DNA of 64,000 nt from Diplonema papillatum (Eukaryota > Euglenozoa > Diplonemea > Diplonemida > Diplonemidae), in NCBI GenBank assembly GCA_030068145.1, contig JAPJBO010000367.1, positions 147,194 through 211,193 on the forward strand, written 5' to 3'. Position numbers and translations under genes: made by a program. Positions 1-64,000 of this stretch are shown here, in pieces. The notes beneath the pieces were generated by a model. The model had not been told where the DNA came from. It searched no databases and was given only the letters and a program-made list of their open reading frames with translations. The stretch's first letter is position 1. Each line of letters opens with the position of its first letter.

Positions 1-1243
1 CCGCCGTTTAAAACCGAGGAGGCGAACGCCGGCGGAATCGTGCTGACGGTCGCGCTGGCTTCGGAGCCGATGTGCGGGTGGAGCTTGGACGCGCTGACCG
101 TCGGCAACGTGACGGAGCTGAAAATGACGGTCGCGTCGAGCGACGGGAACGAGGGCGTCGTGACCGGGGTGCCGGCTGCGGGCTTCACGTTCACCCGGGG
201 CGATTGGAACGTTCCGAAGACTTTTACCGTCACTGGCGTTGACGACGAGTCTAGCGATCCGAGCCCGTTGGCGCCGTACACGATCGACTTCGAAGTAACT
301 GATTCGTGCTACACACCGCCGATTCCTTACATTGCGACAGTCCCGGCACCGGCTGACGCATACCTGAATCATAAGGTTTCGGTGCAAATGGTCAACGCCG
401 ACAACGACGTGGTCGGCGTTTTTGTGAAGGTCAACGGCCTGCCCGAGACATCCGAGGACGGCCTGTCTTGCGTGCTGACCCTTTCGGTCGGCTCGCAGCC
501 GGTCCCGTCTGCCACCATTACGGTGACGGTGTCGGACGCCAACGAAGCGTCGCTGTCGTCGGCGTCGTTCACGATCACGCAGGACGACTACAAAACCCCG
601 CGCACCGTGACCGTGGAAGGGGTCGACGATGAGCTCGCTGACGGGGATGCCAACTACACTGTCAGCTTCACAGCCACGACTTCGGCCGACGCAGCGTATG
701 CTGCGTTGCCGGTGACGGAGGTCAAGCTGGTCAACCGGGACAATGACAAGGCCGGCATTTCGATGACGCCGTCGCACGGCATCTCGACCCACGAGGGGAC
801 TGGCCACCCTCCAGCGGAGGTGACCGTTCGTCTCACAGCCCAGCCTGAGCAAGACATCAGCATCACCCAAATCAAGTCGAACAACACCGACGAAGCTGTC
901 GTCGTGGGCCCAACCGAGATGCTGTTCACGCCTGGCAACTGGCGGACGGCGCAGACGGTGACCGTCAACGGGGTTGACGACGATTACGACGACGGCGACG
1001 CGCCATTCCGCATCACGATGGAGCTCGCCGCCTCTGGAGACCCCGTCTACGCTGAATTCGAAGGCACGCACACAGTCGCTGAAGGGCTCAACATCGACGA
1101 TGACCAAGTCGGTATCACCATCTTCCCGGCCTCCGGCTTGGTCACGACCGAGCCAGGAGGCAGCGACACCTTCACCGTGACCCTCTCCGCAAAGCCGTCG
1201 GGTTCTGTCTCTTTCGACGTTTTCTCCAGCGACACATCGGAAG
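1..1243 (+). CDS. Exon with Calx-beta-like repeats (surface protein, partial)
   Basis: The frame is open from base 1 and ends in phase 1 at GAAG|GTCTGC. It holds three full repeats with the motifs VTGVDDE, VEGVDDE and VNGVDDD about 105-135 residues apart, and the start of a fourth (SSDTSE) that finishes in the next exon. Confidence 0.8.
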
Positions 1244-4200
1244 GTCTGCTGCTTTTGGTGTTAAACAATGCATTGTTGGTCCTACGAGCGTAGCCCACAT
1301 GAAACCCACCAAGCAGGCGAGTTCCGCTCGTGCACATAAACAATCTTCCACCCCCCTTCGTGGAAAACAGCGGATGCGCATCTGTTTTGCAGGAAATACT
1401 TGAGGAGACTGCCAGTTGCGAAATCTCAAAGGAGGTAAATGTGCTGTAGCCCACACGAAACACAGGTGAATCTGGGTTTAGTGGCGGGCGTAAGCGTTTC
1501 TCAACGAAAAAGATCCACGTTGTACTTGTATTGTTTTCTCCCCCTCTCGCCTCCGTCGAAATGAGCACAAGGCAGTCCTCGAGTTTTTCCGCCAAGAGCT
1601 GAGGATCAACTATTCTCGGATCTTCAACGTGCCCAAAAAACACGCTTTTTTTAGTACTAACAATCTTGCGGGTGCCCTTCAATGTATTGTGCAGGCTAAA
1701 AAGACGTAGGCAGCGTGTTTTGGTGGTTCATCAGAATTCCTTCTTTGAATATACACGGGTAAATAAGTGGGAAAAACGATCAACCGGCAACGAAGCGCCT
1801 GTCTTTTTTTTTGTATAAGCACCTGCTTTGGCCCTCTAGCCTCCGTCGCAATGAACACAAGGCAGTCCCCCGAGAATTTCCGCCAAGAGCTGTGGATCAA
1901 CTATTCTCGGATCTTCAACGTGTCCAATAAACACGCTTTTTTCTTTTTAGCCACATGCAAATTGCATTGCAATGTGTGAGGAAACTGAACCGCCCAAGCA
2001 GGACCTTCTGATCATGATCATTTGCCAAATTTGCCAACCACGTCCAGGATTTGGGCTCAGGGTAGTGCAGTCAACGAAAACTCTAGTTTCCCTTTTCTAC
2101 TTTCTCCTACTCTCGCGGTGTGCGGTTTTTGCCTTCCACCGTAAAGATAGGGTTGTACTCGATGGAACTTCCACAGGTCTGGTGACGCCCACGAGTTTGT
2201 CGTTCAGCGTTGCGGGGTGGGATGTGCCGGCAACTCTGACGGTTACCGGGGTTGACGACGACTTCTACGACCGTGACCAGTTGTACACGGTGCGGTTCAC
2301 GAACGTCGCTTCGTCGGACCCCGAGTACGCTGGGTACAAATTCGAGAAGTACGTGATGGTAATGAACATGGACAACGACACCTCGCCGTGCAAGAACTTT
2401 GGGGGCCAGTGCGCGGATGAAGCGTGCGACGTGTGCTGCAGCGCGACGTGCGGCGTCGAGTGTTCGCCTTTCGACTGTACGGACGAGGAGGACGAGTGTT
2501 GTGGGCGGACGATCGAGAAGAACGTGAAGGGCGGGTTTGGCCTGTGCTACGAGACGCTTCAGGCGCCGTGCGTTGTGCACAAGGTGCCGACTCCGTGCGA
2601 CGCGTACGGCGGGGTCTGCTCGGACAACACTTGCACAACGTGCTGCGAGTTGTCCTGCGGTGACTTGTGCGGCGCTCCGAATTGCGCGGACGGCGGCGCC
2701 AGCAAGTGCTGCCCCGACGTCATCGGGAAGAACGCGACGGCCTGCTCGATGGCCGCCGGGGCGCCGTGCCAGCGGCCCAACCCTTGCGGGGCCTTCGGCG
2801 GGATCTGCCGCGACGCTACCTGCAGTGAGTGCTGCGCGGGGACCTGCGGCGCGTGTGGAGGGACGGCCTGCGCCGAGGGGGACGCGTGCTGCGACGCGAA
2901 GATCAGCGGTGGGCAGCTGTGCGGGGCCGGGGCCACGGCGCCGTGCGTCCGGGTCGACAAGTGCACCGAGTACGGCGGCGTCTGCGGCGACGACGACTGC
3001 AGCTCGTGCTGCACGGCAGGCTGCCCGTCGTGCACCACCACCGTCGAGGGCGTGTCGTGCATGTCGAGCGCGGCCGAAGAGTGCTGCCCGCTCGCCATCA
3101 GCTACAACGCCCGCTTCTGCGGCCCCAACACGCCCGCCCCGTGCCTGCGCGGTATGCCTCGCAGAAGAAGAAGAGAGGAGAAACAAAAAAGAAAAAGAAA
3201 AAAGGCCGCACCGGGTTCCAGGAAGCGTGATAGTCAAACACAGCTTGCAAAGCTTGAGGGCAAAGGCGGCACAGTGAGTGCTACAACCCCGTCCGCTCTG
3301 CCCTGTGGCTGACCGTGTCTACTGTTCAGCGCACGCGCCATGCCCGAAGGTGGCCACGCCTTGATGCTTTAGTTTGGGAAATCGGTAGCCACTTGACCTG
3401 TAGGCCCGTACTGCAGTACCGCCGAACACATGAAGCTTGGCTCCCGTGCATTCCGAAGAAGACTAGATGCTTGCATTAAACATACATGAGAGACAAGATT
3501 CTGCCTGAGCGACGTGGGGGCGGTTGAGGGGTGGTGGTAGCGCGCTACTTGGCCAGCACGAAGCAGTCGTTTTTACCGCGGCTTCACCCTTGGACGCACA
3601 GTGTCCTCCAGCTGGTTCTGATTCCTTCGGCGCATTGTCTCCCGTCCGTAACGAGTTACACTGAGGTCTCGCCCCCCGGGAATGGTCGTTCCTGGTCGGG
3701 ATTTCGCTCACGCAGTTTAAACAATCCTTCAACTCAGTGGTGGCAAGCACCACGCGCTCTTCATACCCAAGAAATATGCAACCAGCAGCTCAGTTAAGAT
3801 ATTGATCACACCACAAACAGTATCGAAATGTAAGGCGTACGACGGCATTTGCAAAGACGAAGCTTGCACAGTGTGCTGCATTGCCGGAACGTGTGGCTCC
3901 TGCGGCCACGGACACTGCAACCCGAACGCCATTCGTCCGTTCGATGATGAGTGCTGCGACGTGGACATCGTCCAAGTGAAGGACTACTGCAGCGACACTG
4001 TCTCTGCACCCTGCATCCGCAGTATGCTTCCGTCTATTGTCATTAGAAACCTTCAACCACCCCAAAAAGGACAGGCTCTTCTTTTGGGAAGCGGGTGCTC
4101 GTCCATGTAGTTCGCGCACACTATCACAATGCTCAACAAGAGATAACCAACGAGAGACGCCAGCCGGCAGTGTTCAACACGCAACTCCAAGCGTCAGCAC

Positions 4201-7200
4201 ACGAGTGCACAGCCAAGAACATGAAGCATTTTCAGAAAAGCTGCGAGGAGTGGGAACGTCTCGCAGAGGACAGGAACTGCAATCGTACAGCCAAAGACCT
4301 TTGTGGCTGGTGTGGTATGGTAGTGAGCCGATGCCTCTCATCTCACCTTTAAAACACGGCTGAGTCACGCATGCTCTTGACAGACGCTAGCGTCCGACAT
4401 TTCGCACGCGCGTCGCAGTCGTTCGGTGGTATTGACAAGGGGTTTCATCGGACACTCGGATGAGCTTCGTTCCCTGCCCTGGGAGGTCTGCTTGGCTGCC
4501 TTCAGGTTGCGTTTCCGTGTTGGCGTTGTTGCTTCGCTTGCCCAAGACCTTCGTGACGAGTGTGGGAAATAATTGGGGTGCAAAACTGCAGGCTGGTGAG
4601 CTTAAGAAGGCAAAGAAGAGGGCAGCAACAGCGCCACCTATCTGTACACCCACACGGGATTGTCGTAAAAAAAAAACACAAAAAGGACTTCCAAACGAAC
4701 TCTTTCACTCTGAAAAATATCAACCTGCCCACAGTCGACAAGTGCGCTCGGTACGGCGGTATTTGTGCTGATGAAGCCTGCGCCACGTGTTGCCCGAAGA
4801 GCTGCGGTGAATGCAGCAAAGCGGAGGACGGCATCGACCAGGCGTGCGCCGGCTCCAAGTCGCAGAGCTGCTGCGAGCAAAATCTGCTGCAGAGCGCCCC
4901 TTCGTGCTCTGAGTCGGGCACGGCGCCGTGCGTCCGATGTATGCGCAACATTTCTTTTTTGTGTAAGCACCTGCTTTGTAGGAAATGCTTGAGGAGACTG
5001 CCAGTTGCGAAAGATCAAAGGAGGTGAATGTGTTGTAGCCCACACGAAACACAGGTAAATCTGGGTTTAGCGGCGGGCGTAAGCGTTCAACAAAAAACGA
5101 CCCACTTTGTAGTTGTATTGTTTATTCCCCCTCTAGCCTCCGTCGAAATGAGCACAAGGCAGTCCCTCGAGTATTTCCTCTCGAGACATAGCAATGTGTG
5201 CCATCGGTTCAGTTTACACACCTGTGCTCCACATGGAGATCCCGAACACGAGCCAACCGGGCGAAAGGAAAGACAGCTAGCCACGGATTGTTGGTACTAA
5301 AAGTCGTAGTTGAAGCGTACGCAACATGACTACGGAAAACGTAGAAGAGGTCAAATGTTGCGATCCAAGCTCTGTCCACGTGCGTAAAGAAACCTGGCAC
5401 GAACCCGGCCCGGCGCAAACTCGGGAGAATCTTGAATCTAATCGCGCCGAATATATTCACTCTAAAACTCCTCTCCTCACCAGCTGCGGCATGCGCGCCG
5501 TTCGGCGGAATCTGCGAGGACGACGCGTGCGAAGCCTGCTGCGCTGCCACGTGCACCAGGTGCGGCGGCGAGTTGTGCGAGCTGGAAGGCACCGCCTCCG
5601 AGTGCTGCCCGGAGGCCATCCTCGCCAGCTCACCCGTCTGCGACGACGCCGCCAGCGCCCCGTGTGTTAGAGGTATGACCTTTCCCTGCGAAGCCGGGAT
5701 TTCAATTCAAACTGCAACTACGAGCAACACTACAATGAGCCGGTCCATCCCCTCTTGATAGACCGTTATAGTTCGAATAATACAGCACCGGGCAATTGGA
5801 TGCAGCGGGGATGGACCTGATAGACCGTGGTGGACCGTGATTCACTTTGATAAACAGCGGCAGGCACTTCGATGCAGTTTCAAAAGATAGGGACGGACCG
5901 GCTCATACAAGATCCACCCAGTATGCACTGCAGGGAGAAGGTGTTGTTCATGGTGCGTTGCACCTCGCATTTCTTTCGTATAAACTAAGAACGAAAGACA
6001 GCGCTGGCAACGTGTTTGGGAGAAGAAAACGTAGACGATCACTACTCTCGTCGGCGGCTTTAGATTTACATCTGAATGACACCTCAGCACGAATCAAGTT
6101 GTCGACAACTAACAAGTAAAAGAGTAAAACAAAACTATGCATCTCTTTACGCCACCACCACGACCACCCACAGTGAACAAGTGCGAGGCGCAGGGGGGAG
6201 TGTGCAACGACGAAAGTTGCACGGCTTGCTGCGACGCCGGCTGCGAGTACTGCGGCGGGCCCATGTGCGTTTGGGACGAGCTGGGCAGGGACAAGTGCTG
6301 CCCGGAGACGTTCGCGAACTCGTGCGCGGCGGCCGGCGCGCCGTGCGTGCGGAGCGACGCGGCGGAGAAGTGCGCGCCGTTCGGCGGCCGGTGCAAGGAC
6401 GAGGACTGCGTCGTCTGCTGCGACGCCCGCTGCGGCACCTGCGGCGGGAACCTCTGCGACGAGGATCCTTTGGGCGCCGAGCTGTGCTGCCCGAGTGCGA
6501 TCTTGCGGGCCGGGGCGAAGCCGTGCACCGGCAACGCCGCGCCGTGCATCCGCGTCGAAACGTGCGAGCCCATGGGCGGCGTCTGCAATGATGCGGCGTG
6601 CTCGACGTGCTGCGCGAAGGGCTGCGGCGTATGCGGGGGGAGAGACTGCGAATCGGACCCCCTTTCGCAGGACAAGTGCTGCCCGGACGCCATCCTCGGG
6701 GTGCAGCCGATGTGCGACGACGGCAACGCCGCGCCGTGTACTCGGTTCGCCCCGGACAACGACGATGCCGACGACGAGGAGTTCCCGGGCTGGGCTGTTG
6801 CGCTGATCGTTCTGCTCCTACTCAGCGTCGTCTGCCTGATTGTGTTCATGATGTGGCGGTCGAAGAAGTCGAAGGGCGGAAATGACGACGACGACGATGA
6901 TGGTTTCAAGAAGTACCGGAAAGCCAGCGACGGGGAGGACCACGAAGAGATGGCGACGACCATCGTGAAGGAAGACGACATCTTCAGCGAGCGCGAGCCG
7001 CAGCTGTCGATCCAATCGCCCGTCAGCGAAACGCAAGAGCGCTCCACGCCGCCGTCGTTCCCGTCGACCACGAAGCGTGACGACCACCACTTGGGCTCCT
7101 CCATCGGCGCCCTGAACCGCTCCACCACTTCGACCGGCTCCCACATGGCCCCTCGAACCCCAACCAGCCCCTTGACCCCTGGCGGCCGGACCGCGCCCCC

Positions 7201-7303
7201 GCGCCGAGGCCGACGCGGGGCGCCTTCGGCCGCCAAGGCTCCTCCAGCAGCAGTGCCCATAGCAGCAGCAGCAGCCGAGATTGACGAGTCTGCCGAGATT
7301 TAA
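1..7303 (+). CDS. Mosaic type I cell-surface protein, spliced, 5' end outside window
   Basis: Seven exons (1-1243, 2147-3151, 3821-4021, 4198-4314, 4735-4938, 5484-5672, 6174-7303) join in one frame of 1362 residues. Every intron is phase 1 and GT-AG, and most donors read GTATG. Order of parts: four Calx-beta-like repeats, each with a TVTGVDDE-type motif followed by a D-rich loop and a strand ending in NxDND; ten Cys-rich units of about 60 residues (GGxCxDxxCxxCC ... CCP ... APCxR); one hydrophobic helix at about 6781-6855; then a charged cytoplasmic tail rich in D, S, T and P that ends ESAEI. This is the layout of a single-pass surface receptor or adhesin. Calx-beta-like repeats occur in large adhesins of bacteria and protists; ligand and role are unknown. 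The frame is open at base 1, so the signal peptide and further repeats lie upstream. Confidence 0.8.
1256..1355 (+). repeat. Rep3 dispersed repeat
   Basis: Family marked by the palindrome ACAATGCATTGT followed by a CATGAAAC and GCACA-AAACAA block. Other copies lie at 10007-10118 and 23192-23311. This one begins just after the intron 1 donor. Confidence 0.6.
1392..1590 (+). mobile_element. Rep1 MITE-like element
   Basis: Rep1 is the commonest repeat here. It starts GGAAATACTTGAGGAG-CTGCC and ends with the inverted form GGCAG-CCTCGAGTATTTCC, giving imperfect terminal inverted repeats of about 22 bp around a roughly 200-bp body. The body carries conserved blocks such as CACACGAAACACAGG and AAGCGTTCAACAAA. 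No coding capacity. This copy lies in intron 1 of the surface gene. Confidence 0.7.
1545..1945 (+). repeat. Direct duplication of a Rep1 3' end plus flank
   Basis: About 105 bases at 1545-1650 (Rep1 end plus GCCAAGAGCTG ... AACACGC) recur at 1833-1945. A Rep4 copy lies between them, so the interval looks like an insertion bracketed by a segmental duplication. Confidence 0.6.
1651..1812 (+). repeat. Rep4 dispersed repeat
   Basis: Starts AGTACTAACAATCTTG and contains GCTAAAAAGACGTAGGCAGC. A second copy with an internal duplication lies at 21875-22160 in an intron of the TSUP fusion gene. Confidence 0.6.
1955..2132 (+). repeat. Rep2 dispersed repeat
   Basis: Contains the palindrome TGATCATGATCA and GATTTGGGCTCAGGGTAG, and ends CTCTCGCGGTGT. 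Related copies lie at 11480-11648, 22219-22292 and 23016-23186. This copy abuts the intron 1 acceptor. Confidence 0.6.
2147..3151 (+). CDS. Exon: end of fourth Calx-beta-like repeat plus Cys-rich units 1-4
   Basis: The acceptor is placed after GTAAAG at 2146 because only that AG keeps phase 1 with the preceding donor; its pyrimidine tract is weak, so this is the least certain junction of the gene. The exon completes the repeat (VTGVDDD at about 2245) and then encodes four Cys-rich units, ending APCLR before G|GTATGC. Confidence 0.7.
3161..3438 (+). repeat. Rep5 dispersed repeat
   Basis: An A/G-rich start (GAAGAAGAA ... AAAGGCCGC) is followed by conserved CACAGCTTGCAAAGCTTGAG and TTGATGCTTTAGTTTG, ending near CGCCGAACAC. 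Copies: 8537-8781, 10713-10947, 37230-37496. On the minus strand it ends in a T/C-rich run, so it could be a SINE-like sequence, but I see no pol III boxes. Confidence 0.55.
3821..4021 (+). CDS. Exon: Cys-rich unit 5
   Basis: The acceptor CACAAACAG and donor A|GTATGC bound exactly one Cys-rich unit of 67 codons in phase 1-1. The new junction residue restores the V-x-KC start seen in the other units. Confidence 0.8.
4198..4314 (+). CDS. Exon: odd 39-residue Cys module
   Basis: A 117-nt phase 1-1 exon lies between GCGTCAG and the donor G|GTATGG. It encodes HECTAKNMKHF ... CGWCG, with five Cys in a spacing unlike the ten other units. Including it turns the next unit's first residue into V (VDKC), as in the other units; skipping it gives I (IDKC). 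It could be alternatively spliced. Confidence 0.55.
4312..4600 (+). repeat. Rep6 dispersed repeat
   Basis: The block around GTGAGCCGATGCCTCTCATC, CAGACGCTAGCGTC and GGAGGTCTGCTTGGCTGC recurs inverted at 29510-29690 and, more diverged, at 52315-52480 inside a nested transposon. Confidence 0.5.
4735..4938 (+). CDS. Exon: Cys-rich unit 6
   Basis: One complete unit of 68 codons, phase 1-1, lies between CTGCCCACAG and T|GTATGC. A Rep1 element starts about 40 bases after the donor. Confidence 0.8.
4981..5178 (+). mobile_element. Rep1 MITE-like element in intron 4
   Basis: Full-length copy with both terminal inverted repeats, GGAAATGCTTGAGGAG at the left and CCCTCGAGTATTTCC at the right. Confidence 0.7.
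5484..5672 (+). CDS. Exon: Cys-rich unit 7
   Basis: One complete unit of 63 codons, phase 1-1, lies between CTCCTCACCAG and G|GTATGA. It starts AACAPFGG rather than with the usual KC. Confidence 0.8.
5735..5906. mobile_element. 172-bp MITE with TGAGCC-type TIR and 3-bp TSD
   Basis: The left end ATGAGCCGGTCCATCCC and the right end GGGACGGACCGGCTCAT are inverted repeats with one mismatch over 17 bp. Both flanks read ACA, a 3-bp target duplication. It lies in intron 5 of the surface gene and is noncoding. Confidence 0.75.
6174..7303 (+). CDS. Last exon: Cys-rich units 8-10, transmembrane helix, cytoplasmic tail
   Basis: Acceptor CCACCCACAG. Three Cys-rich units are followed by an acidic stalk, a helix WAVALIVLLLLSVVCLIVF, a stop-transfer RSKKSK and about 150 residues of D-rich and S/T/P-rich tail. 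The stop is TAA at 7301. A truncated Rep1 copy begins within 40 bases of the stop. Confidence 0.85.
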
Positions 7304-7341
7304 GCGCGCGTTTTTTGTTTTGTAAAAGCACCTGCTTTGTA

Positions 7342-7455
7342 GGAAATGCTTTTGAGGAGGCTGCCAGCTGCAAAAGATCAAAGGAGATAAATGCGCTGTA
7401 GCCCACACGAAACACAGGTGAATCTGGGTTCAGTGGCGGGCGTACGCGTTCAACA
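7342..7455 (+). mobile_element. Truncated Rep1 copy
   Basis: The 5' half of Rep1, from GGAAATGCTTTTGAGGAG to AAGCGTTCAACAAA; the right half and its terminal repeat are missing. It starts 39 bases after the surface-protein stop codon and probably lies in the 3' UTR. Confidence 0.6.
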
Positions 7456-8376
7456 AACGCAAATGCGCTGGGCGACAAGGACCGACGCGGAAACCGGTCT
7501 TCAATGTTCTCCATTGAATATTCGCTACTACAACCAAGATCTGCACTCATCCACGCTCCATCGAGGCTCACGCCAACGACTTCGCGGCGTGGACCACGCA
7601 CTCCTACGCACGCCTGGCTTTGTGATACCAGTACGCGGCCAACTATGGGTGGATCGCTTGAGCATCATCCATTTTCGGGACCGGTGCATTCGGCAGGTGA
7701 GTTGTTACACACTCATTATCGGATGCCGACTTCCATGGAAGAGGTACTCGTCGTGAAGGCTCGCCTACCCTGCTGGACCAAGTTCCTTCGTGCTCGCCGT
7801 CATTCTGCGCTCGAGGGGCCTTTATCGAACCTGGCGCTCGTTTTAATGGGCTCGTGGTGGTTCGAAAGTGAGCGGAACGGACGTCTTAGTTGTCTGGCTC
7901 TCATTTCCCCACGGAGTACGCGTACCCAACACGTCGTCACCGACGAGCGTGACGAGAACAGTTACTCCTTTCCTCGGCGTGCGAAACCAGGCTATCCACA
8001 CTGCGTCGGTCAAGGATTGCGGCTCCAGCCGCAGTTCCCGGTGTCAACATACGAAGGAACAGTAGAAGGGGGAAGGAGTTACAAGACCATTTTACGGCTC
8101 GTGACGTTTCTTGCGTGGCCTCTTACCCACCTCGAAAAAAAGTGCGTCAGCTTTGCTCTGGATCGAACCCGGGACATGCTGCCAACGATACAAACCCTCG
8201 GGGGGCTCGACCACTCGCAAGGGCGCAGACTCTCCTGTGTGCTGTTTTTTGAACCCCGAGCAGACTGCCGCAGTTCCCATCGAAAGCCACTACGGCAACC
8301 CTCCAAAGGGTTCGGCCCCTCGCAAACGTTAGCCGCCCAGCTCCGAAGCTTCTGACCGCTGCCTTTTGCCAAGTTA
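7456..8376. other. Intergenic, no supported gene
   Basis: Open frames here (for example 7504-8355, +) lack coding signature, domains or splice context. Nothing recognisable was seen. Confidence 0.4.
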
Positions 8377-8532
8377 AAGGGGGGGTCGAATAATAACACC
8401 TGTGTTATTATTCGATTTGTCGAATAAAAATAAAAGTTCCGGGTAGCCGAACAGTAGCAGGATCCAATGGTGGTAGTGTTTTTAGACAACCAGACGTGTG
8501 TCAAATAACTGTTATTATTCGACCCCCCCCTT
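8377..8532. mobile_element. 156-bp MITE, TA target duplication, empty site present nearby
   Basis: Terminal inverted repeats AAGGGGGGGTCGAATAATAACA-type (left) and the inverse ending CCCCCCCCTT (right). It is flanked by TA on both sides. The flank TTTTGCCAAGTTA|GCTTCA is present uninterrupted at about 8823-8842, which gives the pre-insertion state. TA duplication and TIRs fit a Tc1/mariner-type MITE. A second internal palindrome (ATAATAACACCTGTGTTATTAT) sits at the left end. Confidence 0.85.
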
Positions 8533-8536
8533 TAGC

Positions 8537-8781
8537 TTCAGAAGAAGAAGAAAAAGAAAAAGGCCGCTCGAACGTGACGGTCAACCACAGCTTGCAAAGC
8601 TTGAGTACAGTGCTACAACCCCGTCCGCTCAGCCCTGTGGCTGACCGTCTTGAGCTTGTGTTCAGCGCGAGCGCCAAGCCCAAGGTGCGCCACGCCTTGA
8701 TGCTTTAGTTTGAAATCGGTAGCCACGGGTCAATTGACCCGTAGGCCCGTGGCTCTGCAGAACCGCCGAACACGCGAAGCT
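8537..8781 (+). repeat. Rep5 dispersed repeat
   Basis: Same blocks as the 3161-3438 copy; it begins directly after the MITE. Confidence 0.55.
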
Positions 8782-8822
8782 TAACTCCCGTGCAGCAGGC
8801 TTTCCGGGTACCTAAGCCATGC

Positions 8823-8842
8823 CTTTTGCCAAGTTAGCTTCA
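8823..8842. other. Empty (pre-insertion) site for the 8377 MITE
   Basis: TTTTGCCAAGTTAGCTTCA matches the two flanks of the MITE joined with a single TA, so the surrounding sequence was duplicated and only one copy was invaded. Confidence 0.75.
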
Positions 8843-8989
8843 AGAAAGCGAAAAAGTCTGTCAACCAGAACGCTCCCCCTCGGCTGCGCCTACATCGGTC
8901 ATTGCTCAGACACGGTCGTAAGGGCCTTCTCCCCGTGATGGATTCGCCTGTGCTCTAGTAGCACGGGTGGTCCTGGCTGTGACGAGCTA

Positions 8990-9370
8990 CGAACAGCCGC
9001 CTGACAAACCAGACTCGCACCGCAGTCCTGTCTGCAGACACTCAGGTACCGCGCTGATGATGGTGTTTGTATAAGCACCTGCTTTGTAGGAAATACTTGA
9101 GGAGGCTGCCAGCTGCAAAAGATCAAAGGAGGTAAATGTGCTGTAGCCCACACGAAACACAGGTGAATCTGGGTTCAGTGGCGGGCGTAAGCGTTCAACA
9201 AAAAAGACCCACTTTGTAGTTGTATTGTTTCTCCCCCTCTAGCCTCCTTCGAAGTAAGCACAAGGCAGCCCCTCGAGTATTTCCGTGGCTTAAAGGACCG
9301 CAACACGGCAGACGGGACCAGTGCGGTGTTGAGCACATACCCATTCCAAGCACGTTCTTGCAATCCCCGG
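8990..9370 (+). repeat. Rep7 dispersed repeat, interrupted by Rep1
   Basis: Blocks CTGTCTGCAGACACTCAGG, CGCTGATGATGG and GTGGCTTAAAGGACCG recur uninterrupted at 28290-28520 and 47690-47830. Here a Rep1 element splits the repeat after GATGATGG. Confidence 0.6.
9089..9284 (+). mobile_element. Rep1 MITE-like element inserted in Rep7
   Basis: Complete copy with both inverted ends (GGAAATACTTGAGGAGGCTG ... CCCTCGAGTATTTCC). Comparison with the uninterrupted Rep7 copies shows the mobile segment also includes about 28 bases to the left (TGTTTGTATAAGCACC...). Confidence 0.75.
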
Positions 9371-9569
9371 CTGCGCCTACATCGGCGCCGTCACCCCACT
9401 GTAGCGAGTCCGACGCAACGACGTATAAACCCGCCATCGTGGTCCGGGGTGGTACGGAGGCGACCGGCGGGCCGCTGCACTGTAACACGTCTCACTCGTC
9501 TCCTTCTCTCTCTCTCTGTCTCTCTCCCTGTTATTTTCGTTGTGAGCACATCTACGGCACAGGTCAGCC

Positions 9570-9788
9570 GTGGCCAGCAAACTGAATGCACGCAAAATCG
9601 AAAGCGGCCAACGGTGGAGCTGCCGAAAAGACCGGCAATGCCGTCTTTCGACCCCCACGACGCAGCAGCCGGAAACCCGCGAAAGTCGATCGAGCGAAGC
9701 ATCTTTTGGCGGCAAGCGGGCGGAACGAATCGCCGGCATGAAGACTTATTGTCGGTTCAACCAGGTCTGGGTTAAAACTTGTTGGAGG
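9570..9788 (+). CDS. Possible exon, unidentified
   Basis: An open frame after CTACGGCACAG runs through ASKLNARKIESG ... FNQVWVKTCWR to a possible donor G|GTATAG. A C/T-rich stretch precedes it. Alternative frames are open too, and no domain or partner exon was found, so this is a weak candidate. Confidence 0.2.
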
Positions 9789-10006
9789 TATAGCGGGATT
9801 CGCCAAAGCTAGGAACCGGCTTGTACACTACACTGCGCCAGTTCTCTGCACTACCACGCTGCACTAAAAAAGAGCTGCTGGGGTTTGACGGCAAAACCCA
9901 AAAAACAACCGGGAATAGAGCTTTACGAACAAGTCCTAACTGACCCCAGAACGAACGGAGAAAATGAAAAAAGGAAGACCACAAAATCTCCAACCTTTTT
10001 TTGTGT

Positions 10007-10118
10007 TAACAATGCATTGTTGGTACAAAAAAATTAGTAGTTGACTGCGTACTACATGAAACTTACCGAAGCAGGTGTGTTCCGCTAGTGCGCACAAACA
10101 AAAGAAAGCGCCATACTA
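10007..10118 (+). repeat. Rep3 dispersed repeat
   Basis: TGTTAACAATGCATTGTTGG followed by ACTACATGAAACTTACC and GCGCACAAACAAAAGAAAGC; near-identical to 23192-23311. Confidence 0.65.
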
Positions 10119-10712
10119 ATTTTTAGTGGTAGTTGGTGGATGGCAGAGAACCACGACGTTCCAAAGGTTTGTGTACCGTGATTGCGCGAGTGTTACGACA
10201 TCGAACCTCCGATGCGGAGAGTGCTGGACCGAACCCAGCAGGCCCTGAGCAGGCTTGTCTGATTCAGTCTGCATTCGAATCTCCCAAAACGAATTTGAAA
10301 GCGGGGGGAGTGCGGGAAAATACTCAGCGACAGGAACGAACATGTCCAGGCGCAAAGCGAGCCTCTCTTTTTACTCCAAAAACAACGGTCGGCGGTTTTC
10401 GGGAACTCCATGACCTACCCCTACTGAAAATGGTTCGCGTGTGCGACCTGCTGCGCCCAGTTCGCAGGATTCGCCGAAGGACCCAAATCGCGCAAAAAAG
10501 GGGTCATCAAAAACACCCGACTAGCACCCAGCCTCCCCCTGGGTACCCAAAACAACCCGGAAATTCTGAGAAAGAGGTCGGAATTCGGTTCAGACTCAGG
10601 AAATGGCCGGAAAATGCGAAACCAAGAAAACATTCACACTGACTAACAACCGCTCAAAAACATGTCCGCAGACTCTCAGGTCGATGATAGTCCGCCCAGG
10701 TGTCAGGGGACC
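10119..10712. other. Intergenic, no supported gene
   Basis: An open frame at 10133-10642 (+) has no recognisable domain or splice signals. I see no other structure. Confidence 0.35.
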
Positions 10713-10947
10713 TTGTAAATAGAAGAAGAAGCAGAAGAAAAAAAGAAAAAGAAAAAAAGAAGAAAAAGGCCGCTCCTGGTCCAGGAGGGTGACGTTCAAC
10801 CACAGCTTGCAAAGCTTGAGTACAGTGCCACAACCGTCCGCCAAGCCCCAAGGTGCGCCACGCCTTGATGCTTTAGTTTGGGAAATCGGTAGCCACTTGA
10901 CCCGTAGGCCCGTGGCTCTGCAGTACCGCCGACACGGAAGAAGCTTC
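10713..10947 (+). repeat. Rep5 dispersed repeat
   Basis: A long A/G run followed by the CACAGCTTGCAAAGCTTGAG block; the middle is shortened relative to other copies. Confidence 0.55.
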
Positions 10948-11479
10948 ACGTGTTCGGCGGTACTGTAAATAGAAGAATGGAAAGATTTCCCTCAGGAAAC
11001 AATGCAGAGCACGGCTGGCATGGCATAGTCGGCCTGAGCGCGCGGATGTCACAACCCCCGAAAGCAGGACTATAAATCCGGTTTTCCGGATTTCCCAACC
11101 CGGAAGTATCCGGTTTGGCAAGTACCAAGAACCCTTCACTCTAAAAAGGGTTCGACGGTGGTACGACAAAAGGGGTCCTATACCAAGTAGAGAACGATTC
11201 CAGAAGTTTCGATTTTTTTCTGGTGCAAGTTTCGAGTAAAATGATCCAAGCAGGAAGCTGTGGAAGTCGTGGTCTACTGAAGCTCACGCATTTACAGATT
11301 TATAGGCTGTTTCTTGTGGTATCAACACACAAGTATCAGGTGAGGACCTTGGGTTGTGTTGGGAGAGTCGACTCAGGCGTGTAGGACTCTGACGTGCACG
11401 AAGGAAGGACACCGCACGCTCCTTCAACCGTATTAGGGGGTTTTGGTGCGCACAAGTGGCGTGCACAACCGAATTTCTT

Positions 11480-11648
11480 TTTAGCCACATGCAATGTGTG
11501 AGGAAACTGAACTGTCCAAGTAAGACCTTCTGATCATGATCATGTTTGCCACCTGAAACCACGTCCAGGATTTGGGCTCAGGGTAGGGCGGTTAACGAAA
11601 ACTCTAGTTTCCCTTTCTACTTTTTTTTACTCTCGCGGTGTACGGTTT
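11480..11648 (+). repeat. Rep2 dispersed repeat
   Basis: Contains the TGATCATGATCA palindrome and GATTTGGGCTCAGGGTAG, and ends CTCTCGCGGTGT, as in the 1955 copy. Confidence 0.6.
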
Positions 11649-12776
11649 CTTGAAAGTATGCTAATACTGCAGGGAACAGTTGACTAGACCTCTTGAGTTT
11701 GTGCTAACCACGATTTGGGGAGTCGGGAGAACCTACAAAGCCAAAAGCAGGACCGACCCCCCCGTTTCGTGAGATAAGGCGAAGAATAAAAACACCTTCT
11801 TTTTTTCCATCTGTCTTTGTCAAGAGCTGCGATTCAACTATTCCTCCAAGCACACACAGAAACTAGCTGGACTCATTCAGTGTCTATACTTCCCATCAGT
11901 TTCGCTTGCTCATCACATGCCCATGCGGGGTCGTAGGAAACGCACCCGTCCATTTGACGAAGTCCTGAAAGCCCCGGCGCAATAGTACTGAGGCCAGCTG
12001 GAAGCAGATCCAGCGAGCTGGACTCCTAGCAGAAAGTGCTAATTTGCACGTGTGAATTAAACCCTGTTTTACAGGGACGGCCGGCCTGCTGGCGAAGGGG
12101 GAAAACGTGAGGAGAGAAGGAAGATAGAAAAAGAAATCGACAGTATCACGAACCAATGCTTGCCTTTGGGATCGTGGCACAGATCAAACATTTAAAATAC
12201 TCGACGTAGCTGCTTCGACTCCGAATGGAAGGGAGGAAATATAGAGGTAAGGCCCCACTAACTACTAAGGGGCAACCCCGGCCTCCCTGCTCCACTTCAT
12301 CCGCTTTTGGTCTTCACTTGTGTGTTGTTTTCTCACTCAGGACTTTGACCTGTCGTGTTTGTGTGATTTGTCGTTTAGGGGGTAGACCTCACAGGGGTTA
12401 GGCCTCACGTCCGTTCAACACGTGGTTCGGTAGTTACAGCACTCGGGACCCCTTCTGTTCTTTGTCGGGCAGCATGGTCGAGCATTTCCTTTCAAGCTGG
12501 CGCTTATGTAAAAAAAACAAGGGTAGTGGGCGCAACCAACTGTGCGAGATCCCAAAGCCATCCCCTGTTCCGCTTTCCATTTTTTTGTTGTGCAAAGAGC
12601 ACTTACTCACCCCTCTTGCCCTCCCGGTTTCGGGGGGCTAGACTCCCCCGGCCCACGGTTGCGTTCAGAAGCTCATGGTAAAAGCAGGCTTGTTTTCCAT
12701 CAAGCATGCAATGCACAAGAAGCACACCCTATCACTCGTCCTGAAGCAAACCTTTGGGGGTTTTTGTACAAACAGG
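11649..12776. other. Intergenic, no supported gene
   Basis: No coding-like frame, RNA gene or clear repeat was recognised. Confidence 0.35.
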
Positions 12777-12998
12777 GAAATCCTTGAGGAGGCTGCCAGT
12801 CGTGAATCTCAAAGGTGTGGTACTCATCGGCATGCCGATGACTCCCACTATCGCAACAATATTCCAATCTCAAAGGAGGAAAATGTGCCGTAGCCCACAC
12901 GGAGGCAAGTAAATTTGGGTTCAGTGGCAAGCGTTCAACACAGAGACCACTTTGCAGTTGTATTGTTTCTCCCCCTCTGGCAGCCCCTCGAGTATTTT
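12777..12998 (+). mobile_element. Diverged Rep1 copy
   Basis: Ends GGAAATCCTTGAGGAGGCTGCC and GGCAGCCCCTCGAGTATTTT. An extra segment with a short palindrome (CATCGGCATGCCGATG) sits in the left half. Confidence 0.55.
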
Positions 12999-13054
12999 GC
13001 GTCCATGCAACAACTCACGCGGAGTTTTAGTCGTAGGTTGTGATCGAAGGTGTA

Positions 13055-13360
13055 GTTTGGGTCAGAATGCAAAGAATCTGTGGCGATAATCTGCATCGCC
13101 GGCGTCGCGGTTATCTCTTCGCACGTGATGGGTCATGCTTTCGCCTCTTAGGCTCGTCTTGATCGTCGCGCTCAGGCGCGCGTTAGGTGCCTTGCTTCTC
13201 CTTCGATTACGGCGGCGCTTGGGCGATGACCGCGTCGTCTTCTGTGGTGTTGCCGAGGTTGATCGTCGCTTCTTCGTCTTCGCTCTCGAGATTGGGGGTT
13301 CGCTCTTCGTCTAAGGGTGTAGTGTGGCTTTGCAGAGAAACCGTCGCCAGAGCGCAGCAT
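13055..13360 (-). repeat. Rep9 plus degenerate coding repeat
   Basis: Read on the minus strand this matches about 53590-53820: a basic, K/R-rich reading-frame remnant (ERDDQDELKRRKHD in the better copy) followed by GCAGATTATCGCCACAGATT. In this copy the frame is broken, so it is a relic of a mobile-element protein end or of its 3' region. Confidence 0.45.
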
Positions 13361-13460
13361 CCTGCCAAGAGAACTGCCCGCACGCGTTTGCGAGCAAACC
13401 CAAAACGGGAAGAACGAGACCCGTCTCCCGTTAAAAACCCGGAGACTCTCTAAAATCCCG

Positions 13461-14288
13461 GATTCTCAAGCGAACTATAACTCTAAAAAACTCTTTCATC
13501 CGGTGTTTGTTCATTGAAGACTTGGGGTCACAAGTCAGGGGTTGAGTTAGTCCGGTTTCCCGGCTCCCAAAACCCGAAAGGGTCTCTCGCGAAATGTTGA
13601 GGGGGTGATTTTCTGGCGTGATCCGCAGTAGAAAACTCAGCTTTCCATGAACCTACTAAGTACTTCCCCAAGTACTTCCCAGGTACACCCCAAATAGGGT
13701 AAAATGGCGATTTCTGGCGATTTTTTGCATTTGGTACTTCCCGTGAACTTCCCGAGTACAGCCCTTGTGCACCCAAGTAAGGCCACCGGATCACACCATT
13801 TTCGATGCAAAACACCCCCTGCGGGGCTCGGGCGGTGGGGAAGGAGGAATCCGCGTTCGGTTTGCCAGCGCGCCCTGCAGCAAAACCCTCCGGCGTTAAC
13901 GGCGGCAAAGGGTCGTGTTAGGAAAAGCAGCACCCAAACACCAAACTAAAACGCCCCCCCTGCCGTGCACGAGGCAGTGTTCTTTCTAAATATCAACCTA
14001 AGATCTTCCCCCCCGGGACCTCTGAGGGGGATTTTGCGAGAGCCCTGCCGGCAGGTTTGTTAAGAAAGTAGAAAGCCTAACTCTCTACCCCATGATAAAT
14101 TTTCGGGGGAAAGAAAAAGTCTTTTTTTTGGACAGCAAAAATTCCCCCCCACCCCAGGTTCGCCTGATTCACTGGTGTTGGCAATCATCAAATGTGCGTA
14201 GGGGCACCCGCGCGAGCTTCATTCCAGGGGTTGGACCGTGACATTATGGCAAGTACTGACCCTCCTCCACTTGTTGTACAAATAACAA
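13461..14288. other. Intergenic, no supported gene
   Basis: Contains C-rich runs and one copy of the CGAACTATAACTCTAAAA-type motif near 13470. No gene seen. Confidence 0.35.
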
Positions 14289-14399
14289 ATGATTTCACAA
14301 GTTATATTGATGGCTTGTGAAACCTATTGTTACACAACAGGCGACACATCGTATGTTTGCTGTATTCACGTGAGACCGTCTTCTCACAAGCTGCGTCAC

Positions 14400-14745
14400 A
14401 TGTTGAAAACGAAAGACAAGACGCAGTACTTGATCGTCGGTCAGACTAATGTCCGGCCGAGTATGGGTGTGCGTCCGGTGGTGTGCATACGCAGCGGTGT
14501 TGAGAGGAGTGCTGCAGCACGGAGAAGGTCAGACAGAATCCTTGTACGATCGTGTCCTCGTCCTGCGGCACGTTGTTCTGTGTCACACACAGCAGTCAGC
14601 AGGCAGTCGGAACACTTAACCCCGGAGCAGGTTCGATACATAGCCTCCCGAAAGTGTTGGGCTGGGCATGTGGCGCGCAGAGACAAGTCACCCCGCTCGC
14701 AGCAGATACACAAAATCTTCATGTCCTCAAAATCCGATGCAGATC
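14400..14745 (+). pseudogene. Possible LINE reverse-transcriptase tail relic
   Basis: In one frame the translation SEHLTPEQVRYIASRKCWAGHVARR contains the W-x-GHV-x-R signature common at the C-terminus of LINE RT proteins. The match is short and nothing upstream reads as an RT, so it is at best a decayed fragment. Confidence 0.2.
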
Positions 14746-14859
14746 AGAATATTCACGACATTCACTGTCTTTCACTGTAAAGATATCGCAGAACAAAAAT
14801 TCAAGCGAACTTTCACTCTAAAAAAAGTAGCGTCCTCGAAAGCAATTGACTGAGCAGAT

Positions 14860-16036
14860 GACTCTTGCCGAAACCACACAACAGCAACCCTCCGCCGGTA
14901 GAGAAAGTCCTGCTTAAATGAATCAGCCGCCATTGGGTGGGCTAATTGGACACTCGCTGTCGGCGGGGGGCGGCGGTTAAAAACAGCGTAAACATTTGCC
15001 GTTTGGCAAGCGGTAGCCAATTCGGATCGAATTCGTTACGGCTTCAAGCAGCGGCGGTCAAGATTGCGGTAAAGTGACGAACTACAGGAGAAACGGTTCT
15101 GCCTCGTTGCGCTTCCATTTCTTTTGTGCAGGCTCCTCCTCCACATCGACCAGCAAAACACAATGCGTTTAATTCAATTCGTAGTTAACCACTTAAGGAC
15201 GGAGGGGGGGGAGAGTTAATTTGGGAAAAGGGCGGGCTCCATAGCAAACCTCAGGTATCCGTTGAGAGCTCGGAGCAGGATTTCTGCCCGACGAAGGACG
15301 CATTTCAAAGATTTGTGTCAGATCTATCCAATAAAGCAAACGGCGACCACTCTCGACCATTGTTTGGCCTCTCACCCGCGAACTTGACACCCGCGAACTT
15401 TCTTGAGTTAACTACCCCTATAGTGGTAGTTCGTCCTCAAGTGGTTAAACGTTTTGCCAGTCGGTGCCCCAGGAAAGATCTTCGGAAACACCAAAGAGAA
15501 TGCGTCACAAATCAAACGGAGACTTCAAACTATCGACCGCTTAACACAAGAACACAGTGTAAAGCAATAGGCTGCAGAGCTACAGAGTACCCTATCAACC
15601 AACAGCGCGGACTACGAAGCCCCAAAAGAACACGAGAAGTGTTGGTCAATCGATATAGAGTTGATAGACCGCTACAGCGCCATACGGAGGAGGCCTACCG
15701 TATGTACAGTATGTGGATAATGACCGAAACTGCAAACCTAACTAGCAATGATCTTTCACCGACACACGCTCTTCACGTGTAGCCGCCACCTTAAACAACG
15801 CGTTGCGAATAAAAGACAATCCCATTGCCCGGGGGTCACCTGAAAAACTTTCCATCTAAAAAGAAGACAGCAAAAATCAGAGTGGCCAGGGGGTGTTCCT
15901 TCTCTACCGGTTTGTCTGTTCCTGTTCGTTTTCTTTTGTTTTCCGTTTCCGCTCCCGCTAGTCTCTTTTTTTTTTTTTTTGCGGGGGTGTGTCGAACTGC
16001 TGCTATTCTCTTTTTGGAATAAGCACCTGCTTTGAA
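14860..16036. other. Intergenic, no supported gene
   Basis: No coding exon or clear repeat was recognised apart from homopolymer runs near 15965-15985. Confidence 0.35.
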
Positions 16037-16489
16037 GGAAATACTAACCGAGGTAGCCGCCAGTAGCGAATTGCAAAGGGGGTGGTGCTCCCGGCGAACG
16101 CACACAAAATACGGGTGTATTGGGGGGGGGGATAGCGCGGGTAGAAGCGTTCAACAAAACAAGCTTGTTTTGGAGTTGTTATTGTTTCTCCTCCCCGCTC
16201 CTCTTTTATGCCTGCTCTCTCTTTTCCTTCGCAGAAGAGTTGGTGCCAGCATGCATGAGAGGCAGCGTCCTGCATACACGGTGAAGTCCAGCCTCAGAAG
16301 CGAGTTGTAAAAACGGGTGGCACGCCCGCTTTCGGGTGCATTTCCACGCGATTTGGCTATCGCAAACCAGCTTTTCGGGTGTGGCTTGGGCACCCCCTCT
16401 TTAACACCAGCTTCTCAGTACACATTAAGCTAAGAGTTTTCCCCCTAGCCTCCTTCGAACTAAGTACATGCGGCACCTCCCAGTATTTC
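16037..16489 (+). mobile_element. Expanded, diverged Rep1 copy
   Basis: A left end like GGAAATACTAACCGAGG and a right end CTCCTTCGAACTAAG ... CAGTATTTCA bracket a body about twice normal length. It probably contains a further insertion at about 16200-16430. Confidence 0.4.
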
Positions 16490-17132
16490 ATTTTTTTTTT
16501 TTTTTTTGCACTCAGTTGCGATCCCTAGCGAGGCAGATGAAGCACCCTTGTGGGCTCTTCTTCGCCCTTTTCGTTACTTCAAGCTGTTTCTTGTACGAAC
16601 ACCATCGCTCTCGACGGGGAAAGCAAAACGCCAACCAACGCAGCCAAGCCAACCCTGCGTATAAGAACAGGCCGGAACAGCTGGAACGGCGCGTCGCCGC
16701 CGTCCTCTGGCCATGACGGAGCGTTCTTTGTTTTTTTTATACCCATATTTCTGGCATGTAAAGGTAGTAACAAAGTGCTGAGGTACATCTCTTTCGTTCT
16801 TTCCCTCTGCCTTCGAGAGACGCGGCGCTGGCGTCGTTGCGGTCTGTATCCACCTGCTGGCCAAACAGTAGTCAAGAAAACAATGAGATGCGCGGGTAAG
16901 CGGTAGTAAAATGCGACCCTCTTCAGGTAGCCGTATAGTCCTCTTGTGTCATGAACCACTGAGTTCCTTTGGTATCTACCTACCCGATCTTCGAAGTAGA
17001 CGCTATAATCGACGGACTCAGCAACTACCAGGCTCTGCAGAGGTTTCAGGCTTTGTGCAGGTGCAGAATCGAAAGGAGAATTAAAACGAGCTCGAAGATC
17101 CGTAACTCCACCAGCCGTCGCCTCCTACGCCG
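16490..17132. other. Upstream region of the 17-kb gene
   Basis: A long T run lies at 16490-16507. A frame at 16610-16715 (NRPEQLERRVAAVLW) has exon-like codon use but no convincing splice partner. The start of the next gene, or an upstream exon of it, may lie here. Confidence 0.25.
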
Positions 17133-17279
17133 ATGCCTCCACCGCCGATGCTGCCGCCTGACTGGACTCTGTTGTACGTTCATGAGTACGCTACCAACAC
17201 ACTCCAGTGTAAGGAGGGGCACGTCGTGATGAGCACGCATCTCATTGAAGTTTGCGCTGAAATCTGCGACGACATGCAG
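17133..17279 (+). CDS. First exon of the 17-kb gene (proposed)
   Basis: ATG at 17133 follows CTCCTACGCCG. 49 codons end in phase 0 at CAG|GTGGGT. A second in-frame ATG lies at 17148. Confidence 0.5.
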
Positions 17280-19260
17280 GTGGGTTGGCAGGGGAGCAGC
17301 CAAAGCGACAACAAGTCGTGGCTTATCCGTTTCCGGCGACTAAATGGGCTTCGGTTCAGCGAACGACACTCAACAGCTTTTCTTTCATTCTGGGCGCATG
17401 TCAGCCGTGGACCTTGGGAGACAGAAGGTGCTGCAGCCAGTCCGCGTGCCGGGGGGACCTGTGCTGGCTCAAAGCGTTGGCAAGCACCAAAGTTGGAGAA
17501 ACAACCCGGTGAAGTCAATTCTCTAACGGTTAGCTAGTAGAAACAACCCACAACCTGCGTTGTTCGTACGTGCACTTCCGCACCTCCTCTGTACACCGCA
17601 ATTGTGCGTGCAGTTGAGCCACGGGTACATGGTACTGCCCTCGCTGGGCTTGCACGCGTTTTTCCAAGGGATGCGTGCTGTTCGCGAGTTGAACCTGAAT
17701 CGTTGGGCACACCGCCTCCGGGCGTTCTTTTTTGTTCGAGTTTTTGCAATTCGAGTGTCACCAGTCGCTGGGGCCATCGCGGAAGGGGGGGAGGGGTACC
17801 AGGGCGAAATGCTCGAAGACGGCGCCAACGCGCTGCTGGACCCCGCCCACACAGTAGAGACGCGGGAGGACTTTGCGAAGCTTTTCTCGGTCCCCCCGGT
17901 GAAGCAGTACAGAGCGGGCGACGACCCCGCGGCCGGCAGCGCACCCGACGGGGCAGGGGCCAGCCGGTTCGGCTCCGGCGCCGACGAGGCAGTGCAGCAG
18001 GCGCGAGCCAGCCTGCTCCTCGAGTGCCTAGACGACCAGAGGTCGGCCCGGTTCGACGTGCTGACCAGCCCCGTTCCCCTGCGGATCCTCCACGATCCGG
18101 ACCGGGAAACACCTGAGTACACGCGCGCCTGCGACGAACCGATTTCCGACGACATTTTCACGGCGCCCGCTCCCCCGTGCGCTAGCGCCCAACCGGAGCC
18201 GAGCCCCGCGGAAGGGGATGGTGTGAGCACCGTGGATGACAATGCGAGCACGGTGTCCGTTGGGGGTGCGACGACAGCGTCGCTGTTGGACGGAGCGCAC
18301 GCCGAGCTCCAAAGGGACGTGCAGTTCGACAACTTCGTGGACCCGGAGGAAAGCCTCGACCCCGACGACGTCTCGGATCTCGACAACGCGGAGTGGCACC
18401 ACGTTTCGGGGCCCCGCCAGCCCCAAGAGGAGGCGCCGCCCGCCGAAGCCGCCGCCCTGTGCGGTGTGCAAGCCCTCAACCGCGACCGCGGGACGCTGCG
18501 GTCCGCGTTGGACACCGAGCCGGCGGAGAACAAACCGTTCATCGGACCGGCGAAGCCCGCTCCAAAACTAGGGTACTCGCACGCGCCCGTGGCGGCGGCG
18601 GTGAGCGGGGCCGACCGGAGGATCCGGACGTGGCTGGGGAGGGTGCAGAGCGCCGCGCTGCCGCCTGGTTGGAAGGTCGACGCGTCGTCGATCAAATCGG
18701 TGCCGCCCGACGTGGAGGCCGACCGGCCGAGGGTGGAGGACGCCGTGCTGGCGGACGACGTGCAGCGGCTGCACCACGCGCTGGTGTCCGGAGAGGAGGG
18801 CCTCCTCCGCAGCGAAGCCGAGCGCACCAATGGCCACATCGCGACCGACGCGGACTTGTACCTGAGCCACAAAGAGCGCCAGGCCGCGCAGGCCGAGCGC
18901 CCGGCCAACCCCAACCCAGGCCCCAGCCCCGGGCAGCTGCAGCTGGCGGCCGCCAACGACGAGCTGTTCTCGTCGCTCAACGTCCCCGGCGCCGCGGCGT
19001 CGTCGCTGCACGAAGCGGTCTACAGCTGCCCCGTCGCGCGCGCGGTCGTCGACGAGCACACGGCGGACCTCGCAACGGCGCGGGGCGGCGAAGCCGCCGA
19101 AGCATCGCCCGATCCTCCGGCCCCGCCGGCGGCGGGTACCGCGCCGCCGGACGCGACGACGTGGCACGAGGAAACAGAGCCGTTTGCGCTGGATCCCGAC
19201 TTCGACTACGACAACATCGTGAACCCAACCCCGAAGCCCAGGACGCCGTGGGAGGTTTAG
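17133..19260 (+). CDS. Spliced gene of unknown function
   Basis: The proposed model joins 17133-17279, 17377-17508 and 17614-19260, all in phase 0, giving about 641 residues. The first exon starts MPPPPMLPPDWTLLYVHEYA and ends GACATGCAG|GTGGGT. The second (LFFHSGRMSAVDLG...) ends CCG|GTGAAG. The third follows a C/T-rich acceptor ending GTGCAG. The N-terminal about 140 residues look folded; the rest is acidic and P/A-rich with a helical stretch (DVQRLHHALVSGEEGLLRSEAERTNG) and a C-terminal DPDFDYDNIVNP motif. A further intron before 17765 (strong acceptor GAGTGTCACCAG) is possible. I do not recognise the family. Its 3' end is repeated downstream in decayed form. Confidence 0.55.
17377..17508 (+). 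CDS. Second exon of the 17-kb gene (proposed)
   Basis: The acceptor CACTCAACAG and donor CCG|GTGAAG give a phase 0-0 exon of 44 codons containing RVPGGPVLAQSVGKHQSW. Confidence 0.45.
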
Positions 19261-20460
19261 CCCGTGCTGGCGCGATCAGAGCCGTCTTCGTTTTCCTCGA
19301 AGCCAACAGCCGCGGCAGTTTAGGGGTCGTTTGCACAGACTACGAGTCAACACCACGATTGGACTTCATCGAGCCCGGGCCGCTAGAGATTCCGCTTTCC
19401 TGAGGTAGACTCCAAGTCAACGGCGGCAAAGCTGCAATCGGTCGTCGCTCAACGTCCCCGGCGCCGCGGCGCCGTCGCTGCACGAAGCGGTCTACAGCTG
19501 CCCCGTCGCGCGCGCGCTCGTCGACGAGCACACGGCGGACCTCGCAACGGTGCGGGGCGGCGAAGCCGCCGAAGCATCGCCCGATCCTCCGGCCTGGGTA
19601 TTGTGCCGCCGGACGCGACGACGTGGCACGAGAAAACAGAGCCGTTTGCGCTGGATCCCGACTTCGACTACGACAACATCGTGAACCCACCAGGACGCCG
19701 TGGGAGGTTTAGCCCGTGCTGGCGCGAACAGCGCCGTCTTCGTTTTCCTCGAAGCCAACGGCCGCGGCAGTTTAGGGGTCGTTTGCACAGACTACGAGTC
19801 AACACCACGATTGGACTCCATCGAGCCCGGGCCGCTAGAGATTCCGCTTTCCTGAGGTAGACTCCAAGTCAACGGCGGCAATGCTGCAATCGGTCGTCGC
19901 TCAACGTCCCCGGCGCCGCGGCGCCGTCGCTGCACGAAGCGGTCTACAGCTGCCCCGTCGCGCGCTCGTCGACGAGCACACGGCGGACCTCGCAACGGCG
20001 CGGGGCGGCGAAGCCGTCGAAGGGCTGCCGGATCCTCCGGCCCCGTCGGCGGCGGGTACCGTGCCGCGGGATGCGACGAGATAACGGAGCCGTTTGCGCT
20101 GGATCCCGGCTTCGACTACGACAACATCGTGAACCCAACCCCGAAGCCCAGGACGCCGTGGGAGGTTTAGCCCGTGCTGGCGCGATCAGAGCCACCTTTG
20201 TTTTCCTGGAGTGGATTCGAAGCCAACAGCCGCTGCAGTTTAGAGGTCGTTTGCATAGAACCCCACAATTCGACACCACTGAGCGCGGGACGCTAGGGCT
20301 TCCGCTTTCCTGAGGTAGACTCCAAGTCGACAGCGGCAACGCTGCAGTTTAGTGGCTGTTTTCACAAACCTTGAGGCAACTGATTCGACTTCAACGAGCC
20401 CAGGACGCGAGGGAATCCAGCGTTCCTGAAGTAGACTCGAAGTCAACGTTCTTGTCGGCA
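19261..20460 (+). repeat. Tandem decaying copies of the gene's 3' end
   Basis: Units of about 455 bp repeat the last coding segment (SLHEAVYSCPVAR ... DPDFDYDNIVN) together with about 180 bp of 3' flank. Copies end near 19712 and 20169, and a third partial flank copy reaches about 20460. Copy 2 has a deletion after GATCCTCCGGCC that shifts frame; copy 3 is also broken. They lack the upstream exons and are read as pseudogenic duplications. Confidence 0.8.
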
Positions 20461-21104
20461 GCCGCATGATCAGTCGCTTGACCCGTTTACGGTGAACGCC
20501 AATCCAAGTTCTGTCTCTCAAGACCACCGCAGCCATTCGTAGCGCTGACTTCGTAGCTTAAATAGAGCCCCCTGCTTGCCTCATGTAGCTCGCATGATCT
20601 CTTAATTCGACCTGCTTGCATTTTTTGAGCCTCTCTCATTCCGATGTGCCTCTGCGGAACTTGGCTGCAGTCGAGGCGCGTCTTTGTTTGTGGTTCGTTT
20701 TTTGGGTGGTACTTCAACTCATCATTAGCAGACCACGCTGTTTGTGGCCAACACCCATGGTACTTGGCGCCTTGGATCACAATAAACCTCCGTATCGGGG
20801 TGAACTGTTCCACGGGGAGAAAATCAAAGACACGGGCAGCGCGCTTTTTTTGGCGGACGATCACAATTCCTGGCCTGAACAAGAAACCGAGGGAAAGAAG
20901 ACAAGAGGGGACGGAACGAACTGCCTGCCATTTCTTGCAACACAGGGAGCAGGGGGGACGGGGGGGGCGTGCACGCGATGAAGAACGACAAGTTGCGAGG
21001 TCCGAGCCCTGTGGAGGTCGTAGAATCGTATGCATAATTCTTGAACTTCTTTTGCTGCTTACCGTTGGCACGCGGGCCCGAACCAAAACTCCGGGGCAGG
21101 CCAG
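20461..21104. other. Intergenic, no supported gene
   Basis: An antisense frame over 20487-21188 has no domain or coding signature. Nothing else was seen. Confidence 0.35.
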
Positions 21105-21180
21105 TGATCGCAGTAAACGCTTAGTAAACGCGTTTACTCCGAAATGAGTAAACGTAAACGTTTGTAAACGGTAAACGCTT
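21105..21180. repeat. GTAAACG-rich palindromic block, left copy
   Basis: Contains CGTTTACTCCGAAATGAGTA, which extends to a near-perfect palindrome, and several GTAAACG words. A similar block at 21600-21668 brackets 420 bases holding a possible exon. The pair may be the ends of one inserted segment. Confidence 0.5.
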
Positions 21181-21384
21181 ACGTTCACTTGGTCTAGCCC
21201 CTGTGTTGGTCAAGGCTTTTGTTAGTTTCTGCTTTGCCGTCGCAGCAGTGCTGTTCAGCGTCTGAACAAGATCCTCATTTACCTTCTCAGTCCTTACCCT
21301 GGGTACAGCCGCTGAGGGCGCCGGGCAAGTGAATCGGCAGAAAGAACGTGAAGGTACCAGGTGGAAGCCTGCTACTACCGCCAG

Positions 21385-21577
21385 CACCCAGACACACCAC
21401 CCGCTGACCCCGCTCGGGCTGAAGCAGCTCCTCACCGCCGTCGCGTTCCCGGGGTGTTCCGCGAGGAACATCAACAAGTACATCTTGGACCCCCTGCCAA
21501 CCGACGCTTCGGGCACCGTCTCCGAAGAAGGCTTCGCATCCTGCGTCCTCCGCATCGGCATAGCGAGGCTGTGCTGA
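21385..21577 (+). CDS. Possible terminal exon, EF-hand-like, unidentified
   Basis: After ACTACCGCCAG a frame reads THHPLTPLGLKQLLTAV ... DASGTVSEEGFASCVLRIG and stops at 21577. The DASGTVSEEGF piece resembles an EF-hand loop and exiting helix but lacks the full 12-residue pattern. No partner exon was found. It could belong to an unrelated gene upstream of the TSUP fusion gene. Confidence 0.3.
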
Positions 21578-21599
21578 GGCCCGTATACACGCCTCACCC

Positions 21600-21668
21600 G
21601 AACGCTTACCAGCGTTTACTACAACGTTTCCTATAAAATGAGTAAACCTAGACGTTTACCGTTTCCTG
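21600..21668. repeat. GTAAACG-rich block, right copy
   Basis: GCGTTTACTACAACGTTTCC and AAATGAGTAAACC match the block at 21105-21180 in a diverged form. Confidence 0.4.
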
Positions 21669-21756
21669 CCATCACTGGGCTAGGCGGGCATCCAAGCGTT
21701 TTCTAATGCGCTTCGCCTGACGCCCCCAAAATGCACGAGCCTCACGGCTTTTCTAG

Positions 21757-21854
21757 TCATCTTTCAAACCAACTTCAGCAGCGACGCGATCGTCAATGAA
21801 AAGAAAGAGCCGGAAGAGCGCGGCCCGCTGAGCCACCTGAAATACGGCGAAGCG
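21757..21854 (+). CDS. TSUP fusion gene, upstream exon
   Basis: CTTTTCTAG precedes the frame IFQTNFSSDAIVNEKKEPEERGPLSHLKYGEA, which ends in phase 0 at GCG|GTATGT. It probably forms a charged loop before the first TSUP helices. Confidence 0.6.
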
Positions 21855-24800
21855 GTATGTCGTCCAGCTTTTTTTTTAGTACTAACAATCTTGTGGGTTG
21901 CCCTTCAATGTATTGTGCAGGCTAAAAAGACGTAGGCAGCGTGTTATTGGTGGTTGATCAGAATTCCTTACCTGAATACACACAGGGTAATCAGAATTCC
22001 TTACCTGAATACACACAGGGTAAATCCAAGTGGGAAAACGATCAACCGGCACGCACAAACTTAGAAATAATCTTAGAAATGGCTGAGCTGCTCAAGTCGA
22101 AAGACGACTGCGTCCCGGAGGCACGCACAAACAAAACGAAGCGCCTGTCTTTTTCGCGCTGAAATGACACCCGCTGGCTAAACTATACTAAGATGCACCC
22201 CAAAAAGGAAACGGAACCGTAGTAGGACCTTCTGATCATGATCATTTGCCAAATTTGCCAGATGTGCGCTCAGGGTAGTGCGGTCAACGAAAAGTATCGA
22301 AAGTGTTGCATGCACGAAATAGTTGACTCGACGTCTTGCAGGGGCGACTTTCCGGTTTCCAAAACCAGTTTTGGCCCAAAACTGCATGGGTTCGGAAAAA
22401 GAAAATAGGAATTGCCTCAGCCTGGAACCGGTTTGTACACTACTGCTACACTGCACTACTCAGGACTACCACGCTTTATTGCAAACCGGGGGTGAGGATC
22501 CACGAAATCATGGCAAGGCGGACAGCGGTCCACACGCATTTTGGCAGCTTTGGGTTGCAAGAAAGAAAGCTTGCTCAAAGCTCCCAAAAACACGCCACGG
22601 CCATGAGAAAGAGGTGGGGTGGCAAAAACCGGCAAAACCGGGAACAGAGCACAGCAGAAAATCCTAACCAAACTCCCCCGGATCGTTGAGTATCGGAAAA
22701 GGATACGCTACAAAACACAGGCGGGGTCGGCGATCACCGGGTTTCTGACCGGATTCCTCGGGTCGATGGCTGGGGTCGGCGGCGGCCCGTTCTGCGTGCC
22801 GCTGCTGGGCTGGCTCTTGGGCCTGAGCCACAAGAAATGCGTCGGGACGTCGATTCTCTGCGGGCTCACGACGTTGATCGTCGGAGGGCTGACCGCGTTT
22901 CTGAGCGCCTCGTCCCTCGACATCCCGCTCCTCCCCATCTTCGTCCTGGCTGCCGTGGCGCCGGTGTTTGGGTATGTTCCTTACTCTGCCGGCGGCTTTC
23001 ATAAGTTTTTTTTTTAGCCACATGCAATGTGTGAGGAAACTGAACCGCTCAAGTAGGACCTTCTGATCATGATCATTTGCCAAATTTGCCACCTGAAACC
23101 ACGTCCAGGATTTGGGCTCAGGGTAGTGCGGTCAACGAAAACTCTAGTTTCCCTTTCTACTTTCTCCTACTCTCGCGGTGTACGGGTTTTTGTGTTAACA
23201 ATGCATTGTTGGTACTAAAAATTAGTAGTTGGCAGCGTACTACATGAAACTTACCAAAGCAGGCAACTTCCGCTTGTGCGCACAAACAAAAGAAAGCGCC
23301 ATACCAACATTTTTCTCTTTTCGAGAGGAAACCCACAGCAACCTTGCTCTCGCAGGGCTTTATTATCTTGTATAAGCACTTGCTTTGTAGGAAATGCTTG
23401 AGGAGACTGCCAGTTGCGATAGATCAATCAAGGTAAATGTGCTGTAGCCCACACGAAACACAGGTGAATCTGGGTTTAGTGGCTGGCATAAGCGTTCAAC
23501 AACTAAAAATACCCACTTTGACACAATTGTATTGTTTTCTCCCCCTCTAGCCTCCTTCGAAGTAGGCACAAGGCAGCCCCTCGAGTATTTCCTTCTCGAG
23601 AGGAAACCCAGCGACCTTGCTCTCGTCAGGGCTTTATTATCCTGACGCAAACAGGTTACCACCCGGGCACCCAGGGCTGTAATGTTCTGCAGCCCACACG
23701 AAACACAAGGAAATGTGGGTTTAGTGCCGGGCGTAAGCGTTCAACAAACAACGCCCCACTTTGAGTTGGTCGTTGTATTGTTTTCTCCCCCCTCCAGCTC
23801 CGTCGAAAAGAGCACAAGGCAGTCCCTCGAGTATTTCTGACGCAAACAGGTTACCACCCGGGCACCCAGGGCTGTAATGTTCTGCAGCCCACACGAAACA
23901 CAAGGAAATGTGGGTTTAGTGCCGGCCGTAAGCGTTCAACAAACAACGCCCCACTTTGAGTAGGTCGTTGTATTCTCTTCTCCCCCCTCTAGCTCCGTCG
24001 AAATGAGCACAAGGCAGTCCCTCGAGTATTTCCAGCCGACTTTTCAAGCCAATGCGCAACCACGCGCAGGTATATAAGTGCGAAGATGTCCAACAGCATG
24101 TCTCCGGTCGTTCTGAAGCAAATATTTGCGTGGTTTCTGTTCTTCACCGCGGTGCAGATCATCTGGAAGATGGCTTACTCCCCGACAGGCGTCGAGGGGC
24201 ACTGGAGCTACACGCTCGAGGACAAGGACGGGCAGAACCAGAGGGACCTCGTGTACGAGATCGAGCCGGCGAATGGCGAATTGATCTTCCGAACAGAGCA
24301 CTTCGGAGGCATTCTGCAACGGGTGACGGCGGACGTGATCAACGCGCGGCACGGGAGGCCCATCCCGACTGATTTTGAGGACGGTTGGTACACGGTGCTG
24401 CGGAGCAAGAAAGTGGAGCTGATCGGCATCGTGGACCAGATCAACAAAGGCACGATGTGGGTCAAGGTGCTCGACAGGGGCACCACCATGGTGACCGTGT
24501 ACGAGAGTGACAACCATTTGAACGCAGCCGTCATCGCCACGCGGGTCAAGTCTTGGTTCGCGAGCCTCTGCGCGGACATGGTCCGCTCGGAAACCGGAAA
24601 CGCGTTGTTCCATCTCGGCATTGCGCTGATCGCGGGAACGGCCAGCGGGCTGCTTGGCATCGCCGGTGGTTCTGTTGTGGTGCCGCTGATGTCGCTGACC
24701 GGGGCGTTTCCTTGGCAGGTGGTGACGACGACGTCCTTGTTGAGCATGATCCCGACGTCGTTCACGACGTGCTACACGCACCACTTGAACGGTAACGTTG

Positions 24801-26023
24801 CGCTTCGACTGGCGCCGGGACTCGTGATGGGGACCATCGTCGGCGCCTTCACCGGCTCGCGGCTGATGGCGTTCACGACCGAAATCGTGCGGAAGACGTC
24901 GTGCGCCGGGGTCCTGATGTTCACGGCGTGCATCATGCTGTACCAAGGGATGGGGAAGTACTTCGCCGGCGAAAAAAGCTCGACTTTCCAGTTTTTGCGG
25001 CTCGCCGGCGCGACCATCTTCTTCCTGAGCCTCGGGACGGTCGTGACCGAAAAGGTCTTCAACCGCCCCGACGCCGCCCACGAGTACATGCTGACCTTTT
25101 CCCAGAAGCTGCTGATCAGCCTGTTCGCCGCGTACGACCTGCGGTTCGGGCGCAAGGCGCTCCATTCGTCGCCGACGGCGTCGTCGCAGGCGACGATCCC
25201 GCAGAAGGACGAATCGCTGGGCGACCGAAAGCCGCCGGTCCTTGTGTACCTGGGCCTCGCCGCGTTGCTGTCGACTGCCGCGTTTGCGACGGGCATCGCG
25301 TCGAAGCTGCTCGACTTCTCGACGCAGGCCGCGCTGAAGAGCGCGAAGCTGCCGCTGATGATGGTTTGGCGCCTCGCGTTCCTGCAGACCGCCCGCCGGC
25401 CGAGCCTCGCGGAGTGGGTCTGCGGGCTGGGTGTGGCGGTTGGCTTCGCTATGGTGTGCACGGCGGGCGCCACGGTTGAGAAGGGGTTGACCACCGACGA
25501 CGCCGCCCAGGGGGTGCTCCTGCTCATCATCGCGCTCGCTGCGGACGCGTCTCTGTACGCACTCGAGGAAGGCGTCGTCTTCGGGAAGTACAAAGCCGAC
25601 AAGGTCGAGGCGATGCTGTACATCTCGACGCTGTCCCTCCCGTTCTGGTTCGCGATGCTCGTGCACAGCGGCGCGCTCTCGCTCGCGAGCATGTGGACCA
25701 TCGAATGGAAGTTCCCCACCATCGTCATCGCCTCCGCGGCGGCGCACTACATCGGTGCGAAGCACTTGCTGCAGATCGTGCAAGAGTACGACGCGAACAT
25801 GGCCATCTTCGCCACAACCTTCAACAAGCTGGTGTCTGTCATCATCTCCTTCTCGCTGTTTCCAGCTCCCGTGACCCTGATGCACGTCGTCGGCATCGTC
25901 GTCATGGGTTTCTTCTCATACGGCTTCATCACAAGATCCGACTTGACTCCGGCTAAAGACAAACTCGCCAAAATCGAAGCTGACTTAGAAAGTGGCGCAC
26001 CGCCCAACGACCAGCTGCGATAG
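21757..26023 (+). CDS. TSUP (TauE/SafE) anion transporter fused to SLC35B/UAA-like transporter
   Basis: Proposed exons 21757-21854, about 22658-22971 and 24070-26023 keep frame (joins in phase 0 and phase 2). The TSUP part has two halves, each with the family glycine motif: GFLGSMAGVGGGPFCVPLL (exon 2) and GLLGIAGGSVVVPLM (exon 3). They are separated by a soluble segment of about 110 residues. From about 25110 the chain continues without a stop into about 290 residues matching the UAA/SLC35B pattern (KSAKLPLMMVWR ... FATTFNKLVSVIISF). TSUP proteins export sulfite and related anions; SLC35B members carry PAPS or UDP-sugars into Golgi or ER. A joint role in sulfur or sulfation metabolism is inference. 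The first exon enters in phase 1, so at least one exon lies upstream. Confidence 0.75.
21875..22160 (+). repeat. Rep4 dispersed repeat with internal duplication
   Basis: Same blocks as 1651-1812. The segment TCAGAATTCCTTACCTGAAT with its tail is present twice in tandem (about 32 bp unit). Confidence 0.6.
22219..22292 (+). repeat. Rep2 fragment
   Basis: Carries TGATCATGATCATTTGCC and GCTCAGGGTAGTGCGGTC; the ends of the repeat are missing. Confidence 0.5.
22658..22971 (+). CDS. TSUP fusion gene, first TSUP half
   Basis: The start is uncertain: tandem CAGCAG acceptors at 22654 and 22657, or an AG at 22690, all keep phase. The exon encodes KLPRIVEYRKRIRYK and then several hydrophobic helices with the AGVGGG motif, ending TTTGG|GTATGT in phase 2. 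Upstream bases 22420-22655 resemble 9800-9990, so part of the preceding sequence is repeat-derived. Confidence 0.7.
23016..23186 (+). repeat. Rep2 dispersed repeat
   Basis: Complete copy from TTAGCCACATGCAATGTGTG to CTCTCGCGGTGTACGG, about 40 bases after the exon 2 donor. A Rep3 copy follows it directly. Confidence 0.65.
23192..23311 (+). repeat. Rep3 dispersed repeat
   Basis: TGTTAACAATGCATTGTTGG ... GCGCACAAACAAAAGAAAGC, nearly the same as 10007-10118. Confidence 0.65.
23390..23592 (+). mobile_element. Rep1 element flanked by a 50-bp direct duplication
   Basis: Both Rep1 ends are present. The flanking block CGAGAGGAAACCCACAGCAA ... GGGCTTTATTATC at about 23318-23367 recurs to the right at about 23596-23641, so insertion and local duplication are coupled here. 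Confidence 0.65.
23641..24032 (+). repeat. 195-bp tandem pair of hybrid Rep1 copies
   Basis: Two nearly identical units (23641-23836, 23837-24032) start TGACGCAAACAGGTTACC, continue with the right two thirds of Rep1 and end CCCTCGAGTATTTC. They lack the normal Rep1 left end and lie in the last intron of the TSUP fusion gene. Confidence 0.7.
24070..26023 (+). CDS. TSUP fusion gene, main exon (second TSUP half plus SLC35B-like domain)
   Basis: The acceptor CACGCGCAG joins in phase 2 and adds G-YISAK before the internal Met at 24086. The exon runs uninterrupted for 651 codons: lumenal segment, AGIAGGS-type TSUP half, then the UAA/SLC35B-like domain, ending GAPPNDQLR. The continuous frame is the direct evidence for fusion. 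Confidence 0.85.
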
Positions 26024-26310
26024 ACCGTGGCTTCCGAGAGGGGGTTTCGGCATTGTTGTCATGGACCTCTTCTCGTCCGGCTTCACCACAAGATCCGACT
26101 TGATTCCGGCCAAAGACAAACTCGCCAAACCAACCTCTAAGCTGACCTGACCATCTGCGATAGACCGCGGCTTCCGCATTTCGGCTTTGTCATCGCGTGG
26201 CGCCTCATTCCATGACCAGCTGCGATGGACCACGTTTTCATCAGTCGAGATAAACTTGCAAAAACTCTACGCTGATGCGCAAACCCGAGATCTCCATCTG
26301 CGCTAGACCA
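26024..26310 (+). repeat. Decayed tandem copies of the TSUP fusion gene 3' end
   Basis: Two or three shortened copies of the segment encoding GFITRSDLTPAKDKLAK plus the flank AGCTGCGATAGACC follow the stop codon, each more diverged. None keeps a useful frame. Confidence 0.65.
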
Positions 26311-27017
26311 CGGTTTCCGCCATCTTGCGCACGACGCTGACGTTTGCGGCAGGTTCTGTGGGTGTTCAACCGTCGCGTTATTGTTTGGTGGTGGCACCCA
26401 GGCGACCGCCCTTGCCTCGTCCAAAAGTCTCACCGCGACAAGCTACGCACGTCCTACCTGCAGACGCCCAGGTCCCGTGCCAGTGAAGGTCCGCGATGCA
26501 GATAAGACACAGCGATGAGCATGCAAAGCACGTTCACGAATGCTCGCTGATGACACAGGTCTGGCAGTTGATGTGCCTACGCATTGAGCTCACGCTGACA
26601 GGCTGCATATACTATCAAACATCCGTAATCCGAAGCCGCCGCCAAGGCCCGATACGAGCCGGCGCCCCATGGAAACGCCATCCTACGATCCACCGTTCTC
26701 CAACATCATGCCGAGAGGCTCCATCTTCCTAGTCGTGACACCGACTTCCATCCGTCTCTAGCCTCTTCGCACCTCTGTCTCTTCGAAAGAGAAGAGAGAG
26801 CGAAAAACAGCGAACCTGGCAAAAAGGCACCCAGGTTTGCAAAGAATGTACACATTCGTCAGGTGGCACAATCTGACGGCGATCGTTTCTATTTTTGATA
26901 GCATGGTAGTCGTGCAGGAAATAATTGACTAAACTTCTTGAGTGTGCAATCCACGATTGTGGGAGTCGGGAGAATCTTGTCCCGCCTACAGCAGGACCGA
27001 CCCCCTTTCGCTTTGCA
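26311..27017. other. Intergenic, no supported gene
   Basis: No exon recognised; a fragment of Rep1 (AATCTCAAAGGAGGAATCAC) begins at about 27018. Confidence 0.35.
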
Positions 27018-27125
27018 GGGAAATACCCAAGGATTGCAAAATCTCAAAGGAGGAATCACAGAGACCTGGGTTTGCAGTTGTATTGTTGCACCTCCTCTGG
27101 CTCCAACAATGCACCTGCTTTGTAG

Positions 27126-27320
27126 GGAATACTTCAGGAGACTGCCAGTTGCGGAATCTTAAAGGATGTAAATGTGACGTAGCCCACACAAAACACAGGT
27201 GAATCTGGGTTTAGTGGCTGGCGTAAGCGTTCAACAAAAAACGACCCACTTTTGTATTTGTGTTTTTCTTCCCCTCCAGCCTCCGTCGAAATGAGCACAA
27301 GGCAGTCCTTCGAGTATTTT
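27126..27320 (+). mobile_element. Rep1 MITE-like element
   Basis: Left GGGAATACTTCAGGAGACTG and right CCTTCGAGTATTTT, with the usual internal blocks. Confidence 0.65.
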
Positions 27321-27480
27321 TGAAGACACAACACAAAGGCGTCGCCAATGTAGGCCGTGCCTATCTATCTACGTGCCCGTGCCACGCTCCGACGAAACGA
27401 CTTCCGCCCACAGAAGTATGGGGTAGTAGCGAGGCGACCAGAAACACCCCGGAGAGATGGTCTCTGCGAACTCGAACTTG

Positions 27481-27683
27481 TTACCTATGGTGACGGGTGT
27501 TATTGCCACACCCCAAATCGCCGACGGTGACGAAGAAGAAGAGAACCCGTTTTTAGAAACTGTGAAGATGGTGGTTGTGCACAGCTGCGCGCAGGGTTGG
27601 TGAAACGCTCTGTGGCTTGCAGATACCCCGGCGGGATCATCGGAGGAACCCTGTGCGCCGTAGAAATGCAAGCACAGTAAGTA
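27481..27683 (+). CDS. Possible exon(s), unidentified
   Basis: A frame MVTGVIATPQIADGDEEEENP reads like coding. After GTGGCTTGCAG a second short frame YPGGIIGGTLCAVEMQA ends at a consensus donor CA|GTAAGTATC. I could not join them in one phase, so they are listed only as candidates. Confidence 0.25.
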
Positions 27684-27699
27684 TCGCAGGCACTCGCTT

Positions 27700-28289
27700 C
27701 CCGGGCCAAGGAGGTCGGAAATTCTCCCGCATTTGCTGCCTCCATTTTTCACAACACGAAGAGCCTCCAGGCGAAAGGAAATGCTCGACGATGCTGCCCG
27801 ACAAAGAACAGAAGGGATCCAAAGTGCTGTAACTACCGAACCACGTGTTGAACGGACGTGAGGTCATGCGGGTCTTCCCCTACACGACAAATCACACAAA
27901 CACAACAGGTCAAAAGTCCTGAGTGAGAAAACAACACACGGTGGTGTAAGCGAAGAAAGGCAGGTATCGAGGTTTACTCTCCACTATGCCACCGCATAGC
28001 AAAAAGATAAGCCAGTGCGCAAGGGAGTCAGTCTGAGCTTCTTAGCTGATTGCTCAGGAACGGCGGCAAGAGGTCTCCATCGTCCAATGTGCTTTTGTAG
28101 TATCGTGGTCCGGGCACGGAAACAGTGGACAGAATCGTGTGGCAGAAGCACATGGGATACCCTACTGTTGCTAATGCAATAGTACTAATGCAACAAATTT
28201 GCTACCACTGTTAGCGCACAACGCCGCAGTGGCACCGCCGGCCGAGCACGTTTCACAATCTTCGCTCCTTCCCCATCCAGACTCACACC
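27700..28289. other. Intergenic, no supported gene
   Basis: Nothing recognised. Confidence 0.35.
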
Positions 28290-28520
28290 GCTGTCTGCAG
28301 ACACTCAGGATGTTACACCGTGTGTCTGTGAACTGGTTCGGGGTTGAGAACACAACCACTCTGAGCACGTTATAGCACTTCCCTCCCTCGTTCTGTCTGC
28401 AGACACTCAGGTTCCGCGCTGATGATGGTCCGCCTCATGTGTCCGTGGCTTAAAGGACCGAAACACGGCAGACGGGACCAGTGCTGTGTTGCGCACATTC
28501 ATTCCAAGCATATCCTTGCA
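28290..28520 (+). repeat. Rep7 repeat, uninterrupted
   Basis: Carries CTGTCTGCAGACACTCAGG, CGCTGATGATGGTCCGCC and TCCGTGGCTTAAAGGACC in continuous order, providing the empty-site counterpart of the Rep1 insertion at 9.06 kb. Confidence 0.6.
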
Positions 28521-28719
28521 ATTCCCCGTTCTGTCTAAGCATTAAACCAATATTTCTCCCCCATCGAACGCATTCATTCCGAGCATTCTTTCACTCCCTC
28601 CACCCAAAACATATCGTTCATCACGAACGCACCATCAGCAAGGGTACGTGGGGGGCGCAGAACACATCGTCTTCATTTCTTTTTTAGAGCACCGGTAGTA
28701 CATTAGTACTAAAGGGAAC

Positions 28720-29115
28720 CTTTCCGGAACAACGGTGCACATGATCAGTTAAACGAAGCCAGCGCAACACAGTGCTCGTGCAGGGGGCTCCCCGCACAGA
28801 GGTTTATGCCCTGGACGCGCGACAAAAACCCCACACCCACATACCCCTAACTTACTCAAAGAGATCCCATTTAGCAAGGGTCACCCGGTGATCCTAAGGT
28901 TCCGGAATCTCAAGCAAGCTTCAACTCTAAAAAGAACCTTCTACTTATCATTTTCCACATGATTTGAGCCAATTCACCCTCTGCCCGATCGAAACTCGAG
29001 CTCAGGGCGCTCTCAGGGGATGTGGTGAATTGGCTCAGGACTTCAGTAGTTGATGCTGTTCGTCCGGTGCTTCGGTTATCAATGCAAGCCCTAATTCCGG
29101 AAGGTGCACCTTTTC
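28720..29115 (+). mobile_element. Rep8 element, interrupted by a 75-bp MITE
   Basis: Starts GGGAACCTTTCCGGAACAAC, contains CAGAGGTTTATGCCCTG, and ends CCTAATTCCGGAAGGTGC. A shorter relative lies at 31124-31332. The copy here is split at 28964-29038. Confidence 0.6.
28964..29038. mobile_element. 75-bp minimal MITE with TGAGCC-type TIR
   Basis: Ends TTGAGCCAATTCACC and GGTGAATTGGCTCAG are inverted repeats; flanks read GAT and GAC (probable 3-bp duplication with one change). The ends match those of the 2.15-kb element at 51713-53865. The related Rep8 copy at about 31250-31270 lacks it. Confidence 0.75.
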
Positions 29116-29509
29116 GAAGAAGCTGCTTAGTACTTGCCTGCTCTGCGGGAAAATACCTCGAGGCGACCACCAGTCGCGAACTACTACGAATTTCAAAAAA
29201 AAAAAAAAAAAAACAAGATAGCGCAATCGGCGTTGGTTCTGACTCTGATGATTCTGCTTCTGATTATTGCGCACCCGGCACCGGCTCATTTGTTTCTCTC
29301 CGCCGACGCAGTCGCTCCCTTCAACTGCCGCTTCTCGACATGCCGCGCGGCAAGCAAGGCTTGTTCATTCCGATTTTTGATTGCGAACCTGTCCCTGGCG
29401 GCCAGAGCAAAAACCTAAGCCGTGACGAAAAGAGTGACTTGCGGGGTCACGTATCCGAAAAGGCAGGCACGGCGTGGGTACGCGTGGCTCCCCCACAAAC
29501 GCAACAAGA

Positions 29510-29690
29510 ACGGTGAAGTAACGAAGCTCATCCGAGTGTCCGATGAACCCCTTGTCCATACCACCCAACGACTGCGACGCTCGTGCGAAATGTCGGACGC
29601 TAGCGTCTGTCAAGAGCATGCGTGGCTCAGCCGTGTTTTAAAGGTGAGATGAGAGGCATCGGCTCACTCTCGTACCACACACGCAACAAG
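29510..29690 (-). repeat. Rep6 dispersed repeat, inverted copy
   Basis: The reverse complement carries GAGTGAGCCGATGCCTCTCA and CAGACGCTAGCGTCCGAC as in the intron copy at 4312-4600. Confidence 0.55.
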
Positions 29691-30768
29691 AACCCGAATC
29701 CGACGGGAGGAACTGCCCCACACACAGCCTAGGCGAATCCATGTTTTGTGCGAGGCGGGAAGCGTCCAACAGCCGGGCAGTCACCATTTTTGTATGTGGT
29801 TGGAGTTTAGGTATGGGTTCAGCGTTAAGTATAGGTTGCTACGCATACTGTACACAGACCACCTCCACGTCCCGCCGTCGTGGATGCGATCAAAAAGTGT
29901 CCTCGCTAGTTTCGGCGCCGGTGTGCAAGCACTAGGGAGGGGCACAGATCCGACTTTGAGTTCGAGAGAGACGGTGTCGCCCCCGTGTGCAGCATATCTG
30001 CCGACTTGCCGGCCGCCGTTGGAGTCTCGAGTCACTGCGCTAGCTTTTTAAACCGGGGAGTCTCCTTTCGTTTGCCGTTCCTGTACACCTTGGGGGTCTG
30101 CGGAGCAGTTCGCCCAACGAGGGGGAAAAAACAAGAGAACGCTCATCATTTCCAAACCCAAGCAAGCGCCTTATGGTAGTGACCCTAGACACGAAAAAAA
30201 GCTGTCGTCGGGGAAGGGGGGGACGCAAAGGATAGTCAATTGGCACAGAGGGCGCCGCACAGCCCACCAAGGCCGCGCGAACTCAGTTTTCTTTTTGTTC
30301 GCTTTGCACGCATGTCTTCTCCCTCTTCCTTTTTTTCTTAGTCGCAGCTCGACGCTTGTTAAAAACGACTGCCAAGACTTCGACGTCTCGCTATGAAGGC
30401 CAAACGCGGCGTTGTGGAGAAACGGGCGGAGCTGCCCTGCGTCTGCAAGGACGATGGAGCTTCGGGCTGAAATCGATATTTGAGTTGGCTCCACGCCGGC
30501 GCTGGTGGTGTTCCAAGTGAAAAGCGGGAAGCAAGCAGTATCTTTGGCAAACAACCGGCCGCCCTTTTCCGCAGTTCACCGTTCTCATACGTGTCCGCTG
30601 GGGGAGAAACAGTCGTCTGTGTTTCAGGGAAGGGCTGTTCCCTTGCAACCGCGTTGCCTCAAGGAGTGGCGTTGACGAAAGACAGGCCTCGGCCCGCTCC
30701 CCGCACCTGTCTTAGACTCTCCTCTCTCGCAGAGCCTGTCCCTCAAACCCCCTTCAAAACACAAAAAA
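29691..30768. other. Intergenic, upstream of the ACBP gene
   Basis: No exon recognised. The last 60 bases before the ACBP start are C/T-rich (CTCCTCTCTCGCAG, CCTCAAACCCCC), a plausible 5' UTR. Confidence 0.35.
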
Positions 30769-30828
30769 ATGTCGACGCAAGAGCTCTTCGAGAAGGCATC
30801 GTACCTCGTCAAGCACGCTCCCGCCAAG
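30769..30828 (+). CDS. ACBP: ACBP exon 1
   Basis: 20 codons, MSTQELFEKASYLVKHAPAK, ending AAG|GTATGT. The start is the first ATG after an A-rich leader. Confidence 0.9.
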
Positions 30829-32739
30829 GTATGTTGCGCTTTCTCTGGGGCACATCAAGCACTGGCTGCGAACGGGAACCCCCGCGCGGTGCATGGTCTG
30901 GTGTGGAATATGCAAACTCGCCCGGCGAGGTCTTGAGGGCGAAGGCAACCTTTTCATCGTGGGCTGGAACTAATCTGCCCTTGGAGTTTCTGCTCTTCGT
31001 ATTGTCTGACGAGAACTGCCCAGAAGAAAGGGAGAAGTAAGAACACGTCCTTGTAACTGATAGCACTAGCGCAGGGGAATGTCGACTGCCTTTTTTTTCT
31101 TAATAGTACATCTGTACTGACGGGAACATTTCCGGAACAACGGTTGCACATGAAAGAGAAAACGAAGCCAACGAAAAAAGTGCTAATACAGGAAAACCCC
31201 CAGAGAGGTTTATACCCTGTACACGCGAAGAACAAGAAACTTTTGCCTTATCATTTCCATCACCTTTGGTCAGTTGATGCCGATCGTCCGTTGCTTCGTT
31301 TATCAGTGCAAGCCCCAACTCCGGAAATGTTCTTGAACGGGAAAAACACGCAGTCTTTTATCCCCGAGGTTGTATTATCCCGCAATCGAACCAGGTTGTA
31401 ATACCTAAGCACATACACACCTTCTCCGGTAGCTCCCGGCTCAGCCGACTCTCGCGGCCTTCTTAAAAGGTCCCAGTGTCCTTCCGCATGGAGGCACACG
31501 GAAGAGCTCCCCCGCAAGGGTGCTTACCCCCGCGAGTAAAAGGGTGCTTCTTTCCAGGGCAGGTATTCTCATCTTGCAAGGTGGCCGGTGCTTCCTCACG
31601 GGCCCCGACGCACGCCTGCGTCCTCTCCATCCAACCCTCTGCTTTTCTTCTTTCTCTGTATCTCCAAGTCATCCCCTCGTGCTGGCACCATGAAGCGAGG
31701 TCCGTCGCTGCTAGCGGGCCCGGAGAAGGAAAATAAAACACAGATTTTACAAAACTACGCTGAAGGCTGTGTGAAGTTCTCTAATCGATGCAGATTATCG
31801 CTACAGATTCTTTGCATTCTAACCCAAAACTCTAACCGACTTTCGTGGTGCATCAACTCCCTCAGTGAAACTGTGAGTGCTTACTTACCACTTGTAGGCC
31901 TGATCCCGCTAGCCCAGGACCCCTGAATCGATGCACACCGATATCGTGACTGTGCCACAACTGTGTGGTTTCTTGATTTAAGCATCAACGTTGACATGCT
32001 GCGCCTATCAACGTCCGAGGTTCACAACTCGCCCCTGCCAGTTTCCATGCTTGCGTTTGGGATTCGAACAGTTTCGAACTGGGAGTTGCAAGTTCAGCAC
32101 ATAGCTCGATTAGCTTACTTGACGCGAGCAACCACTTTTAGTGCCCGGGCCCCTTAATCGAAGCAACACCGACATCGCGACTGTGCTGCCACAACTCCGG
32201 TTTCTTGATTTGTGCATCAACGCTGACACCACGAATGTGGCCCCCATTGATGTCAAGGTCCCGAGGTTCACAACCCGCCCGGCTAGCTTCAATGCCCGCG
32301 TTTAAAAGAAAATTAAAATTAACAGTTTGGAGCGAAGAGGTTGCCAGTTCGGCAACTAGCTCGAACCGCGACAAACATCCTGAGCAAAAAAAAGCAAGCG
32401 CAAACCAGGGTTTGCGCGAATAGCCGCAGTTGACATCGTGTGTGCGCATGTATCGTTTATCATCGCAAGCTTCCAGCACACGCATCCCCATACACACATC
32501 AGGAGTCGACCAACGAGGAGAAGTTGAAGGTCTACGGGCTCTTCAAGCAGGCTACCGTCGGTGACGTTGAAGGCAGCCAGCCGTGGGCTGTGCAAGTCGA
32601 GGCGAGAGCCAAGTGGGACGCTTGGGCCGCCAACAAGGGCATGAGCAAGGAAGACGCGCAGAAGAAGTACGTCGAGCACGTTGCCGCCGGCGACGCAAAG
32701 TGGCAGGAGCACGAAGTTCTCAAGAACTACAGCAAGTGA
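30769..32739 (+). CDS. ACBP: Acyl-CoA-binding protein (ACBP), two exons
   Basis: Exons 30769-30828 and 32503-32739 join in phase 0 to give 98 residues, close to the usual 86-92. Helix 1 starts with ELFEKASYLVK. The second exon carries the family core KLKVYGLFKQATVGD, then KWDAWAANKGMSKEDAQKKY, including the Tyr and Lys positions that bind the acyl-CoA head group. The protein is expected to be a small cytosolic carrier of long-chain acyl-CoA. One departure: the usual PRPG loop reads GSQPWAVQ. The 1.67-kb intron contains mobile-element relics. Confidence 0.9.
30985..31083 (+). mobile_element. Relic of the YR retrotransposon B repeat
   Basis: GAGTTTCTGCTCTTCGTATT through CTAGCGCAGGGGAATG matches the B repeats at 57035 and 57299 with a few changes and stops before the second half. 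It lies in the ACBP intron. Confidence 0.7.
31124..31332 (+). mobile_element. Rep8 element with 13-bp TIR
   Basis: GAACATTTCCGGA at the left and TCCGGAAATGTTC at the right are perfect inverted repeats around a 209-bp noncoding element in the ACBP intron. Confidence 0.7.
31745..31880 (+). mobile_element. Relic of the YR retrotransposon A repeat with a Rep9 insertion
   Basis: CTGAAGGCTGTGTGAAGTTC and ACTTTCGTGGTGCATCAACT match the A repeats at 57200 and 61462. The copy is split by GCAGATTATCGCTACAGATT (Rep9, also at 13.06 and 53.78 kb). Confidence 0.65.
32503..32739 (+). CDS. ACBP: ACBP exon 2
   Basis: The acceptor CACACATCAG leads into ESTNEEKLKVYGLF and the exon ends KNYSK-TGA. It carries most of the binding fold. 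Confidence 0.92.
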   Translation, partial: ESTNEEKLKVYGLFKQATVGDVEGSQPWAVQVEARAKWDAWAANKGMSKEDAQKKYVEHVAAGDAKWQEHEVLKNYSK

Positions 32740-33232
32740 AAACAAAAAAAAAAAAAAAACGCCGCCAAACGTAGCAGGAGGCGCCTTCGGCTGAAAACGA
32801 AGACAAAAAAACCCCCCGAAATGAATGAAAGAGGCGAGTGAGCACGCATGGTCTTAGCTGCTTGCCACTGCACTATTTTGAAAGTTTTGGTTCGTTTTTC
32901 TTTTTGCCAAAGGTCCGGTATTCTCAAATGACATAGCTCAAAAACGATGCCGGGACTGAGCTGGTACTGCACCTTCCCTCCTGCCTTTTGTTTTTCCTCG
33001 CCCATTGCCGTCTGCCAGGCCTCTGCAGTTCTACACGGGAAGTGAAAAAAAAAAAAATAAAAATAAAAAAGCAGCACGCATTCACAGGCGATCGGTTGCG
33101 AGGGGTACAAACCCACGCCTCGCAATTCACAAGACCTTTGGGGATTCCTTCGAAACAAATGAACGTGTAGACTGCACACACAAGGCTGCAGACGACATGT
33201 CTATTTTTCTTTTGAATTAAGCACCCGGGTTG
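32740..33232. other. 3' flank of ACBP, no further gene
   Basis: A-rich tracts follow the ACBP stop. No exon recognised. Confidence 0.35.
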
Positions 33233-33436
33233 TAGAAAATTCTTGAGGAGACTGCCAGTTGCGATAGATCAAAGGAGGTAAATGTGCTGTAGCCCACACG
33301 GTAACACAGGTAAATCTGGCTTTAGTGGCGGGGCGTAAGCGTTCAACAAAGAATACCCACTTTGTGTAGGTGTATTGTTTTCTCCCCCTCCAGCCTCCTT
33401 CGAAATGACACACAAGGCAGCCCCTCGAGGATTTCT
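33233..33436 (+). mobile_element. Rep1 MITE-like element
   Basis: Left GAAAATTCTTGAGGAGACTG and right CCCTCGAGGATTTC. A second Rep1 left-end fragment (GAAATACTCGAGAAGAC) follows at about 33461. Confidence 0.6.
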
Positions 33437-33489
33437 TTGACTGCGCACCGGCTTTGCACGAAATACTCGAGAAGACTTCCCGTCGCACT

Positions 33490-34114
33490 AAGCACCGGGC
33501 GGTGCCTCCGAGTGTTTCGGTCTCTTCTTGTGCCGGCCTTCCCGTTTCGCTTCGTTTTGTACCTTCCCCACGTGCTCACGGCTGCCTGAAAACGACTCCT
33601 ACCAGAACGGGGCCCGGCCGCGGTGGGGCAGGGTTTGCAGGAGGGCGGGAAAGGCCGTTTTTTTTTTCTTCTTCTTTTTGTGCTTGCCTGCCTTTCTTTC
33701 CCATTTTCTTCTTTAAAAGACTGTGCTTTGCTTCCCGCACAGTTTTCCCCACCCCCCCTATCCTCCTCTTCGTTGTGCTGCCTTGAGCGCCGTGTTGAAA
33801 AACGAGCTTTCTCCTCCGTTTTTGCATGTTGCTTTACGTCTGGGACTGGGGAGGAGAGAATACGGACCCCCTCGAGTACTTCCCATGACAGGCGACCCCC
33901 AGCAGTTGGCTCTCTGGAAACTTGCACACCAAGAATGCTGTCGCGCTTGGAGGCAGCCCAACCTCGTGAAATGCACACCACATGCCACATCTCTCGGCGG
34001 GTTTGCGGGGAAAGATGGTTTCGCGCGTTGGAGGAACGGCTGAGTGAAATGCTCTGGCCGGCTGACGGCGATGTGTCCACAGCAGAATTGGCGGGTGGAC
34101 TTTGAGGGGATGAG
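33490..34114. other. Intergenic, no supported gene
   Basis: T- and C-rich stretches; open frames here lack coding features. Confidence 0.35.
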
Positions 34115-34985
34115 ACCTCCCTCAGTGATGACACAACCGTCGCAGAGAAAACAGGCCAGTGGCACGAACGTAATGAGAGCGATCACACCGTCGCACAGAA
34201 GGGTAATGACAGAGCCCGCTCGCGCAGAAAGTAGGCCGGCGGCACGTGATGAGAGTGATCGCACAGCCGTCACAGAGAAAGATGGGCCAGCGGCACGAAC
34301 GTGATGAGAGTGATCGCACAGCCGTCACAGAGAAAGATGGGCCAGCGGCACGAACGTGATGAGAGTGATCACACAGCCGTCACAGAGAAAGATGGGCCAG
34401 CGGCACGAACGTGATGAGAGTGATCACACAGCCGTCACAGAGAAAGATGGGCCAGCGGCACGAACGTGATGAGAGTGATCACACAGCCGTCACAGAGAAA
34501 GATGGGCCAGCGGCACGAACGTGATGAGAGTGATCACACAGCCGTCACAGAGAAAGATGGGCCAGCGGCACGAACGTGATGAGAGTGATCACACAGCCGT
34601 CACAGAGAAAGATGGGCCAGCGGCACGAACGTGATGAGAGTGATCACACAGCCGTCACAGAGAAAGATGGGCCAGCGGCACGAACGTGATGAGAGTGATC
34701 ACACAGTCGCACAGAAGGGTAATGACACAGCCCGCTCGCGCAGAAAGTAGGCCGGCGGCACGTGATGAGAGTGATCGACACAACTGTCACAGCGAAAGCG
34801 GGCCAGAGGCACGAGCTGATGAGAGTGATCACACCGTCGCATAGAAGAGTAATGACAGATCCCGTTCGCACAGAAGGTATGCCAGCGCTGTCGCAAAGAA
34901 GAGTAATGACAGAACCACGTCACACAGAAAGACCACCGGCATGCGATGAGAGTGATCACAACGTCTACAGATAGAAGGGCAATGA
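34115..34985 (+). repeat. 55-bp minisatellite with variant flanking units
   Basis: Eight nearly identical 55-bp units (34248-34687) start GATGAGAGTGATCACACAGC and contain GGGCCAGCGGCACGAACG. On both sides lie longer variant units carrying AGAAGGGTAATGACAGA. A related short array is at 49195-49440. It ends about 135 bases before the tail-anchored gene. Confidence 0.85.
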
Positions 34986-35120
34986 CGGAACCGTCCAACA
35001 TTTCCGACGGCGAATCGCAACACCCACCAGGCACGGGCCGCGCACGGCGCCCCTCAGAATCAGAAAGAACCCAAAAAAGAAAAAATATATCCCACCCCCC
35101 CCTGAAGAAAAAGGCACACC

Positions 35121-36032
35121 ATGCAAGAAGCGACGCCGACCTTCCGGAAGGAGTGGCTAGCAGGAGCCGGCGGCGCCGGGGACGGGCGGCGCGTGACAGT
35201 GAACGACCTGACGCAGCGCTTCATGACGGGCCGGTCGCACACGGCGTGCATCACGATGGTGCCGGGCGCGTGGGAAGCGTGCAAGAGCAACGCGGAGAAG
35301 AAGCAGGTGCTGTCGATCGCGGTGCAGTGCCTCTGGGACCTCGACAAGACGGCCGCCGCGGGCCTGCTGCCGAAGTGTTACGGCGCCACGTCCACGAAGC
35401 TATCCCTGCCGCTGGACCTGGTCAGACTGCAAGCGAAACTCCTCGTAGCGCAGCAGCACCACGACGAGGCGAAGAAGCTTTGCGTGGCGTACCTCGCTGC
35501 GAGCAAAGCCGAGCCAACGGCGTCGTCTCTCGACTTGCTCGAGGTTTTCGTCACCGAAGTCCTCTCGCCGGCGGAGGCCGTGAAGTCGCTGGACGTGCAG
35601 TACTTGTCGTACCTCATCGTCGACCCGACGCGGGTCGAAAACTTACGCTCAACCGTCAAAGCGCGGGAAGCCGAAGCCTCGGCCGGCTCCAGCGGCAGCC
35701 ACCGCCGCCGCGCCGCGACCCGGTCCGCCGATCAATCGACGCGGAAGCCGTCGCCCCCGCCGCCGAACGGCCAGCTTGCTGCGGCAGCGCCGGCCCCGCC
35801 TGCGTCCCACGCGGTGGCGGCAGCCTCCACGCAGCCCGAAAACCGGTCGCGCGTCGTCGCCGCGCCGGCGTCGGGCCTGGTGCTGTGGGGCAGCCAGCTG
35901 CTGGCTTCGTCGGCCGAGGCGTTGGGGCTCTCGAAGCAGGCGGTGGCGTCCCTCACCGCAGCGGTGCTGCTTACCGTCGTCGTCCTCTTGAGCCGCAGGC
36001 GCGTCTCGGCGCGGCACACCATCCAGCTCTAG
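35121..36032 (+). CDS. Tail-anchored membrane protein, possible PEX26/Pex15-like
   Basis: 303 residues from ATG 35121, intronless. Residues about 30-180 are helical and TPR-like (RLQAKLLVAQQHHDEAKKLCVAYL). A linker rich in S, R, P and A follows, then a single hydrophobic helix near the C-terminus (VASLTAAVLLTVVVLL) and a short basic tail SRRRVSARHTIQL. The layout, helical cytosolic domain plus C-terminal anchor with a basic lumenal tail, is that of peroxisomal import receptors' membrane anchors such as PEX26, Pex15 or APEM9. No motif proves this, and a mitochondrial or ER tail-anchored protein is equally possible. Confidence 0.6.
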   Translation: MQEATPTFRKEWLAGAGGAGDGRRVTVNDLTQRFMTGRSHTACITMVPGAWEACKSNAEKKQVLSIAVQCLWDLDKTAAAGLLPKCYGATSTKLSLPLDLVRLQAKLLVAQQHHDEAKKLCVAYLAASKAEPTASSLDLLEVFVTEVLSPAEAVKSLDVQYLSYLIVDPTRVENLRSTVKAREAEASAGSSGSHRRRAATRSADQSTRKPSPPPPNGQLAAAAPAPPASHAVAAASTQPENRSRVVAAPASGLVLWGSQLLASSAEALGLSKQAVASLTAAVLLTVVVLLSRRRVSARHTIQL

Positions 36033-36052
36033 CCGCGCCGGGCGGCCTCAAC

Positions 36053-36745
36053 CACGTTTGTTGGTTGGTAACAGGACAGACAGTTTCCGTTTGTTGGTTG
36101 GTCACACGGCAAACGGTTTCCGGCTCTCTTGTTCTCTTCCGATTGCAATTCTCTGCGGAAGCGACTGCAGCATCAGTCAGGCCGTGGAAGGCACTGGTGA
36201 TGTGGATCCACCAACTGCACACATTCACCCAGCGTACAGCTGGCACTGGCGAGAGCTGTTGCTTACTTGAGGTTTTTGTCACCAAAGTCCTCTCGCCGGC
36301 GGAGGCGGCGCAAAGTCGCTGGACGTACCTCACCGTCGACCGGACGCGGGTCAAAAACCTGCACGCAGCCAGTCAAGCGCGGGAAGCCGAAGCCTCGGCC
36401 GGCTCCAGCGGCAGCCACCGCCGCCGCGCCGCGATCCGGTCCGCCGATCAATCGACGCGGAAGCCGTCGCCCCCGCCGCCGAACGGCCAGCTTGCTGCGG
36501 CAGCGCCGGCCCCGCCTGCGTCCCACGCGGTGGCGGCAGCCTCCACGCAGCCCGAAAACCGGTCGCGCGTCGTCGCCGCGCCGGCGTCGGGCCTGGTGCT
36601 GTGGGGCAGCCAGCTGCTGGCTTCGTCGGCCGAGGCGTTGGGGCTCTCGAAGCAGGCGGTGGCGTCCCTCACCGCAGCGGTGCTGCTCACCGTCGTCGTC
36701 CTGTTGAGCAGGCGCGTCTCGGCGCGGCAAACCATACAGTTGTAG
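36053..36745 (+). pseudogene. Tandem copy of the tail-anchored gene's 3' half
   Basis: From about 36265 (LEVFVTKVLSPAEA) to the stop at 36745 this repeats the 3' half of the preceding gene; the linker and anchor helix are nearly identical, ending LLSRRVSARQTIQL. It lacks the N-terminal domain, and its 5' portion comes from the intergenic flank. It could serve as an alternative last exon but is read as a partial duplication. Confidence 0.7.
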
Positions 36746-37020
36746 CCGCGCCCGGCCTCGACCAACAGACGGGTTCCGTCTGTTGGTTGGTAACAGGACA
36801 GACGGGTTTCGGCTCTTTGTTCTTCTCCGATCGCATGTATCTGCGATTCGCAGGCCGGGGCAAGGCACTGGTAATGTGGTCACCAGCTGCATACATTCGA
36901 CTGAAAATGAAGCCCGCGTACAGCTGGCACTGGCTCGGCGGGAGCTATTGCCAAATACACGCGTGGACACAGTTGTGCCGTGGCGGTGAAGGCCCGCTGC
37001 ACGGGCGGTTCCAACGCCCG
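36746..37020 (+). repeat. Third, flank-only copy of the same duplication
   Basis: CTGTTGGTTGGTAACAGGAC, GGCAAGGCACTGGTAATGTG and GTACAGCTGGCACTGGC repeat the spacer seen at 36055-36260, without the coding part. Confidence 0.65.
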
Positions 37021-37229
37021 CTTTAGCTCCCCCGTGCAGTTTTCCCCCGTGCGGTACCCCCCAGCACGCTTCGAACATAACTCGAACACAACGGCGTCGG
37101 GGCCTTCAACCTGGCGACAGGTTGCAGGGAAAAGCCACGCCGCACCGTGCCCGCTGCCTGTGAGTGATGGGGCTGGCTGCTGTGGGATACGATAGGGCGC
37201 ACGCCGTCTGGCAGAGCCGCGGGTTGATC

Positions 37230-37496
37230 TCCCAGAAGAAGAAGAAAAAGGCCGCTCCTGGTCCAGGAACGTGACGGTCAACCACAGCTTGTAAAGCTTG
37301 AGTCGGAGGCAGCACAGTGCCACAACCCCGTCCGCTCTGCCCTGCGGCTGACCGTCTCGACCAGCTTGTATTCAGCGCGAGCGCCAAGCCCAAGGTGCGC
37401 CAAGCCCAAGGTGCGCCAAGCCTCGATGCTTCAGTATGGGAAATCGGTAGCCACTTGACCCGTAGGCCCGTGGCTCTGCAGTACCGCCGAACACGT
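37230..37496 (+). repeat. Rep5 dispersed repeat
   Basis: Same blocks as 3161-3438; the sequence CCAAGCCCAAGGTGCG is locally duplicated. Confidence 0.55.
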
Positions 37497-39129
37497 GACC
37501 TCCCAAAAATATCAAGGCACGGGGAACGCTTCCCCTGAACTACGAGTCTGCGAGCCAAGGAACTACCACCACAGACGGCTATCGGCAGAATGGATGGGCC
37601 CTGAGCTTGAACCGACTCTAGTTACGAACGCACTACGCCCTTTGCGACGACTCTGCGTACGATTCTCTGTGTCTCTCGTATGAAACTGCGAGAGGCAAGA
37701 ACCAGTATTGTAGAGACTCCCAACCATCAGAAGCTCCGGGCACGGCCGTCGCGATGCGGCATTGCAGGTGCTTCTCTTCGTCTTTGTGTGACTGCGAGTG
37801 AAAAACGGGTTGGCGATGAGACTCCAGCGATCCGTGTCGGCTGCTTTTGGCGGAGCACGTGGCATACTGCCATGCTCACGTACGACGAGGCTGTCATTTT
37901 GGGGCACCAAAAGGACCCGATACCCTTGGCAATGAACTGATTCCATTTGTGCTTCCTTGTTGATCCCGGATACAAATCCAAGTTATTTGATGACTTGACT
38001 CTGCACGCTTAACACGCGTTGGCGGATATCTAGCCATCCCTTGTTCTAAAAAATGGAGGGTCGTGTTGGGAACATTATTGGAGTTGCGGTCATGCGGTGA
38101 CAAACAAAACGGCCGGCGATCGGCATGAATGTGTCGGGAGGAAAAAGGGCCTCCGTGGATTCGTTCAACATTCTTATGTGCAGCCGTTGTCCCCTTCAGT
38201 ACAATGATGTTTTTAAGAGACTCGTGTCTCCGAAGACTACCACCGCCACCGAAATACGACCAAACGGACAGAAACAGACTATGATCATGCAACGATGCTT
38301 TTGCGGTCGCCGGAGGGCTCTTAAAGAAATTGGAAACTTCAGCCGAACTTTCACTCTCCAGAGAGAGCCACGAACGCAACGAGGCGCGCCACCACAGAGT
38401 GCCAAACAGAGAAAAATAAGAGGGGGGTTAGCCTCCTGGCTTTTCCGTCTCCCCCACTTCCTCCCTGCTTGCTTCTTTGTCTTCAGAGGTCTGGTGGCAC
38501 CGCTTGGCAGCTTCCTTGAGTCCGCCTTTCGCCGTCCTTTCATGCAAGCGCACGACACACTAGAGTGAGCTAGCCGCACCAACCTGCGCGGCAGGGAGTG
38601 GAGACGAGGTGATGCAAGACGAAGGGGAAGCGCGAAGCGACCAGCCCGGACGGACCAGCAAGACGCAAGACCAGGCGACGAAGAGAAGGAGGGGGACGCG
38701 ACCCTCGAGAGACCCGGGCTAAGTAGCCTGGAGCTAGTGTGATGGACCCTTCTTCGGAGGGGCTCACGCACTCAAAGTTCGACTTATACGCACACACCTG
38801 CGCAACCTTCCGCCGGTCGGAGCGGCTAGTTTCACGCGTGTAAACGTGAAGACCCGCCTAGTGCAGGGTCTTCTTTTCAGAGAAGTCGTAGTGTCGTCTG
38901 AGTAAACCGGAGCAGCATTGCCATTCTCGAAGCCATGTGCTATGACTCGGTCGACCTGTTTCATCCACGCCGCCGCGCCGAGCGTTGGTTCTTATCTCGG
39001 TCAATCGTATCCACCTCGACCCCGCGGTTGATAGACCCATGCAACAACGTGAACCTGAAACACGAAATGGTTGGATCCCTCCGACGCTTGGGTCATTAGG
39101 TTTTCGAGGCGGCTAGGGAAACGTGTGGG
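37497..39129. other. Intergenic, no supported gene
   Basis: No domain-bearing or exon-like frame recognised. One copy of the CGAACTTTCACTCT motif lies at about 38344. Confidence 0.35.
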
Positions 39130-39221
39130 CAAGGCAATGGCGGTTACGCGTTGTTGGTGTTCAAAGGAACAAACCACCACACCACCCAGGGTAGAGGACA
39201 AGGGAGGGGTGGAGGCCAATC

Positions 39222-39515
39222 ATGGCGAACCAAGGGATCGTGCGGCACCTCAACGACCTGAAGAAGAGGGTGCCGGACCGGATGGTCAGGAAGCGGCTGT
39301 CGCAGGCTGTCGAGTCGATCTCGAAGTACCCGCTGCCCATCGAAAGCGGCGCGAAGGCGCGCGACCTCAAGGAGTGGATCGCGACGCGCATAGACCAGCA
39401 CCTCCGCAGCGAGCTGCACACCGGCGTGGCCCCGTCGGCGACGTCCCTCATCAAGGCCCACGCGGTCCTCTCGCAGACCGTCGAGCCGCTGTCGCAGCGC
39501 TCGGCTTGGGGTTAG
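39222..39515 (+). pseudogene. First tandem copy of the MUS81 5' end
   Basis: A 97-residue frame matches MUS81 residues 1-98, then ends SAWG-stop instead of continuing. It lacks three residues in the helix-hairpin-helix: RDLKEWIATR replaces RDLNGVGEWIATR, removing the GVG hairpin. Its upstream sequence (CACCACCCAGGG ... CCAATC) is the same as before the full gene. Confidence 0.75.
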
Positions 39516-39640
39516 GTTTCCTAGGCCGAAAGCGTCTGGCTGAGGAAACGTGCCGGTGCGCTTTGTAAAAATACTTTCGTCAAAGGAACACACCACCACA
39601 CCACCCAGGGCAGAGGACAAGGGAGGGGTGGAGGCCAATC

Positions 39641-39943
39641 ATGGCGAACCAAGGGATCGTGCGGCACCTCAACGACCTGAAGAAGAGGGTGCCGGACCGG
39701 ATGGTCAGGAAGCGGCTGTCGCAGGCGGTCGAGTCGATCTCGAAGTACCCGCTGCCCATCGAAAGCGGCGCGAAGGCGCGCGACCTGAACGGCGTCGGCG
39801 AATGGATCGCGACGCGCATAGACGAGTACCTCCGCAGCGAGCTGCACACCGGCGCGGCCCCGTCGGCGACGTCCCTCATCAAGGCCCACGCCGTCCTCTC
39901 GCAGACCGTCGAGCCGCTGTCGCAGCGCTCGGCTTGGGGTTAG
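39641..39943 (+). pseudogene. Second tandem copy of the MUS81 5' end
   Basis: 100 residues with the GVG hairpin intact, ending SAWG-stop. It is nearly identical to the start of the full gene 428 bases downstream. If transcribed it would give a free N-terminal HhH domain; there is no evidence for that beyond the open frame. Confidence 0.75.
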
Positions 39944-40068
39944 GTTTCCTAGGCCGAAAGCGTCTGGCTGAGGAAACGTGCCGGTGCGCTTTGTAAAAAT
40001 ACTTTCGTCAAAGGAACACACCACCACACCACCCAGGGCAGAGGACAAGGGAGGGGTGGAGGCCAATC

Positions 40069-43000
40069 ATGGCGAACCAAGGGATCGTGCGGCACCTCAA
40101 CGACCTGAAGAAGAGGGTGCCGGACCGGATGGTCAGGAAGCGGCTGTCGCAGGCTGTCGAGTCGATCTCGAAGTACCCGCTGCCCATCGAAAGCGGCGCG
40201 AAGGCGCGCGACCTGAACGGCGTCGGCGAATGGATCGCGACGCGCATAGACGAGCACCTCCGCAGCGAGCTGCACACCGGCGCGGCCCCGTCGGCGACGT
40301 CCCTCATCAAGGCCCACGCCGTCCTCTCGCAGACCGTCGAGCCGCTGTCGCAGCGCCCAGCTTCATCCGGCGGCGGGGGCGCCGCAGCGAAAACCCCAGC
40401 GGGTAGGGCCCCCACGCAGAGGGCGAAGCCCGCCAAAGGAGGGGGCGGCGGCGGCGTCGTGCGGCCTGAGTCCGCTTCGTCTTCCGCCGCCTCTTCTTCT
40501 TCTTCTTTGGCGTTTGAAACGTTCACGCTGAACCAGCTGCGCGTCTTCTGCAAGAGCAAAGGCGTGGCCACCAGCGGCTCGAAACCGGAGCTCTTGAAGC
40601 GGTGCGTGGCCTACCAGCAGCCGGCGACGAGCGGGCCGTCGCCCCCGTCGACCCGCCCCGCGGCGCTGCACTTCGACGCTGAGTTGACAGCCGCGGACCC
40701 AGCGAACACACACCGTCCAGGCTCCGCGCCGCCTGAGGGTGCGCAAGACGCCGTGTCGAAGCTGACGGCCTCGAAGCTGCGAGTGGCGCTCGCCCGGTTG
40801 AACCTCGGCACCGCAGGCGTCAAGTCCGCGCTGGCAGACCGGCTGCGGCGGCACGCCGCCGCCGTGGCCGCGGCCGGCGGCCCCCCGCTGGACCTCGAGC
40901 TTCTCAGCCTCGCCACCGAAAAACCCGCTGCCGCCGCGAGCCAAGGCGCCGCCCCTGAGCCGTCGCCCGCCGACGACAGTGGGAAGGCTGGTTGGCAGGC
41001 TGCTGTCGACGCGCGCATCGCGAAGCTGGAGGAGGAAAACCGGATGCTCAAGGACCTCCTCGTCGCGTCCTCCCAGGGGCAGGCCAGCCAGAGCCAGCAG
41101 GCGGCCTTCGAGCTGGGCGGAGCTGGAGGCGGAAAAACGGAGTTCTCGCAGGCAGACCGATGGCAGTCGGCGGTGCCGGAGGCTGTTGGATCTGCGCCGG
41201 CGGGCTTCAACCCATGCGGGGTCCCCGGGGCGGGCGAAACGGCGGCGTTTTCGCAGGAAGACCATTCCGGGGCGTCCCACAGCCAGCGGGGGCAGGCGGG
41301 CGGCGCGCCGACAGCCGCCCGACGGCTGCCCTTTTCAGCGGCGCCGGAGGCTGTTCGGTCTGCGCCGGCGGGCTTCAACCAATACGGGACCTCCGCAGGC
41401 GGAAAAAACGCGGCGTTTTCGCAGGAAACCCATTCCGGGGCGTCCCACAGCCAGCGGGGGCAGGCCGGCGGCGCGCCCTTTTCGGCGGCGCCGGAGGCAG
41501 TTCGATCTGCGCCGGCGGGCTTCTACCAATGCGGGGCCTCTGCGGGCGGGAAAAACGCGGCGTTTTCGCAGGAAACCCATTCCGGGGTGTCCCACAGCCA
41601 GCGGGGGCAGGCCGGTAGCGCGCCGGCAGCCGCCCGGCGGCTGCCCTTTTCAGCGGCGCCGGAGGCGGCGCGATCTGCTCCAGTAGGCTTCAACCAATAC
41701 GGGTCCCCCGCAGACGCCGCGGGTGTCACGCCGCCCCTGTTTCGGCCGCTCGCCGTGCAAGGCGCTTGGGGGCCCGCGGCCATGGTCGCGCCGCCGTCGC
41801 ATCGGACCGGCCCGTGCAATGCGTCGCCGCTCTCACCGGTCTCCGCGCGGGACACGCCGCTGCCTGCTTCATCGGGCAATCGATCCGCCTGCGAAAGTCC
41901 TCTGGTCCCCGGCTCTCTCGCCTCGCAAGCTGCACCCCGCAGCCTTCACCCGTCCTGTCCGCGCTACACCACCTCCCCAGCACCCGGAGGCGGTGCCGGA
42001 GTTCCGCGGGCTGCGCCTCAAGGCGCGTATGCGCTGGGACCCGCCGGTTGCGGAGCGAGTCCGTTGAGTCCGGGGGCGGGCCGATGGCGGGGGGTCTCGG
42101 GTGTGGGGGCGGGGGGGGCTGCAGGTTTTGGAGCGGGTCCTCCTAGTCCAGGCGCAGGCCTCTCGCCTGCTGTGTCGCATGGCAGCAGGGCGCCAGGCGG
42201 TGCGCGGCAGGAGACGCAGAATCCCAGCGCCGGTTTTGGGTCAAGTCCTGCGAGCCCGGGCGTGCGGCTCTCACAAGGCATGCCTTCATCTCAAGCATTG
42301 TCGCAAGGGCTGTCTCAAGGGTTGTCCCAAGGGTTATCTCAGGGATCAGCAGCGTCCGGCTCGTCCGGGAAGCGGCGCCGGCCGAAGTCGGAGAATGCTG
42401 TGCCCAGCAGTGTGCTGTCGGCCGGGGGCCGGTACCCTGCCATCCAGCCCGCGTCTTCTTCTTACGCGTTCGTGCTGGCCTTGTACAAGCACCACTTCGA
42501 CACGGCGGACCACTCGGAGCGCACCGAAGCGCCGCCCATCCTCTTGTCGGAGCTCATCCGCACCGCGCAGCCGTACACTGCCTCGCGCCTGACAGCCAAC
42601 CCCTTCGGCCGAGACCCGAAGCGAACGGACGGGAGCAAAGGGCAGTGGTTCACCGGCGGCACGCTGTCGCTCAACAAGACGCTGGCAGGGCGCAACCTGG
42701 TCATCAAGCACCAGCTCCGCGCCGAGGAGGAGGCCGCGTACGAGCTCACTGAGGAGGGCAAAGCCTTCGCGTCGCACCTGTGGCGGTGCCACACCGACCG
42801 GGACTACGTCAACGAATGCGTCGTGCGGCAAGGCCACGGCCGCAAGCGAAAGTGCAAAGACGCGGACCCGCCGCCGGAGCCCGCGGCGCGCGAGAAAAAA
42901 AGGCCGAAGACCGCGGACCCAGGCGCTGCGGTTGCGCGCCCGGCGGGGGAGGAGCCTGTTGCCGGCGGGACAAGGGCCGAGCGGGCGCAACCAGAGCCGG

Positions 43001-46000
43001 CGGCCCAAGGGAAGCCGCAACCCAGGACGGCACCAGCCGGGCCGACCTCCGCGAAACCGGGCGAACACCCAACGGGGGTCGCGCCTGCCGCGAACGGTGA
43101 GATGCATGCCGCGGCCGGAAAAAGGGCCGAGCAGGCGCAACCAGAGCCGGCGGCCCAAGGAAAGCCGCAACCCAGGACGGCACCAGCGGGGCCGACCTCC
43201 GCGAGACCGGGCGAACACCCAACGGGGGTCGCGCCTGCCGCGAACGGTGAGGTACCCGTCGCGGCCGGGAACAGGGCCGAGCGGGCGGCACCAGAGCCGG
43301 CGGCCCGGGAGAAAAAAGAGAAGGAGCAACCCGCGGCACTGGCCAGTCCGCTCGCCCCCGCTAACCCGGGTGGGTCGCTCCTGGGCGCCGGCGCTCGGGT
43401 TGGACACGCGACGGGAGCCGCGCCTGCGGCGAAGAGCGACGCCCAGGAGGAAAAGAAGAAGCCGCAGGCACCCGCCGTCTCGTCCGCCCCCGCTAACCCG
43501 GGCGGGCTTCTCCGGGTCGCACACGCAGCGGGGGTTGCCGCCGGGAACAGGGGGGGGCAGGCGGAACCAGAGCTGGCGGCCCAGGGGGAAAAGAAGAAGC
43601 CACAGGCACCCGCCGGCTCGTCCGCCCCCGCGAACCCGGGTGGGCCGCTCCGGGTTGCACACGAAACGGAGGTCGCGGAAGGCGCAGCGCCGGTTGCCGC
43701 CGGGAAAAGGGGCGGGCCGGCGGAACCAGAGCCGGCGGCGGCACGAAAGAAGAAGCAGAAGGCAAAAGGCGAGGCGCCGGTAGCCGGCGGGAAAAGGGCC
43801 CGGGAGGAACAGAGGGAGCCGCTGGCACCTGCCGGGGGTTCCACCCCCGCGCAACGGGGCGAGCCTGGGGTTGCACCCGCGCCTGCGGCGAAGGGCGACG
43901 GGGGGAAAACGACGCCACCGCCGCCCGCGAACGCGTCGGCGCCGCCGGGCCGCGGGAGCCTGGGCAGCAGCGGCAGCAGCGGCGGCGCCGCCGCCGGCTG
44001 TTCGTCGGGGGGGAGCGCGACGAGCCTGCGCGAGTGGCGGCGGCAGCAGGCGCGCGAGAAGCGGCTCGGCCGCGAGCGCATGGACCACATCCGGCGGCCG
44101 TACACGTTCGACCTCGGCGAGATCCTCGGCTGGGCCCACGCCGACGGCCAGCCGCCCCCTCCCCCCGCCGTGCCGCCCCCCCGGTTCTCCCTCGGAGACG
44201 GCGGTGCGAGCACACGCGCTGCCACGCCGCCGTTGCGCGGCGAAGCCGAGGTACCCGCGACGGTGCCGAAGGCGGGCGGGTGGGGCGGCGCGGAAAGCGG
44301 GGGGAGTGGGTCCGGGTGCCGGAAAAGGAGCAGGCTCGACGAGGTCGACTGCCGCGAGATGCGCCTCGAGCACTTCGCCTTCCCCGCAACCGGGCGGTAC
44401 AGCGCGGGGGGTGCGTCGCTGGACGCGACGCCCGACGGGCCCGGTGGCCTGTCCGACGGCGGCGGCGTTCCCCCGGACTCGGAGGACCTGTCAGTCGGCC
44501 ATTCCCTCAGCGAGTGCTCGCCGCTGTGCGGGCACCAGCTCCGGAAGCGGCGCCGGGGCATCAACGGGCGCGGCACCCTCGGACCCCAAGCGGCGGGGAC
44601 CGCCCATCCGGGCTTGTCCTCTGCGTCGCCGCCTGTGGCACACTCTCCGGGCCGTCGGTCGCCAGCGTCCAGCCGTGCGCACGCGCCGGGGCCCGAGGCG
44701 GAAGAGAATCCTTTCGAAATTCCGTCTCCATCCGCGGGACCAGTAGAAGCTGCGTCGCCGCCCGTGGCGCACTTGCCGGGCCGTCGGTCGCCAGCGCCCA
44801 GCCGTGCGCACGCGCCGGGGCCCGAGGCGGAAGAGAATCCTTTCGAAATTCCGTCGCCGTCCGCGGGGCCAGTGGAGGCTGCGCCGCACGCGGGGCGAGA
44901 CCATCTCTCGAACCCGGAATCTGATCTGCGCCCTCTTCCTTGCGTCTATCTACCGGCGCCGAAGCTGGTGGGGGATCCATTCGAAACTCCAACGCCGGCC
45001 GGCAGGCCGGTGGAAGCGCTACAGGCGGGGCGACACCATGTTTCAAGCCCGGAATCGGACCTGAGCCCTCCTAGTGCCTACACACCGGCGCCGAAACCAG
45101 CGGGGAATCGACTCGAAGCTCCAATTCCGGACGGCGCGCCGGTAGAAACGCTGCACGCGGAGCGACACCATCTTTCAAGCCCGCCGCGCCCTCCTGGTGC
45201 TTGCACACCGGTGCCAACACTAGCGGGGAGTCAATTCGAAACTCCAATTCCGGCCGACAAGCCGGGGCGGCGCCGCCTCTCGAGCCCAGGATCGGATCTG
45301 TGTCCTCCAAGTGCCTGCTGCACACCGGAGCCGGACCCCGCGGGCAATCAATTCGAAACCCCGACACGGGCCGGGAAGCCGGCGGAAACCCGGTGCCCAG
45401 AGCAGCACTCGTTCTGCCCGTCCACCCCCGCCGGTGTGCCCGAGTACACGTACGACCAGCTCCGAACCCCGGCGGCTTCCGAAAAGCCGCGGACAGAGAT
45501 GTGCGCGGAGCAACAACACCCTGGCAGCTTTCCGGTCGCGTATAGGTTCGAGCCTGCGGCGGCTGCGGACACGGCGGCCCCGGACCTGAATGCGGAGTCG
45601 GGTCGCACAAGTCCAGGGGAGCCCGCCAGCTTCCCTTTCGCGTCCCCGATGCCGGAGTTCGCTGAATATCGATTCGAGGCTCCGACGGCTGCGGACACGG
45701 CGGCGCTGACGCCATGCCCGGAACGCCGGCCCCTTGTGAATGTGGAGTCGGGTCGCACAAGTCCAGGGAAGCCCGCCAGCATCCCTTTCGCATCCCCGAT
45801 GCCAGCGTTCGAAGCTCCAGCGGACTGCGCCGAGATCCAGCGGCCTGCGCAGCCGATGCCGACGCCGTCGCGCAAGCGAAACCTGCTCGACGAATCGCCC
45901 GTGTCCAGCCCGTTGGATCAATGTTCGCAACCCTTTCCTGGGTCCTTCTCCCGGTTGGACTGGCGTTCGTACGCGAAGCCGAAGGCGAAGAAGGCGAAAG

Positions 46001-46923
46001 CGAAGACCGCCGCGGCGCTGTCGTTCGAGCTTGTATGCCTGGTGGACCATCGCGAGCGGAGCGGCGGGCGGCGCTGCGTGTTCGTCGAGAAGTTGACGAA
46101 AAAGGGGGTCGCGACCGAGGCGCGGCAGCTGCAGGCCGGGGACTTCACGTGGGTCATCCGGGGGCCCGGGCTGGAGGGCGCGACGGAGGAAGTCGTCGTC
46201 GATCTGGTGATCGAGCGCAAGCGCGCGGCAGACCTGGCGTCGAGCATCAAAACGGGCCGGTACAACGACCAGAAGCGGCGGCTCCTCACCTGCGGCCTCC
46301 GCAGAGTCGTCTACCTGCTGGAAGGCGAGTTCAGCAGCCAGCGCGTCCTTCCCCCCGCTTCGCTGCAGACCGCTTTGCACACCACCGCGTTGTTCGACGG
46401 CTTCTCGGTGCAGCAGACGAGGTCTGTTGACCACACAGTCACGTTTCTCGCTTCGCTGCACGAAGCGCTGAGGGACCAGCTGGAGGCGTACGCGCTTGCA
46501 GGGTGGAAGACGGTGCCGGAGATACAGTGGGGGGTCCCGCGGGCGATGCCGGCGGGGGCGCCGTTTCCGTTGGTGCGGCGCGGGTGCGCGAGGGCGGAGG
46601 CTGACGAGCCGCTGCCGACGTTCGGCGCGTTCAACAGCGGCGAGCGGACCCGGAGGGAGGACGACCAGGCCGCCGGCGCGTTCGAGTCGCTGCTGACGTG
46701 CGTGCACGGCGTCGGGGGCGTCGCGGCGGCGTCCATTGCCGCCGCGCACGGGACCGCGCTGGCCCTCTTCTCGTCGTACCAGCGCCTCGTCCGCGAAGAC
46801 AGGAGCGCCACCGCCCAGCTCTCCCTCGCCACCCTCCCGGCCGGCACTGCCCGCACGAAAGCTCGGTTCGTAGGGGACTTCGTCAGCAGCTCTGTCTTCA
46901 CTGCTTTTACTTCTCCGCACTGA
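40069..46923 (+). CDS. MUS81: MUS81-type structure-specific endonuclease, giant, intronless
   Basis: 2284 residues. N-terminal HhH at about 1-100 (LNGVGEWIATRI); a SAP-like segment at about 149-183 (LNQLRVFCKSKGVATSGSKPELLKRC); a weaker second one at about 228-268; winged helix at about 784-910 (YAFVLALYKHH, LLSELIRTA); ERCC4 nuclease at about 1985-2135 with LVDHRERSG, GDFTWVIRG and the catalytic VIERKRAAD; C-terminal HhH2 at about 2205-2275. MUS81 with EME1 cuts branched DNA such as stalled forks and recombination intermediates in the nucleus. Known MUS81 proteins are about 550-650 residues. The excess here is low-complexity: QRGQAG-type repeats (about 41160-41700), E/P/A-rich repeats (42950-43730) and PSRAHAPGPEAEENPF-type repeats (44630-45800). 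ATG 40069 is chosen because it starts the HhH. Confidence 0.9.
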   Translation: MANQGIVRHLNDLKKRVPDRMVRKRLSQAVESISKYPLPIESGAKARDLNGVGEWIATRIDEHLRSELHTGAAPSATSLIKAHAVLSQTVEPLSQRPASSGGGGAAAKTPAGRAPTQRAKPAKGGGGGGVVRPESASSSAASSSSSLAFETFTLNQLRVFCKSKGVATSGSKPELLKRCVAYQQPATSGPSPPSTRPAALHFDAELTAADPANTHRPGSAPPEGAQDAVSKLTASKLRVALARLNLGTAGVKSALADRLRRHAAAVAAAGGPPLDLELLSLATEKPAAAASQGAAPEPSPADDSGKAGWQAAVDARIAKLEEENRMLKDLLVASSQGQASQSQQAAFELGGAGGGKTEFSQADRWQSAVPEAVGSAPAGFNPCGVPGAGETAAFSQEDHSGASHSQRGQAGGAPTAARRLPFSAAPEAVRSAPAGFNQYGTSAGGKNAAFSQETHSGASHSQRGQAGGAPFSAAPEAVRSAPAGFYQCGASAGGKNAAFSQETHSGVSHSQRGQAGSAPAAARRLPFSAAPEAARSAPVGFNQYGSPADAAGVTPPLFRPLAVQGAWGPAAMVAPPSHRTGPCNASPLSPVSARDTPLPASSGNRSACESPLVPGSLASQAAPRSLHPSCPRYTTSPAPGGGAGVPRAAPQGAYALGPAGCGASPLSPGAGRWRGVSGVGAGGAAGFGAGPPSPGAGLSPAVSHGSRAPGGARQETQNPSAGFGSSPASPGVRLSQGMPSSQALSQGLSQGLSQGLSQGSAASGSSGKRRRPKSENAVPSSVLSAGGRYPAIQPASSSYAFVLALYKHHFDTADHSERTEAPPILLSELIRTAQPYTASRLTANPFGRDPKRTDGSKGQWFTGGTLSLNKTLAGRNLVIKHQLRAEEEAAYELTEEGKAFASHLWRCHTDRDYVNECVVRQGHGRKRKCKDADPPPEPAAREKKRPKTADPGAAVARPAGEEPVAGGTRAERAQPEPAAQGKPQPRTAPAGPTSAKPGEHPTGVAPAANGEMHAAAGKRAEQAQPEPAAQGKPQPRTAPAGPTSARPGEHPTGVAPAANGEVPVAAGNRAERAAPEPAAREKKEKEQPAALASPLAPANPGGSLLGAGARVGHATGAAPAAKSDAQEEKKKPQAPAVSSAPANPGGLLRVAHAAGVAAGNRGGQAEPELAAQGEKKKPQAPAGSSAPANPGGPLRVAHETEVAEGAAPVAAGKRGGPAEPEPAAARKKKQKAKGEAPVAGGKRAREEQREPLAPAGGSTPAQRGEPGVAPAPAAKGDGGKTTPPPPANASAPPGRGSLGSSGSSGGAAAGCSSGGSATSLREWRRQQAREKRLGRERMDHIRRPYTFDLGEILGWAHADGQPPPPPAVPPPRFSLGDGGASTRAATPPLRGEAEVPATVPKAGGWGGAESGGSGSGCRKRSRLDEVDCREMRLEHFAFPATGRYSAGGASLDATPDGPGGLSDGGGVPPDSEDLSVGHSLSECSPLCGHQLRKRRRGINGRGTLGPQAAGTAHPGLSSASPPVAHSPGRRSPASSRAHAPGPEAEENPFEIPSPSAGPVEAASPPVAHLPGRRSPAPSRAHAPGPEAEENPFEIPSPSAGPVEAAPHAGRDHLSNPESDLRPLPCVYLPAPKLVGDPFETPTPAGRPVEALQAGRHHVSSPESDLSPPSAYTPAPKPAGNRLEAPIPDGAPVETLHAERHHLSSPPRPPGACTPVPTLAGSQFETPIPADKPGRRRLSSPGSDLCPPSACCTPEPDPAGNQFETPTRAGKPAETRCPEQHSFCPSTPAGVPEYTYDQLRTPAASEKPRTEMCAEQQHPGSFPVAYRFEPAAAADTAAPDLNAESGRTSPGEPASFPFASPMPEFAEYRFEAPTAADTAALTPCPERRPLVNVESGRTSPGKPASIPFASPMPAFEAPADCAEIQRPAQPMPTPSRKRNLLDESPVSSPLDQCSQPFPGSFSRLDWRSYAKPKAKKAKAKTAAALSFELVCLVDHRERSGGRRCVFVEKLTKKGVATEARQLQAGDFTWVIRGPGLEGATEEVVVDLVIERKRAADLASSIKTGRYNDQKRRLLTCGLRRVVYLLEGEFSSQRVLPPASLQTALHTTALFDGFSVQQTRSVDHTVTFLASLHEALRDQLEAYALAGWKTVPEIQWGVPRAMPAGAPFPLVRRGCARAEADEPLPTFGAFNSGERTRREDDQAAGAFESLLTCVHGVGGVAAASIAAAHGTALALFSSYQRLVREDRSATAQLSLATLPAGTARTKARFVGDFVSSSVFTAFTSPH

Positions 46924-47280
46924 ACCCGGGTTCGACAGTATTGGATGCGGGGCAAGAACCACACCGAGTCCGTGTGGAGTATAATATGCCCGCTAGAATG
47001 CTCGGTTCGTCTTCACTGCGTTTACTTCTCCGCCCTGAAGCTGGGTTCGACAGTGATAGGATTAGGATGTGGAGCAAGAACCACACCGAGTCCGTGCGCA
47101 GAGGTGCCCGCAAGAAAGCTCGGTTCGTAGAGGACTTCGTCAGCAGCTCTGTCTTCACTGCTTTTACTTCTCCGCACTGAACCTGGGTTCGACAGTATTG
47201 GATGCGGGGCAAGAACCACACCGAGTCCGTGTGGAGTATAATATGCCCGCTAGAATGCTCGGTTCGTCTTCACTGCTTGC
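46853..47280 (+). repeat. Tandem copies of the MUS81 3' end
   Basis: The last codons and stop (AAGCTCGGTTCGTAGGGGAC ... TCTCCGCACTGA) and about 70 bp of 3' flank (GCAAGAACCACACCGAGTCC) recur three to four times, alternating long and short versions. The copies retain the terminal FTSPH-stop in places. Confidence 0.75.
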
Positions 47281-47349
47281 TTTTTGCGCACTAAACTGCC
47301 GGCGTTCGCGGCAGCCTACACTCCATTTCTCTTTTTTGGATGCGCCTGC

Positions 47350-47445
47350 TTCGTAGATATTACTCGAGAAGACCGCCAATTGCAGAATCTCAGCCGCATG
47401 AAGCACAGGGAAATCTCGGTTTGGTAGTGGGGTAAGCGGGTCAGC
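47350..47445 (+). mobile_element. Rep1 fragment
   Basis: Diverged left part (GCCTGCTTCGTAG, ACTCGAGAAGACCGCC) without the right end. Confidence 0.4.
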
Positions 47446-47689
47446 AGAGTATTCTTTGGGCGCCTCATGATGAGACTCGGGCTCTCCCTCGGTGTCTTTC
47501 CCAGCTCGCACGGATTCTAACTTCGCTGAAGACGTTGCCTTCCGGCACCGACGACACTCGCTTCTGGAGTGTTGTTCGGGCTTGCCGGCAAGTCATGTCT
47601 TTCATCTTCGTATCCCCGGCCGTGCAGTAGGCAAAAAGAATAGAGCCCGTGACATGTCAAGACAGCGCTCCCCCACGCGACCCCGCACC

Positions 47690-47830
47690 AGACCCACACC
47701 GCTGTCCTGTCTGCAGACACTCAGGTTCTGCGCTGGTGGGTGGTCCGCCTTCGGTGTCCGTGGCTTAAAGAACATGGGACCAGTGCGGGGTTGAGCACCG
47801 TACCGTTCCAAGCACGTTTTCGCAATCGGG
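47690..47830 (+). repeat. Rep7 dispersed repeat, uninterrupted
   Basis: CTGTCTGCAGACACTCAGG followed by GGTGGTCCGCC and TCCGTGGCTTAAAG, a second empty counterpart of the 9.06-kb site. Confidence 0.55.
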
Positions 47831-48204
47831 GAAGCGGACTCTCTCGTTGCGCCCCCGGAGGAATGACCTGCGCCCGCCATAGAACTCGTCTCTCTCTCTC
47901 TGACCCTCTTTCTCTCTCACAGACGTACTTCCGCTTCCTTGCCTGGCGTCCCAGCATCCGGTATTCCTTTTCGGGTGCCATCACGCGCCTCTCAGTCTGA
48001 CGAAGAGATTTGTCCATCCTTCTCGGCCGTTCCAACTTTGGCCGAGCCCCATAGATACGATCGCATTCATTTTCAATGCGGCAGACTCCATCAGGTCCGT
48101 GCCGTGCGCATCCTGAGGGGAAGGGGGTTGTGAACTGTGTACACGGTGTACTCCAGCACCGGGTGGGGGGAGCTAACGGTGCGGTCAAAGTGTCGGGAAT
48201 TTCT

Positions 48205-48432
48205 GAGAACTGCCTAGAAGAAAGGGAAAACTAAGAACACGTCTTTGTACCTTATAGCACTAGCGCAAGGGAATGTTGAGAGACTGCCTTCACCCGGGGA
48301 AACGAGCTTGGGCGAGGTCAGCTTCCATCCACTTGAATTTTTCTTTGAACCAACCACCCTGAAGGCTGCGTGAAGTTCTCTAATCGACTTTCGTGGTGCC
48401 TCAACTCCCTCAGTGAAACTGTGAGTGTGAGT
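48205..48432 (+). mobile_element. Solo B-A terminal block of the YR retrotransposon
   Basis: AGAACTGCCTAGAAGAAAGG ... CGAGCTTGGGCGAGGTCA (B) is followed by TCTTTGAACCAACCACCCTG ... CTCAGTGAAACTGTGAG (A). This is the same order as B2-A2 at 57035-57299, with no coding sequence. It is comparable to a solo LTR. Confidence 0.75.
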
Positions 48433-48517
48433 ACACCCGCAAATCCCGTGTGAAATCCAGTGGAAACCCGCAAAAAACAAGTGAACACACACTGGACACG
48501 CACTGGACTTGCGGGTT

Positions 48518-48662
48518 TCGCACCGGATTTCACACCGGATTTCACACCCGATTTCGCGCCGGATTTCGCACCGGATTTCTCACCGGATTTCACACCGGAT
48601 TTCGCACCGGATTTCACACCGGATTTCGCACCGGATTTCACGCCGGATTTCACACCGGATTT
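48518..48662. repeat. 15-bp tandem repeat
   Basis: About ten units of TTTCRCACCGGATTT. Since 15 is a multiple of three, the array is free of stops in several frames on both strands, which creates spurious GFHTGF-type and PDFTPDF-type ORFs. Confidence 0.8.
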
Positions 48663-48699
48663 CCTTTGTGCGGGTGTGGCGCACTGGATTGGCCCGCAA

Positions 48700-49194
48700 A
48701 TCCTGTGCGCCACGCCTGCACAAAGGACCGCACACTTTAGCCCCCCCCGCCCGGTTGTTGGAGCACACCGTGTCCGTCGCAGCTTTTTACCTTCCGTCTG
48801 CGCACCGAAGCTTCTCGCCTCTCATATCTGATCAACTCCCTCCCCTACTCCAAGCAGGATTCCTGCGTCTTTATCCCATCTATTAAATGCTCTTTTCTCA
48901 CGACCAGGACGACCAGGGGCACCCCCACCCCACCCTGCACGGGGCCGCCGCGGCTTGGCAGACGTGCCGCTGCCCGGGAAAACAAGAAGAAAGCAACAAA
49001 ACGTCGAAAGGCACCAAGAACCCGCATGCCCCCGTCGGAAACGCACGGAAGAAAGCAACAAGCGTTGGCCGACGGGTCGTCTCCGCTAGCTGCTCTAGAT
49101 AGAATCGTAAGCTAGAAAGCAACCGGTCTTTCCTCCTGTCCCTTCCTTCTCTTCTGCGGCGAGACCGGGAACCACACGCAACCTCACCTGACAA
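48700..49194. other. Intergenic, no supported gene
   Basis: Nothing recognised. Confidence 0.3.
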
Positions 49195-49440
49195 GGGTCA
49201 CCCACAACCGTCACAGAGAAAGCGGGCCAGCGGCACGGCGTGATGAGAGTGATCCCACAGACCCACAGAAGGGTAATAACAGAACCCGCTCGCACAGAAA
49301 AGTAAGCAGGCGGCGTGATGAGAGTGATCATGTCACAAAGAAAGCAGGCCAGCGGCACGAGCGTGATGAGAGTGATCCCACAGTCGCAAGGAAGGGTAGT
49401 GACAGAACCCCAGAAAGTAGGCCAGCGGCACGTGATGAAG
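49195..49440 (+). repeat. Short array related to the 34-kb minisatellite
   Basis: Several diverged units with CGTCACAGAGAAAGCGGGCC, GATGAGAGTGATC and AGAAGGGTAATAACAGA, matching units at 34115-34985 but without the homogeneous core. Confidence 0.65.
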
Positions 49441-49853
49441 CGGAATCTCAAGCGAACCTTAACTCGAACAACACAACATGCAGAACGTGCGGAGCCCAAG
49501 CCAGCATCCCTTACCGGATGTGAAACTTGGTGCGACAGATGGTTAAACGAAGCAACATGACAGAAGTGGGGCACAGGTCGTTGAGAACCGAGAACTGCAA
49601 ATAGGTGGCCGGGCGAGCTTTCCGTTTCGTGAGCTCGCAAGGGCCTACCACGTCGACACGCGGTTGTCAACGCACCCCACCACCGGAGCTGGCTGCCCCG
49701 AGAACTCCAGGAATGACTACACCCATATGCATGCTTCTATTTACTACGGAGACTTTAAAACCTCGGAGTTTCAAGCGAACTTTCACTCTAAACCACAATA
49801 AACGCTAAAAAGGTTGAACGAGTCAAAAGGTAGCACCAAAGGAAGCCGAGATA

Positions 49854-49922
49854 ATGCCGAAAGATCCGGAGTTCGAATACATCTCACGAGTCAACCTCGC
49901 AGTCATCATCGAGTCGTTGCTG
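49854..49922 (+). CDS. RIIa-like gene exon 1
   Basis: 23 codons from ATG 49854 (MPKDPEFEYISRVNLAVII...), donor CTG|GTACGA. Confidence 0.65.
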
Positions 49923-52900
49923 GTACGATTTTTCCTCTTTTCTTTTGTATAAGCACCTGCTTTGTAGGAAATGCTTGAGGAGACTGCCAGTTGCGATAGA
50001 TCAAAGGAGGTAAATGTGCTGCAGCCCACACGAAACACAGGTAAATCTGGGTTCAGTGGCGGGTGTAAGCGTTCAACAAAAAATACCCATTTTGTAGTTG
50101 GATTGGTTCTCCCCTCTAGCCTCCTTCGAAGTAAGCACAAGGCAGCCCCTCGAGTATTTTAGTCTTCAAATAAACAAGTTTTCTTCTGCTGACCACATGA
50201 CGTGGTGCCACGGGAACTCCCAAGAAAAATGAAGCAAGTGGGGAGGGAGGGATGGGAAGCAAGCTACTTTGTTTCTCTGGACGGATTGGGAGCGGCAAAC
50301 CTGTCGTTCGGATTATTATTAGGGTAAAGTCCCTTGTATGGACACCTGACTTTGAAAAAGTCCCTTGTATGACAGCAAACTTTCGAAATTCCCTTGTATG
50401 GACACCTGACTTTGGAAAAGTCCCTTGTATGGACGAGATATTTTTTTATAGCCCCTTGTATGGACAAACTTTCCAGGTCCCTTATTTGGACACCTGATTT
50501 TGGAAAAGTCCCTTGCACGGTGTAGTGAAACCTGCTTGCTGCACGGCGACCCGTGGAATGATCTGATGTTGGGGTTCACCCATGTACACATTAGCAAAGC
50601 TGCGGTGAAATTGGAGCCTTCACATTCTGAGTGGAAAGGGTATGAAAAGGCATCAAAGAGCGACATCATGCCGTGTCAGAACAATCCAGAGAAGAAACCA
50701 CGTTCCGCTTTATGTGTTCCCGGCAAGGTAAGTTCGGTGTCCTGGGGAGAACCCCTTCCACAGCAGCCTCGAGTCCTTTGTCCCTGTCAGAAATGAGGCC
50801 AAAGTTGCTGCCAGCGTGTATTTCGCTCAGATTTTGAAGGAATCGAGACCATGACTCTGTATCTTCCGTGGTTCCCAAAGCGTAGCAAATGGGAATTGTG
50901 CCGAGGTTGGCGTCGATGCCAACAGCACTGAAAAGCACCCCCCCCCTTTCCATGTGCGCGGCGTCAATGCTTATCAGTGGGACCACGTGGGCGGTCGCAC
51001 GGATCGCGGCCCCGAAGGCCAGGAAACAAAATGTAAACCGCCTGCCTTCTTCATCGCGCTTGGTGTACACCCGACTACGCGAGTCCGGATCTACTGCTCT
51101 GATGGCAGCAAAATACGGGTTGCTCTCTGTGAACGCCGGAGCTTCGTCGCTGAAGGTAACAGACCGTTAGCACCCGTTCAAAAAAACTGTCGGCCGATGG
51201 AAAAAGTGCACCCACCACTGGCAACACAGAAGTTGTGTCCGGTGACACAGGGGCAGTCCCAACAGCTTCGTCTTCGTCTTCATCTTCGTCTTCGTCTTCG
51301 TCTTCGTTGTCTGATGCATTCCCGGAGTCCGTCTCGTTCGTCTCAGACGCCAAAGACCCGGTTTTGCCAACCTTTTCGCTCCTCTTCAAGAGTTTACGCA
51401 ATGCAGCTAGCAATACATCTGGCTCACCCTTGAGGGCTTCAACGCCATCATTCAAATCCTCGCGAAACGCAAGGCTAAGAACATCACTCTTTTCATCCGT
51501 AGAGGCGAATGGGAGGTCCTTCAGAATCAAAAAAACTGTCGCCTCGGTCATCTTTGCTATGACTTTATCATACCCCTAACACTGCAAATATTTTGGATTT
51601 GCAAAGGGAAAGGGGAGGGGGGCGCACACACAAAACTTTTGCAATGGAGAGCAGGCTTCCGAACACAATAGTGCACCAGGGTATTCGAAAATACGTCGTC
51701 CATACAAGGGTCTTGAGCCAATTCACTTACCCCCCCTGAAAGCGACTTGAGCTCGATTACACTCGATTACGCGTCGATTACACTCGATTACACTCGATTA
51801 CACTCGATTACGATCGATTACAATCGATCAGCTTTTGGTGAATTGCGGGGGTACTGTAACAATTGATTAAACACACAGCACTCAGCCAATCCTGATTAGC
51901 CGATGCAACGTGTCTATTATCGAGCCTTCTTCTGGGGCTAAAGATGCTGATAGCACGATCATCGAATGTCGAACAAAAAGAAGCATATTCGTCTGAAAAA
52001 AGGATGTAGCCAGGCAGTGCAGCAGGGGACGAGGAAGTTCGGACTGACTTGTGGAAGCAGGTTGTCGAGTGCATAGGGGCTCGGGTACCCGTTTTCCCGT
52101 ATTAGCAACCTTTGCAATTTAGCGCAGCTAATACTCGAGCCTTTTGGCATTCCCTGCGGGGCAGTTCCAGGCGATAGGGCAAGCGCTTGGCAGACACCCT
52201 GTCCTCGAAGATGTCAAGTTTCTGTTTGTGGGTTCGATCTCCCTGGCGACAACAAGGCGGTTGAAAACGGAGGCTAATCTCACCTTTAGGCACTGCAATG
52301 TCACGCATGCCATTGTCAGACGCTACCGTCTGGCATTGCGCAATTCGTGCCATAGTCGTTGGGGGTATTGACAAGGGGGTTCAGTGGACACTCATCTGTT
52401 GGCTCCTCGTTACTGCCCACGTAGGTTCCGGGAGGTCTGCTTGGCTGCACGCGGCTTGTGGTGTTGCTTCGTTCTTGAACTTTTTCTTCGGCTTCATGCG
52501 GTTCATCGTCCCGGCCTGCCCCTGGTACACGACTCGTCTCGTCTCCGTAGCTCGTCTATCCTGCTTCACTTCGTGCTTCCATCGAGCCTACTTGCGCTGT
52601 CACATTCCGATGGGTAGTGCGTCTGCGGGAGGAACCTGCCGTTATTGTGGCTGACACACCCTGTCCCTGCGGCCTTCATCGCTGTCTGCTCTCGTGCGGC
52701 CACTGTGGGGCATGATTCCGCCTCGGATCCTCGGTTGTGCTCCTTAGCTGGATCGCTAGCTCGATAAGAAGAGCTGGTGTGTGGGCACAAGCGAATGTGG
52801 TTGCGGTTGCGGGCCGGCCGGCGTGACTGCGAGCAGACAGGCTGCATGCGCGTGGGCCCAATCGCGCCATTCACGCGGTACTCCAAAGGCCTAATCGGGC

Positions 52901-55260
52901 CGGGCCGGCACATACAGATTGCGACCGGGGCCAGCGTCGCACCTCGGTCTCGTCCCTTACAGCCGGAGCACGTGGCTCTCCCCAAGCCTCTGGGAAGGTG
53001 GCGGAGCTGGGAAGACGCGAGAGAAAACCAAAGTAGCGGCGGCCGACCTCTGTCTGCAAGCACGTCTCTGGCAGGGCAGTCGGCACCAAACGGAGCACAG
53101 TACCTCTTCCAAAGCAGTCGGCTGAAGCGGAGCACAGTCAATGGGCATTCAGAGAGTGCAAAGCATGTCTCTTGTAGGGCAGTGGGCAGCGGGCTTTGAG
53201 GGAAAGGTCAGCGCGGTAGCGATGACCAGGAGAACACATACAGATGGGTGGGGAGAGGCCCTGGGACTAAGGCGTGACTACCCCCGTCCCTGTCCCTCCC
53301 AGGGCGCCACCCCGAATCTAGCCTGGCTCCACCACGGTGAAGGCCCACACCTGCGGTTTCCGTCCCTCGTATGCTTGTGCTTGGCACTTCTTGGGCCAGA
53401 CAGTGGTCAACATGGTCGCTCATGGGCCAGCCAGGGGTCCACCAGTGGTCGAACCCAAAATACTAGTGTCAATTTCGATCACACTCTACAACGCTCGACT
53501 ACACTCTACTACACTCGATTACACCCTACTACACTCGATTACACTATATTACACTGCGGCGCCGGTACCGAAAAGACGCAAAGGACGCGTCGATGCGCCA
53601 CGACCATCGCCCAGGCGCCGAGAAAAAGCAGAAGTCGACGCGCAACCGATGAACCTCGACGAGCAATCGAAGAAGAAGCGAAGCACCAAACGCGCGCCTG
53701 AGCGCGACGATCAAGACGAGCTAAAGAGGCGAAAGCATGACACTTCACGTGCGAAGAGATAACCGCGCAGTCGGCGATGCAGATTATCGCCACAGATTCT
53801 TTGCATTCTAATCCAAAATATTACACTCGATTACGCTCGATCAGGGGGTGGGTGAATTGGCTCAGGTCTTTGCAAAAGTATGCCGTCCATTCAAGGGACT
53901 TCTCAAAAGTATGCCGTCCATGCAAGGGACTTTCCAAAAGTCAGGTGACCATACAAGGGACTTTCCAGAAGTCAGGTGTCCATACAAGGGACCTTTCAAA
54001 AGTATGTCGTCCATACAAAGGACCTTTCGAAAGTACGGCGTCCATATAAGGGTCGGTTCTCCATACAAGGGTATTTTTGAACATCTGCCGTCCATATAAG
54101 GGACCAAAAAAGTCTGTCCATACAAGGTCCCTTTTGAGAATGTGTGTGTCCATACAAGGATATTTATTCAGAATCGTCTGTCCATAGAAGGGTATTTTGC
54201 AAACCTTGTGTCCATACAACGGTACTTTGCAAAACTCTGCTGTCCATACAAAGGCCCTTTTAGAAACTAGTGAGCCCATACAAAGGTTTATTCCAAAACT
54301 TCGGCTCCGGATAAGGAACTTTGTCCTTATTATTAATGCAGCACTGCAGGGTTTGGCGGTTTTTACTGCAAACCGAAATGAAGGTGGCCACCTGGAACGC
54401 GCGTTCACTGCTGCTGTGTACGCTCGGATCGCCAGGCGGCTACCTACCTTGCTCTGGACTAGAACGACACGTACCACTAATTCAGCACCTCTTTTGTCGG
54501 AATACTCGAGGAGAAGTCACGGGATAAGCCGGCCGCTGCTTCAGGGCTTTATTCAGAGTGAGTGCATGCTGATCCATGTGGTCCATGCGCTTAAAGGTTC
54601 CCAGTGCTTCAGGGCTTTATCGCGTGGGCGGCCCTCAGGGTGACACCACTGTTCCATCTTTAACCATACTACAACGCTCTTCGCCCCCTCAGTGCCCCGT
54701 AGCAAACCAAATATCCAGCAACGCACGTCCCACAACGCCACAGGCTCGGATAACGAAGGACAGACCGACAGAAGTTCTGACCCACATCAGCGCCGTGGCC
54801 TTCTCCGTGAAGGCTGAAAGCCAGGCGAAGCAACTCAAGAACGAATGGCCCAAATTTATCGCACAGGACGAGCTACTGGACTCGCTGGAGTTTGACTGCT
54901 TTCAGTGGAACGGTATGTGTGTGCACCGGTCTTGGGCGATATTTGCACTCTCAGGGCTTTGAGATTTTGCAACTGGCAGCCTTATCAAGGGAGGTCACAT
55001 TTTTACCTTACCGGGAAAATTTCCCACTGGAACCAGGGGGGGGGGGTACGGCTACCACCTTTTATAATTTTGAAGGCGCGGGCAATTATTTCCCCCCAGC
55101 CTGTACGTACACCCAGGTTCGATTCCCTTCCAAGCTCTTTTCCGCAGGCAAAACTACAGCATCGTTCTCCGAAAGTCTGATCAAAAATCCTCAAAAATCT
55201 TCTTTAAAAGATGGGGGGGTTCGGGGGGCGCAGCCCCCCGCCCAAACGGTACGGTACTAA
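49854..55260 (+). CDS. Small RIIa/DPY-30-like domain protein, three exons
   Basis: Exons 49854-49922, 54744-54912 and 55148-55260 join (phase 0, then phase 1) into 116 residues. The exon 1/2 join gives YISRVNLAVIIESLL-ARITKDRPTEVLTHI, the two-helix pattern of the RIIa/DPY-30 dimerisation-docking domain, with the conserved RP before helix 2. Such domains dock onto amphipathic helices in PKA anchoring, in flagellar radial spokes and in COMPASS; which applies here cannot be told. The C-terminus (LDSLEFDCFQWN-GKTTASFSESL) is unrecognised. Intron 1 is 4821 bases and holds a Rep1 copy and a Mutator-like element with a nested transposon. Exon 3 is the least certain part. Confidence 0.65.
49967..50160 (+). 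mobile_element. Rep1 element just after the RIIa exon 1 donor
   Basis: Both ends are present (GGAAATGCTTGAGGAGACTG ... CCCTCGAGTATTTT). It begins 44 bases past the splice donor. Confidence 0.7.
50666..51551 (-). pseudogene. MULE-type transposase remnant
   Basis: The minus-strand frame at 50666-51140 reads DPDSRSRVYTKRDEEGRR, then ISIDAAHMERGGVLFSAVG, ATTEDTESWSRFLQNL-like text and LISDRDKGLEAAVEG ... CREHIKRN. This is the order of the MULE DDE region (DxxH-type first motif, SDRxKGL, C-xxH). The N-terminal frame at 51075-51551 has a long D/E run and is offset by one base relative to it near 51150. The distal end is cut by a stop at 50666. Both breaks point to a decayed gene, although an intron near 51150 cannot be excluded. 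Confidence 0.6.
51713..53865. mobile_element. 2.15-kb nested transposon, TGAGCC-type TIR, 3-bp TSD
   Basis: Ends TTGAGCCAATTCAC and GTGAATTGGCTCAG are inverted repeats with GTC on both outer sides. Removing it restores the MULE array (CATACAAGGGTCTTTGCAAA). The interior has CGATTACACT tandem runs next to both ends, a Rep6-like block, a Rep9 copy and a basic C-terminal frame (ERDDQDELKRRKHD, stop at 53762). I recognise no transposase, so it may be non-autonomous. Confidence 0.8.
54378..54425 (+). pseudogene. Possible LINE endonuclease start relic
   Basis: MKVATWNARSLLLC resembles the first motif of APE-type LINE endonucleases (ATWNVRSL). The match ends within about 12 codons. Confidence 0.25.
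54744..54912 (+). CDS. RIIa-like gene exon 2
   Basis: The acceptor CAACGCCACAG leads into ARITKDRPTEVLTHISAVAF; the donor is AACG|GTATGT. Confidence 0.65.
55148..55260 (+). CDS. RIIa-like gene exon 3 (candidate)
   Basis: The acceptor CTCTTTTCCGCAG matches phase 1 and gives GKTTASFSESLIKNPQKSS, with the stop at 55258-55260. The end overlaps a hairpin-like run (GGGGGGCGCAGCCCCCC), so the true C-terminus may differ. Confidence 0.4.
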
Positions 55261-55316
55261 CAACCTAACAGGGCTTGTCTGGGCTTATACGTCTTGTAGA
55301 GTACCCGGCGGAGAAA

Positions 55317-56015
55317 CCCCCATCAATGAGAAGGTGTTTCCACCGCATTTTGAGGTGTCCCCATCAATGGTAAAGTGTTTCCACCGCATTTTGAGGTGAC
55401 CCCATCAAGGGAAAAGTGTTTCCACCGCATTTTGAGGTGTCCCCATCAAGGGTAAAGTGTTTCCACCGCATTTTGAGGTGTCCCCATCAATGGTAAGGTG
55501 TTTCCACCGCATTTTGAGGTGTCCCCATCAATGGTAAGGTGTTTCCACCGCATTTTGAGGTGTCCCCATCAATGGTAAAGTGTTTCCACCACGTTTTGAG
55601 GTGTCCCCATCAAGGGTAAGGTGTTTCCACCGCATTTTGAGGTGTCCCCATCAATGGTAAGGTGTTTCCACCGCATTTTGAGGTGTCCCCATCAAGGGTA
55701 AGGTGTTTCCACCGCATTTTGAGGTGTCCCCATCAAGGGTAAGGTGTTTCCACCGCATTTTGAGGTGTCCCCATCAAGGGTAAAGTGTTTCCACCGCATT
55801 TTGAGGTGTCCCCATCAATGGTAACGTGTTTCCACCACGTTTTGAGGTGTCCCCATCAAGGGTAAAGTGTTTCCACCGCATTTTGAGGTGTCCCCATCAA
55901 TGGTAAGGTGTTTCCACCGCATTTTGAGGTGTCCCCATCCATGGTAAAGTGTTTCCACCACGTTTTGAGGTGTCCCCATCAAGGGTAAGTTGTTTCCACC
56001 ACGTTTTGAGGTGTC
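55317..56015 (+). repeat. 41-bp minisatellite, array 1
   Basis: About 17 units of CCCCATCAAGGGTAAGGTGT-TTCCACCGCATTTTGAGGTGT with few variants (ATGG/AGGG, CACGTTTT). It is preceded by CCGGCGGAGAA, as is array 2. There are no unique spacers, so it is not CRISPR. Confidence 0.9.
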
Positions 56016-56097
56016 TTGCGATCCATCGTGGGAATTCCACAAAGGCAAACGAACGCTCTCCAGGAATATATCGGTTGGCCGGGTAGGAATTCCTTTT
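56016..56097 (+). pseudogene. YR-gene fragment after array 1
   Basis: About 81 bases match the first part of the YR frame at 61607-61687 (IPQRQTNALQEYIGWPGRNSF), then end at a T run. The junction with the minisatellite is the same as at 61606. Confidence 0.7.
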
Positions 56098-56382
56098 CCC
56101 TCCCTCCCACCCCTTTGCACATCTTGCCGTGCGGCATTCGTCCCCCTCGTGCGAGGGAGCATCATTGAGTTCGTGTCCGCTGCATTAGTGGCGAGATCCG
56201 GGTGCGCTGGGTTCCCACCCTCCGTCCCCCGTGACCTCCTGGGCTAGCCTGTTCTCTCATCAACCGTGGCTATCTCGGGGGGGTTACCCCAACGGAAGTG
56301 ATTTCTCCCCTTTTCCCCTTTGTCCTGAGCTGGAAAGACAGAAGCATGTGCCCATGCCTGAGTGAGTAGCCGGCGGAGAATT
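56098..56382. other. Spacer between arrays
   Basis: No gene recognised; the last bases GTAGCCGGCGGAGAA mirror the start of array 1. Confidence 0.4.
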
Positions 56383-57034
56383 CCCCATCAAGGGTAAGGT
56401 GTTTCCACCGCATTTTGAGGTGTCCCCATCAAGGGTAAGGTGTTTCCACCGCATTTTGAGGTGTCCCCATCAATGGTAAGGTGTTTCCACCACGTTTTGA
56501 GGTGTCCCCATCAAGGGTAAGGTGTTTCCACCGCATTTTGAGGTGTCCCCATCAAGGGTAAAGTGTTTCCACCGCATTTTGAGGTGTCCCCATCAAGGGT
56601 AAAGTGTTTCCACCGCATTTTGAGGTGTCCCCATCAATGGTAAGGTGTTTCCACTACATTTTGAGGTGTCCCCATCAAGGGTAAGGTGTTTCCACCGCAT
56701 TTTGAGGTGTCCCCATCAATGGTAAGGTGTTTCCACCGCATTTTGAGGTGTCCCCATCAAGGGTAAGGTGTTTCCACCGCATTTTGAGGTGTCCCCATCA
56801 AGGGTAAGGTGTTTCCACCGCATTTTGAGGTGTCCCCATCAAGGGTAAAGTGTTTCCACCGCATTTTGAGGTGTCCCCATCAAGGGTAAAGTGTTTCCAC
56901 CGCATTTTGAGGTGTCCCCATCAATGGTAAAGTGTTTCCACCACGTTTTGAGGTGTCCCCATCAAGGGTAAAGTGTTTCCACCGCATTTTGAGGTGTCCC
57001 CATCAATGGTAAGGTGTTTCCACCGCATTTTGAG
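56383..57034 (+). repeat. 41-bp minisatellite, array 2
   Basis: About 16 units as in array 1. The last unit is interrupted after TTTTGAG by the YR retrotransposon; its remainder (TGTCCCCATCAAGGG...) lies at 61562-61606. Confidence 0.9.
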
Positions 57035-57179
57035 GAGTTTCTGCTCTTCGTATTGTCTGACGAGAACTGCCTAGAAGAAAGGGAGAAGTAAGAACACGTC
57101 TTTGTAACTGATATCACTAGCGCAAGGGAATGTTGAGTGACTGCCTTAACCCGGGGAAACGAGCTTGGGCGAGGTCACC
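57035..57179 (-). repeat. YR retrotransposon repeat B2
   Basis: 145 bp from GAGTTTCTGCTCTTCG to GAGGTCACC, the same as B1 264 bases to the right. Confidence 0.9.
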
Positions 57180-57199
57180 GGGGGGTTAGGGAGGGTGGG

Positions 57200-57299
57200 A
57201 AAACTTGACTGTTTCTTTGAACCAACCACACCCTGAAGGCTGTGTAGAGTTCTCTAATCGACTTTCGTGGTGCATCAACTCCCTCAGTGAAACTGTGAG
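57200..57299 (-). repeat. YR retrotransposon repeat A2
   Basis: 100 bp from AAAACTTGACTGTTTC to GTGAAACTGTGAG, the same as A1 at 61462-61561. Confidence 0.9.
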
Positions 57300-57443
57300 A
57301 GTTTCTGCTCTTCGTATTGTCTGACGAGAACTGCCTAGAAGAAAGGGAGAAGTAAGAACACGTCTTTGTAACTGATATCACTAGCGCAAGGGAATGTTGA
57401 GTGACTGCCTTAACCCGGGGAAACGAGCTTGGGCGAGGTCACC
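57299..57443 (-). repeat. YR retrotransposon repeat B1
   Basis: The same sequence as B2. The RT ORF stop codon (57439-57441) lies inside it. Confidence 0.9.
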
Positions 57444-60372
57444 TTCCATCCACCACAACGCCAGTGAGAAACTGCCTCACCGCAAGTACAATTGAATCGA
57501 GCGCATCAGCGCCAATCATGGTCAGCGGTACGCGTGATGGCAAGTCCGCAGGGTTGCCTTCACTCCTGACCCATCGCACGGAAAGAGCACAGTTTAAGGA
57601 ACGCACGCGTTCCAATCCTCTGACTACCGCGTTGTTCAACACGGCACTCTTCAAACAGGCACCCTTTCGGGCAACCCCTTTCACCGTGGTATTATCAACT
57701 ACGACATCCACTCTTCCCCCTTTGATTGAGACTGGAAGAGCAAGGATAACCAGGTTAAATGCAATGGCCTCCAGCTCGTTGATATGCAGCGAGCTCTCCG
57801 CAGCATTCCACGACCCTCCTAAGACGGTCACTTCCATCGTCCGCGAATCCACAAGGACACCGCCCCAGCCTTTCTTGCTCGCGTCCACGAAGGCCGTGAT
57901 GCGCGGGGACTGTTGCAGAACGGGGATGGCCCTCGGCTTTAACACCGAGTCAATCCACTCTTGAAGGGACAATCGCACACAGGGAGACACCTCCACCGTA
58001 TCAGAGGGGAGTCGTGCACCCCGGTTCAACGAATTCGTAACGCGCCGAAAGAATTTAAGCGCAAACCAAAAAGAGCCTGGAAAGATTCCAGCGACTGCAG
58101 AGGCATGCAGCAAACGACCACCAAGAGTTTCGAGCTCGGAGGCCCGCATTGTTGGCGACGACTTCAGCGTGTAACGCGCTTCCATAAGCTTCCGGCGTAG
58201 CTTCCGCGAGACTGCAACACGGTGAGCAACATGGTCCCAATCGACCCCGATGAACTCATACCGCGTGGCCGCCGTCTGCGAGTCGGAGGGCTTCCACGTC
58301 AGATCGCAATCAGCGGCGGTCTGGTCCAGCCTTCGGGTCGCGAGCTGCACCGCCGACCTTTTCCCGGCATATCGGATGTTGTCGACCCATATATCGACGG
58401 TGACATCCCGCTCGGCAAACTGCGGTAGCACGTAATCCGCGTGCCCGCCCGCCACGGCTGCCAGCGTGTGCATTATCTCAGGTGCACACGAATGTCCCAT
58501 GGGAAGCCGCAGAAGTTCCCACCAACCGCCACCGGAATCAGCGAAGCGGAAGAGGTGACGCGACTCCGGTGGAATCTCGATCGCGTAAAAGCCGGTCTTG
58601 AAATCGCGGGTCGAACCACACTCTTCACGGCTTGCCCCCAGATACGCCGAAACGTGTCCGAGAGGCACATGCGCCTCGTACCCCCGCTCGTGAGCGGCCC
58701 GGTTGCCGTCCACTGTCCACAATATGAAGCGCTGTCGCAGCGCCCCGTCCTTCTCTTCCAAGACGGTAAAAGGAACCGAAGCGAACGGGCCGGGACCGGT
58801 CGAACTGCGGGCAATCCCGTTGTCGGCAAGCAAAGACGCATGTTCAGGACGAAGGGTTGAGGGTGAACCGATTACCGTCTCGGTTTCAACACGAGGGAAG
58901 AACGTTGTTTGCCACGTATCGTCAAAGCGGCGGAGAGCCGCTTCGTTCATCCGCGCGCGCAGCTTGTCGACCGACATCGGCTTGATCGGCGCGACGTGCA
59001 ACGGCGAGGCACGCTCCTCCTTGCTACGCGGCAGACGCGTCGAACCGCCTCGTCGGGTGACGGAGTGGAAATGACCACTGCGGAGGTATCCCGTCACAAG
59101 TGCCTCGTCACCTTGCCGGTCTCGAGTGCCCTGGCAAGGTCCACGTCGCCCCCGGCGTACCGGAGTGTGGTCCTCGAAAGCGTCCCGGGACCTCCCTCCT
59201 CCTCGTGCTTCGTCAGCCGATCGACGAGGTGCGGCGACAGCTTGCCGCTGGTCAGCAACGGCAAGAGGTGCTTCACTGCGCCGCGTTTGATCGAGTGCGC
59301 GGTGTACCCCTGCATCTGCACCGACTGACCCCACAGAGAGTCCAACGCCGACGTCGTCAGCCTTGTCAGGGGTGCGAAGGGTGCGCACTTCCTGAACAAC
59401 ATGGCGATCTCCGTCGTCAACGGCCCCTGGATCACCGCGAACCGCGACGCCTTGAAAGGATCGTGCGTCCGCCCCTTCGGCGTCTGGAACCAGTCCACGA
59501 TCACCTCCTTCTGCGTCACCAAGAGGAACTGGGCGGACGAAAGATCCGCCACCTCCGCCCAACGGGATGCCGTCTTCCACGCGACGAGGAGGGCAAGATG
59601 AACGGACGGCTGCTGCAGCCTGGCGTGAGACACGAGCTTCTGCTTCTCGAGCGGCGTCGCTTGGCTGTCCGGGATAGCCGCACCGCCACCGCGCAGGGCC
59701 TTGGCCAAAACTCTCAGGGGGTGATTCTCGAACCCCATCGCCCCAAACGAGGCCGAGAGGGCCTTGGTGTAGGCCAGCTGTCCCTGGGGCCGAATACCGG
59801 TCGCCGCCACAAAAAGACACGCCGAGTCCGCAGTCATGCCCAGCCCGCGTGCCGATGTCCATGCAAGCATCCGCCGCCACAAGTTCCGGCGCTCTTGCGT
59901 TGTCGATCGAGCCCACATATCCGCCACAGCCGACGACATCCTCATGCGTGCCATTTCCAAAGAAACCGCATTCTCCTTGGTTTGACCTGTACGGGTCGTA
60001 CCGCCAGACGTGATGAGGCGGTACACTGCCCGGCCTATCTCCGACGAAGGGATCAGTTCGGTTCTCGGCGCGCCGGAAGTCGACAGTAGGGAGGGGCTGG
60101 ATCGGATGCGCTTGGGTGGTTGGGTCGGTGTTGGTCGACGCGTCGACGAATCGATTGTGTGTGCCGACGGGGGATGAGGTTGCATTCGGCGTACTGCCAC
60201 GACAGCCGGCGGGGGGGGAAGCCGGGGTCGATATTCCATTAGGAATGTTGGGGACGGTCGCGACGGAGCGCTTACCGCCCTTGGAGAGAACCTCATAAAC
60301 GTTCGGGGAGGTTCTGGGCAGAGTGGCTTTGGAACTGGCGTCATCAACACAGGCCGGGGGTCGGCCAGTCAT
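57439..60372 (-). CDS. RT-RNase H ORF3 of the YR retrotransposon
   Basis: Open for 977 codons from an ATG overlapping the gag stop. The recognisable RT/RNase H part is about 57439-59050. RT: GFYAIEIPPESRHLF, LRLPMGHSCAPEIMH, and VDIWVDNIRY in place of the YxDD box. RNase H: ITAFVDASKKGWGG (Asp), HINELEA (Glu), VVDNTTV (Asp), NPADLPSR (Asp). Codons upstream of about 59050 overlap the YR ORF; the first about 100 (VYEVLSKGGKRSVATVP) look coding, the rest reads like YR shadow. It makes cDNA from the element RNA. Confidence 0.82.
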   Translation of the reverse strand: MTGRPPACVDDASSKATLPRTSPNVYEVLSKGGKRSVATVPNIPNGISTPASPPAGCRGSTPNATSSPVGTHNRFVDASTNTDPTTQAHPIQPLPTVDFRRAENRTDPFVGDRPGSVPPHHVWRYDPYRSNQGECGFFGNGTHEDVVGCGGYVGSIDNARAPELVAADACMDIGTRAGHDCGLGVSFCGGDRYSAPGTAGLHQGPLGLVWGDGVRESPPESFGQGPARWRCGYPGQPSDAAREAEARVSRQAAAAVRSSCPPRRVEDGIPLGGGGGSFVRPVPLGDAEGGDRGLVPDAEGADARSFQGVAVRGDPGAVDDGDRHVVQEVRTLRTPDKADDVGVGLSVGSVGADAGVHRALDQTRRSEAPLAVADQRQAVAAPRRSADEARGGGRSRDAFEDHTPVRRGRRGPCQGTRDRQGDEALVTGYLRSGHFHSVTRRGGSTRLPRSKEERASPLHVAPIKPMSVDKLRARMNEAALRRFDDTWQTTFFPRVETETVIGSPSTLRPEHASLLADNGIARSSTGPGPFASVPFTVLEEKDGALRQRFILWTVDGNRAAHERGYEAHVPLGHVSAYLGASREECGSTRDFKTGFYAIEIPPESRHLFRFADSGGGWWELLRLPMGHSCAPEIMHTLAAVAGGHADYVLPQFAERDVTVDIWVDNIRYAGKRSAVQLATRRLDQTAADCDLTWKPSDSQTAATRYEFIGVDWDHVAHRVAVSRKLRRKLMEARYTLKSSPTMRASELETLGGRLLHASAVAGIFPGSFWFALKFFRRVTNSLNRGARLPSDTVEVSPCVRLSLQEWIDSVLKPRAIPVLQQSPRITAFVDASKKGWGGVLVDSRTMEVTVLGGSWNAAESSLHINELEAIAFNLVILALPVSIKGGRVDVVVDNTTVKGVARKGACLKSAVLNNAVVRGLERVRSLNCALSVRWVRSEGNPADLPSRVPLTMIGADALDSIVLAVRQFLTGVVVDGR
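59094..60350 (-). CDS. Tyrosine recombinase ORF2 of the YR retrotransposon
   Basis: 418 residues. Catalytic pattern: Arg in AWKTASRWAEV, His and Arg in AHSIKRGAVKH, Tyr in RTTLRYAGG near the C-terminus (the R...HxxR...Y of YR enzymes). It would integrate the circular DNA copy. The whole ORF lies inside the longer open RT frame (57439-60372) in another frame. The start used for expression is unclear: the frame opening at the gag overlap (60372) may be read first and shifted. Confidence 0.85.
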   Translation of the reverse strand: MLMTPVPKPLCPEPPRTFMRFSPRAVSAPSRPSPTFLMEYRPRLPPPPAVVAVRRMQPHPPSAHTIDSSTRRPTPTQPPKRIRSSPSLLSTSGAPRTELIPSSEIGRAVYRLITSGGTTRTGQTKENAVSLEMARMRMSSAVADMWARSTTQERRNLWRRMLAWTSARGLGMTADSACLFVAATGIRPQGQLAYTKALSASFGAMGFENHPLRVLAKALRGGGAAIPDSQATPLEKQKLVSHARLQQPSVHLALLVAWKTASRWAEVADLSSAQFLLVTQKEVIVDWFQTPKGRTHDPFKASRFAVIQGPLTTEIAMLFRKCAPFAPLTRLTTSALDSLWGQSVQMQGYTAHSIKRGAVKHLLPLLTSGKLSPHLVDRLTKHEEEGGPGTLSRTTLRYAGGDVDLARALETGKVTRHL

Positions 60373-61457
60373 TTTCCCCCGGCCTTGGCGTTTCCCGTCC
60401 GCGGCTTAAACGCCATCTTTTTGGCGGGGCCGTGTTTCTCCTTCTTGGAGTCGAGAACCGCCTCGGCCTTGTCGAGGGCGTCTTCCGCCTGGGTCCCTAT
60501 CTGCCGGAGCAGGTCGCGCCGGCTGTGTCCCTTCTCGACGTAGAGGCGTTGCATCCTCACGGCCGTCAGCAGGTCGTTGCCCAACCTCAATTGGTCCGGG
60601 CTCTGCAACCAGCCGACCGTTGCCGACACCGAGAGAACCCAGCTCCGCAACATGTTGAAGTTAGACTCCAAAAGTTCGCCGCCAGCGAGGTGGGTCCTCC
60701 CACACACGTACGCCACCTCCAAATCACGAACGAGGCCCTCCGGGTCGCCCTCGATCGCGTTCGCCAGCGACTGCACGTCCTTCGCCTCCTTGACGAACAC
60801 CCGCGGAGCGACAGCCACCGGCTGCCCAACTGTCGCCACCGGCGCGTCCATTGGCGCGTCCGCCTCCATCGGTGTCGCCGACGTAGGCAGCGCGGCCGCC
60901 GAGGCTACCGCAGGCGGCGGCTGCCGCGCGAGGCCCATAAGCTGCGCCTGCATCTGCGTCATCATCGTCATCATTTGCTGCTGCTGGCGTCTTTGCTGTT
61001 CAAGCTGTTCCTGTTGCTGCCGCAACAGCACCTGCATCGTCGCCACCTCCGGTGCGGCAGCCGGAAGCGTCTGACCTGCCGATGTACCCTCCTTCGGCCT
61101 GAGACTCGGCGGCGGCACCACGAAACCCGGCACCACCTTGGCGACGGCCTTGTTTACGGACAAGGCATCCTTGCTCTCCAGCATGAGCACCACCGCCAGA
61201 AGGTGTTGCAGATCAAACGCTGCCACCTCTGCAAACATAACTTCGAGCACGTCGATTACCACTGAACGCACGACCTCCACGACACCGACTTCGCAGCGAC
61301 CGAAACGGGAGACGCAAAAGACTTCCATATCTCTGACCTTAAACTTACGTTTGTCAGGATAATCGTCCTCGCCAAACCTCTTCTTCCAAGCTGCTCTTAG
61401 GGACGCAGGGTATCTGCATTCCCAAATGTCCGACGTCGGAAGAGGCGATTGCGACAT
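60369..61457 (-). CDS. Gag-like ORF1 of the YR retrotransposon
   Basis: 362 residues. The N-terminal half looks globular (IWECRYPASLRAAWKKRFGE); the middle is Q-rich (QLEQQRRQQQQMMTMMTQMQ, likely coiled coil); the end is basic (KHGPAKKMAFKPRTG). No CCHC knuckle is visible. Position and composition suggest a nucleic-acid-binding structural protein. Its TGA overlaps the next ATG as ATGA. Confidence 0.75.
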   Translation of the reverse strand: MSQSPLPTSDIWECRYPASLRAAWKKRFGEDDYPDKRKFKVRDMEVFCVSRFGRCEVGVVEVVRSVVIDVLEVMFAEVAAFDLQHLLAVVLMLESKDALSVNKAVAKVVPGFVVPPPSLRPKEGTSAGQTLPAAAPEVATMQVLLRQQQEQLEQQRRQQQQMMTMMTQMQAQLMGLARQPPPAVASAAALPTSATPMEADAPMDAPVATVGQPVAVAPRVFVKEAKDVQSLANAIEGDPEGLVRDLEVAYVCGRTHLAGGELLESNFNMLRSWVLSVSATVGWLQSPDQLRLGNDLLTAVRMQRLYVEKGHSRRDLLRQIGTQAEDALDKAEAVLDSKKEKHGPAKKMAFKPRTGNAKAGGK

Positions 61458-61461
61458 TCAA

Positions 61462-61561
61462 AAAACTTGACTGTTTCTTTGAACCAACCACACCCTGAAG
61501 GCTGTGTAGAGTTCTCTAATCGACTTTCGTGGTGCATCAACTCCCTCAGTGAAACTGTGAG
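61462..61561 (-). repeat. YR retrotransposon repeat A1
   Basis: Marks the 5' end of the element. The gag ATG (61455-61457) begins four bases downstream, so any leader must lie within or overlap this repeat. Confidence 0.9.
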
Positions 61562-61606
61562 TGTCCCCATCAAGGGTAAAGTGTTTCCACCGCATTTTGA
61601 GGTGTC
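61562..61606 (+). repeat. Remainder of the interrupted minisatellite unit plus last unit
   Basis: TGTCCCCATCAAGGGTAAAG ... TTTTGAGGTGTC continues array 2 on the far side of the retrotransposon. Confidence 0.85.
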
Positions 61607-62422
61607 TTGCGATCCATCGTGGGAATTCCACAAAGGCAAACGAACGCTCTCCAGGAATATATCGGTTGGCCGGGTAGGAATTCCTTTTTGACAGCAACCC
61701 AATTTGTCATGGCGACAATGGTCGAGCCGCAGGGCATGCTGGCGTATACCCGCCTCCTTTCAGCGGTCTTTGGCCACCTTGGGGTGGATGCCCGGCCCCT
61801 CCTATCGTTGGCCACGGTCCTCCGTGGTTCGGGAGGCAATATTCCCCTGGAGCAAGCCCTATCAGTGCCGAGGGAGGTGTTGCTAGCTTGGTCATTCCGG
61901 CAGACTCCTCGCGTGCGTGCGGCAGTTTTGATCGCGTGGAAGACGGCTTCGCGGTGGGGCGACGTTCAAAATCTCTCCCGTGCGTGTTTTCCTCTCATCT
62001 CGAACACGGAGATAGTGGTCGACTGGAACACGCTGCCGAAGGGCCGTCGGGGCAACCCGTTCTGCAGAAGCAAGGTAGTTGCGATCCGGGGACCGCTGAC
62101 CCGGGAGATCGCGGAGTTGCTGCGGGGCCTCGGGAACTTTCAACAGTTGTGCCCCCTCTCGACGGATCAGTTCAGCAGACTGCTCGGAGCGGACAACGCG
62201 ACGAAGCTGTACTCCGCGCACAGCGTGAAGAGGGGCGCCATCGACCACTTGATGAGCCTAAAGGCTGCGGGAGCTCCGTTCGCGCTGCAGTTGATTTCGC
62301 GCCTGGCGAAGCACACGAACGACGCCGATCCGACCGTGGCCAACATGACGGTCAGGTACACGTCGGATCCGGTGGCGCTGGCGCGGGTTCTTCAGACCGG
62401 GGACGTGACAATGTACCTCTGA
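61607..62422 (+). CDS. Tyrosine recombinase of a second, diverged YR retrotransposon (5' end missing)
   Basis: 271 residues similar throughout to the first element's YR: PQGMLAYTRLLSAVFG, then AWKTASRWGDV (Arg), AHSVKRGAIDH (His, Arg), MTVRYTSD (Tyr). There is no ATG at the left end; the frame begins directly at the minisatellite junction, so the gag and YR start are lost or replaced by the array. TGA at 62420. Confidence 0.75.
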   Translation: MRSIVGIPQRQTNALQEYIGWPGRNSFLTATQFVMATMVEPQGMLAYTRLLSAVFGHLGVDARPLLSLATVLRGSGGNIPLEQALSVPREVLLAWSFRQTPRVRAAVLIAWKTASRWGDVQNLSRACFPLISNTEIVVDWNTLPKGRRGNPFCRSKVVAIRGPLTREIAELLRGLGNFQQLCPLSTDQFSRLLGADNATKLYSAHSVKRGAIDHLMSLKAAGAPFALQLISRLAKHTNDADPTVANMTVRYTSDPVALARVLQTGDVTMYL

Positions 62423-62463
62423 GGAGGACCAGGAAGTCGGGCAAGAAGCGGGGGCACCCCCCT

Positions 62464-64000
62464 ATGTACGAGCACCCCGTTCCGGACCCCGGCGGCTTCG
62501 TCCATCAACACCAACGGTACTCCATCCTTCGGAGGGGGAAGCGGACCCGGCTTCCGGGGACAGAGGAAGAGAAGAAGTCGCCGCTGCACGTCGACTCGGT
62601 ACCGCCAATGGACGTTGCGGTTCTTCGCCGACGAATGAACGCGCCGACGAGGAAGAGGTTCGATGAGACTTGGTCCCGGACGTTTTACCCGCAGACGATC
62701 CCTTCGAAGACATCTTCACCTCCGGGGCGTTCCCGTCTCGAGGCGGCGCATGCGTTGGAGCTGGAAGAGCACGGAATCGCGGAACGTGCCGCTGGTCCGG
62801 GTAGAGACATGAACGTGCCGTTCACAGTCGTCGAGGAGAAGGAGGGCAAGCTCCGCCAGCGGTTCATCCTGTGGACGTACGACGCGAACCGGGTGGTCGA
62901 AGCGGACGGATACGAGGCTCACGTCCCCCTTAGCCACGTGTCGAAGTATCTGCACGCGGTGAATCGAGAGTGCGGCTCGACCCGTGACTTCAGGTGCGGG
63001 TTCTACGGGATTGAGATCCCAGCTGCGTCTCGCCGACTTTTCGCCTTTCAGGACGGCGGCGGCAACTGGTGGCAATTGACGAGGCTACCGATGGGCCATT
63101 CGTGTGCACCCGAGCTGATGCACACATTGGCGTCGACGACCGCAGGGCACCCGGACTACGTCGACGGCAGGCATGCAGTGTCGTCGGAGGTGCTGGTCCA
63201 CGTCTGGGTGGACAACATCAGATACGCGGGGCCACGCAACCTCGTGTTGAAGGCGACGTCGGATCTGGACGCCTTGGCTGCCGAGGCACGCATTACGTGG
63301 AAGGCTGCGGATACGAGGACCGCGGCATGCCGCTATGAGTTTCTTGGCGTCGACTGGAAGCATAGCGACGGCACCGTGGGCGTCTCCGCCAAGATGCAAT
63401 CGCGTTTGCAGCGCGCCGAGGAGAGTGTTCGAGCGGGTAAGATGTCAGCCGCCGGAATCGAATCCCTAGCTGGTCGCTTGCTGCACGCGTCGGCGATTGC
63501 CGGAGTCTACGTGGGCGAGTACTACTTCGCCCTGAAGTTTTTTCGACGGCTGACGAACGCCCTCAATCGGGGCGAGAAGTGTCTTGACGAGAACGTGGTT
63601 CTGTCACACGGTCTGCAGCGCGCGCTCCCCTCGTGGATGCAGCGTGTTCAGCGTCGCCGAATTGTTCCAGTCGCTAATCAATCGCCGAAGTTGGCAGTGT
63701 TCGTGGATGCCAGCCTTGATGGTTGGGGAGGTGTACTCGTCGACGTCGACACCAACGACATGGTAGTCGTCGGCTCTTGTTGGAATCGTGTGGAGAAGCG
63801 CCTCCACATAAACGAGCTTGAAGCTATGGCCTTTGAGAGATCCGTGAAGGCCATCTCGCCGGCGTACGCCGGGTCCACGGTAACGGTCATCGTGGACAAC
63901 ACCTCTGTGCAAGGGGTGGCCCGAAAGGGCGCGTGTTTACGATCGCGGAACTTGAACGATGCGGTTGTTCGTGCTTTGTTGTGTTTGCAGCAACTGAAGG
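62464..64000 (+). CDS. RT-RNase H of the second YR retrotransposon, runs off window
   Basis: The frame is open from upstream of 62464 to the window end with no stop; ATG 62464 is the first after the YR stop. RT: FRCGFYGIEIPAASRR, TRLPMGHSCAPELMH, VHVWVDNIRYAG. RNase H: LAVFVDASLDGWGGV, HINELEAMAF, VIVDNTSVQGVARKG. The same frame is also stop-free back through the YR ORF, as in the first element. It is clearly related to but well diverged from that copy. Confidence 0.82.
   Translation, partial: MYEHPVPDPGGFVHQHQRYSILRRGKRTRLPGTEEEKKSPLHVDSVPPMDVAVLRRRMNAPTRKRFDETWSRTFYPQTIPSKTSSPPGRSRLEAAHALELEEHGIAERAAGPGRDMNVPFTVVEEKEGKLRQRFILWTYDANRVVEADGYEAHVPLSHVSKYLHAVNRECGSTRDFRCGFYGIEIPAASRRLFAFQDGGGNWWQLTRLPMGHSCAPELMHTLASTTAGHPDYVDGRHAVSSEVLVHVWVDNIRYAGPRNLVLKATSDLDALAAEARITWKAADTRTAACRYEFLGVDWKHSDGTVGVSAKMQSRLQRAEESVRAGKMSAAGIESLAGRLLHASAIAGVYVGEYYFALKFFRRLTNALNRGEKCLDENVVLSHGLQRALPSWMQRVQRRRIVPVANQSPKLAVFVDASLDGWGGVLVDVDTNDMVVVGSCWNRVEKRLHINELEAMAFERSVKAISPAYAGSTVTVIVDNTSVQGVARKGACLRSRNLNDAVVRALLCLQQLK

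Follow-up and report, generated by a model that had tools for sequence, protein, structure and literature searches.

The window analysed in this study is a 64,000-nt stretch of the Diplonema papillatum genome, and all positions refer to it. The segment at 57035-61561 is almost certainly a complete, full-length tyrosine recombinase (YR) retrotransposon with split direct repeats, VIPER/TATE-like in kind, which we named E1 (Table 1). Its repeats, reading frames and fixed ends agree with the sequence-only reading, which had already claimed a complete YR retrotransposon with split direct repeats. The order on the coding (minus) strand is A1-gag-YR-RT/RNaseH-B1-A2-spacer-B2. The proposed 145-bp B repeats and 100-bp A repeats are each 100% identical over their whole length, the A repeats sitting within a 103-nt match of 99%, and the gag, YR and RT/RNase H frames are indeed open, with zero internal stops in all three.

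Table 1. Features of E1, its target array and the neighbouring E2 insertions in the window.
Feature	Position	Strand	Remarks
Target, left part of 41-bp tandem array	55318..57034	.	TRF 55318-57035, period 41; interrupted about 56015-56383
E2 solo form	56015..56383	+	A 56015-56097, C-run box 56098-56113, remaining spacer to 56230, B 56231-56383
B2, outer 3' repeat (145 bp)	57035..57179	-	100% identity to B1; outer end fixed in 35/35 loci
Spacer = C-run box on coding strand	57180..57199	-	20 nt; + strand = GGGGGGTTAGGGAGGGTGGG
A2, internal A copy	57200..57299	-	Base 57299 common to A2 and B1
B1, internal B copy	57299..57443	-	From repeat comparison
RT/RNase H frame, 977 aa	57439..60372	-	RT/RH domain about 57439-59096
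Tyrosine recombinase, 418 aa	59094..60350	-	Motifs ASRW (from 261), AHSIKRG (from 351), LRYAG (from 396)
Gag-like ORF, 362 aa	60369..61457	-	Assigned by position only; ATG..TGA
A1, 5' repeat	61462..61561	-	Last element base 61560; 61561 = G of target
Target, right part of 41-bp array	61561..61606	.	Repeat copy D2 61561-61606, 100%
E2 truncated copy	61606..64000	+	A1 up to 61688, followed by 2 extra nt; YR2 starting at 61691 (ORF to 62422), RT2 from 62494; ends at contig end

Proteins encoded by E1

The gag frame starts 4 nt inside the inner border of A1 and lacks the CX2CX4HX4C motif; its stop overlaps the ATG with which the RT frame begins (ATGA). The YR frame has a GTG start, the first ATG being codon 3. 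The YR protein gave no Pfam match, and a PDB profile search returned nothing useful; its three motifs hold what we take to be the catalytic R, H-x-x-R and Y residues, present by motif and by conservation in four sequences. RT motifs were recognised by reading the sequence. The RNase H Pfam match of E1 itself is below the cut-off (6e-4), and 5/5 family members match (best 7.5e-7); a PDB profile search with the RT frame gave weak RNase H matches only (8r0s_A, 0.0046; 4ol8_A, 0.088), and the AlphaFold model of the RT has a pLDDT of 37. A PAT-type methyltransferase gave no Pfam match up to E 1, and the RT frame ends at 57439 beside B1. DIRS1-like inverted terminal repeats are absent: the long repeats are direct, and the sole inverted repeat pair in the window lies in the two YR genes. 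Two copies elsewhere in the genome (L011 and L028) are 99.975% identical to E1 over its 4018-bp interior, which supports the recent activity proposed from the intact frames.

Element ends and target sites

The B-spacer-A arrangement is present at no fewer than 41 genome places (at least 41), far above chance. The outer B end reads G|GAGTTT in 35/35 loci and the outer A end TGTGA|N in 25/25, counting one end per locus, with 10/35 loci having no outer A end within the stretch examined. These counts exclude sibling families and relatives (L068-L070, L045-L057), L064 and L069, where the E1 repeat was not found, the second element in L012, the inverted B of L015 and L026, and further places inside L029, L031, L032 and L034. 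Copies ending at other points, which the sequence-only reading had named as the observation that would speak against it, were looked for and none was found; all scored ends fall on the same nucleotide. The base following TGTGA is G in 16/25, T in 8/25 and A in 1/25 ends; therefore, no shared core base is needed and the joint is blunt. This variation does not support the single shared core G of the earlier description: the base is the target's own, with T or A in 9/25 sites, and the element is best delimited as 57035-61560, with 61561 belonging to the target.

A G stands left of the joint in 35/35 loci, and E1 joins its target bluntly at G^N, without duplication. As had been predicted, removal of E1 rejoins the target, restoring the 41-bp unit with a best offset of 0 in the window, and the claimed lack of target duplication holds at the array loci: rejoining was exact at 17/21 tested, and none of the exceptions, L010 (uninformative, identity 0.37), L011 (-3), L013 (-9) and L024 (-1), contains a duplication. 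For L019, an insertion outside arrays, a search with its two flanks joined together recovered only the flanks at L019 itself and no empty site.

Concerning the target, a TRF array lies no more than 60 nt from the joint, on one or both sides, at 33/35 insertions, compared with 4/20 random 1-kb midpoints (Fisher p = 2e-8). A second set, whose flanks were short, had arrays at 4/8 ends (L044, L062 and L063 have no array and L071 no TRF-called array; L066 and L067 are outside this count), and pooling both sets gives 37/43 against 4/20 (p = 6e-7). The insertion into a minisatellite with a 41-bp unit was recognised correctly from the letters; what had been missed is that arrays are the usual target and that the same array holds, besides E1, two insertions of a related element, E2. 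The 41-bp array was also considered as part of the E2 terminal repeat, and this was rejected because comparison of L031 with the window shows it to be a shared target. Other families have insertions in (AGT)n and (CA)n as well as in the identical 41-bp unit.

It is unlikely, in our estimation, that arrays are untargeted, with insertions merely tolerated there or arrays abundant enough to collect most of them. Repeats form 52% of the published assembly according to PMC10161547, a fifth of the random midpoints also lay near an array, and several second-set ends lie outside arrays; against this stand the pooled excess, the G to the left of all 35 joints and the use of similar targets by other families. 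The array bias may also arise through selection after insertion.

Related families and the C-run box

This diplonemid genome contains at least eight families that are related to one another (E1-E8), E1 among them. Directly after A2, the coding strand carries C3NC3NC3 in 7/8 families and C3NC3NC2 in E3, against a background of 12 sites in 149,800 strand-bases. As the families are related, their eight boxes cannot be counted as independent observations; for the A and B repeats of E1, E3 and E4, BLAST (E 1e-3) gave no match between these three families or with the remaining ones. Within the E1 group, 54/57 extracted spacers are identical, two differ in G-run length alone, and L059 has no spacer.

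The + strand of the E1 spacer forms a strict, predicted G-quadruplex motif touching A2, and the box complement is a strict four-run motif in 4/8 families (E1, E2, E4 and E6). By prediction with RNA parameters, E3 folds as a two-layer quadruplex and E5, E7 and E8 form none. In each of the eight families the tract is rich in pyrimidines on the coding strand, and a second such box precedes B2 in E2 and E5-E8. In E2, the box that touches A2 is 117 nt away from B2.

Truncated and gag-swapped copies

Eleven 5'-truncation joints from two families meet the inner border of A1 within 2 nt. In E1 they comprise eight distinct joints in 9/35 loci, plus L059 and L060; eight joints lie exactly at ..GTTTT|, L036 being 1 nt and L016 2 nt short. 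Extra bases number 0-8 nt at the seven mappable E1 joints (1-8 nt at six), microhomology beyond one base was not found at these seven, and no poly(A/T) was found at the truncation joints. The E2 joint in the window is alike (TTTT|, 2 extra nt). Nine 5'-truncated loci keep both A1, joined at its inner border, and A2-spacer-B2. The loci were picked by a B-spacer-A query; therefore, forms without A2-spacer-B2 are under-sampled, and a one-repeat form (L059, A-19 nt-B) turned up via an A query.

Further loci depart from this pattern: 7/35 are solo forms; 6/35 (L015, L018, L025, L026, L037, L039) have no A1 within the stretch examined; L024 is an ordinary internal deletion retaining 43 nt beside A1; and L062 has A1 against non-element DNA, for which the cycle proposed below does not account. 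The border check of A1 copies covered E1/E1b/E1c, E2, E4 and E7 and showed that a box-less A copy stops at the border in E1/E1b/E1c, E2 and E4, and in E7 at one place; in an A-border search for E8, 40/40 of the rows listed were full-length.

A 5' part of gag that is 99.3-100% identical over 300 nt (L058: 227) sits behind three A types, namely E1-type A (L017, L019, L021, L022, L058), E1b-type A (L093, L095-L098, L103) and E1c-type A (the second element of L009/L010, and L100). A1 and A2 are nevertheless of one type in 17/17 elements where both were read, the two ends having been assigned to one element by position in C9, C63, C350, C404, C870 and C198. The C870 copy has a private base common to its A1 and A2, and L011, L028 and the C198 copy show a one-base A1/A2 difference. 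Within an element, A1 and A2 go together irrespective of the gag that separates them. The swapped-gag copies could come from few ancestral recombination events. Since truncated copies bear A1 and swapped-gag copies have an A1 that tracks their own A2, A1 is probably copied from A2.

Relationship to known retrotransposons

The VIPER/TATE-like assignment rests on features of E1, namely gene order, split direct repeats, no target-site duplication and YR catalytic residues, with VIPER and TATE compared by their published description. The order gag-YR-RT had been thought unusual; passages of PMC12278014 and PMC6681497 give it as that of VIPER and TATE, with gag, YR and RT/RH arranged as A1 ... B1 A2 B2. 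TATE of trypanosomatids is like E1 in gene order, repeat layout and lack of target duplication, and inserts at one position of telomeric hexamer repeats, GGG/TTA (PMC6681497, PMC12278014). E1 sites such as GAGGG^TTGTCCC resemble the TATE site; unlike TATE, E1 and its relatives use mini- and microsatellites that vary widely in sequence. What is known of TATE at telomeres, the targeting of tandem repeats, would thereby be extended to such arrays across an element group, and minisatellite targeting by YR retrotransposons is not described in titles and abstract beginnings among the matches listed. The published passages on TATE mention neither a box nor truncation at the A1 border.

VIPER of Trypanosoma cruzi has the same gene order and repeats as E1, and its short form SIRE spans A2 and B2 (PMC12278014), like the solo forms described here. 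The CX2CX4HX4C motif, absent in E1, occurs in some VIPER gag proteins; according to the published passages it is also absent from TATE and from the VIPER copies of four species, and is not defining. The Ngaro elements of Cafeteria burkhardae share with E1 the layout A1-[ORFs]-B1A2B2 and solo AB repeats; they also insert inside other mobile DNA, some types preferring virophage DNA as target, and include a 5'-truncated type 2b without ORF1 (PMC8547959). Their order is gag, RT/RH, YR (PMC8547959), which E1 does not have. PAT is likewise a YR retrotransposon with split direct repeats, and a circular intermediate has been proposed for DIRS1 (PMC4157794, PMC3266345). DIRS1 differs from E1 in that its circular junction comprises 3 bp that match the target.

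Proposed replication cycle

The replication cycle is inferred from genomic copies. The best explanation of the whole, to which we assign a probability of about 0.6, is that A1 is rebuilt each cycle from A2 via a box-defined DNA end and that a circle recombines into arrays. Minus cDNA would copy B2, the box, A2, B1 and the ORFs, to the RNA 5' end or to a premature stop. The second strand would run through B1 and A2 and halt at the box, where the template strand is G-rich and carries a quadruplex motif in several families. The resulting DNA 3' end (..CAAGTTTT in E1) would jump end-to-end to the first-strand terminus, so that A2 serves to rebuild A1. The product would be a circle carrying two B.A joints, and YR would recombine an array unit with the joint that is flanked by inverted arms (GAAAC-TGTGA^GA-GTTTC). 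Formation of a DNA end at the box is somewhat favoured; that a quadruplex causes the stop is a tentative proposal, and a quadruplex box in YR retrotransposons is not described in titles and abstract beginnings among the matches listed.

YR retrotransposons are a rare and poorly understood type. The replication of those with split direct repeats has been modelled, and we know of no demonstration of it; natural copies such as those studied here act as experiments on it. In LTR retrotransposons and retroviruses, the 5' repeat is rebuilt from the 3' repeat via strong-stop DNA and strand transfer. Compared with LTR elements, integrase and tRNA primer are replaced in E1, and in the proposed reading a box next to A2, instead of a primer-binding site, sets the end. 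We speculate that split-direct-repeat YR retrotransposons in general carry a built-in second-strand stop, a G-run or quadruplex box giving a 'plus strong-stop' end that rebuilds A1. If so, the box stop would stand in for the tRNA primer on which LTR elements rely and explain the split arrangement of the repeats, and 5'-truncated and gag-swapped copies would be mobile because they regain the recombination site. Should the box act as the stop, this mechanism could be tested in a culturable, free-living protist.

The box could instead be an RNA signal and no stop for DNA synthesis, for instance a polypyrimidine tract of the sort that Euglenozoa use in trans-splicing or in forming 3' ends, its position next to A2 then reflecting RNA processing; we regard this as unlikely. 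The tract is pyrimidine-rich in 8/8 families, five have an extra box before B2, and trans-splicing is common to all Euglenozoa as stated in PMC10161547; however, an RNA ending at A2 cannot template the spacer and B2 kept by the nine truncated loci, the joints have no poly(A/T), and an RNA signal alone leaves the common A1 border unexplained. Less probable still is first-strand priming at the box, which would also yield a DNA end at the A2 border. The box lies where a primer-binding site would be relative to a B.A 'LTR', and L059 shows the expected one-repeat form, of an under-sampled kind, but the product would lack the spacer and B2, and nine A1-bearing truncated loci carry A2-spacer-B2. Host end-joining or gene conversion after integration, unrelated to replication, is a slightly weaker candidate: extra joint bases and some A1-less copies are typical of end-joining, yet 11 joints with unrelated interior partners, from two families, all lie no more than 2 nt from a single border, and random repair would cut A1 or leave gag beside it, as seen only in L024 among the loci read. 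Reverse transcription of spliced RNAs, with a donor at the A1 border and variable acceptors, would give one fixed and one variable breakpoint and was rejected as very improbable, since no AG precedes the interior breakpoints of the seven mapped joints (..GGTA, ..GGAT, ..CGCC, ..TCGT, ..ATTG, ..TTGT, ..ACAC) and six of them carry 1-8 extra nt.

Genome context

Among the matches listed, titles and abstract beginnings contain no description of Diplonema YR retrotransposons, and PMC12278014 names Diplonema once. With the set E1-E8, a start is made on the catalogue of elements that the Diplonema genome paper called warranted. That paper describes a tandem unit of 2.5 kb with an ORF of 283 aa, and L029 and L032 were considered as the same thing; this was rejected, as no 283-aa ORF was found there. 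As a separate observation, 5S rRNA and U2 genes, 27 of each, alternate on contig C1335 at a spacing of mostly about 1240 bp, apart from two wider gaps; this matches the published Diplonema papillatum genome, where the two genes alternate in runs of up to 27.

The window element and its copies

The element described in the sequence-only reading was present, its repeats, frames and rejoined 41-bp target unit all standing up to inspection. This element, which we call E1, is genuine, full-length and young, and its kind is known: gene order and repeats are those of VIPER/TATE, to which it may also belong by descent, and the features tested exclude it from Ngaro, PAT and DIRS1 alike. Starting with an ATG that overlaps the gag stop (ATGA), the RT frame stays open over 977 codons, so the YR and RT frames overlap widely.

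Features of the window, with the parts of E1 in coding order
Feature	Position	Strand
A1	61561-61462	minus
gag	61457-60369	minus
YR	60350-59094	minus
RT/RNase H	coding end at 57439	minus
B1	57443-57299	minus
A2	57299-57200	minus
Spacer between A2 and B2, 20 nt		minus
B2	57179-57035	minus
RT region with WVDN	57440-59094	minus
RT region with WVDN	62494-63999	plus
Solo E2	56015-56383	
Truncated E2	from 61606	
28S rRNA fragment	7658-7771	
2284-codon open frame	40069-46923	

In the assembly (271 Mb, 2910 contigs), where the window forms the end of contig C367, B-spacer-A was found at at least 41 places, and the 40 besides the window fall in 34 fetched stretches, which together with the window give 35 loci. 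These comprise nine full-length copies (in one, L041, the contig start cuts into A1), nine truncated copies with A1 at its inner border, one internal deletion (L024), six without A1 in the stretch, three that run into the end of a contig or locus, and seven solo B-spacer-A forms. Over the 4018-bp interior, L011 and L028 each show a single base change against the window copy (99.975% identity), and the recent activity suggested earlier is therefore borne out.

With at most a single B end and a single A end scored at each locus, a check for copies ending at other points found the same nucleotide throughout: the outer B end is GAGTTT directly after a G in 35/35 loci, and the outer A end is TGTGA in all 25 in reach, followed by G (16), T (8) or A (1). 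The single shared core G proposed from the sequence alone is thus not needed; uniform ends with a variable following base indicate that the joint reads TGTGA^GAGTTT on the circle side and G^N on the target side, without a shared base. In window orientation, this joint is flanked by inverted arms, GAAAC-TGTGAGA-GTTTC. Exact rejoining of the target, as claimed for the window insertion, was seen by offset in 17 of 21 array insertions; rejoining was inexact in L011 (-3), L013 (-9) and L024 (-1), and the L010 offset was uninformative.

Insertion into tandem arrays

In 33/35 loci (exceptions L019 and L040), TRF called an array no farther than 60 nt from the joint on one or both sides, with units of 41 bp type I (the window's), 41 bp type II, 102 bp, 19 bp, 97 bp and others. 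The control rule (period at least 10, array within 60 nt), applied at random 1-kb midpoints from contigs C1-C700, gave 4/20 (Fisher one-sided p = 2e-8; p = 1e-7 with likely duplicates removed and 28/30 assumed). A second set of E1 ends, obtained via A and RT matches with short flanks of 77-170 bp, had arrays at four of eight ends (L058, L059, L060, L065); in these short flanks none was found at L044, L062 and L063, and at L071, with a flank of 84 bp, TRF called none. The pooled sets give 37/43 (p = 6e-7). Related families sit in type I, type II, (AGT)n and (CA)n repeats, and the window's 41-bp array carries three insertions: E1, a solo E2 and a truncated E2. TATE insertion into telomeric hexamer repeats, described in PMC6681497, is a precedent for such targeting.

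Solo E1 copies in a 102-bp array recur roughly every 2.5 kb in L029 and L032 (C2392, C241), as if amplified together with the array, which in L029 reads as a 756-aa open frame. At L031 (C762:102560-110554), an E2 copy without A1 has the same array on both sides, and in each flank the same solo E1 stands at the matching position (96.4% over 728 bp).

The A1 border, the box and A1-A2 agreement

Nine of the 35 loci, with 8 distinct joints among them, have interiors that break off at unrelated points and there meet the inner border of A1; L059 and L060, among 14 further stretches fetched by place, add two joints. Eight joints lie exactly after CAAGTTTT, L036 being 1 nt and L016 2 nt short. The seven that could be placed on the window element (L009/L010, L012, L013, L023, L038, L059, L060) have 0-8 extra nt, with no microhomology beyond one base. 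The window's truncated E2 has the same pattern, in that A1 runs to 61688 (TTTT) and YR2 begins after two extra nt. Exceptions to it are L024 and the six loci without A1. In one case, L061 (C134:111700-112250), the A2 inner border of an E1 copy meets non-element DNA where the box is expected, and this junction may represent the capture of a linear end. L062 (C74:219880-220400) has a perfect A with its inner border against non-element DNA, and L059 (C464:1200-1700) is a minimal A-19 nt-B, without A2, spacer and B2, in a 41-bp type II array.

The box is a C-run tract directly after A2 on the coding strand, with three runs of three and one-base gaps in 7/8 families.

Box sequences by family, coding strand, directly after A2
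Family	Box
E1	CCCACCCTCCCTAACCCCCC
E2	CCCTCCCTCCCACCCC
E3	CCCGCCCGCCTTCCCCC
E4	CCCGCCCTCCCTTGCCCCC
E5	CCTCCCACCCTCCC
E6	CCCACCCGCCCTCCC
E7 and E8	CCCACCCACCC

On the complementary strand, the boxes of E1, E2, E4 and E6 form a strict four-run quadruplex motif; ViennaRNA gave a quadruplex fold for these four, a two-layer form for E3 and no quadruplex fold for E5, E7 and E8. As background, window 1-54900 (109,800 strand-bases) has 8 sites of the box pattern, and 40,000 random strand-bases have 4. The E2 box adjoins A2 but is 117 nt away from B2, and so goes with A2; a second C-run box precedes B2 in E2 and E5-E8. Of 57 spacers extracted from E1-group elements, 54 are identical and another two vary in G-run length alone, in contrast to the B of L070 at only 87-89% identity. 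The A copy without the box stops at the border in E1 and its siblings E1b and E1c, in E2, and in E4 (100% over 118 nt). A border-ending A appears in one of 41 E7 rows (query 1-81 of 111), the other 40 being full-length, and E8 is full-length in 40/40 among the matches listed. For E3, E5, E6 and E8 the border position is putative.

A common 5' part of gag (99.3-100% identical over 300 nt; L058 over 227) stands behind A of E1 type (L017, L019, L021, L022, L058), E1b type (L093, L095-L098, L103) and E1c type (the second element of L009/L010, L100). Another gag stands behind E1-type A in the window, L011, L027, L028, L065 and L066, and a third behind E1b-type A in L099. A1 and A2 types agree in all 17 elements with both readable, ten of which carry the common part; six of these pairs were fetched as separate ends and assigned to one element by position. 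The C870 copy has a private base in both A1 and A2, and single mismatches occur in L011, L028 and the C198 copy. Given this agreement despite gag swaps, A1 follows A2, not its gag neighbour. A1 is coupled to A2 within an element, and the border is fixed.

A possible replication route

Restoration of element ends by internal repeats is an older idea for such elements. A DIRS1 version is described in PMC3266345. In E1, A1 would be rebuilt from A2 via a DNA 3' end formed at the box, and a circle would then be integrated by YR, which is the simplest account. We infer that synthesis stops at the box, that the strand jumps and that a circle forms; the least certain step is that a quadruplex takes part in the stop. 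That the box acts as a primer site for DNA synthesis is improbable, if slightly less so than we first judged, as forms without A2-spacer-B2 are under-sampled because the loci were found by a B-spacer-A query. The A1-border truncations, A1-A2 coupling and box are new within the literature searched, as are, so far as these searches show, the host group and the breadth of array targeting.

Head-to-tail solo units, B-A.B-A.B, occur in E1 at L014 (C1174) with a 264-bp step, and E8 solo pairs lie 336 bp apart on C18 and C36, as if small circles had integrated at the B.A joint.

Related families and genome setting

The family survey used RT searches, best rows only. At least 29 RT rows match E1 at 100%; E1b and E1c are mostly at 91-94%, followed by further groups at 83-86% and E4 at 70%. 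E2 is at 53% among the matches listed, with YR2 45% identical to YR1, and E3, encountered beside L038, is at 49%. E5-E8 are E2 relatives at about 78, 75, 66 and 65% identity to RT2. Most RTs have two aspartates in motif C, which reads WVDN in E1, E2, E3 and E8 (L119 and L120 included).

Contig C1335 carries 27 5S rRNA and 27 U2 genes in alternation; their usual spacing is about 1240 bp, but two gaps are larger. For Diplonema papillatum, PMC10161547 describes up to 27 consecutive copies of an SL RNA-5S-U2 unit, a genome size near 280 Mb, some TATE-like ORFs and thousands of 28S rRNA pieces, with which the window's eukaryotic 28S fragment is in keeping. We regard this species as the host. L026 and L015 have an inverted B at the 5' side of the copy; the two flanks of L026 mirror each other, which may be an artefact of assembly. 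The long open frame of the window has several internal tandem repeats and an N-terminus that presumably resembles Mus81.
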